This document shows positions 1 to 33,135 of a stretch of DNA of 33,135 nt, piece by piece. Made by a program: the position numbers and the translations under genes. The stretch comes from an uncultured Mycoplasmatota bacterium (GTDB lineage Bacteria; Bacillota_I; Bacilli_A; RF39; UBA660): NCBI GenBank assembly GCA_947574085.1, contig CANPIH010000007.1, positions 1 to 33,135 of the forward strand. Direction: 5' to 3'. Within the stretch, counting starts at the first letter, position 1. Every line of letters starts with the position of its first letter. The notes beneath the pieces were generated by a model. It worked only from the letters and a program-made list of their open reading frames with translations. It had not been told where the DNA came from and ran no database searches.

Positions 1-58
1 ACTTAAAAACTTACCATACAATATAAATGAAAAGACAAATAAAGGAGGAATGAAAAAT

Positions 59-151
59 ATGAATCATTGTGGTTGTAATAATGGACTAGGTCCAGCTATC
101 ATACTTGTATTATTTATCTTACTTATCATCATCGTAGGGGCTTTCATTTAG
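59..151 (+). CDS. Tiny Cys-containing single-TM protein (MNHCGCNNGLGPAIILVLFILLIIIVGAFI), YjcZ/sporulation-small-membrane-protein-like
   Basis: ATG preceded by AAAGGAGG (41-48); 30 aa; polar Cys/Asn head plus one hydrophobic helix. Not in the ORF track because it is short. Confidence 0.7.
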   Translation: MNHCGCNNGLGPAIILVLFILLIIIVGAFI

Positions 152-182
152 TCTTTGATTCAATAAGGAGGTGTTCATTTAA

Positions 183-320
183 ATGAACTGCTGTAAAAAA
201 AACCAAGATAGTTGTTGCAATAACAACAATCAAGGAGTAAGTTCTGCTTTAATTATAATAGTATTATTTATATTATTAGCAATTATATTTGCAGGATTTA
301 GCGGATACGGTATATATTAA
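183..320 (+). CDS. Tiny Cys-rich single-TM protein (MNCCKKNQDSCCNNNNQGVSSALIIIVLFILLAIIFAGFSGYGIY)
   Basis: ATG preceded by AAGGAGGTG; 45 aa; same architecture as the preceding gene; terminator directly after the stop. Confidence 0.7.
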   Translation: MNCCKKNQDSCCNNNNQGVSSALIIIVLFILLAIIFAGFSGYGIY

Positions 321-321
321 A

Positions 322-345
322 AGGAAGGAACTACCTTCTTTTTTA
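322..345 (+). terminator. Intrinsic terminator after the small-protein pair
   Basis: GAAGG-AACTA-CCTTC followed by a T run. Confidence 0.7.
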
Positions 346-354
346 TTTTCTAGA

Positions 355-383
355 TTGCAAATTTTAAAATACTAGTTTATAAT
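355..383 (+). promoter_or_regulatory. Sigma-A-type promoter upstream of ireB
   Basis: TTGCAA (355-360), 17-nt spacer, TATAAT (378-383). Confidence 0.75.
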
Positions 384-406
384 ACTTTTAGTATATGAGG
401 TGTGCT

Positions 407-649
407 ATGGATGATAAAACAAGTCTATTTGATATAACTTTGTTTAAACAAGCTCAAATTGAATACACAATAAAAGAAGTATATCAATCCTTGATGGAAA
501 GAGGATACGATCCAGTAAATCAACTGGTAGGATATTTAATATCTGGTGATCCTGGATATATTTCTAATCATAAAAACGCTAGAGAAAGAATTCAAGAAAT
601 TGATCGAGAGCTTCTTGTGGCTTTTTTACTTGAACAATATTTAAAATGA
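407..649 (+). CDS. ireB: IreB family regulatory phosphoprotein (UPF0297)
   Basis: MDDKTSLFDITLFKQ...DPVNQLVGYLISGDPGYISNHKNAR; ATG at 407 follows GAGG and is preferred over the ORF-track start at 395; next to ruvX. Confidence 0.93.
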   Translation: MDDKTSLFDITLFKQAQIEYTIKEVYQSLMERGYDPVNQLVGYLISGDPGYISNHKNARERIQEIDRELLVAFLLEQYLK

Positions 650-1059
650 GATATTTAGGGTTAGATTTAGGCACAAAAACTTTGGGAGTTGCAATTAGTG
701 ATAAAACCAATACCATGTCTTTTCCTTTTCAAACATTACATTTCGTGGAACATGAGGAACTCATTGTGGCTTTAAAAAAAATAATTCAAGAGAAAGAAGT
801 TGGCGTTTTGGTATTAGGATATCCTAAAAATATGAATAATACTTTAGGAGAAGCCGTAGAAAGAACACTTCGATTTAAAAAGATATTAGAAAAAAATTTT
901 TCTTTGCCTGTTGAACTAATTGATGAACGTTTATCAACCAAAGAAGCAGAAAATATTCTGATAAGTACTGATACAAAACGAAAAAAAAGAAAGCAAATCA
1001 TTGATAGTTATGCAGCTTCAATAATTTTAGATACTTATATAAAAAGAAAGTTGGGATAA
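646..1059 (+). CDS. ruvX: Holliday junction resolvase-like RuvX/YqgF
   Basis: MRYLGLDLGTKTLGVAISD; RNase H-like fold motifs; ATGA overlap with ireB. Confidence 0.93.
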   Translation: MRYLGLDLGTKTLGVAISDKTNTMSFPFQTLHFVEHEELIVALKKIIQEKEVGVLVLGYPKNMNNTLGEAVERTLRFKKILEKNFSLPVELIDERLSTKEAENILISTDTKRKKRKQIIDSYAASIILDTYIKRKLG

Positions 1060-1061
1060 AT

Positions 1062-1337
1062 GTGGATACAAAAAATAGTGTTTTTACTGCTAAAAATGAT
1101 AAAGGAGAGGCAAAAACATACGAAATAATATTTAAATTTGATTCTGAAGAAACAAAAAAAAGCTATGTTGTATATACAGATTATAAAAAAGAAAAAGGAA
1201 AAACTAAAGTATATGCAAATGTTTACGATAAAACTGGAAGAAGTAAAGAACTTTTGCCAATCGAAACGGAAGAAGAATGGAATACAATTGAAACATTTTT
1301 AAGTAAATTAGAGGTTGAGTTTGATGAAAAAAATTAG
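1062..1337 (+). CDS. DUF1292 family protein (YrzB-like)
   Basis: GTG start; acidic 91-aa protein; conserved position after ruvX. Confidence 0.75.
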   Translation: MDTKNSVFTAKNDKGEAKTYEIIFKFDSEETKKSYVVYTDYKKEKGKTKVYANVYDKTGRSKELLPIETEEEWNTIETFLSKLEVEFDEKN

Positions 1338-2376
1338 ATTAAAGAAAAAAGTAATAGTGTTAGGCATTGTCTTTCTTATTTTTGTATTTTTAATTATTGG
1401 TTTATATGGTTACAGTTTAAAAAGTATTAGTAAAGAGAGTGAAGTCGTATCATTTCAAGTTCAAAATGGTGCTAGTAAAGTTTCTATAGTAGAAGATTTA
1501 AAAAAAGCTGGGTTAATACGTAGTAAAACCTCTTTATTAATTTATTTATTTTTAAATAGTAATATTAACTTACAAGCTGGAAAATATGAATTAAATCGTA
1601 ATATGTCTGCTGTAGAAATTTTAAAAAAAATAGGTAGTGGTCATGCAAAAACAGAGAGTGTGAAATTTACCTTTGTAGAAGGAAAAAATATGACACATTT
1701 TATTCAACTTATCGAAGACAATTTTTCTTATACAGAAGCTGAAATAAAAGAAGTATTGTCTTCTAAAGAATTTATACAAGAGCTAATTAATAAATATGAT
1801 TTTTTGACAGATGAAGTTTTAAATGTTAATATTTATTATGCACTGGAAGGTTATCTATTTCCAGATACTTATGAAATGTCCCCCAAAGCAAGTATTAAAG
1901 AAATAATTATAAAAATGTTAGATAACACAAAAGTGAAATTAGAAAGTTTGGATTTAAATAGCATGGATTACACTATTCATGAGATACTTGCTATGGCTTC
2001 TATTGTTGAACTAGAAGCTGTAAGTGAAAGTGATCGTGAACGTGTAGCTCAAGTGATTTTTAAAAGATTGGAAATGGGAAAAGGTCTTGGTATGGATGTT
2101 ACCACATATTATGCTGTAAAAAAATCTTTAGGAGAAACTTTAACTATGAATGATTTACGTACTGTAAATCCATATAACACAAGTGAATCCAATGCTAGTA
2201 TGTCTGGAAAAATTCCAGTTGGACCTATTTGTAATCCTTCTTTAATGAGTATAAAAGCAGTTTTAAATCCTAGTGATACAAATTACGTTTATTTTTATGC
2301 AAATATAAGGACTCATGAAGTATTTTTTGCCAATACTTATGAAGAATTTATTGCAATTCAAAGAGAAGTAGGATGA
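1324..2376 (+). CDS. mltG: Endolytic transglycosylase MltG (YceG-like)
   Basis: N-terminal TM; ASIVELEAVSESDRERVAQVIFKRL and NPYNTSE...GPICNPSLMSIKAVLNPSDTNYVYF. ATG at 1324 preferred over 1315. Confidence 0.92.
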   Translation: MKKIRLKKKVIVLGIVFLIFVFLIIGLYGYSLKSISKESEVVSFQVQNGASKVSIVEDLKKAGLIRSKTSLLIYLFLNSNINLQAGKYELNRNMSAVEILKKIGSGHAKTESVKFTFVEGKNMTHFIQLIEDNFSYTEAEIKEVLSSKEFIQELINKYDFLTDEVLNVNIYYALEGYLFPDTYEMSPKASIKEIIIKMLDNTKVKLESLDLNSMDYTIHEILAMASIVELEAVSESDRERVAQVIFKRLEMGKGLGMDVTTYYAVKKSLGETLTMNDLRTVNPYNTSESNASMSGKIPVGPICNPSLMSIKAVLNPSDTNYVYFYANIRTHEVFFANTYEEFIAIQREVG

Positions 2377-2381
2377 GGTAA

Positions 2382-2975
2382 ATGAAACAATACATTTTAG
2401 AAATGGAACAATACGCAAAAGAAAAAAATGTTCCTATTATAGAAAAAGATTCTATTGCTTATATAATGAAGTACATAAAAGCCAACAATGTTAAAAATAT
2501 TTTAGAAATAGGTAGTGCAATTGGATATTCTGCAATTTTAATGGCTTCTGCAAGTAAAGAAGTAAAAGTTACTACTATTGAAAGAGATGAGCTACGTTAT
2601 ATGGAATGTTTGAAAAACGTAAAAAAATGTGGCTTTGACAAAGAAGTAAATGTGGTATTTCAAGATGCATTAGAAGTTAATTTAAAAGGCGTTGCCTATG
2701 ATTTGATATTTATTGACGCAGCAAAAGGGCAATACAAAAAATTTTTTGAAAAATTTAAATATTTTTTATCACCCACAGGAGTAATAATTACAGATAATTT
2801 AAAATTTCATGGTTACGTTGGAAAAAAAGATACTATTGATAGTAAAAATTTGCGAGGCATCGTAGATAAAATTGAAAGTTACGTCGAATTTTTAAAAAAC
2901 AATGATGAATTTACAACGGAATTTATTGATATAGGTGATGGACTAAGTGTTAGTAGAAGAAAAAACGAAAATTAA
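2382..2975 (+). CDS. trmR: SAM-dependent O-methyltransferase (TrmR/YrrM-like)
   Basis: ILEIGSAIGYSAILMA, YDLIFIDAAKGQYKKFF, VIITDN; synteny with yrrM-yrrN-yrrO. Confidence 0.82.
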   Translation: MKQYILEMEQYAKEKNVPIIEKDSIAYIMKYIKANNVKNILEIGSAIGYSAILMASASKEVKVTTIERDELRYMECLKNVKKCGFDKEVNVVFQDALEVNLKGVAYDLIFIDAAKGQYKKFFEKFKYFLSPTGVIITDNLKFHGYVGKKDTIDSKNLRGIVDKIESYVEFLKNNDEFTTEFIDIGDGLSVSRRKNEN

Positions 2976-3756
2976 TTTTTTAATGGTTGTTACAAACGAA
3001 GAAATGTTAGAGATGAAAGTTAAGAATATTAACTTTCTTTTTCCAATAGTTGAATATAGTGTGGGTTTTTTAAAAACTTTTTCTTTAAAAGAAATTCATA
3101 CTCCAAATTCTTTTGTATACATAAATCGCATTTTGGATACAAAAAGCATTCAAAATTTAAAAAAAGAGTTGAAAAATATAAACAAAAATGCAAACATTTT
3201 AGGTATTTGTTTTACTGATTTAGGAATTTTAAAATTGATCGAAGATGAGTGTTTATCTCTGCAATTAATTTATATGCAAAATCATAATACAACCAACGCA
3301 ACATCTATAAATTATTATTTAGAGTATGTTGATAGTGTATTAATAAGTACCGATATTACGTTGGAAGAAATCAATTGTATTTTAAACAAAGCTAAAAAAC
3401 CTCTAGTAGTTCCATACTTTTCGTTAGTTGATGCAATGTATTCTAGAAGAACACTATTAACCAATTATCAAGAAAATTTTCATTTAGAATTAAAAAATAT
3501 GTCTGTTTTGCGTGAAGAAATATCCAATAATGACTTTTTAGCAATTGAAAATGAATATGGAACAGTTTTTTATCAAAAAAAGTTTATAGATTATCGAAAT
3601 ATAACACATAAAAATATTTTGTATCGATATGTAAATCCTTTAGGTTTGGAGAAAAGCACATTAGAAAAGATTTTGATGGGAGAAAAGCATATAGAAAGTG
3701 ATACAGGTTTTTTATTTAAAGAAACATTTTATCGCTTAAGGGAGGATGGAAAATGA
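2947..3756 (+). CDS. Divergent peptidase-U32-like protein (YrrN/TrhP1-like)
   Basis: Sits between TrmR-like and U32 genes as in the yrrMNO block; weak U32 character (YMQNHNTTNATSINYYLEYVDSVLISTDITLEEI). Start could be GTG 2947 or ATG 2983. Confidence 0.6.
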   Translation: MLVEEKTKINFLMVVTNEEMLEMKVKNINFLFPIVEYSVGFLKTFSLKEIHTPNSFVYINRILDTKSIQNLKKELKNINKNANILGICFTDLGILKLIEDECLSLQLIYMQNHNTTNATSINYYLEYVDSVLISTDITLEEINCILNKAKKPLVVPYFSLVDAMYSRRTLLTNYQENFHLELKNMSVLREEISNNDFLAIENEYGTVFYQKKFIDYRNITHKNILYRYVNPLGLEKSTLEKILMGEKHIESDTGFLFKETFYRLREDGK

Positions 3757-4952
3757 AAACACCAGAGTTGCTTGCTCCAGCAGGAGATTTAGAAAAATTA
3801 AGAATCGCTTTTTTATATGGTGCCGATGCCGTTTATTTAGCTGGAAAAAAATATGGACTTCGAGCAAATGCCAATAATTTTACATTAGAAGAATTAGAAG
3901 AAGCGGTCAAATATGCTCATTCCATCCTCAAAAAGATTTATGTAACCGTAAATATTCTTTTTCACGAAAAAGAATTGAAAGGATTAGAAGACTATTTAAA
4001 AGAATTGGATCGAATAAATGTTGATGCTATTATCGTCAGTGATATTTTAGTAATAAAAAAAGCCAAAGAATTAAATCTAAAACTAGAAGTTCATATATCG
4101 ACGCAAGCAAGTATTTTAAATGGTGAAGCTGGACTTTTTTATAAAAAACTAGGAGCCACACGACTTGTTTTAGCTAGAGAAGCTAGTTTAGAAGATATTA
4201 AAACAATTAAAAAAGCAACAGGACTGGAGTTAGAATGTTTTATTCATGGTGCCATGTGTACTTCTTTTTCTGGCCGATGTGTATTATCTAATTATTGTAC
4301 AGGTCGTGATGCCAATCGAGGAGGATGTGCCCAAATTTGTCGTTGGACATTTAAAGATAAGGAACACCAAGAAATATTTAGCATGACACCAAAAGACTTA
4401 AATTTAATACAATATATTAAGAATATGATGCTTGCAGGTGTGAATTCCTTTAAAGTAGAAGGAAGAATGCGTGGCATATATTATATTGCAACAGTTATTT
4501 TAGTATATCGAAGAATTTTAGATAAAATTAAGGCAGAAACTTTGAAAGAAGGGGAAATAAGATATTTTTTAGATATATTGAATCGCTGTGCGAATCGTGA
4601 TTCCACTTCCCAATTTATTGAAAAGCTTCCAGGAAAGGATGAGCAATATTTTCTCGGTAGACAAGAAGTATCCAATCAAGATTTTTTAGGAATCGTTCTC
4701 TTTTACGATATAGAAAATGAAATGGTGACAATCGAACAAAGAAACTATTTTAAAGTAGGAGATGTTGTAGAATTTTTTGGACCATTGTTTGAAACTTTTA
4801 CCTATAAAATAGAAGAAATTTTTGATGAAAATGGAATAACTATTGATATAGTAAATCACCCAAAAACTGTTGTAAAATTAAAAATGAAACGGAAATTGAG
4901 TCCGTTTGATATGATGCGCATAAAAGTATTTGACAAACAAGATTATTTATAG
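3753..4952 (+). CDS. Peptidase U32 family protein (YrrO/TrhP2-like tRNA uridine hydroxylation factor)
   Basis: PELLAPAGDLEKLRIAFLYGADAVYLAGKKYGLRANANNFT; CFIHGAMCTSFSGRCVLSNYCTGRDANRGGCAQICRW; FKVEGRMR. Confidence 0.92.
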   Translation: MKTPELLAPAGDLEKLRIAFLYGADAVYLAGKKYGLRANANNFTLEELEEAVKYAHSILKKIYVTVNILFHEKELKGLEDYLKELDRINVDAIIVSDILVIKKAKELNLKLEVHISTQASILNGEAGLFYKKLGATRLVLAREASLEDIKTIKKATGLELECFIHGAMCTSFSGRCVLSNYCTGRDANRGGCAQICRWTFKDKEHQEIFSMTPKDLNLIQYIKNMMLAGVNSFKVEGRMRGIYYIATVILVYRRILDKIKAETLKEGEIRYFLDILNRCANRDSTSQFIEKLPGKDEQYFLGRQEVSNQDFLGIVLFYDIENEMVTIEQRNYFKVGDVVEFFGPLFETFTYKIEEIFDENGITIDIVNHPKTVVKLKMKRKLSPFDMMRIKVFDKQDYL

Positions 4953-4993
4953 TATTCTTAAGACTGATATTTTTAGAAGGTGGAAAAAACTAT

Positions 4994-5461
4994 ATGAACA
5001 AAAAAGAAAATATTATGCTAACTGCCGATGGTTATTTAGCTTTAGAACAAGAATTGAATGCTTTAAAAACAGAAAAAAGACCCGAAGTAATCAAAGCATT
5101 AAAAGAAGCGAGAGCTTTAGGAGATTTATCTGAAAATAGTGATTATGATGCAGCAAGAAATGAACAAGCACAATTAGAGTCAAGAATAAAGGAATTAGAA
5201 TATAAATTAGAACATTGTACAATTGCTGATGCTGGTAATAAAGATGTAGTAAATGTAGGTAGTAAAGTAACGATTACTTATGATGATGGAGAAATGGAAG
5301 AGTACAAGATAGTAGGTTCTTTAGAAGCAGATCCATTTGAAAATAAAATCTCTAATGAAAGTCCAATTGGAAAAGCTATCATCGGACATAAAAAAGATGA
5401 GATTTGTGAAGTGTCTTCTCCAAATGGTAATTTTTCAGTAACGATTACAAATATTGAATAA
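4994..5461 (+). CDS. greA: Transcription elongation factor GreA
   Basis: LTADGYLALEQELNALKTEKRPEVIKALKEARALGDLSENSDYDAARNEQ; SPIGKAIIGHKKDEICEV. Confidence 0.95.
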   Translation: MNKKENIMLTADGYLALEQELNALKTEKRPEVIKALKEARALGDLSENSDYDAARNEQAQLESRIKELEYKLEHCTIADAGNKDVVNVGSKVTITYDDGEMEEYKIVGSLEADPFENKISNESPIGKAIIGHKKDEICEVSSPNGNFSVTITNIE

Positions 5462-5551
5462 AAAAGATAAAAGACTAAAAAAGAATGAAATTCAAATTTA
5501 ATAAAAACCAATTTAAATCAAACTGCTTATAGTAATGTAAGTGAAAATAAA

Positions 5552-5580
5552 TTGATTTTTTTTATGCTCTTATGTATAAT
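5552..5580 (+). promoter_or_regulatory. Promoter upstream of tig
   Basis: TTGATT (5552-5557), 17-nt spacer, TATAAT (5575-5580). Confidence 0.75.
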
Positions 5581-5607
5581 AAACTTGTTAGAAAGAGGAC
5601 TTATAAA

Positions 5608-6858
5608 ATGAAAAAAAATGTAGTGGTAAAAGAAATAAAAATTGAAGGAAAAGAATGGGAGTTATGTTTAGACAATTCTTTTAAGAAAAAAAGCAAAGAA
5701 GTAAAAATAGATGGTTTTCGTAAAGGACAAGCTCCTAAACAAGTTTTCATTAAAAAGTTTGGAATAGAATCCCTTTTTATGGACGCTGTAGATGAAGCAG
5801 TTGACACAACTTATAAAAAAATATTAAATGATAAGGAAATTGTGCCAGTTTGTGAACCAAAGCTAGATGTAAAAACAATTAATGAAAAAGAATGTGTATT
5901 AGAATTTACATTTATTACTGCTCCTGAAGTGATTTTAGGTGAGTATAAAAATTTAAAAATAAAAAAACCAGAAGCAAAAGTTACAAAAGAAGAACTAGAG
6001 AAAGAAATAGAAAATTTGCGAAATAAATTTGCAGAGGTAAAAGTTAAGGATGAAAATAGTAAAATTGAGCAAGGAGATACTGCCATTATCAATTTTAAAG
6101 GATATGTGGATGGTAAAGAATTAGAAGGCGGAACAGGAGAAAATTACCCTCTTGAAATTGGGAGTCATTCTTTTATACCAGGTTTTGAAGAAGGCTTACT
6201 AGGACTTGGAATGAATGAAGAGAAAGAACTTAATTTAACTTTTCCCGATAATTACACTGAAGAGTTAAAAAATAAAAAAGTAAAATTTGAAGTCAAAATA
6301 AATGAAATTAAAACTAGAGTTTTGCCAGAACTTAATGAAGACTTTTATTTAGATTTAGGTTACGAAGATATAAAAAACAAAGAAGAATTTGAGAAAAAAG
6401 TTGAAGAAACTTTAATAGAACGTAAAAAGTCAGAAATTGAAGATCAATATATTGAAGATTGTTTATCAAAAGCCAGCGAAAATATGAAGATTGAAATCAA
6501 TGAAGAAATTTTAAATGAGGAAATCCATCGCATGATTCATCAATTTGAAGAACAATTAAAAATGCAAGGATTGAATTTAGAACAATATTTTCAATTTAGT
6601 GGTATGACACATGAAAAAATGCATGAACAAATGAGTCCAGAAGCCACAAAAAGAATTAAATATCGTTATTTACTTGAGAAAGTGGCAGAAATAGAAAATA
6701 TTGAAGTAAGTGAAGAAGATGCTGAAAAACAAGCGAGTGAAATGGCTACAAATTATGGAATATCTAAAGATGAATTATTGAAGGCATATGGAAGTTTAGA
6801 TGTTATAAAATACGATATAAAAATGCGTAATGCAATAGAAATTATAAAAGGAGCTTAA
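5608..6858 (+). CDS. tig: Trigger factor
   Basis: VKIDGFRKGQAPKQVFIKKFG; PPIase segment GDTAIINFKGYVDGKELEGGTGENYPLEIGSHSFIPGFEEGLLG. ORF-track start 5572 lies inside the promoter, so ATG 5608 is preferred. Confidence 0.95.
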   Translation: MKKNVVVKEIKIEGKEWELCLDNSFKKKSKEVKIDGFRKGQAPKQVFIKKFGIESLFMDAVDEAVDTTYKKILNDKEIVPVCEPKLDVKTINEKECVLEFTFITAPEVILGEYKNLKIKKPEAKVTKEELEKEIENLRNKFAEVKVKDENSKIEQGDTAIINFKGYVDGKELEGGTGENYPLEIGSHSFIPGFEEGLLGLGMNEEKELNLTFPDNYTEELKNKKVKFEVKINEIKTRVLPELNEDFYLDLGYEDIKNKEEFEKKVEETLIERKKSEIEDQYIEDCLSKASENMKIEINEEILNEEIHRMIHQFEEQLKMQGLNLEQYFQFSGMTHEKMHEQMSPEATKRIKYRYLLEKVAEIENIEVSEEDAEKQASEMATNYGISKDELLKAYGSLDVIKYDIKMRNAIEIIKGA

Positions 6859-6875
6859 AAGGCTTCTTTTGTATT
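6849..6875 (+). terminator. Terminator overlapping the tig stop codon
   Basis: GGAGCTT/AGGCTTC stem (with G.U pairs) followed by TTTT. Confidence 0.5.
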
Positions 6876-6887
6876 TCTATTTTTAGG

Positions 6888-6916
6888 TTGTAAATCAAAA
6901 AAAATTGGTATATAAT
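6888..6916 (+). promoter_or_regulatory. Promoter of the surface-protein cassette
   Basis: TTGTAA (6888-6893), 17-nt spacer, TATAAT (6911-6916). Confidence 0.7.
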
Positions 6917-6941
6917 AATTTTAAGATAGAGGTGGAAGGAA

Positions 6942-8219
6942 ATGAAAGATGATAGCAGAAATTATCCAACCAATTCCGCGGGAAAACGTAAATTTTCAAA
7001 AAAACCGAAGTCATTTCTTTTTTTATTAATTATTTTAGTCCTTTTAAGTGTTGCACTAGGAATTAGTTATGCATATTGGAAATACAATAGCAATCAAATT
7101 AATGAAAATATTACAAATAGTGCTTGCATTGAAATAGCATTAATAAGTGAAACAGAAGCAATTACCTTACAAAAAGCTCATCCTATTTCAAACACAGAAG
7201 GAGAAAAATTAAATCCTTATACATTTAGTATAAAAAACACTTGTAATAATACATTAGATTATAATGTTGCTTTGGAAGTATTAGAATCAACAGCAAGAAT
7301 GGGAAGCAATAATATTGCAATTAAAATAGATGATAAATTTCCAAAATTACTCACAGAATATACTCTTGGTGTACCAACTTATTTAGAAAATTCGAACCCA
7401 GCGGTAGAAAGTTATATTTTAGAAAATGGTAGAATAAAAGGGGGAGAAACGATTACACATCATCTTCGACTTTGGATTCATGAATCATCTGGCAATGAAA
7501 GTCAAAATAAAGAATTTTTAAGTAAAATTACTATAAACGCTACTACCCCAAATGAAATACTTACAACGCCAAGAATTCTTATTTATAAAGATGAAGAATT
7601 ATTAAAAGAAATAGAAAGCAAAGAAGAAAATCAAGAATACCGAATATATAGTGATAAAGAAGTAAAAGTTCTTGCTTCAGGATTTAGCAATAGCAATAAA
7701 TTATTTTATAGTGAAGAACAAAATGGAGAAAGAAATGAAATTAGTACAAATGAATTTACTATTACTCCATCTCTAGAAGGAACTATTCGCTACATATTTG
7801 TTGAAGACAGTAATAATTATGTAAAATTGGTGATAACAAATAAAGATGATGTCACCCCTCCAATAATTTCAGGAGGAAGTGAAACGTACGCTAAAAATCA
7901 TACCATTCGGATTGAAACTCCTGGTACTGCTACTGCTGAAGTTTCTCATTATGAATACTTTATAAGCGATACTGATTCTATCCCAGCACAGGATGTTACA
8001 GCCCAAAATACTTCAGGTGATCAAGAAATTAATAGAGAAGGAACAAATTATATTTTTTATAGAACCGTTTCCAAAGCTGGAAATAAAAGTGACTGGAGCA
8101 ATTCACAAAAAGTAAATATTTTTTATCGTGCGAGTTCAGTAACCTATACAAATCCAAATGATTCTTCTATAAACAATGCTCAAGAAGTATTAGATAAGTT
8201 GTATGAGTTATTTAAATAA
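6942..8219 (+). CDS. SipW/TasA-type secreted or anchored surface protein with Ig-like region
   Basis: KKPKSFLFLLIILVLLSVALGISYAYW N-terminus typical of SipW-dependent signal peptides; SFSIKNTCNNTLDYNVALEVL-type region; C-terminal SSINNAQEVLDKLYELFK. Confidence 0.65.
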   Translation: MKDDSRNYPTNSAGKRKFSKKPKSFLFLLIILVLLSVALGISYAYWKYNSNQINENITNSACIEIALISETEAITLQKAHPISNTEGEKLNPYTFSIKNTCNNTLDYNVALEVLESTARMGSNNIAIKIDDKFPKLLTEYTLGVPTYLENSNPAVESYILENGRIKGGETITHHLRLWIHESSGNESQNKEFLSKITINATTPNEILTTPRILIYKDEELLKEIESKEENQEYRIYSDKEVKVLASGFSNSNKLFYSEEQNGERNEISTNEFTITPSLEGTIRYIFVEDSNNYVKLVITNKDDVTPPIISGGSETYAKNHTIRIETPGTATAEVSHYEYFISDTDSIPAQDVTAQNTSGDQEINREGTNYIFYRTVSKAGNKSDWSNSQKVNIFYRASSVTYTNPNDSSINNAQEVLDKLYELFK

Positions 8220-8236
8220 ATAAAAAGGAGATAATT

Positions 8237-8701
8237 ATGGAAAAATTAAAAAATAAAAAAGTAATATTTTTTGTTGTAGTTGTAGTAGCAATTGCAGTTC
8301 TTATAATAGGAGCAACGTTTATTTTAAGAAATAAAAAAGGATTAATTAACAATTCAAATCAAAATTCAGAAAATATTTCAAAAGAAAATGAAAATAAGAA
8401 TCCAAATGATAATTTTATTCCAAGTGATAAAGATACCAACTTTGATTTTCATTTGGATGATACCAAATATGAAGAAAATACAACTGAATTTATAGTAACT
8501 ATAACAAATAAATCGAATCAGCCCAAATACTTAAATGAATTTTTTATTCAATTAGAGAGCAATGAGGAAAGTAAAGAACAATTAAGAGTATATGGAATTG
8601 TAGAAAAAGAACTTGCATCGAACGAAACTATAACTATAAATTGTACCTATGGTGATGATTTGAAAAATTATAAAATAATTGGATATTCTATAGAAAAATA
8701 A
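8237..8701 (+). CDS. Membrane-anchored extracellular protein of unknown function
   Basis: N-terminal TM, Asn/Lys-rich linker, beta-rich ectodomain (TEFIVTITNKSNQPKYLNEFFIQLES); RBS AAAAGGAG; between two surface-protein genes. Confidence 0.65.
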   Translation: MEKLKNKKVIFFVVVVVAIAVLIIGATFILRNKKGLINNSNQNSENISKENENKNPNDNFIPSDKDTNFDFHLDDTKYEENTTEFIVTITNKSNQPKYLNEFFIQLESNEESKEQLRVYGIVEKELASNETITINCTYGDDLKNYKIIGYSIEK

Positions 8702-8724
8702 TTTAGAAAGAAAGGTTTTAAAAT

Positions 8725-9972
8725 ATGAAAAAAATAATGTTTATAACGCTTTTAATTTACTTTTCCATTACAAATGTATTTGCTCTTACAACAAATGAAG
8801 TTTTATACGATAAAGAAGGAACAGATATTACTTCAACGGAAGCCTTAGACGAACTATACGATAAATTACATATATGTAGCACTGAAGGAAATGCTACTGC
8901 CAGTGATATATTAGGTGGTAAAACAGCATATAGTAAAGGTGAAAAAGTAACAGGTACCATACCAACTATGACAACGGCAGGTACAACAAGTGATGGGAAA
9001 GCAAAACACGTTGATGCATCGCAAGTGGTGTATGGAAATTACAGTAATGATACCTCAAACAATTATTTATATTTAGGAATAGCTAAACACACATATACGG
9101 GAGAAAATACACATGTAAGAACGTCAGAAAGTGAAGTAGTAAAAGTATTAGGAATTACAGGAGAAAAATTAGCAAAAGGTCAAACAATTGCTGGGGTAAG
9201 TGGAACGTATACAAGCGATGCGAATGCCACCGCAAATAACATTTTGAGCGGAAAAACAGCATACGTTAATGGAAACAAATTAACAGGTACCATAGGAAGT
9301 AAAGGCGCAACGACCTATACACCAAGTACAAAAAATCAAACGATAACAGCAGGACAATATTTAAGTGGAACGCAGACAATAAAAGGAGATGCCAATTTAG
9401 TAGCAAGCAATATTAAAAAGGGAACGTCTATATTTGGAGTTACAGGTACTTACGAAGGAGACATAAAAGTGAAGAATTATAGGAATGTAGTCGCAACAGT
9501 CGAAAGCTACTATAAAGAATTTAAAGGTTCTTACGTTAATATGGCTAATGAAACTTGTGGAGCCAATCAAAATAATTGTAATAGTTCTTACAGTACAATA
9601 TGTCTTAATCTAGGATTTACTCCATCCGATATCATTAACGCCAGTTTACAGTTGAGTGGTGATGGTCTTTTTAGAACGACAAGAGGTGTAGACAGTGCTG
9701 GAATTACTACCTATAGATATTTAAGCAGCTTACCAGGAATCTATGATAAAGCTTTAGCAGGATCCAGCTCTTCACTTCCAAACATGCAATTTGATAATAG
9801 TTCCAATTCCAATACTTCATCTATGAGTAGTTATTATATAGACTATAACAATTCAAAATTATGTTATCGTTTTATTGCAACCTATTGGAGCAATGTAGCT
9901 GGATCGGCTCATAATGCATTCGCTACTAATTCCACATCTTTTAAGATATCTGGAACAGTAGTTTATAGATAA
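8725..9972 (+). CDS. Secreted protein with tail-fibre-like GK-AY-NG-K-TGT repeats
   Basis: Signal peptide MKKIMFITLLIYFSITNVFA; repeats ATASDILGGKTAYSKGEKVTGTI and ATANNILSGKTAYVNGNKLTGTI plus GDANLVASNIKKGTSIFGVTGTY; Cys-containing C-terminal domain. Confidence 0.75.
   Translation: MKKIMFITLLIYFSITNVFALTTNEVLYDKEGTDITSTEALDELYDKLHICSTEGNATASDILGGKTAYSKGEKVTGTIPTMTTAGTTSDGKAKHVDASQVVYGNYSNDTSNNYLYLGIAKHTYTGENTHVRTSESEVVKVLGITGEKLAKGQTIAGVSGTYTSDANATANNILSGKTAYVNGNKLTGTIGSKGATTYTPSTKNQTITAGQYLSGTQTIKGDANLVASNIKKGTSIFGVTGTYEGDIKVKNYRNVVATVESYYKEFKGSYVNMANETCGANQNNCNSSYSTICLNLGFTPSDIINASLQLSGDGLFRTTRGVDSAGITTYRYLSSLPGIYDKALAGSSSSLPNMQFDNSSNSNTSSMSSYYIDYNNSKLCYRFIATYWSNVAGSAHNAFATNSTSFKISGTVVYR
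8893..8961 (+). repeat. Protein repeat copy 1 (ATASDILGGKTAYSKGEKVTGTI)
   Basis: Direct comparison with 9226-9294. Confidence 0.8.
9226..9294 (+). repeat. Protein repeat copy 2 (ATANNILSGKTAYVNGNKLTGTI)
   Basis: Direct comparison with 8893-8961; a third divergent unit lies at 9385-9453. Confidence 0.8.
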
Positions 9973-9984
9973 TAAAAAATAAAG

Positions 9985-10013
9985 AATGTTAAGTTTTTCT
10001 TAACATTTTTTTT
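9985..10013 (+). terminator. Intrinsic terminator between surface cassette and mraZ
   Basis: AATGTTAAG-TTTTT-CTTAACATT followed by T run. Confidence 0.85.
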
Positions 10014-10061
10014 ATGTCAAATTTTAAAATAATTATTTACTTTTAAGGAAACATAGTGTAA

Positions 10062-10100
10062 TATAATGGTATACAGTGGTACATTGTGGAAGAAAGTGGG
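10062..10100 (+). promoter_or_regulatory. mraZ promoter with MraZ-box direct repeats
   Basis: TATAAT at 10062-10067; GTGG at 10076, 10086 and 10096 with exact 10-bp spacing, and degenerate ATGG at 10066. Confidence 0.75.
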
Positions 10101-10110
10101 GGATAGTTAA

Positions 10111-10545
10111 ATGTTTATGGGCGAATATCATCACAATCTTGATGATAAATCAAGACTAGTGCTACCTTCTAAATTTCGGAACAATTTAGGGGAAAGATTT
10201 ATAATCGCACGTGGTCTTGAAAAATGTTTATATGTCTATCCTATGAAAGAATGGGAAAGAATTGAAAAACAATTAAAATCTCTACCTTTTACAAAAAAAG
10301 ACGCCCGAACATTTGTGAGATCCTTCTTTTCTGGTGCTACTGAATGTGAGTTCGATCGACAAGGAAGAACTTGCCTTACCTCCCCACTAGTTAGTTACGC
10401 CGGTTTATCACATGAATGTGTTGTAATCGGCGCAAACGACCGTGTTGAAATATGGGATAAACAATCTTGGGAAGAACTTATGAATACTAATCAAGACATT
10501 TTATCAGATATAGCAGAAAATTTATTTATGGATGTGAGCTTTTAA
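10111..10545 (+). CDS. mraZ: Transcriptional regulator MraZ
   Basis: MFMGEYHHNLDDKSRLVLPSKFRNNLGERFIIARGLEKCLYVYP; adjacent to rsmH. Confidence 0.96.
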   Translation: MFMGEYHHNLDDKSRLVLPSKFRNNLGERFIIARGLEKCLYVYPMKEWERIEKQLKSLPFTKKDARTFVRSFFSGATECEFDRQGRTCLTSPLVSYAGLSHECVVIGANDRVEIWDKQSWEELMNTNQDILSDIAENLFMDVSF

Positions 10546-11468
10546 TGAAGCATTTTAGCGTAATGAAAACAGAAGTTATAGAACATTTAAAAATAAAAGA
10601 AAATGGTATTTATGTAGATGCTACTTTAGGATATGCTGGTCATAGTAAAAGTATTTTAAGAAACATAAAAACAGGTTTTTTATTCGCTTTTGATAAAGAC
10701 AAAGAAGCGATTTTATATGCTAACACTGAATTAAAATCCATTCATGATCACTTTAAAATATTTCATAGTGATTTTGTTCACATGAAAGAGTGCCTACGAA
10801 AGGAAAAAATTGAAAAAGTAGATGGAATTTTATTTGATTTAGGAGTGTCTAGTCCACAAATAGATGAGCAAGAGCGTGGATTTTCTTTTATGCAAGATGG
10901 GCCATTAGATATGAGGATGGATCGTTCGCAAACATTTAGTGCAAAAAATGTAATTAATGAGTACGAAAAAGAAGATTTGCTTACGATGTTTTATACCTAT
11001 GGGGAAGAACCTAAAAGTAGAATAATTGTAGATACAATAATAAAATGCCGTAAAGAGAAAGAAATATCTTCAACAAAAGAATTTGTAAATATTATAGAAA
11101 AAGCGGTAGGTGCAAAATACTTTTTTGAACATCATCCAGAAAGACAAATTTTTCAAGCAATAAGAATAGAAGTAAACAATGAGTTAAATGTTTTAGAAAA
11201 GGTCCTGCCAGATGCGATTTCTTTGCTGAATAAGGGAGGAAGAATTTGTGTTATTACTTTTCACTCTTTAGAAGATCGAATTGTAAAACGAATATTTAAA
11301 AAATATAGTGAAATTGATAGTTTTGTTAAAGGGTTACCACACATACCAGATGAATACAAACCAATAATTCAGATAATAAATAAAAAGCCTATAGAGGCGA
11401 GTAAAGAAGAAATTGAAAAAAATTCTCGAAGTAAAAGTGCTAAACTTCGTATTGTAGAAAGGATATAA
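10545..11468 (+). CDS. rsmH: 16S rRNA (cytosine1402-N4)-methyltransferase RsmH
   Basis: HFSVMKTEVIEHL, DATLGYAGHS, GILFDLGVSSPQIDEQERGFSFMQDGPLDMRMD, ICVITFHSLEDRIVKRIF. Confidence 0.96.
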   Translation: MKHFSVMKTEVIEHLKIKENGIYVDATLGYAGHSKSILRNIKTGFLFAFDKDKEAILYANTELKSIHDHFKIFHSDFVHMKECLRKEKIEKVDGILFDLGVSSPQIDEQERGFSFMQDGPLDMRMDRSQTFSAKNVINEYEKEDLLTMFYTYGEEPKSRIIVDTIIKCRKEKEISSTKEFVNIIEKAVGAKYFFEHHPERQIFQAIRIEVNNELNVLEKVLPDAISLLNKGGRICVITFHSLEDRIVKRIFKKYSEIDSFVKGLPHIPDEYKPIIQIINKKPIEASKEEIEKNSRSKSAKLRIVERI

Positions 11469-11470
11469 AA

Positions 11471-11776
11471 ATGAAAAAGAATATGAAAGGGCGTAATTTT
11501 AAAATTTTAAAAGGAGAAAAAATTTTATATTTTTTACTATTTTTGCTATTGGTTGCGATACCTGTATCGAATGTATTTACCAAAGCACTTTTATCAGAAT
11601 CTAACATTGAGGTAGAAAAATTACGTAATAAAATCAATACACAAGAAAATTTAAATGAAAGTTTGAATATGCAAATTAATGAACTTGCTTCTTTAGATAA
11701 AATTCAAGAACTTGCAAAATCTACTGGATTAACATATAATTATGATAATATAAAAGTAATTCATAATAGTAATTAA
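11471..11776 (+). CDS. ftsL: FtsL-like division protein
   Basis: Short basic N-terminus, one TM, coiled-coil ectodomain; located between rsmH and PBP. Confidence 0.7.
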   Translation: MKKNMKGRNFKILKGEKILYFLLFLLLVAIPVSNVFTKALLSESNIEVEKLRNKINTQENLNESLNMQINELASLDKIQELAKSTGLTYNYDNIKVIHNSN

Positions 11777-11788
11777 GGAGTATAATAA

Positions 11789-13891
11789 ATGAAGAGAAAC
11801 AATGGTTTAAAATACAATTTAAAAGTTACTATGCTATTGGTTTCTTTTTTATTTGTACTAATAATTTGTAAACTTTTATATGTATCTGTTTCGGAAAAAG
11901 TAGATGGAGTAGATCTTCAAGCTTTTGCTAGTAATCGTAATACAGAGAAAAAAACCTTATTTGCCTCTCGTGGAAGTGTATTTTATGAAAATGGAGACGT
12001 TTTGGCAATTGATACAAATTCTTATACAGTACTTGCTTATTTATCGGCAAGTCGAACAACCGATGAAAATAATCCATATCATGTAATTGATAAAGAAAAA
12101 ACTGCCAAAGAATTGAGTGGAATTTTAGAAAGAGATGAAACAACTTTATTAGAGCTTTTGAATAGAGAAAATTTATATCAAGTGGAATTAAAACGAGGAA
12201 TTTCAGAAAATGATAAAAATAAAATATTGGCTCTCGATTTACCAGGAATAGATTTTGTAAGAAGTACGAAAAGATATTATCCAAATGGCAGATATGCTTC
12301 TTTTATCCTTGGATACGCCAAAGCAAATGACTTTGGAGAAATTAATGGAGAAATGGGTTTAGAACTTTATTATAATGATATTTTGAAGGGAAAAAATGGA
12401 TTCATTGAATATCAAAAAGATCCTTATGGATTTCAAATTCCCAATACACCTGTTATAGAAGAAAAAAGCGTTAGTGGTAAAAACATATATTTAACTTTAA
12501 ATCAGGATATTCAGCATATTTTAGAAAATGCAATCCATAGTTTGGAAAAGGATTATACATTTGATTGGGCAACTATTTCAATTATGAATGCCAAAACGGG
12601 TGCAATTTTAGGTAGTGCAACAAGTCCTAATTTTGATTTAAATACTAGAATTGATTTAGATAGTTATTTAAATCCGTTCATTTCTTATCAATATGAACCA
12701 GGATCAGTTATGAAAATATTTTCATTTATGCAAGCTATTGAAAGTGGAATTTACGATGGATCGAAAATATATAAATCAGGATCTATAACTTTACAAGATG
12801 GAACTAAAATAAATGATTATAATAATAAAGGATGGGGAGAAATAGACTTTGATACTGGTTTTGCTTATTCTAGTAACGTTGCTGCAACAATATTAGCTTT
12901 AGAGCTAGGTGCAGATAAATTAAGATCTTTTTACGATACGTTAGGGTTTGGTAAGGCAACAGGAATTGAATTGCCTAATGAATCCGATGGAAAAATTACT
13001 TTTACTTACGAAAGTGAAGTAGCAACAGCATCTTTTGGTCAAGGGATTACAGTAACACCCATTCAAATTTTACAGGCTTTAACTACTTTAGCAAATGATG
13101 GAATGATGATAAAACCTTATTTAGTATCTAAAATAGTAGATGAAAATGGTACAATTATAGAAGAAAAGGGTAGAACTGAAATTGCTAAAGTAGCAAGTAA
13201 AGAAACTATTGATAAAATGAAAGAATTGATGTATAAAGTGGTTTACGATGCTGGAAATACCAATCGTTTATTTGCACCAGATAATGTTACATTAATTGGA
13301 AAAACAGGAACTGCCCAAATTGCTAGTCCAAAAGGTGGATATTTGGATGGAGAGTACGATTATATCAAAAGTTTTGCTGGTTTATTTCCTTATGAAAATC
13401 CTGAATATATTGTGTATATTGCTGTAAAGCAAATTGTGGGAGGAACAAACGATGTGGCTAAAATAGTTCATAATGTAGTGGAAGAAACAGCTAAGACATT
13501 AAATTTAGTCTCTACAGTAAGTGATGTTGATCAAAGCAAAATTGTAACTTTATCTAATTATATTTCCAATCAAATTCAAACCACTGTGGAAAAATTATTT
13601 TCTCAAGGATTAACACCAATTGTTATTGGTAATGGGAAATATGTTATTAATCAATATCCTTTGCGGAATAAAAAAGTTTTAATAGGATCGAAAGTATTTT
13701 TGCTTACGAATGATACAAACTATAAAATGCCTAATGTTATTGGATGGAGTACTAATGAAATAGTGACCTTATGTAACTTAATAGGAGTTCCTTATGAACT
13801 AAATGGCTATGGAAATGTTAGTTCAATATCAGTTTTGCCAGGAGATTTTATTGATAAGTCAAATCCTATCGTTGTTACGTTAACAAATTAA
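11789..13891 (+). CDS. Division-type class B penicillin-binding protein (PbpB/FtsI-like) with C-terminal PASTA domain
   Basis: SVMK, SSN and KTGTAQ motifs; KMPNVIGWSTNEIVTLCNLIGVPYELNG PASTA segment; dcw position. Confidence 0.92.
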   Translation: MKRNNGLKYNLKVTMLLVSFLFVLIICKLLYVSVSEKVDGVDLQAFASNRNTEKKTLFASRGSVFYENGDVLAIDTNSYTVLAYLSASRTTDENNPYHVIDKEKTAKELSGILERDETTLLELLNRENLYQVELKRGISENDKNKILALDLPGIDFVRSTKRYYPNGRYASFILGYAKANDFGEINGEMGLELYYNDILKGKNGFIEYQKDPYGFQIPNTPVIEEKSVSGKNIYLTLNQDIQHILENAIHSLEKDYTFDWATISIMNAKTGAILGSATSPNFDLNTRIDLDSYLNPFISYQYEPGSVMKIFSFMQAIESGIYDGSKIYKSGSITLQDGTKINDYNNKGWGEIDFDTGFAYSSNVAATILALELGADKLRSFYDTLGFGKATGIELPNESDGKITFTYESEVATASFGQGITVTPIQILQALTTLANDGMMIKPYLVSKIVDENGTIIEEKGRTEIAKVASKETIDKMKELMYKVVYDAGNTNRLFAPDNVTLIGKTGTAQIASPKGGYLDGEYDYIKSFAGLFPYENPEYIVYIAVKQIVGGTNDVAKIVHNVVEETAKTLNLVSTVSDVDQSKIVTLSNYISNQIQTTVEKLFSQGLTPIVIGNGKYVINQYPLRNKKVLIGSKVFLLTNDTNYKMPNVIGWSTNEIVTLCNLIGVPYELNGYGNVSSISVLPGDFIDKSNPIVVTLTN

Positions 13892-13901
13892 ATTGCTGAT
13901 T

Positions 13902-13920
13902 TTATAACTTTCAGTTATAA
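13902..13920 (+). promoter_or_regulatory. Inverted repeat upstream of the truncated paralog (TTATAACT-TTC-AGTTATAA)
   Basis: Perfect 8-bp stem, 3-nt loop; overlaps a TATAAT-like hexamer; weak terminator or promoter element. Confidence 0.5.
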
Positions 13921-13949
13921 TAAAATAAAGTAAATGAAGAGGTGTTTTT

Positions 13950-14492
13950 ATGAATCTAGCTATTTATAATGCCAAAATTGCCAGTTTTCGTGAAGAAGTA
14001 CGAGAATTAAAGAAAAATATTTTAAAACGGAAAATAGAAAATGTTTCGGATTTTAATGCCCTTTTTCGTGAGGTAAATTCCATGATTTCTGAATACAATG
14101 CTCTTTATTATGGATTTGCTAATCCAGTAAACCAAGAACAATTTATTAAATATATGGAAGGAGAAAATGATTTTTTGTCAACAATTAACAATTTAACGAA
14201 AATTTTAAAAGAGCATCACCAAAAAAATGGTCTTTTTGTGGAAGATTATGTAATTCAAAAAGAATGGGAACATGTAAAAAAAATCATAGAATACAATAAC
14301 TGTTTAGTCGAATTAAGAACTATTTTCCCAGAATTATCTGATTTTTCCAATCCAAAGAAAATAGAATATAATGATCGATTTGTATATTTAAATGAAAAAA
14401 TTACTAAATTAGAGTTGGAAAAAAAGGAAGCAGAAAATCGAATTATAGAATTAGCAAATAAAAATAAATTAAAAAAAGAAAAGAAGCGTTAA
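13950..14492 (+). CDS. Truncated paralog (180 aa) of the 786-aa coiled-coil protein, N-terminal domain only
   Basis: First 168 aa identical to ORF 14797-17157, then a different Lys-rich tail ANKNKLKKEKKR; RBS GAGGTG retained. Confidence 0.7.
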   Translation: MNLAIYNAKIASFREEVRELKKNILKRKIENVSDFNALFREVNSMISEYNALYYGFANPVNQEQFIKYMEGENDFLSTINNLTKILKEHHQKNGLFVEDYVIQKEWEHVKKIIEYNNCLVELRTIFPELSDFSNPKKIEYNDRFVYLNEKITKLELEKKEAENRIIELANKNKLKKEKKR

Positions 14493-14558
14493 GATCTATA
14501 AACTATATTTTAGAAAAAAGAACGAAAAAGTTTCTCCGATAAAGAAAGTATAACAAAA

Positions 14559-14738
14559 TGATACAAACTATAGAATGCCTAATGTTATTGGATGGAGTAC
14601 TAAAGAATTAGTAACCTTATGTAACTTAATAGGAGTTCCTTATGAACTAAAAGGCTATGAAAATGTAAATTCAACATGAGTTTTGCCAGGAGTTTTAATG
14701 ATAAGTCAAATCCTATCGTTGTTACGTCAACAAATTAA
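14559..14738 (+). pseudogene. Relic of the PBP PASTA 3' end
   Basis: DTNYRMPNVIGWSTKELVTLCNLIGVPYELKGYENVNST then in-frame TGA (14677-14679) and a 1-nt deletion; matches 13711-13891 with about a dozen substitutions. Confidence 0.9.
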
Positions 14739-14748
14739 ATTGCAGATT

Positions 14749-14767
14749 TTATAACTTTCAGTTATAA
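14749..14767 (+). promoter_or_regulatory. Duplicated inverted repeat upstream of the 786-aa gene
   Basis: Same TTATAACT-TTC-AGTTATAA, exactly 847 nt downstream of the first. Confidence 0.5.
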
Positions 14768-14796
14768 TAAAATAAAGTAAATGAAGAGGTGTTTTT

Positions 14797-17157
14797 ATGA
14801 ATCTAGCTATTTATAATGCCAAAATTGCCAGTTTTCGTGAAGAAGTACGAGAATTAAAGAAAAATATTTTAAAACGGAAAATAGAAAATGTTTCGGATTT
14901 TAATGCCCTTTTTCGTGAGGTAAATTCCATGATTTCTGAATACAATGCTCTTTATTATGGATTTGCTAATCCAGTAAACCAAGAACAATTTATTAAATAT
15001 ATGGAAGGAGAAAATGATTTTTTGTCAACAATTAACAATTTAACGAAAATTTTAAAAGAGCATCACCAAAAAAATGGTCTTTTTGTGGAAGATTATGTAA
15101 TTCAAAAAGAATGGGAACATGTAAAAAAAATCATAGAATACAATAACTGTTTAGTCGAATTAAGAACTATTTTCCCAGAATTATCTGATTTTTCCAATCC
15201 AAAGAAAATAGAATATAATGATCGATTTGTATATTTAAATGAAAAAATTACTAAATTAGAGTTGGAAAAAAAGGAAGCAGAAAATCGAATTATTGAATTA
15301 AATAAAAATACACCAAAAGGAGAGTATAAAAAAGATCATGAAAAAATAGTCAAGGCTCAAGAGGAAATAAATCAAAAAGGAAAAGAAGCATTAAGATCTA
15401 TAGGCTATATTTTAGAAACAAAAGATAAAAATATAGAAACTTCTACATTTTCAGAAACAGTTTCTATCGATAAAGAAAGTATAGTAATTCGAGAGGAATA
15501 TTTAAACTCTCTTCCTACCATTACTTCCAAAATAGAATATGTGGAGGCAGTGCTTGATAATATTGAAAGATTACCAGGAAAAAAAGTCTTAAAGTTTAAA
15601 GGTTCAACAGAAACCATAGCTAAAAGCTTTAGAGGACGTTATCTTATTTATCAGCAAAGACTTATAAAATTAAAAGAGCAATACGAAGAGGAACAAAAAA
15701 AATTTTTGCGAAAAATTGAAGAAGAACACGAAGCGGTTGCTCTAGCCGAAGAAGAAGCAAGAGAAGATAAAATTGAGCTTTATATCATAGGAAAAAATTT
15801 ACAAGATATAGAAGAGGAACTTTTTGCTTTAGGAAACGAGGCTACACCTTATATCAATACCAATAAAGTAGCTATTGTTGCTTCAGTTCACGAGGAACCT
15901 TTTTATGTATTAAAAACAAAACTGGAAAAATTTAATAAAATTTTTGTGGAGTATAAAAGTTTGCAAAAAAAATACCAGAAATTAGCTAATTTTCTTCAAA
16001 TTGAACCTATTTCAACTTTAGAAAAATGGAAAATTATTGAAAAAGAAGAAAAAAAATGTTTTGAAGAGATAGAATTTTTAAAAAAGCAAACAGAAACAAA
16101 AGAGACAAAAAGTAAAATTAATCAGTTAAAAAATGAAATCTATAAAAAAAATCAGAGTAAAGAATTTGCTTTATTTGTCAATATCAAAAACATGTTATCA
16201 ACTTATTATTTAAATAATAACATTCGCTCTTTTTATGAAAAAATTATGAAAGATCCAAAAAAGTTTCTTTTATCAAAAGATTACGCAAATGATGAAAAAA
16301 GACAAATATTTATGGATTTAATAGCAAAAACTTCAGAGTATATAAAAAAATCTCAAGAAAAAAGGGCAAAAGATTCTAAGAAACCGATAAAAACAAAAGA
16401 AATAATAGAAAATTCGTTTATAGAATTAAAAAGAAATTTGAATTTAATTCCTAAAACAAAAAAAAATGTTTTCAAAATCAAGAAAAATAGAGAAGCAAAT
16501 TATAAAACAAAATTAGCCTATACTGTTTGTGCAACGGCTACTGGATGTGCCTTTTTACTTGGGTTAAATGTTATTAGTTATGCGTGCAATAGTACTTCTT
16601 CGAAAAAAGTATTTACAGCGAATACAAAAGAATTTATGACCTCTAATTCCAGTCGTATAAGTGGTAGTATAGAAAAAGATATAAAGAAAGTTTTAAATGA
16701 AGAAAACAAACAAATTCAAAATGTTTTAAAAAATACATATTCTTATACTGAAAATGAACTAGAAGATTTTAAAAAAGAAAAAATTGCATTAGAAAAAGTA
16801 AAAAAAGATGTAAATCAGGATAATCAGAAAAGAAATTTTGATGACCTTTTTACTAATAAAAATGGTGTTTACATTTCGCAAGAAGACTTACTGAAGGAAG
16901 AGAACAAACAACCACTTTATTTTTCTGAGGATAGTCTAAGTACGGTAAAAGGAATTGTTTATTCTTATAATGGAACCAGTATTACAATTTTTGAAGATGA
17001 TCCAGAAGCTAAAGAAAAAATAAAAGCTATAGAAAACCATGGTGCAAAACAAATTGGTTATGTGGGAACGAATCTACAAGCTATTGGAACAGGCTATGAA
17101 GGTTTTTTCGCTAATAAAGATATTCAATTTGTAGAAGAGGAAGGACGCAGTAGATAA
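14797..17157 (+). CDS. Large coiled-coil single-pass membrane protein of unknown function
   Basis: About 570 aa of Lys/Glu-rich helical sequence, one TM (KLAYTVCATATGCAFLLGLNVISYAC), then a ~200-aa C-terminal, probably extracytoplasmic, domain. Confidence 0.8.
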   Translation: MNLAIYNAKIASFREEVRELKKNILKRKIENVSDFNALFREVNSMISEYNALYYGFANPVNQEQFIKYMEGENDFLSTINNLTKILKEHHQKNGLFVEDYVIQKEWEHVKKIIEYNNCLVELRTIFPELSDFSNPKKIEYNDRFVYLNEKITKLELEKKEAENRIIELNKNTPKGEYKKDHEKIVKAQEEINQKGKEALRSIGYILETKDKNIETSTFSETVSIDKESIVIREEYLNSLPTITSKIEYVEAVLDNIERLPGKKVLKFKGSTETIAKSFRGRYLIYQQRLIKLKEQYEEEQKKFLRKIEEEHEAVALAEEEAREDKIELYIIGKNLQDIEEELFALGNEATPYINTNKVAIVASVHEEPFYVLKTKLEKFNKIFVEYKSLQKKYQKLANFLQIEPISTLEKWKIIEKEEKKCFEEIEFLKKQTETKETKSKINQLKNEIYKKNQSKEFALFVNIKNMLSTYYLNNNIRSFYEKIMKDPKKFLLSKDYANDEKRQIFMDLIAKTSEYIKKSQEKRAKDSKKPIKTKEIIENSFIELKRNLNLIPKTKKNVFKIKKNREANYKTKLAYTVCATATGCAFLLGLNVISYACNSTSSKKVFTANTKEFMTSNSSRISGSIEKDIKKVLNEENKQIQNVLKNTYSYTENELEDFKKEKIALEKVKKDVNQDNQKRNFDDLFTNKNGVYISQEDLLKEENKQPLYFSEDSLSTVKGIVYSYNGTSITIFEDDPEAKEKIKAIENHGAKQIGYVGTNLQAIGTGYEGFFANKDIQFVEEEGRSR

Positions 17158-17444
17158 TGGAAAAATTTGAATTGTATAAGATTTTAACTATAGAAACTGA
17201 AGAAGGTAATGATAAAGATTATACCATTGCAAATATATTAGAATATAATGAGACCACTTATTTTTATCTAATTGAAGTTGACAAAGAAGAGAATTTAATT
17301 GAAAAAAATCAAATGATTGTTAGATTAGTTAGTCAAAATGGAGAAGACGCAGTAGAAAAAGTTACTAATAAAGAGGAATTGAAAGAAGTAACAAGTTTAT
17401 TTTTTGATATATTTAGAGACGAAATTGAAAAGGACAATAATTAA
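17157..17444 (+). CDS. DUF1292-like acidic protein (second in the window)
   Basis: LTIETEEGNDKDYTIANILEYNETTYFYLIEVDKEE; TAATG overlap with the 786-aa gene. Confidence 0.6.
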   Translation: MEKFELYKILTIETEEGNDKDYTIANILEYNETTYFYLIEVDKEENLIEKNQMIVRLVSQNGEDAVEKVTNKEELKEVTSLFFDIFRDEIEKDNN

Positions 17445-17455
17445 TGTCCTTTTTT
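17429..17455 (+). terminator. Intrinsic terminator overlapping the stop codon
   Basis: AGGACA-ATAATTAA-TGTCCT followed by T run. Confidence 0.8.
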
Positions 17456-17508
17456 GCATAAAAAAATTGCCTTAATTTTTATGTTTTTGTAGACTTTTGT
17501 AAAGTTTA

Positions 17509-17517
17509 TGGTATACT
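17509..17517 (+). promoter_or_regulatory. Extended -10 promoter of the polysaccharide locus
   Basis: TGG-TATACT at 17509-17517; -35 not convincing. Confidence 0.5.
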
Positions 17518-17587
17518 AATAGTCAATTTTACAAATTTTTATTATAATGATGTTAACAAGGGGATAAAAAGTGAGAGGAGATATTTT

Positions 17588-18265
17588 ATGAATACAAATA
17601 GTGTGATGATCGGCGATTCAATTAAACTCAATACTCGTATAAATAGTTTACTTTATTTAAAAATAAAACGTGTTTTTGATATTTTTTTCGGCTTATTTGG
17701 AGTGTTTTGCATGTTACCCATTGCTTTTATTATTAAAATAATTTGTATTTTTAATCATGATCATAATAGTATATTCTTCAAACAACAAAGAATTGGAAGA
17801 AATGGTAAAATGTTTTCAATGTATAAATTTAGAACAATGGTTCCTAATGCTAATCAAGCTTTAATCGAACTTATGCGTACCAATCCAGATTTTAGAAATG
17901 AATATTACCAAAACAAAAAAGTCAAGAATGATCCTCGCATTACAAAAATAGGAAAAATCTTGCGTAAAACATCATTAGATGAAATACCTCAATTTATAAA
18001 CGTTTTATTAGGTGATATGAGTTTAGTAGGAAATCGTCCTTATTTACCTATTGAAAAAGAAGATATGGGAGGGTATTTTAACATCATAACCTCTACGAAA
18101 CCAGGCTTAACTGGAATTTGGCAAGTTAGTGGTCGTAGCAATACAACTTTTCAAAAGAGATTGATTTTAGAAAAAAATTACAGTTTAAATTATAGCCTTA
18201 AAATAGATCTAGAAATTATTTGGAAAACTATTATTCAAATTTTTAAAAGAGAAGGAGCAGAATAA
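17588..18265 (+). CDS. Initiating sugar transferase (undecaprenyl-phosphate glycosyl-1-phosphate transferase, bacterial sugar transferase family)
   Basis: KRVFDIFFGLFG; FKQQRIGRNGKMFSMYKFRTM; LRKTSLDEIPQFINVLLGDMSLVGNRPY; KPGLTGIWQVSGRS. Confidence 0.95.
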   Translation: MNTNSVMIGDSIKLNTRINSLLYLKIKRVFDIFFGLFGVFCMLPIAFIIKIICIFNHDHNSIFFKQQRIGRNGKMFSMYKFRTMVPNANQALIELMRTNPDFRNEYYQNKKVKNDPRITKIGKILRKTSLDEIPQFINVLLGDMSLVGNRPYLPIEKEDMGGYFNIITSTKPGLTGIWQVSGRSNTTFQKRLILEKNYSLNYSLKIDLEIIWKTIIQIFKREGAE

Positions 18266-18294
18266 AAATGAAAAGGGAGAAAAAAGTGTGTTAA

Positions 18295-18322
18295 AATAAC
18301 TATAGATATAGTTATTTTTTTT
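18295..18322 (+). terminator. Hairpin/terminator inside the polysaccharide locus
   Basis: AATAACTATA-GA-TATAGTTATT followed by T run. Confidence 0.75.
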
Positions 18323-18341
18323 ATAAGGAGTTGAATAAGAT

Positions 18342-19589
18342 TTGAAGAAAAGACGAATGTTACTATATGCTCATTATTTTTACCCTGAAGTAGCTTCAAC
18401 GGCTCAAATTCTTACTGACTTATGTCAAGGCTTAAAAGATGAATTTTTAATTACAGTTGTTTGCACAGTTCCAAGTTATGTAGGTAAAATAGATAAAAAA
18501 TACAAACAAAAGAAATATTATTTTGAAAATTACGAGGGAATAAAATTAATTAGAGTTCGAGTTAAAGAATTTCAAAAGAAAAAGAAAATAAGTAGATTAA
18601 TGCATATACTTAGCTATTTTTGGAATGCCATTTTTGCAACTTTTAAAGTTGGACATCAAGACATAGTTTTTGCAATATCTCAACCTCCAATTTTAGGAGG
18701 TATTCTTGGAAATTTAGGACGAATAATTACAAAGGGAAAATTTATTTATAATATTCAAGATTTTAATCCAGAACAAATTATGGCTGTAAAATATTCAAAA
18801 AATAAATTTCTTTTAAAGTGTCTTCTTTGGCTTGATAAACATTCTTGTCAAAAAGCGGACCTGATTATCACCGTAGGATATGATATGCAAAAAACTCTAG
18901 AAAAACGTTTTTTTAAAAAGAAAGTACCTCAAAATGTTGTAATACATAATTGGATAAATGAAAGAGAAGTTTATCCTTTAGAAAAAACAAACAAAAACGT
19001 TCAAAAATTTCAAAAAAAGTTTGCTTTGGAAAATAAATTTGTAATTATGTATTCTGGAAATTTAGGATTGTATTATGATTTAGAAAATTTAATAAAAGTA
19101 TTTCAAGAATTTAAAGAAGAAAAAGAAATAGTTTTTGTTTTTGTAGGAGATGGCTCATTAAAAGAAAAATTAGAACAATACGCTTTTAGTAACAAATTAG
19201 ACAATATAACATTTATTCCTTATCAAGAAAAAAAGAATTTAATTTATAGTTTGAATTCTGCAAATATTCATTTGGTTACCAATGCAAAAGGAATCAAAGG
19301 GATTTCTGTACCAAGTAAAATTTATGGTTGCTTAGCAACCAATATTCCTATTTTTGGGATAGTTGAAAAAGGATCAGAGGCATGGAATATTATTAAAAAA
19401 TCCAATTGTGGAATTCTTTCTTCTCCAGAAAAGTATGAAGATATTAAACAAAATTTGCAAAAAATAATATTAGAAAAAGAAGAATTTGTAAATCAGCATA
19501 AAACAGGTAGAAAGTATTTAGAAGAAAATTTTACAAAAGACAAAGCGGTTCATAAATACCTTGAGGAAATAAAAAAGTTAATTGAGTAG
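18342..19589 (+). CDS. Glycosyltransferase family 4 (WcaI-like)
   Basis: YAHYFYPEVASTAQILTDL; IMYSGNLGLYYDLENLI; VFVGDGSLKEKLE; VPSKIYGCLATNIPIFG. TTG start with AAGGAG upstream. Confidence 0.9.
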   Translation: MKKRRMLLYAHYFYPEVASTAQILTDLCQGLKDEFLITVVCTVPSYVGKIDKKYKQKKYYFENYEGIKLIRVRVKEFQKKKKISRLMHILSYFWNAIFATFKVGHQDIVFAISQPPILGGILGNLGRIITKGKFIYNIQDFNPEQIMAVKYSKNKFLLKCLLWLDKHSCQKADLIITVGYDMQKTLEKRFFKKKVPQNVVIHNWINEREVYPLEKTNKNVQKFQKKFALENKFVIMYSGNLGLYYDLENLIKVFQEFKEEKEIVFVFVGDGSLKEKLEQYAFSNKLDNITFIPYQEKKNLIYSLNSANIHLVTNAKGIKGISVPSKIYGCLATNIPIFGIVEKGSEAWNIIKKSNCGILSSPEKYEDIKQNLQKIILEKEEFVNQHKTGRKYLEENFTKDKAVHKYLEEIKKLIE

Positions 19590-19597
19590 GTGTCTTA

Positions 19598-20317
19598 ATG
19601 AAAGAAAGAGATTTTTTTATATCAGTTGCTATGGCAACATATAATGGTGAACAATTTATTCATGAACAAATTGCTTCTATTTTAAAAAATTTAAATGAAA
19701 AAGATGAACTTATAATATCGGATGATGACTCAACAGATCGTACAATACCTATTATTCTTTCTTTTAAAGACAGAAGAATTCATGTAATAAAAGGACCAAA
19801 AAAAGGAGTAAAGCAAAACTTTGCAAATGCAATTGCCAGTTGTAAAGGAAAATACATTTTTTTATCGGATCAAGATGACCTATGGCATAAAGAAAAAGTG
19901 GAAAAGATTTTGGAAGTTTTTCAAAAAGAAAGATGTGATTGTGTGACCCATGATTGTGAAGTGGTAAATAATGATAATTCTAAAGTAATCATTGCTTCTT
20001 TTTTTGCTCATAGAAAATCAAAGCCTGGAATTATTCAAAATATATATAAAAATAAATATTTAGGTTGCTGTATGGCTTTTCATAAAAATATGATAAAATA
20101 TATATTACCTATTCCAGATACAATTGAAATGCATGATCAATGGATAGGAATTGTATGTGATAAATATGGAAAATCTGTTTTTTTAAAAGAAAAATTGATA
20201 AAATATCGTCGTCATGCTAAAAATGTATCTGCAATGCACCATTATCCACTAGCAAAAATGATTAAAAATAGAATTGTATTGCTAATTGAATTTTACAAAA
20301 GAGTAAAAAGAAAGTAA
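19598..20317 (+). CDS. Glycosyltransferase family 2 (rhamnosyltransferase-like)
   Basis: ISVAMATYNGEQFIHEQIASIL; ELIISDDDSTDRT; FLSDQDDLWHKEKVEK. Confidence 0.93.
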   Translation: MKERDFFISVAMATYNGEQFIHEQIASILKNLNEKDELIISDDDSTDRTIPIILSFKDRRIHVIKGPKKGVKQNFANAIASCKGKYIFLSDQDDLWHKEKVEKILEVFQKERCDCVTHDCEVVNNDNSKVIIASFFAHRKSKPGIIQNIYKNKYLGCCMAFHKNMIKYILPIPDTIEMHDQWIGIVCDKYGKSVFLKEKLIKYRRHAKNVSAMHHYPLAKMIKNRIVLLIEFYKRVKRK

Positions 20318-20338
20318 TTAAATAAAAAGAAAGGTTGA

Positions 20339-21406
20339 ATGAGTATGATTCCATATATCCTTTTAATATTCTTAATAGTTGTTTCTTATTTTTTAATAAA
20401 CAAACGATTCAATAATGCTAAAAAAAAATATTGCATTTTTGTAGGAGTCCTTTTATTTTTACTCCTTGCTTTTCGTAATACATCTTTAGGTATAGACCTA
20501 AAAAGATTATATATTCCCTATTTTAATATTATTAAAAATTTATCTTTTGGAGAAACAATCCGTTTTAGTCAGAGTCACCAAACAGAAGTTGTATTTTATT
20601 TGCTAAACAAAACAATTTCATTATTTACTGACAATATTCATTTTTATTTAGCTATTGTAGCCATTCCATATATTTTTACAGTTAGTCGATTTATTTACAA
20701 ATACTCAAAAAATCCACTTTTAAGTTTTTTGATTTTTCTTTCTTTAAACTATTATTGTTTTAGTTTTTCGGCCTTGCGTCATACTTTAGCAGCGAGTTTC
20801 TTAATTTTTAGTTATGATTATTTAAAAGAAAAAAAATGGTTACCCTTTCTTTTTTGTGTAATACTTGCTTCTTTATTTCATCGTACAGCTTTCATTTTTT
20901 TGCTTGCTTATCCTTTAGCGTATTTAAAAATAAATTGGAAGCAAATTGTGCTTAGCCTTTTGCTTATTTTTTGTTCTACTTTATTAAGAGATTTTTTATT
21001 CCAGTTGCTATTTTTTATTTTTGATTCTGGACATTTTGCTAATTATTTAAATATTGGAGAATCAATGAGTTTGGTATTTTTTACCATTAATTTTTTACTA
21101 TATTTATTTATGATATACTTATTTAAGAATAATAAAAATAAAATGGAAAATCGTGTTCTTTTGAATTTACAATTTTTATGTATTTGCTTTGCTTCTTTAA
21201 CTCCTGTATTAGGAGAAATGATTCGAATTAGTTTCTTCTTTGGTGTATTCTTATGTGCAAGTTTACCCAATGCCATAGAGAATTCAAAATACGCACAAAA
21301 TAAAAAGGTATATTATAGTGTTTTAAGTATTAGTTTTATTCTTTATTTTTTCAACTTCACCCTTTATAATAGTTCATTAGTACCTTATGTAAGTATTTTT
21401 GATTAG
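20339..21406 (+). CDS. EpsG/Wzy-like polysaccharide polymerase
   Basis: Multi-TM; LLAFRNTSLGIDLKRLYIPYF; SFSALRHTLAASFLIFSYDYLKEKKWLPFLFCVILASLFHRTAFIFL. Confidence 0.88.
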   Translation: MSMIPYILLIFLIVVSYFLINKRFNNAKKKYCIFVGVLLFLLLAFRNTSLGIDLKRLYIPYFNIIKNLSFGETIRFSQSHQTEVVFYLLNKTISLFTDNIHFYLAIVAIPYIFTVSRFIYKYSKNPLLSFLIFLSLNYYCFSFSALRHTLAASFLIFSYDYLKEKKWLPFLFCVILASLFHRTAFIFLLAYPLAYLKINWKQIVLSLLLIFCSTLLRDFLFQLLFFIFDSGHFANYLNIGESMSLVFFTINFLLYLFMIYLFKNNKNKMENRVLLNLQFLCICFASLTPVLGEMIRISFFFGVFLCASLPNAIENSKYAQNKKVYYSVLSISFILYFFNFTLYNSSLVPYVSIFD

Positions 21407-21420
21407 AAGGAGATGTATTT

Positions 21421-22329
21421 ATGGACAAAGAAACAATGGAAGCCTTAGAAAAAATAGTAGCCAAATACAATTTACTTATAGCTTCTAAAGAATATAAAAC
21501 AGGAGTAAAATGGATAGAACTTAATACTCTTATGAAAAAAGGAAAAATTTTTACCATCTTAAAAAAAATTATTGTTCATAAAAAGATAAAAAAATATGAA
21601 AATCCTACGCCCACTTTTTTTTCAATTAACAACACACCCATCGTTAAAAAGAAAATTGTTATATACTCTTGCATAATTGGAGATTACGACAATATAAGAA
21701 ATCCAATTTTTAAAAATCCTAATTGTGACTATATTCTTTTTACAGATAATTCCAAAATTCAAAAATGTAGTTGGGATATTCAAGAAATAGCAAAAGAAAT
21801 AAAAGAAAAATATTCCAATAATAAAACAATAATCAATCGTTATTATAAATTAAATCCACAAGAGTTGTTTCCAAATTACGATTATGCAATTTATGTAGAT
21901 GGTAATGTTGAAATCGTATCGGATTTAACCACATTAATTCATAACGTTGGTTCTTTAGGAATTGCTTTACATAAGCATTGCTTTCGTAACTGCATATATG
22001 ATGAATTAGAAGCCTGCAAAATTTTAAAAAAAGGAAATATTTTCAAACTTCAAAATCAAATCGAAAATTATAAAAAGGAAAATTTTCCTTCTCACTATGG
22101 GATGGCAGAATGTGGTTTAATAATTACCGATTTAAAAGAAGAAGTAGCAAAAGAAATTATGAGAGATTGGTTTTTGGAGTTTTTTCATTCTTCAAGTTTA
22201 AGAGATCAAATTGCATTACCATATATTTTATGGAAGAAAAATATCAAAGTAGAGCAAATTACAACCTTAGGAAATAATATTTTCCAAAATCCCAAAATGA
22301 TTATTCATAAAAATCATAAAAAAAATTAA
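21421..22329 (+). CDS. DUF616 / TOD1-MUCI70 glycosyltransferase-like protein
   Basis: KIVIYSCIIGDYDNIRNPIF...YILFTDN; YKLNPQELFPNYDYAIYVDGNVEI; HKHCFRNCIYDELEACK. Confidence 0.75.
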   Translation: MDKETMEALEKIVAKYNLLIASKEYKTGVKWIELNTLMKKGKIFTILKKIIVHKKIKKYENPTPTFFSINNTPIVKKKIVIYSCIIGDYDNIRNPIFKNPNCDYILFTDNSKIQKCSWDIQEIAKEIKEKYSNNKTIINRYYKLNPQELFPNYDYAIYVDGNVEIVSDLTTLIHNVGSLGIALHKHCFRNCIYDELEACKILKKGNIFKLQNQIENYKKENFPSHYGMAECGLIITDLKEEVAKEIMRDWFLEFFHSSSLRDQIALPYILWKKNIKVEQITTLGNNIFQNPKMIIHKNHKKN

Positions 22330-22347
22330 AAGAGGGAGAAGAAACTT

Positions 22348-23259
22348 ATGATTCAGAAAATAAAAAGTTATATTTTGCATCCTAATAAATGGATTGTTTT
22401 TTTGGCTTCTAGAAATATTTTAAAAATAAATGATGAAAAATATTTAAAAATTATCTATAAAATAATAATGGGTAAACAACTAAATTTAGAAAATCCTATA
22501 ACTTTTAATGAAAAAATAAATTGGTTAAAATTGTATGATCGAAAAGAAATTTATACAATTATGGTTGATAAATATTTGGTGAAGAATTGGGTGGCCTCAA
22601 AAATAGGAGAAGAATATATAATTCCAACAATAAATGTATACAATTCTTGGAAAGAAATTAATTTTGATGATTTACCAAATCAATTTGTTTTAAAATGCAA
22701 TCATGACTCGGGTGGAAATATTGTTTGTCAAGATAAAAAAAACTTAGATTTCCAAAAAGCTAAGAAAAAAATTAAAAAAACATTACGAAGAAATTTTTAT
22801 TATTTGGCTCGAGAATGGCCTTATAAGAATGTAGATAAAAAAATAATTGTGGAAAAGTACATGAGCGATGATAAGCAAAAAAAAGGATTGATCGATTACA
22901 AATTTATGTGCTTTCATGGAAAAGCCAAATACATTTTTGTTTGTCAAAATCGAGAGAGTAAATTTGGTGTAACAATTGATATCTTAAATACAAAGTGGGA
23001 AAAATTGCCTTATAGACGAAAAAATCATAATTCTAGTAAAAATATAATAAAACCTAAAAATTATGAATTAATGATTCAATTGGCAGAAAAGTTAGCAGAA
23101 AATGTTCCTTTTTTAAGAGTCGATTTTTATGAAATAAACTATAAAGTTTACTTTGGAGAAATGACATTTTATCCTGGTGGTGGACTAGAAAAATTTGAAC
23201 CAGAAGATTTTGATAAAATTCTAGGAGACAGCTTGGAAATAGGAGGGATAAGAAAATGA
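22348..23259 (+). CDS. TupA-like ATP-grasp protein
   Basis: NPITFNEKINWLKLYDRKEIYTIMVDKYLVKNWVASKIGEEYIIPT; QFVLKCNHDSGGNIV; IVEKYM; DYKFMCFHGKAKYIFV; LRVDFYEINYKVYFGEMTFYPGGGLEKF. Confidence 0.87.
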   Translation: MIQKIKSYILHPNKWIVFLASRNILKINDEKYLKIIYKIIMGKQLNLENPITFNEKINWLKLYDRKEIYTIMVDKYLVKNWVASKIGEEYIIPTINVYNSWKEINFDDLPNQFVLKCNHDSGGNIVCQDKKNLDFQKAKKKIKKTLRRNFYYLAREWPYKNVDKKIIVEKYMSDDKQKKGLIDYKFMCFHGKAKYIFVCQNRESKFGVTIDILNTKWEKLPYRRKNHNSSKNIIKPKNYELMIQLAEKLAENVPFLRVDFYEINYKVYFGEMTFYPGGGLEKFEPEDFDKILGDSLEIGGIRK

Positions 23260-24752
23260 GAACCAAAATGGCTATCAAAAATGTATTTTTTTCTTTACTA
23301 CTTCAATTGGTTTCCATTATTTGTGGATTAATTGTACCTAAAATGATCATTACTCATTATGGATCAGCAACAAATGGTTTGATTGTTTCCATTACTCAAT
23401 TTTTGGCTTATATAGCTTTGTTAGAATCGGGGATAGGGCCAGTAGTTAAAGCGAAATTGTATAAACCTATTGCTGAAAAAAAGAAACAAGAAATTGAAAA
23501 CATACTGTTTGCTTCTGAACGTTTTTTTAAGTGGATTGCTAAAATTTTTTTAATATATGTATTTGCTTTGTGTATTTTTTATCCATTAATTGTAGCCAGC
23601 CAATTTGAAAAAGGATTTACTATATCTTTGATTGTCATTTTATCTTTAAGTACATTAGTAGAATATTATTTTGGCATTACGTATAAATTGTACTTGCAAG
23701 CAGAACAAAAAACCTACATAACGTCTTATTTTCAAATCGTATCTACAATTTTAAATACGATTGGTGTTTGTATTCTGGTATTTTTAGGAGCGAATTTGCT
23801 GTTTGTCAAAATTTTAAGCACTGTATTTTTTATCATACGTCCATTATTACAAAATTATTATGTAAAAAAAAGATTTAATCTTCATTTGCAAAATGCAAAT
23901 AAAAAATATATTTTAGAACAAAAATGGGATGGTTTGGCACAACATATAGCTGCGGTTATACACGGAAATACAGATATTACCATTTTAACTCTTTTTGCTA
24001 CCATTTCAGAAGTTTCTATTTATTCCATCTATTTATTAGTTATAAATGGAGTAAAACGAGTTATTTCTTCCTTTACTGGTGGTATAGATGCCTCCTTTGG
24101 AAATATGATAGCTAGAGAGGAATTAACAACTTTAAACAAAAGTTTTAATGGGTATGAATTTCTTTATTTTACCTTAATAACAATTATATACAGTTGCACT
24201 TTTTTATTAATTGTTCCTTTTGTAAAAATATATACTTTTGGGATAAAAGATGCCAATTACGTACGGCCACTTTTTGCCATTTTAATCGTTTTTTCTGAAT
24301 TTATGCATTCAATAAGACTTCCTTACAGTTCTTTAGTGATGGCAAGTGGTCATTTTAAAGAAACAAGAAGAGGTGCATGGTTAGAATCAATAATTAATAT
24401 AATTTTATCGCTACTTTTCGTTTTTCAATTTGGATTAATTGGAGTAGCTATTGGTACACTTTGTGCTATGACAATTCGAACCATCGAATTTGTAAAACAC
24501 ACCTCTTATTTTATTCTTAAAAGAAATATAAAAGAATCTGTTAAAAAGATCGGTCTATGTCTCATGGAAACATTAGTTATAGTTAGCATTTTTTGGTACA
24601 TACCAATAAAAATATATAACTATTTTAGCTGGATTTCTTACGCTTCTTTTGTTTTTCTATTTTCTTCTTTATTTGTGTTTTTTATAAATAGATTTATATT
24701 TAAAGACTCTTATCGATATATAAAGAGTACTTTAAAAAAACTTAAAAAATAA
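23256..24752 (+). CDS. Wzx-like lipopolysaccharide/oligosaccharide flippase
   Basis: Multi-TM with IVPKMIITHYGSATNGLIVSITQFLAYIALLESGIGPVV; ATGA overlap with the ATP-grasp gene. Confidence 0.9.
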   Translation: MRTKMAIKNVFFSLLLQLVSIICGLIVPKMIITHYGSATNGLIVSITQFLAYIALLESGIGPVVKAKLYKPIAEKKKQEIENILFASERFFKWIAKIFLIYVFALCIFYPLIVASQFEKGFTISLIVILSLSTLVEYYFGITYKLYLQAEQKTYITSYFQIVSTILNTIGVCILVFLGANLLFVKILSTVFFIIRPLLQNYYVKKRFNLHLQNANKKYILEQKWDGLAQHIAAVIHGNTDITILTLFATISEVSIYSIYLLVINGVKRVISSFTGGIDASFGNMIAREELTTLNKSFNGYEFLYFTLITIIYSCTFLLIVPFVKIYTFGIKDANYVRPLFAILIVFSEFMHSIRLPYSSLVMASGHFKETRRGAWLESIINIILSLLFVFQFGLIGVAIGTLCAMTIRTIEFVKHTSYFILKRNIKESVKKIGLCLMETLVIVSIFWYIPIKIYNYFSWISYASFVFLFSSLFVFFINRFIFKDSYRYIKSTLKKLKK

Positions 24753-24769
24753 AAAAAATGTCTAAATAT

Positions 24770-24797
24770 TGTAAATTTATGACAATTTACAGTTTTT
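24770..24797 (+). terminator. Inverted repeat after the flippase gene, possible terminator
   Basis: TGTAAATT-TATGAC-AATTTACA then GTTTTT. Confidence 0.5.
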
Positions 24798-24799
24798 AC

Positions 24800-24828
24800 T
24801 TGCAAAAAATTCAAAAAAAGTATAAAAT
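24800..24828 (+). promoter_or_regulatory. Probable promoter of the sortase operon
   Basis: TTGCAA (24800-24805), 17-nt spacer, TAAAAT (24823-24828) within TATAAAAT. Confidence 0.5.
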
Positions 24829-24856
24829 ACAACGTAAAAGAGAGGGATGATTATTT

Positions 24857-25363
24857 ATGAAAAAAGGTTTATTTATAGCTTTAGTTACTTTTTTAGTACT
24901 TGGTTTTAACAATGTTTATGCAATGTCAAAAAACGATTTAGAGGAAAAACTTATAAAATCTTATACGATCAATGGTACAACTTTTCAAGCCAGCGATTCG
25001 GATATTACTAAAATAAAAAGATACATCAAACAAAATGATATTTCTGAAAGTGATGCTGATTATATTTCTAAAAAAGTAGATGAAGCCATAGATATTATTG
25101 AAGAATCTGGTGTAAAATCATTAAATGAATTAACAAAAAAAGATAGAGAAAAACTAGTGAGCATTTGTAATGATGTTTCTGAACATACTGCAATTAAAGT
25201 TACAGCATCTAAAAAAACAATTACAATTTATAATATGGATGGAACTATATTTGATGAATTTGATTCAGAGGTTGTTAAAAAAACAGGTACTACGAATATC
25301 CTTTTAATGACAAGTGTCGTATCTTTAATAGGAGTTGCTTTTATTACTAGAAAAAAATTCTAG
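24857..25363 (+). CDS. Secreted protein with sortase-like C-terminal anchor; probable sortase substrate
   Basis: Signal peptide MKKGLFIALVTFLVLGFNNVYA; C-terminus VVKKTGTTNILLMTSVVSLIGVAFITRKKF (KTG-like motif, TM, basic tail); immediately upstream of the sortase. Confidence 0.75.
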   Translation: MKKGLFIALVTFLVLGFNNVYAMSKNDLEEKLIKSYTINGTTFQASDSDITKIKRYIKQNDISESDADYISKKVDEAIDIIEESGVKSLNELTKKDREKLVSICNDVSEHTAIKVTASKKTITIYNMDGTIFDEFDSEVVKKTGTTNILLMTSVVSLIGVAFITRKKF

Positions 25364-25369
25364 TAATAA
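25341..25369 (+). promoter_or_regulatory. 12-bp perfect hairpin between sortase substrate and sortase gene
   Basis: TTATTACTAGAA-AAAAA-TTCTAGTAATAA spanning the substrate stop codon; no T run follows. Confidence 0.75.
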
Positions 25370-25378
25370 AAATAATAC

Positions 25379-25999
25379 ATGAAAACACTAGAAGCAATTG
25401 TTAAAAGATTTGCAATTGCTTTTTTCTTTTTTAGCCTTACGACGACACTAGTTTATTTAGGTTGTAACAAAAAAATAAGTCTCTATATTCGAACCTTTAA
25501 TAATTTTACTTATGTACCTCAAGAGAAAGAAAAAAAACCAGTAGCTATTAATCTGGAAACAAAAGAGATTACTCATTACCCATATTATGGAGAAAAGTTT
25601 GGAATTATTAAAATTCCAGCTATTGATATTCAAGTGAATTTGTATCATGGAGATTCTTTAGAAATATTAAAAAAAGGAGCTGGGCATTATTCTGGTAGTT
25701 ATTTTCCAAGTGAAGGGGGAACCATCTTAATTGCAGCTCACAATCGAAGTGAATATTTTAAGTATTTACCAAAATTAAAACTGGATGATGAAATTATTAT
25801 AGATACAACTTATGGTGTATTTACGTATAAAATTATAGATGGAAAAGTTATGAAAATAAAAGAACTGGAAAAAATTCGATTTACCCAAGAGAAAGAAACT
25901 CTAGTTTTATATACTTGTTATCCTATGAACGCTTTGGGATTTACCAATGAAAGATACGTTGTATATGCTTCCCTAACAGAGGTGTCTTATGAAAATTAA
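25379..25999 (+). CDS. Sortase, class D-like
   Basis: N-terminal TM; IKIPAIDIQVNLYHG; ILIAAHNRS (His), TLVLYTCYPMN (Cys), NERYVVYASL (Arg). Confidence 0.9.
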   Translation: MKTLEAIVKRFAIAFFFFSLTTTLVYLGCNKKISLYIRTFNNFTYVPQEKEKKPVAINLETKEITHYPYYGEKFGIIKIPAIDIQVNLYHGDSLEILKKGAGHYSGSYFPSEGGTILIAAHNRSEYFKYLPKLKLDDEIIIDTTYGVFTYKIIDGKVMKIKELEKIRFTQEKETLVLYTCYPMNALGFTNERYVVYASLTEVSYEN

Positions 26000-26774
26000 A
26001 AAAACTTTATATTTTTTTCTAGTAAGTTGTTTATTGACAGTATTTCTTAGTAGTACTTTGCTACTTATGACTTTATTAAATTCACGATATATGATGAAAT
26101 TATTTCAAAAGAATAATATTTATGAAATAATTGCTCAAAGTACATTAGAAGAAATGCATAATTATATATATCAGTCTGGATTTAATGAAGAAGTATTAAC
26201 GTCTCTATTTACAAAAGAGGAAATTGAAAAAAGTTTTAAAGAAATGACTAAAAGCATTTATAAAAATGTTCCTTTTGTTTTAGATACAAAAGTTTTGGAA
26301 AGAAATTTAGAAAAAAATATTAAAATTATTTTAGAAAAAAATAATATTATGGAATATGAAGAAGAAGCTCTAAATAATTTTAAAAAGGAAATAATAGATA
26401 CTTATAAAAACAATATTGATTTAAAAAGTTTTTTAGGAAATGTACCAGAATATATTGTAATAGTAAAAAATGTAATAATAACCATTGTAATGATTTCTGG
26501 AATTGGATTCTTTTTTATTTATCTATATTTAAAAAATGACCGTAAAAAAGCAATTTCCATTTCCTTGTTTTTTTCTGGATGTGTCTTTTTTAGCTTTTAC
26601 TTTTTTATAAAAGCAAGCATTAATATAGAATCTATTCAATTTTTTAATGAATGTATTTCAAAATTGATTGTTGTTTTATTAAACAATTTGTTAAAGCAAT
26701 TTTTAGGTATTGCTATTTTATGTATCTTTTGTGGCTTACTCTTTTGTTTTGAAAAAAAGCGTGAGGTTTTATGA
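25989..26774 (+). CDS. Membrane protein of unknown function in the sortase operon
   Basis: N-terminal TM, about 100-aa polar region, about three C-terminal TMs; overlaps sortase 3' end by 11 nt. Confidence 0.75.
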   Translation: MKIKKTLYFFLVSCLLTVFLSSTLLLMTLLNSRYMMKLFQKNNIYEIIAQSTLEEMHNYIYQSGFNEEVLTSLFTKEEIEKSFKEMTKSIYKNVPFVLDTKVLERNLEKNIKIILEKNNIMEYEEEALNNFKKEIIDTYKNNIDLKSFLGNVPEYIVIVKNVIITIVMISGIGFFFIYLYLKNDRKKAISISLFFSGCVFFSFYFFIKASINIESIQFFNECISKLIVVLLNNLLKQFLGIAILCIFCGLLFCFEKKREVL

Positions 26775-27238
26775 AAAAGAAAAATTGGTCTCTTCTTTTT
26801 GTGATTCTGTTTATGATTTTTATTTTTTGTTTTTCCAATCAAAATGCTAAAAAAAGTCAAAACCTAAGTGATGCAGTTGCAATAAAAGCATTCGATATAA
26901 AAGCAAATATTACAAATCAAGCCAATACAGAAGAGGAAAGAGAAATTTTTATTAGAGAAACACGATTAATCATTCGCAAAAGTGCTCACTTTATTATATA
27001 TTTCTTTTTAGGAATCTTATGTTTTATAGCTTTAAAAAATTATAACGTTTCTCATCCAATAGTGTATACAATAATTATTTGCTTTTTATACGCTTGTTCC
27101 GATGAACTTCATCAATTGTTTGTTAATGAAAGAACAGCAAAATTCATGGACGTTTTGATTGATACTTGTGGATCAGGTGTTGGAATCGTAATAGCCAATT
27201 TATTAACCAAAACAAGATTTTTTAGACATATTTTATAA
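26771..27238 (+). CDS. VanZ-like family protein
   Basis: IFCFSNQNAKKSQNLSD; RKSAHFIIYFFLGILCF; YACSDELHQLFVNERTAKFMDVLIDTCGSGVGI. Confidence 0.92.
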   Translation: MKKKNWSLLFVILFMIFIFCFSNQNAKKSQNLSDAVAIKAFDIKANITNQANTEEEREIFIRETRLIIRKSAHFIIYFFLGILCFIALKNYNVSHPIVYTIIICFLYACSDELHQLFVNERTAKFMDVLIDTCGSGVGIVIANLLTKTRFFRHIL

Positions 27239-27270
27239 GTGAAGACAACTGTCAAAATCTTTAAATATAG

Positions 27271-27304
27271 AACTCGTTTCTTTGAGTAAGAAATGAGTTT
27301 TTTT
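27271..27304 (+). terminator. Intrinsic terminator after the VanZ-family gene
   Basis: AACTCGTTTCTT-TGAGT-AAGAAATGAGTT followed by T run. Confidence 0.85.
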
Positions 27305-27373
27305 AATTTTTGCTTCCTCTTGGTTGTAAACTTTAATTCTCTAGAATTACTCCTATGCAAAAAAAATAATTAA

Positions 27374-27382
27374 TGATATAAT
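27374..27382 (+). promoter_or_regulatory. Extended -10 promoter of the CpsC/D/B module
   Basis: TGA-TATAAT. Confidence 0.6.
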
Positions 27383-27407
27383 TAAAAATAGAATAAGGAG
27401 TGCGGTT

Positions 27408-28103
27408 ATGGAAGAAATTGATTTTAGAGATTTATTTTCTTATTTTCTTTCCAAAAGTGTACAATTTTTTGCAATTGTTGCTTTTGTAGTAACATTAGGT
27501 TGTCTGTATTCTATATTTTTACAACAACCAAAATATACATCAAAAACAAGTATTATTTTAACGGGCTTTAGTACAGGCGAAACTTCTAGTATTACGCAAA
27601 CGGATTTATCAATTAATTCAAAATTGGTAAGCACTTATCAAGAAATTGTGAAAAGTAGAAGAGTTTTAAACCAAGTGATAGAAAATTTAAAATTAGAATA
27701 CGATGCAAAAACTTTGGCGAAAAAAATCAATGTAGGCTCTATTAAAGATACCGAAATCATTTCTATTTCTGTTACAGATTTGGAAGCGAAGCGAGCTTAT
27801 TTAATCGCCAATGAAGTTGCAGATGTATTTAGCAAAGAAGCCAAAGAATTATACAATTTGTCGAATGTTTCTGTATTAGATATTGCTGAGATTGAAGATT
27901 TTCCATCCAATTATAATATTACCAAACAAGTGGTTATTTATATAGGTGTTGGAATATTTATAGCTTTCTTTCTTCTTTTTGTATTTTATTATTTTGATAC
28001 TACCATTAAAAGTGTTTCAGATGTGGAAAGAAAATTTGAATTAACAATTTTAGGATCTGTTCCAGATTATTTTAAAAAGAAAAAAGGGGGAAAAAGAAAA
28101 TGA
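27408..28103 (+). CDS. Wzz/CpsC-like chain-length/BY-kinase modulator
   Basis: Two TMs flanking ectodomain; QQPKYTSKTSIIL; NVSVLDIAEIEDFPSNYN. Confidence 0.88.
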   Translation: MEEIDFRDLFSYFLSKSVQFFAIVAFVVTLGCLYSIFLQQPKYTSKTSIILTGFSTGETSSITQTDLSINSKLVSTYQEIVKSRRVLNQVIENLKLEYDAKTLAKKINVGSIKDTEIISISVTDLEAKRAYLIANEVADVFSKEAKELYNLSNVSVLDIAEIEDFPSNYNITKQVVIYIGVGIFIAFFLLFVFYYFDTTIKSVSDVERKFELTILGSVPDYFKKKKGGKRK

Positions 28104-28768
28104 AAGATGAAATTATTGTAGATAAAAATCCCAAAAGTAGTGTAGCAGAAGCTATCCGTATTATAAGAACTAATTTAGAGTTTTCAGGAGTAGATAAAAA
28201 AGTACATTCTATTCTTATTACTTCTTCCATACCCGGAGAAGGAAAGAGCTTTATAAGTACAAATTTAGCAACTGCTTTTGCTCAAAATGGAAGTAAAGTT
28301 TTATTAATGGATTGCGATATGCGTAAAGGTAGGTTGCATAAAATTTTTAATATAGAAAATGATTTAGGACTTTCAAATTTATTATTAGAAAATGTAGAAG
28401 TGCGATTTAATAATTATATTAGAAGAACACGAATAGAAAATCTTTATTTATTGCCAAAAGGAGTTGTACCTCCTAATCCTAGTGAATTATTAAACTCTCC
28501 AAAAACGAAAGTATTGTTGCGTACTTTAAGTGATAAATTTGATTATATTATTTTAGATGGCACGCCAGTAAATGGTCTTACGGATTCGCTTATTTTAACA
28601 AAGTATGTGGATAAAACGGTTATAGTAACTTCTATTAATCAAACCAAAACAAGTGAACTTGAATTTACAAAAAAAAGTTTAATTAGTGTAGGAGCCGATA
28701 TTGCAGGAGTTATTGTAAATAAAACCAATGACATTCATGGTAGCTATTATGGAAATTATTACGAGTAG
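28100..28768 (+). CDS. CpsD-like tyrosine autokinase (BY-kinase)
   Basis: EAIRIIRTNLEFS; Walker A SSIPGEGKSFISTNLA; Walker A' LLMDCDMRKG; DYIILDGTPV; C-terminal Tyr cluster SYYGNYYE. Confidence 0.94.
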   Translation: MKDEIIVDKNPKSSVAEAIRIIRTNLEFSGVDKKVHSILITSSIPGEGKSFISTNLATAFAQNGSKVLLMDCDMRKGRLHKIFNIENDLGLSNLLLENVEVRFNNYIRRTRIENLYLLPKGVVPPNPSELLNSPKTKVLLRTLSDKFDYIILDGTPVNGLTDSLILTKYVDKTVIVTSINQTKTSELEFTKKSLISVGADIAGVIVNKTNDIHGSYYGNYYE

Positions 28769-28776
28769 GATTTTAA

Positions 28777-29520
28777 ATGATTGATATCCATTCACATGTA
28801 ATCAATGAAATTGATGATGGTGCGAGAAGCATTGAGGAAAGCATTACCATTTTAAAAAAAATGAGTGAAATTGGATTTACACACATTATAGCCACTCCAC
28901 ATTATATTTCTGGAAGCGATTATACCTGTAATAATTATGAAAAATACTATCGATTAATAAAACTAAATGAAAGAATGAAACAACAAAATTTTCCATTACA
29001 TTTGTATTTAGGTAATGAAAATTTTATAGAACCTTATTTATTAAGTTTGTTAAAGAAAAATGAAATCACGACACTTAATGGCAGTCATTATTTGTTAGTT
29101 GAATTTCCCGTTGCAAGACCAATGAATGATTTGAAAGAAATCTTATTTTTTATAAGAAGTAAGGGATATATTCCAATAATAGCTCACCCTGAAAGGTACT
29201 CTTATTTTCAAGAAAATCCACTTCAACTTCTTGATTATTTAAAAATGGGATGTTTATTTCAAGGAAATTTTTCCAATATTGTGGAAAAATATGGTACAAA
29301 GGCAAAAAAATTATTTATCTATATGTTAAAAAACAACCAGTATCATTTTTTAGCTAGTGATGTACATCACGATAATGATATTCTATTCGAAGAAATGAAA
29401 AAAATAAAAAAATCTATTTTAAAAATAATATCTGAAGAACATTTTTATGAATTGACCTATGAAAATCCATTAAAAGTTTTAAAAGATGAGCATATAAAAG
29501 TAAGAATAGGGGAAGACTAA
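28777..29520 (+). CDS. CpsB/Wzh-like PHP-type tyrosine-protein phosphatase
   Basis: MIDIHSHVINEIDDGARSIEESITIL; HIIATPHY; PIIAHPERY; FLASDVHH. Confidence 0.94.
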   Translation: MIDIHSHVINEIDDGARSIEESITILKKMSEIGFTHIIATPHYISGSDYTCNNYEKYYRLIKLNERMKQQNFPLHLYLGNENFIEPYLLSLLKKNEITTLNGSHYLLVEFPVARPMNDLKEILFFIRSKGYIPIIAHPERYSYFQENPLQLLDYLKMGCLFQGNFSNIVEKYGTKAKKLFIYMLKNNQYHFLASDVHHDNDILFEEMKKIKKSILKIISEEHFYELTYENPLKVLKDEHIKVRIGED

Positions 29521-29546
29521 GAATACTCATGTAGTAAGGTGGTTTT

Positions 29547-29660
29547 ATGAAGTGGATATTTTTTCTTCTATTTATTTTATTGATTTTAATCATTTACTCT
29601 TCTTGTAAAGTGTCAAGTACCATTTCAAATCTTGAAGAAAAAAATAATTATAAGAAATAA
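29547..29660 (+). CDS. Small single-TM protein (MKWIFFLLFILLILIIYSSCKVSSTISNLEEKNNYKK)
   Basis: 37 aa, ATG preceded by AAGGTGG; below the ORF-track length cutoff. Confidence 0.5.
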   Translation: MKWIFFLLFILLILIIYSSCKVSSTISNLEEKNNYKK

Positions 29661-29728
29661 AAGAATTTATTAATTAAAAAAACATAAATAGTTCCAATTA
29701 GAATACATTTATATAAAGGAGCAAGTTT

Positions 29729-31636
29729 ATGTTTTTTAATAATATTCACATTCGTCTGCGAGTAGTCTTTTTGGTAGTATGTATTTTATTATGTGCTGTC
29801 ATTTTTAGAGTATTTTATATTCAAGTATTTAAGTACAATAAACTCTCTAATCTGGCAGAGTCTTTATGGAGTAGAGAACTACCTATTACAGCAGATCGTG
29901 GTGAAATTAGAGATCGTAATGGAAAGGTCTTAGCAACCAATATTACAACTACTTCTTTAGTTGTCATTCCCAATCAAATAAAAAATAAAGAAGAAGTAGC
30001 TGAAAAACTTGCTAAAATACTCAATGTAACTTACGATGAGATGTATCGACATATAAGTAAAAAAACATCGATTGAAAGAATACATCCAGAAGGAAGACAA
30101 TTGTCATATGAAACCGCAGAGGAAATTAATAATTTAGGATACGATGGAGTTTATTTAGTAAAAGAGAGTAAAAGATATTATCCATATAATAATGTTTTAT
30201 CTCATGTACTTGGTTATGTGGGAATTGACAATCAAGGGTTATCTGGAATTGAACTAAACTATGATGATTATTTGACTGGTGAGAATGGAGCAATTAAATA
30301 TTTTTCTGATGGAAAAGGAAATCGTTTAGAATTAACAGAAATTTACGAAGAACCACAAAATGGAATTAATATTGACTTGACAATTGATATTGATTTACAA
30401 CTTTCTATTGAAAATGAATTAGATAATGTAATAGAAAAGTATCATCCAGAACAAGCTTTGATAATGGCTATGAATCCAAAAACAGGCGAAATTTTGGCTA
30501 TGGCAAGTCGTCCAAATTTTAATCCCAATAATTATCAAACTTCCTCTGTAGAAGTCATTAATCGTAATTTACCAATATGGATGACGTATGAACCAGGTTC
30601 TACATTTAAAGTTATAACTTTAGCGGCATCTTTAGAAGAACAAACGATTAACCTTTTCAATGATAATTATTATGATGGTGGCTCTATTACAGTTGAAGGG
30701 GCTAGAATAAAGTGTTGGAAAGCTGGCGGTCATGGAGCAGAAACGATGTTGCAAGTTGTTGAGAATTCTTGTAACCCAGGGTTTGTGGTTATGGGGCAGA
30801 AACTTGGTGCAGAACGACTTTTAAATTATATTAAAAGTTTTGGATTTGGTGCCAAAACCGGAATTGATTTAAATGGAGAAGCGAATGGAATATTATTTTC
30901 TTTAGATAAAATGGGACCTGTAGAGTTAGCAACTACTAGTTTTGGGCAAGGAATTAGTGTGACACCTATACAACAAGTAAGAGCGGTATCGGCGGCTGTA
31001 AATGGTGGAATTTTGCATACTCCCTATATTGTATCTAAAATGACAGAACCTGAAACCAATAGTGTTATAAAGCTCTTTTCGCCAGATGAAGGTAAAAGAG
31101 TGATTAGTGAAGATACGAGTAAATTGGTAAGATACGCTTTAGAAAGCGTGGTAGCAAATGGATCAGGAAAAAATGCTTATATTGAAAATTATCGCATTGG
31201 AGGTAAAACAGGAACTGCACAAAAAGTCAACAACGGTGTTTATATGGTTGGAAATTATATAGTTTCGTTTATGGGTTTTATGCCTACAGATGATCCAGAA
31301 ATTGTTGTATATGTGGCTATAGATAATCCAAAAGGGGTTACTCAATATGGAGGAGTTGTATCTGCTCCTATTGCAAAAAATGTTTTTAAAACCGCTATTG
31401 AACTTTATGGATTCGAAAAGACACAAGAAGGTATGCCAAGAGAATACACATGGTTAGATAAAAAATATACAATGCTTCCAGACGTAGTAGGTATGTCTTT
31501 AGATTCAGCCAAAAAAACTTTAAAAGGGTTTCAAGTAATTACCTCTGGTAATGGAGAAAAAGTAATCTATCAAAGTCCAGAAGGAAATTATTATGCAGAA
31601 GAAGGAAGTAAGATATCTTTAATGTTGTCTAACTGA
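29729..31636 (+). CDS. SpoVD-like class B penicillin-binding protein with PASTA domain
   Basis: ITADRGEIRDRNGKVLATN; STFK; SCN; KTGTAQK; C-terminal MLPDVVGMSLDSAKKTLKGF PASTA. Confidence 0.93.
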   Translation: MFFNNIHIRLRVVFLVVCILLCAVIFRVFYIQVFKYNKLSNLAESLWSRELPITADRGEIRDRNGKVLATNITTTSLVVIPNQIKNKEEVAEKLAKILNVTYDEMYRHISKKTSIERIHPEGRQLSYETAEEINNLGYDGVYLVKESKRYYPYNNVLSHVLGYVGIDNQGLSGIELNYDDYLTGENGAIKYFSDGKGNRLELTEIYEEPQNGINIDLTIDIDLQLSIENELDNVIEKYHPEQALIMAMNPKTGEILAMASRPNFNPNNYQTSSVEVINRNLPIWMTYEPGSTFKVITLAASLEEQTINLFNDNYYDGGSITVEGARIKCWKAGGHGAETMLQVVENSCNPGFVVMGQKLGAERLLNYIKSFGFGAKTGIDLNGEANGILFSLDKMGPVELATTSFGQGISVTPIQQVRAVSAAVNGGILHTPYIVSKMTEPETNSVIKLFSPDEGKRVISEDTSKLVRYALESVVANGSGKNAYIENYRIGGKTGTAQKVNNGVYMVGNYIVSFMGFMPTDDPEIVVYVAIDNPKGVTQYGGVVSAPIAKNVFKTAIELYGFEKTQEGMPREYTWLDKKYTMLPDVVGMSLDSAKKTLKGFQVITSGNGEKVIYQSPEGNYYAEEGSKISLMLSN

Positions 31637-31705
31637 TGTCAATTTTAAGAGGAAAGAACAAATTTTATTAAAAGTATTGTATAATTTGATTACGAGGTGA
31701 TAAGA

Positions 31706-32698
31706 ATGTTGATTTTAGCAAAAGCTGCAATGTCTATTATGTTAGGCTTTGTCCTATCTATGTTATTTGGTTTCTTTTTTGTAAAGTTTGCTCGTAAAAA
31801 GAAAATGGGTCAAAATGTAAGTTTAACAATTGGAGAAAGGCATCTAAAGAAAAATGGAACACCAACAATGGGAGGATTTATATTCATTGTTCCTGTTTTA
31901 ATTTCCTTACTTTTACTTTATATTCGAGGAAGCATTTCTTTAAGTCATAATTTATGGATACTTATCTTTGTTTTTGTTGCTTATGCTATGTTAGGTTTTG
32001 CCGATGATTTCTTGAAAATGAAATTTAAAAATAATAAAGGAATTAGTATTACAACAAAATTTTTAATTCAAATGGGAATTGCTTTAACATTCTTTTATAT
32101 ATTTATGAAAAATGGAGGAGAACCAGTTTTATGGATAACTTCTATTGGCATAAGTATAGATATGGGTTGGTTATTTGGAATTTTTATTTTGTTTGTTTTA
32201 GTAGGAACTTCCAATGCTGTCAATATTACTGATGGACTGGATGGTCTTGCAGGTGGATTATCAGCTATAGCTTTTTTAGCTTTTGGTATTATTTCTTGGA
32301 ATACTGGATGGATGCAAGGTTATGAAGAAGTTGCTATATTTTGCTTTCTCTTAGTTGGAAGTTTATTAGGTTTTCTACTTTATAACTCTCATCCAGCTAA
32401 AATTTTTATGGGAGATTTAGGAAGTCTTTCGCTTGGAGGGGTCCTTGCAACTGTAGCAATTATTACTAGACATGAGTTATCGTTAGTTTTAGTCGGTGGA
32501 GTATTTGTTGTAGAAACAATATCTAGTTTTGTTCAAATTATTGCTATAACAAAATTCCATAAAAAAATTTTTAAAATGGCTCCTTTACATCATCATTTTG
32601 AGCAATTAGGGTGGGCTGAAACTGATATTGTAAAACTATTTTGGGTAATTGGTTTTTTACTTGCAATGGCTGCCATTACCTATGGCGTATGGATATAA
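31706..32698 (+). CDS. mraY: Phospho-N-acetylmuramoyl-pentapeptide-transferase MraY
   Basis: GTPTMGGFIFIVPV; FADDFLKMKFKNNKGIS; NAVNITDGLDGLAGGLSAIAF; GDLGSLSLGG; APLHHHFEQLGWAE. ATG 31706 after GAGGTG preferred over 31697. Confidence 0.97.
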   Translation: MLILAKAAMSIMLGFVLSMLFGFFFVKFARKKKMGQNVSLTIGERHLKKNGTPTMGGFIFIVPVLISLLLLYIRGSISLSHNLWILIFVFVAYAMLGFADDFLKMKFKNNKGISITTKFLIQMGIALTFFYIFMKNGGEPVLWITSIGISIDMGWLFGIFILFVLVGTSNAVNITDGLDGLAGGLSAIAFLAFGIISWNTGWMQGYEEVAIFCFLLVGSLLGFLLYNSHPAKIFMGDLGSLSLGGVLATVAIITRHELSLVLVGGVFVVETISSFVQIIAITKFHKKIFKMAPLHHHFEQLGWAETDIVKLFWVIGFLLAMAAITYGVWI

Positions 32699-32716
32699 AA
32701 ATATATCTTTTTTTTT
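32692..32716 (+). terminator. Terminator overlapping the mraY stop
   Basis: GATATA-AAAA-TATATC followed by T9. Confidence 0.7.
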
Positions 32717-32986
32717 GAGGCAATATATTCCTTTGTTTTTTTCTTATGTTCTATACATTGGATTAGCAAAAAAAAATAGAAAAATAAGCAAATTAGTATA
32801 AAAGGATTATTCAGCAAATACTTTTCTTGTTAAAAATATTTTATTTTTTACTATGTTTTTTCTTATTATAAATAAGAATAGAATAAATTTGACCTTTTGT
32901 AAAAAGCTTCTATACTAGTCTTAAAAGATAGTTAGAGTACAGGAATATATAGAATAACTTAAGCACTTATATTTGTTTCGATATTC

Positions 32987-33082
32987 TTACTTCTTTCTAC
33001 TAACATTCAGAATAATTCCAATACTTGCCATACTAACTAAAAGTGAGGAACCTCCGTAACTCAAAAAGGGAAGAGTTACTCC
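32987..33082 (-). pseudogene. 3' fragment of an ftsW/rodA-type SEDS gene
   Basis: Minus-strand translation GVTLPFLSYGGSSLLVSMASIGIILNVSRKK*, a clear FtsW C-terminus; directly upstream in the same frame is a stop (33083-33085) and no recognisable SEDS sequence in any minus frame to the window edge. Confidence 0.75.
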
Positions 33083-33135
33083 CTATGTCTTGCACTCGTA
33101 ACTGTTTTTTGATAGGTAACACTTACAAAGTAACT

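What the first reader, a model, noticed from the sequence alone, without database searches (positions are those of the whole stretch)
13711..15483. Tandem duplication with an identical core and decayed flanks: possible gene conversion maintaining a truncated paralog
Structure is A-S-S-B, where S holds the PBP 3' end, the intergenic region and the 5' part of the 786-aa gene. Both outer genes stay intact and the inner junction leaves debris. By eye the PASTA relic differs from the functional PBP by about 12 substitutions, one 1-nt deletion and a stop. From about 13900 to 14440 versus 14747 to 15287 I see no nucleotide difference, synonymous sites included. On the far side the first copy has large deletions. 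One duplication event with neutral decay should diverge evenly, so an identical island points to ongoing gene conversion or selection to keep two copies.
Basis: partly seen in the sequence, partly recalled or inferred. Interest (0 to 1): 0.8.

Follow-up and report, generated by a model that had tools for sequence, protein, structure and literature searches.

The report
Tandem repeat with one homogenised core
In an uncultured gut bacterium, a short duplicated stretch between two genes has decayed at both inner ends while its 549-base middle is letter-for-letter identical, best explained by recent copying between the two copies; it is a neat but ordinary case that still needs long reads to rule out an assembly artefact.

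Summary
A tandem duplication (copy 1, 13709-14552; copy 2, 14557-15483) joins the PBP 3' end to the 5' part of the next gene. The middle 549 bp (13898-14446 = 14745-15293) has no difference. The flanks have 13 substitutions plus a deletion in 188 columns on the left, and 9 substitutions plus several indels in about 104 columns on the right. Even spread of differences is rejected (union bound 1.3e-8). Constraint is not the cause: across the genus the core diverges more than the PASTA tail. No relative carries this duplication (19 genus loci; 69 wider loci), so it is specific to this lineage. Best reading: an old tandem duplication whose inner halves decayed, then recent homogenisation (gene conversion or unequal crossing-over) of the core. 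Not shown: that conversion is ongoing, or that selection keeps the 180-aa truncated ORF. The main rival is de Bruijn bubble collapse in this fragmented MAG. Simulation makes collapse of a uniformly 7%-diverged repeat unlikely (P about 0.009 at k=39, 0.001 at k=77), but exact identity and copy number remain unproven without reads. A specialist would find it tidy, not surprising.

The parts
11789..13891 (+). Intact PBP (transpeptidase + PBP dimerisation + PASTA), 700 aa; its last 183 bp are the left arm of copy 1
   Evidence: Pfam PF00905, PF03717, PF03793; 19 orthologues in the genus loci
13709..13897 (+). Left arm of copy 1 (functional PBP 3' end plus 6 bp of the intergenic region)
   Evidence: alignment
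13893..13921 (+). Candidate promoter of copy 1: TTGCTG-17 bp-TATAAT (5 of 8 closest relatives read TTGCAG at -35)
   Evidence: intergenic comparison; consensus resemblance only, not listed by the scan
13898..14446 (+). Identical core, copy 1 (549 bp)
   Evidence: 0 differences to 14745-15293
13950..14492 (+). Truncated ORF, 180 aa; its N-terminal part (first ~168 residues) is identical to the 786-aa protein, then a short frameshifted tail and stop
14447..14552 (+). Decayed right arm of copy 1 (9 substitutions, 58-nt and smaller gaps against 15294-15483)
14553..14556 (+). Duplication junction, 4 filler bases
   Evidence: with the sequence
14557..14744 (+). Relic of the PBP 3' end (PASTA): 13 substitutions, one 1-nt deletion, TGA stop; 10 of the 12 substitutions within the coding part are non-synonymous
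14740..14768 (+). Candidate promoter of the full-length gene: TTGCAG-17 bp-TATAAT (matches 5 of 8 closest relatives at -35)
   Evidence: consensus resemblance only
14745..15293 (+). Identical core, copy 2 (549 bp)
14797..17157 (+). Full-length 786-aa gene: helical/coiled-coil N-terminal part, one hydrophobic segment about 570-595, small C-terminal beta domain; fast-evolving, matched only within the genus among the genomes searched, no Pfam/NCBIfam family
15294..15483 (+). Right arm of copy 2 (intact coding sequence)

Best explanation
A tandem duplication of about 0.93 kb arose in this lineage, joining a point in the 786-aa gene (15483) back to a point in the PBP gene (13709). The two outer genes stayed whole and under selection, while the two inner halves (the 5' fragment of the 786-aa gene and the PASTA tail) became debris and decayed by substitutions, frameshift, stop and deletions. 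Later, homologous recombination between the two direct copies made the central 549 bp identical, either by gene conversion or by expansion and contraction through unequal crossing-over. The exchange stopped near the more diverged arms, leaving sharp borders. Shown: the structure, the sharp border, the lack of constraint on the core, and RecA and MutS in the genome. Inferred: the recombination event, its direction (probably full-length gene to truncated copy) and its recency.
For: 0 differences in 549 bp against 6.9% and about 8.7% substitutions in the two flanks; union bound 1.3e-8 against even spread; expected 38 core differences at the left-flank rate, P(0) about 8e-18. The core is less conserved between species than the PASTA tail (nt identity 0.52-0.56 against 0.63-0.72), so constraint cannot keep it identical. 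Relatives have PBP, a short gap, one full gene, then usually DUF1292, with no PASTA relic. Decay falls on the inner copies: at 8 of 12 coding substitutions the outer copy matches the relatives' consensus, including three sites invariant in 19 relatives. The border is sharp: a sharp boundary beats exponential decline by 5.6 log units. RecA and MutS are present in G000. Direct repeats of this size recombine readily: 438-bp repeats at 6.5e-4 in D. radiodurans, more than 10-fold lower for 358-bp repeats with an 850-bp spacer in H. pylori, and mutations in one repeat lower the frequency in a MutS-dependent manner (PMC4627823).
Against: No reads, no second strain and no sister species closer than about 76% PBP identity, so no shared-substitution test was possible. 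Short-read assemblers can merge low-divergence bubbles, so exact identity may be partly artificial. An identical 549-bp direct repeat with a 298-bp spacer should delete itself often, restoring a clean single copy; its persistence beside old debris is unexplained unless the homogenisation is very recent or the copy is useful.
Confidence: 0.62

Rival explanations
1. Assembly artefact of degree: the tandem duplication is real, but the assembler merged the two similar cores (bubble popping), so true differences inside the core were erased and the copy number may be wrong.
For: The genome is a 129-contig MAG. The related records that resolved are MAG contigs, mostly with NODE-style or k-mer contig names. 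Bubble merging is standard in metagenome assemblers (PMC7299287). In simulation a core with 1-2% true divergence would be fully collapsed in 0.72-0.98 of cases at k=77.
Against: A uniformly 7%-diverged repeat would collapse to a run >=549 in only 0.009 of cases at k=39, 0.001 at k=77 and 0 of 20,000 at k>=99. Flank differences separated by clean stretches of 29-38 bp survived, which argues for an effective k above 38. So even with collapse the core must be much less diverged than the flanks.
Confidence: 0.25
2. Recent duplication by an error-prone event: the duplication is young, hence identical in most of its length, and a burst of mutations was laid down around the new junction (error-prone break repair or template switching).
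For: All differences lie between about -108 and +189 bp of the junction at 14553-14556, which such a burst would also give.
Against: Changes do not thin out with distance from the junction (4 in the near half, 10 in the far half of the left arm) and stop abruptly; sharp border preferred by 5.6 log units. At 2-4 coding sites, and at the -35 site 13897, the outer copy looks like the derived one, but this polarisation is weak (P 0.02 with 9 relatives, 0.38 with 19).
Confidence: 0.07
3. Selection on the nucleotide sequence or on both encoded N-terminal domains keeps the cores identical without recombination.
For: The shared part encodes a predicted helical N-terminal domain whose end (about residue 170) falls next to a low-confidence linker at 173-179, so the fragment could fold alone.
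Against: Zero synonymous differences cannot come from protein-level selection. The same region has only 29-39% aa and 52-56% nt identity between species. No Rfam family meets its cut-off there.
Confidence: 0.03

Closest known systems
Intragenomic gene conversion between paralogous repeats in bacteria (e.g. pe_pgrs27/28 and ppe18/19 in M. tuberculosis, PMC12046097)
   Same: A tract of exact identity inside otherwise diverged repeats
   Different: There the unconverted state is available in sister strains and long reads verify it; here neither is available, and the repeats are adjacent
Concerted evolution of duplicated prokaryotic genes (tuf, rRNA operons; PMC6053082, PMC6002687)
   Same: Two copies more alike than their age suggests, attributed to gene conversion or unequal recombination
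   Different: Those are whole functional genes kept alike over long times in many species; here one copy is a 5' fragment in one genome, with no evidence of recurrence
Tandem duplications and deletion between direct repeats (E. coli, D. radiodurans; PMC8378479, PMC4627823)
   Same: Direct repeats close together that can recombine to restore the single-copy arrangement
   Different: A young duplication would be identical all over; this one has aged debris between its identical parts

Membership tests
Gene conversion between direct repeats | Stretch of near-identity significantly longer than expected from the rest of the alignment | tested here: met
   549 bp, union bound 1.3e-8
Gene conversion between direct repeats | Identity not explained by selective constraint | tested here: met
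   core diverges more than the PASTA tail between species
Gene conversion between direct repeats | Unconverted ancestral state, or shared derived substitutions in both copies, seen in related strains | not testable with these tools
   no same-species or near-species genome in the collections searched; closest PBP 76% aa
Gene conversion between direct repeats | Recombination machinery present | tested here: met
   RecA and MutS in G000
Concerted evolution (repeated, lasting) | Both paralogs present in several species with shared synteny, yet more alike within than between genomes | tested here: not met
   no relative carries the duplication; a single lineage-specific case
Functional truncated paralog | ORF kept by selection (dN/dS, expression, retention in other strains) | not testable with these tools
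   copies identical in the shared part, so no dN/dS; no strains, no transcript data
Assembly collapse artefact | Read depth and variant alleles disagree with the contig | not testable with these tools
   no reads; only simulated

The most novel reading that the evidence does not exclude
The first copy is a useful free-standing N-terminal domain (or dosage/decoy copy) of a fast-evolving protein coded in the cell-division cluster. Continual recombination with the full gene keeps it in step with its parent while the debris around it ages, so the locus is a small self-updating pair that could also drop to single copy.
Probability: 0.1. Interest if true: 0.5.

Novelty: new member of a known kind. 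Interest (0 to 1): 0.22.

Why it matters
If the identity is confirmed by reads, it is a compact natural record of recombination tract limits in an uncultured gut lineage: decayed arms date the duplication and the clean core dates the last exchange. It also raises a small puzzle, why a repeat that should delete itself has lasted long enough to carry aged debris. The phenomenon itself is well known.

Tried and rejected
Sister strains: a protein scan of genome contigs with the 786-aa protein found nothing; a genus-wide DNA search gave no closer relative; a viral-contig scan for a core 28-mer gave nothing. An alignment of the 786-aa family was too diverged to scan with. Names came from a PBP profile scan: MAGs of uncultured Bacilli/Tenericutes; several isolate names mention rabbit ('Lapin') or wild mice. 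A structural RNA in the core was sought and none passed. A fold match for the 786-aa protein was sought; nothing significant (best E 0.42; no PDB sequence match). The 180-aa ORF folded alone gave a weak helical model (pLDDT 64). Nucleotide-level constraint rejected. Junction mutation burst disfavoured. A mix of strains stitched together was considered: the linker 14447-14744 continues the core on both sides, so some molecule in the sample must carry at least two cores; a pure chimera is unlikely.

Full report
What is there. The window is contig C7 of a draft genome with 129 contigs, 85.7% complete and 4.2% contaminated. Resolved relatives are MAGs of uncultured Bacilli/Tenericutes; several isolate names mention rabbit ('Lapin') or wild mice. 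Around the finding lie mraZ, mraW, a DivIC/FtsL-like gene, a PBP with a PASTA domain (11789-13891), a 786-aa gene (14797-17157) and a DUF1292 gene (17157-17444).

Alignment. Copy 1 is 13709-14552 and copy 2 is 14557-15483, joined by four filler bases. The core 13898-14446 equals 14745-15293 over 549 bp with no substitution and no indel. The left arm has 13 substitutions and one deletion in 188 ungapped columns. The right arm has 9 substitutions, a 58-nt gap and several smaller gaps in about 104 aligned columns. With 22 substitutions in 841 columns, a clean run of 549 or more has a union-bound probability of 1.3e-8; the longest in 200,000 permutations was 440. At the left-arm rate 38 core differences are expected.

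History. Nineteen genus loci carry the PBP. In most of them a short gap (mostly 53-60 bp where listed), one full-length downstream gene and DUF1292 follow; none has a second PBP tail. None of the 69 wider loci with more than 1.5 kb downstream has a PASTA relic either. So the duplication belongs to this lineage. Ten of the 12 coding substitutions in the relic change the amino acid, one of them making TGA, and three hit sites invariant in all 19 relatives. The relic has thus lost constraint, while the outer genes remain intact.

Why the core is identical. Constraint is excluded: for the same relatives the core has 29-39% aa and 52-56% nt identity, against 58-67% aa and 63-72% nt for the PASTA tail. 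No RNA family meets its cut-off there. A mutation burst around the junction would place differences in the same places, but the changes do not thin out with distance and end abruptly (log-likelihood -73.3 for a sharp border, -78.9 for decline). Recombination between the copies explains a clean tract with sharp ends. RecA and MutS genes are present. Direct repeats of comparable size recombine at frequencies up to 6.5e-4, and mismatches lower that in a MutS-dependent way (PMC4627823), which fits exchange confined to the best-matched middle. Gene conversion and unequal crossing-over cannot be told apart here.

Assembly. The genome is probably short-read (inferred from its fragmentation), and assemblers of that kind merge bubbles (PMC7299287). 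I simulated a repeat diverged evenly by 7% with merging at >=95% similarity (the threshold is my assumption from general knowledge of such assemblers). It collapses to a run of 549 or more in 0.009 of cases at k=39, 0.001 at k=77 and none of 20,000 at k>=99. With 1-2% true divergence collapse is common at k=77 (0.72-0.98). Thus the dip in divergence is likely real, but exact zero is not proven. The linker 14447-14744 continues the core on both sides, so at least two cores must exist on some molecule; the true number could be higher.

Function of the short ORF. The 180-aa ORF (13950-14492) shares its N-terminal part with the 786-aa protein (identical up to the frameshifted tail). The model of the long protein shows mostly confident helices up to about residue 170 and a weak linker at 173-179 (pLDDT 72, pTM 0.37). 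The fragment could be an intact domain, but alone it gives only a weak model. It has its own candidate -10 and ribosome-binding region inside the core; its -35 hexamer reads TTGCTG where the full gene and 5 of 8 close relatives read TTGCAG. None of this shows function. The long protein has no family match above cut-off and no fold match.

Open point. Recombination between the two cores would delete 847 bp and leave exactly the ancestral arrangement. That such a repeat still holds debris with about 7% change implies either that the cores were diverged for most of its life and were homogenised lately, or that losing the copy is costly. I could not decide between these.

Verdict. Observation confirmed; gene conversion or equivalent exchange is the best explanation (0.62); 'ongoing' and 'maintained paralog' are not shown. 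Known kind of event, modest interest.

Noticed in passing
17588-29520: A cassette of about 12 kb with a sugar transferase, glycosyltransferases, EpsG and a TupA-like ATP-grasp gene lies inside the division/cell-wall cluster, between DUF1292 and a second PBP plus MraY. In L061, L065 and L067 that second PBP follows DUF1292 directly, while L062, L069, L073, L074, L076 and L089 have a sugar transferase there: a variable insertion site in a normally conserved cluster.
   Followed up: partly
14797-17157: The 786-aa gene keeps its place after the PBP across the genus but has only about 18-34% identity, against about 71-76% for the upstream PBP and 82-89% for the second PBP: a fast-evolving, probably membrane-anchored coiled-coil-like protein without a known family.
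   Followed up: partly
L055:2309-5260 and 5604-8318; L083:4259-4982 and 6012-6723: Other genomes have older tandem copies of the gene(s) just after this PBP (about 71-79% nt identity in the best parts), so the site has duplicated more than once; no identical island in these.
   Followed up: partly
L071:8495-8660 and 8591-8777: Internal repeat (80% over 187 bp, with a 97% stretch of 70 bp) just downstream of the PBP, inside the next gene.
   Followed up: no

Follow-up and report, generated by a model that had tools for sequence, protein, structure and literature searches.

What does a 786-aa membrane protein that matches no named family do directly behind the division genes ftsL and pbpB, and why is a small DUF1292-like protein encoded with it? 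Both questions are raised by the window analyzed here, which is the whole of a 33,135-nucleotide contig from the genome of an uncultured Mycoplasmatota bacterium (1.36 Mb, 86% complete, 129 contigs). A preliminary description had recognized a large helical transmembrane (TM) protein and a DUF1292-like partner beside the division penicillin-binding protein (PBP), and had read them as a division or envelope scaffold. The observation is confirmed as a whole and the interpretation is partly supported. What is new is a two-gene unit found across the genus and belonging to a module specific to the lineage, and we infer its function as follows: the best explanation, to which we assign a probability of roughly 0.45, would be a lineage-specific trans-envelope scaffold, oriented N-in/C-out, with a cytoplasmic DUF1292 partner.

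The gene pair and its place in the genus

The two reading frames share the overlap TAATG (Table 1), the stop/start coupling that had been noted before, and the 95-aa product exceeds the curated Pfam threshold for DUF1292 (PF06949) with 27.5 bits against a cut-off of 24. The DUF1292 partner gene lies directly 3' of the large gene in nearly all genus loci. Nearly all of the large proteins end in a GGR-like C-terminus; as a protein motif this ending was rejected, because it encodes the Shine-Dalgarno sequence of the downstream DUF1292 gene. DUF1292 is, to our knowledge, a family of unknown function, and a limited literature search found no functional study of it. Sequence searches of solved structures with both proteins gave no credible match. 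The usual DUF1292 site beside ruvX and ireB is occupied in this window by a paralogue and not by the 95-aa partner.

Between pbpB and the pair there is a promoter-like sequence composed of a TTGC(A/T)-type box, a spacer of 17-18 nt and a TATAAT-like box, found at the corresponding position in 15 of 18 genus loci; this fraction is a measure of conservation and carries no weight as an independent test, as the pattern was written after the sequences had been seen. The shared terminator of the preliminary description is also present, as a hairpin of 10 bp whose 3' arm is rich in U. A scan with a terminator consensus listed none at the locus, whereas RNA folding shows this hairpin, and visual inspection showed similar hairpins at several further loci of the genus. 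With a conserved promoter and a terminator of its own, the pair seems to be more than an extension of the pbpB operon. The two genes appear to form a dicistronic unit of their own next to pbpB, with readthrough from pbpB possible.

Table 1. Features of the gene pair, its predicted protein segments and its neighbors in the window
Feature	Position	Strand	Basis
Large bitopic helical protein, 786 aa	14797..17157	+	ORF; homologues in 22/22 genus genomes
DUF1292-family partner, 95 aa	17157..17444	+	Pfam PF06949; start overlaps upstream stop
Promoter of pair, TTGCAG-N17-TATAAT	14740..14768	+	same arrangement at 15/18 genus loci
Shine-Dalgarno of DUF1292 gene, inside end of large gene	17137..17145	+	equivalent of relatives' GGR ending
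Terminator hairpin overlapping end of DUF1292 gene	17427..17454	+	RNA fold, z = -4.9
Cytoplasmic helical part, residues 1-569, hairpins 262-275 and 358-372	14797..16503	+	AlphaFold2
Helix-hairpin-helix unit, recurring, residues 233-292	15493..15672	+	family-built HMM
TM helix, residues 570-597, N-terminal side basic (N-in)	16504..16587	+	AlphaFold2, hydropathy, positive-inside count
Disordered outer linker, residues 598-675	16588..16821	+	pLDDT <50; least conserved segment
C-terminal outer beta domain, residues 681-781	16837..17139	+	AlphaFold2; best conserved domain
Truncated duplicate of large gene, 180 aa, residues 1-168 identical	13950..14492	+	sequence comparison
Decayed duplicate of pbpB 3' end (stop, frameshift)	14557..14739	+	sequence comparison
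mraZ (neighbor, outside unit)	10111-10545	+	precedes pbpB
rsmH (neighbor, outside unit)	10545-11468	+	precedes pbpB
ftsL (neighbor, outside unit)	11471-11776	+	precedes pbpB
pbpB-type PBP with PASTA (neighbor, outside unit)	11789..13891	+	Pfam/NCBIfam, genus loci
Canonical DUF1292 paralogue (comparison, outside unit)	1062..1337	+	between ruvX and mltG/yceG, near ireB

A profile search found the large protein in all 22 genomes of the genus, so the arrangement is not peculiar to one genome. The placement right after ftsL and pbpB is conserved as well: in 19 of the 20 genomes with a readable flank the gene directly follows mraZ-rsmH-ftsL-pbpB, the sole exception being G003, in which the pair follows greA. 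The contigs of G017 and G018 end before the flank, and these genomes are hence not among the 20. Over 13 genus loci, mean pairwise identity is 27% for the large protein, 59% for DUF1292, 70% for pbpB, 73% for ftsL and 69% for rsmH. Distances between the large proteins track those of pbpB beyond rsmH (partial r 0.64), and there is no excess co-variation between the large protein and DUF1292 (partial r -0.04), although both correlations, resting on 13 linked loci, are weak evidence either way.

The near-constant site and the correlation with pbpB are what would be expected of a dedicated division factor of the genus, with the large protein acting at the septum with FtsL and PbpB, like MapZ or EzrA, and being regulated by DUF1292. 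We regard this as rather unlikely: the pair carries a promoter and a terminator of its own, EzrA and DivIVA/GpsB are encoded separately, and other genera of this GTDB family have their related pairs at different sites; in all 29 other genera sampled in the family, pbpB was never followed by the large protein. The earlier step from position alone to a role in division is therefore not upheld, given also the location after greA in G003.

The preliminary description had overlooked that part of the locus is duplicated in tandem immediately upstream, leaving a truncated copy of the large gene. Positions 13709-14492 duplicate 14557-15339 at a spacing of ~847 nt, spanning the 3' end of pbpB and the first 168 codons of the large gene. 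The middle 549 nt (13898-14446 versus 14745-15293), which take in the start and the greater part of the promoter region, are 100% identical. On one flank the pbpB 3' tail is ~92% identical and its second copy is broken by a stop and a frameshift, and on the opposite flank the body of the large gene has decayed in the first copy. Such a restriction of identity to the middle, with diverged flanks, suggests gene conversion. We take the duplication to be real because a unique junction of decayed ends is hard to explain by merged strain variants. Tandem copies are also found in G015, which has two full copies, and in G069, a member of another genus, which has three homologues in a row.

Rapid divergence relative to pbpB, tandem duplication and restriction to one lineage might be expected of a fast-evolving conflict element, whether defensive, phage-derived or selfish, that is kept by duplication. 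This is very improbable for a gene found in every genome of the genus at a nearly fixed site. A PHROG search gave no match and phage records gave none, so that a phage origin was rejected; a defense system was likewise set aside, the PADLOC matches being weak (15-18 bits).

Several features of the surroundings were recorded in their own right. A capsule-type polysaccharide cluster (17588-29520) lies in the window between the pair and a second PBP gene with mraY, which in several genomes of the genus directly follow the pair. In G003 (L183 820-3291) and G069 (L063 3728-11759) the pair or its homologues lie behind greA, close to U32-peptidase-type genes, and a greA/U32-peptidase-type cluster lies upstream in the present window; the greA-side location is possibly the older position of the pair. 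In G016:C1 (L031 ~1703-7213) the second PBP gene, a homologue of the one at 29729-31636 in the window, is interrupted by ~5.5 kb encoding a large serine recombinase and an ABC ATPase, an intervening element that is possibly skin-like. Positions 6942-9972 of the window hold three ORFs (425, 154 and 415 aa) without a Pfam match, one of which has repeated TA-NILSGKTAY-type segments.

Predicted architecture of the large protein

The large protein had been described as belonging to no recognizable family, and this still holds: no Pfam or NCBIfam family matched it, and no known unrelated family emerged from Pfam, NCBIfam, PHROG or Foldseek. AlphaFold2 modeling of the full-length protein with 19 sequences gave a pLDDT of 75 and a pTM of 0.42. 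In the model residues 8-549 are helical, but the two beta-hairpins interrupt them, so the region first described as coiled coil is predicted not to be purely so. A helix-hairpin-helix unit of ~62 aa is the best conserved part of this region and recurs among homologues, one protein having as many as four copies, according to an HMM that was seeded on these same proteins and so shows recurrence, not independent detection. Foldseek searches with the whole protein returned helical rods only, none of them significant.

The single TM helix was placed by the preliminary description in the opposite sense to that of EzrA, and the charge pattern agrees. Summed over 30 homologues, the 20 residues flanking the helix contain 239 lysines and arginines before it and 69 after it, which supports an N-in/C-out topology. 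The small C-terminal domain noted earlier is a confidently predicted beta domain, with a pLDDT of 88 and a pTM of 0.79 when folded alone. It has the highest identity of any segment (40%), and the linker preceding it has the lowest (16%). Foldseek found no significant match for this domain (all E >0.6), the top matches including staphylococcal autolysin repeats (4epc; E = 0.62, TM-score 0.40) and other SH3 domains. Wall binding by the outer domain is thus a guess, given that no fold match is significant.

In G003 and G009 the two halves of the protein are split. A TM-less cytoplasmic version with a DUF1292 gene, which is the pair found at the main site, lies apart from a short protein that carries the TM helix and outer domain and has its own DUF1292 gene (G009, L181 4699-6781 and L187 2586-3766; G003, L183 820-2741 and L188 5775-6815). 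One continuous tether is therefore not always needed.

A wider module of DUF1292-like genes

The related pairs of other genera occupy varied sites, among them one with a flippase-like gene and mnmG, one with a feoB-like gene and tex, one near a UvrD-type helicase and a VanY-type peptidase, and one before a purine nucleoside phosphorylase gene. A profile of the partner-type DUF1292 subfamily matched 99 of 156 genomes of the GTDB family, with 1-5 copies in each, and gave only one marginal match outside it in a sample of the class. Unlike PF06949 in general, this subfamily is almost confined to the one family. The outer-domain profile gave no match outside the family in the samples searched. Publicly named relatives, found by an alignment search with DUF1292, are metagenome-assembled genomes of uncultured Bacilli and Tenericutes, several with gut-type sample names; they presumably fall within GTDB order RF39.

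At 27 of the 28 informative top loci, the DUF1292-like gene is directly 3' of an open frame of at least ~490 codons. Farther down the ranking, most of the genes sampled lie a short way behind a charged ORF of 138-740 aa, with exceptions such as one located after an apparent ribosome-recycling-factor gene. This sample favors coupled pairs, because the search profile was built on coupled pairs. As judged from these loci, the present pair represents one form of a broader module in which a DUF1292-like gene follows a charged, helical, often long ORF. At two loci (L074 6972-7943 and L067 7385-8359) a DUF1292-like sequence is fused to a protein of the purine nucleoside phosphorylase family.

Many of the long upstream ORFs are TM-less, as are the versions at the main site in G003 and G009, and most of the wider sample has charged ORFs upstream. 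These features would suit a helical scaffold of a cytoskeletal or more general kind, in which anchoring to the membrane is just one variant, with DUF1292-like proteins serving as assembly or stability factors for long helical proteins. We consider this distinctly unlikely in view of the origin of the sample in a profile of coupled pairs, the mostly undemonstrated homology among the upstream ORFs, and the DUF1292-like genes that follow unrelated genes. A related generalization, which we put forward as doubtful, is that the DUF1292 proteins of this family of gut Bacilli are dedicated co-translated partners of a broad class of long helical scaffolds, and that in this genus one such pair became a tether across the envelope, fixed next to the division PBP. 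If this generalization is true, it would open the function of DUF1292 proteins to genetics; the recurrence, across many genera, of coupling to charged and helical proteins, often long ones, points to a partner, which would permit a direct test of DUF1292 function.

Proposed role and comparison with known systems

The trans-envelope scaffold is favored because of the coupled genes with their own promoter and terminator, the presence of the large protein throughout the genus, the charge pattern, the predicted succession of rod, linker and outer domain, the contrast between the best conserved outer domain and the least conserved linker, and the similar pairs in other genera. Approximately 570 helical residues with beta-hairpin modules would lie inside the cell, followed by one TM helix, beyond which some 80 disordered residues could enter the wall. 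The small outer domain, perhaps SH3-like, would probably contact the wall or another envelope protein, and the DUF1292-like protein, produced by translational coupling, probably binds the cytoplasmic part. Of the role first proposed, an envelope scaffold is still the most reasonable form, and a division scaffold would be a special case of it. The adjacency to pbpB in the genus makes a part in building the wall or in division plausible; division proper is no more than possible, because the pair is apparently a separate transcription unit, occurs in other contexts and coexists with ordinary EzrA and DivIVA/GpsB. If the pair is an envelope tether, a small-genome lineage would be building a trans-envelope scaffold of its own next to a standard division cluster.

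Like EzrA, the large protein has a long helical cytoplasmic part and one TM helix, but the helix of EzrA is at the N-terminus, while here it lies in the C-terminal third (570-597 of 786) and is followed by an extra outer domain. The EzrA family (PF06160) had no match in the large protein, and a separate EzrA gene is present in 21 of 22 genus genomes, here at G000:C8. GpsB and DivIVA are similar in being helical proteins with a possible division role; the large protein is far larger, has a TM helix and does not match PF05103, and separate genes of the DivIVA family (DivIVA/GpsB) are found in 22/22 genus genomes. Homology to EzrA and to GpsB/DivIVA was rejected, as no Pfam, NCBIfam or PHROG family matched. 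The 95-aa partner is allied to DUF1292 proteins of the B. subtilis YrzB type by passing the family cut-off, and differs from the canonical members in the ireB-ruvX-mltG cluster in being coupled to a long helical protein. The SH3-like wall-binding repeats of staphylococcal autolysin are the top, non-significant fold match of the outer domain and have no Pfam match in it.

RodZ is an N-in protein with a single TM helix and an outer beta domain. The likeness of the large protein to RodZ is one of layout and not of homology, and the N-terminal HTH of RodZ has no Pfam match in it. MapZ, a streptococcal division-site protein, consists of an N-terminal cytoplasmic part, a single TM helix, a flexible linker and a C-terminal outer domain (PMC4931243). 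This layout is matched by the large protein, as predicted only, with a cytoplasmic part much longer than that of MapZ; no match to the MapZ family was found, and no MapZ fold match was listed or significant. By sequence the large protein is a member of neither family, and in layout it is MapZ- and RodZ-like.
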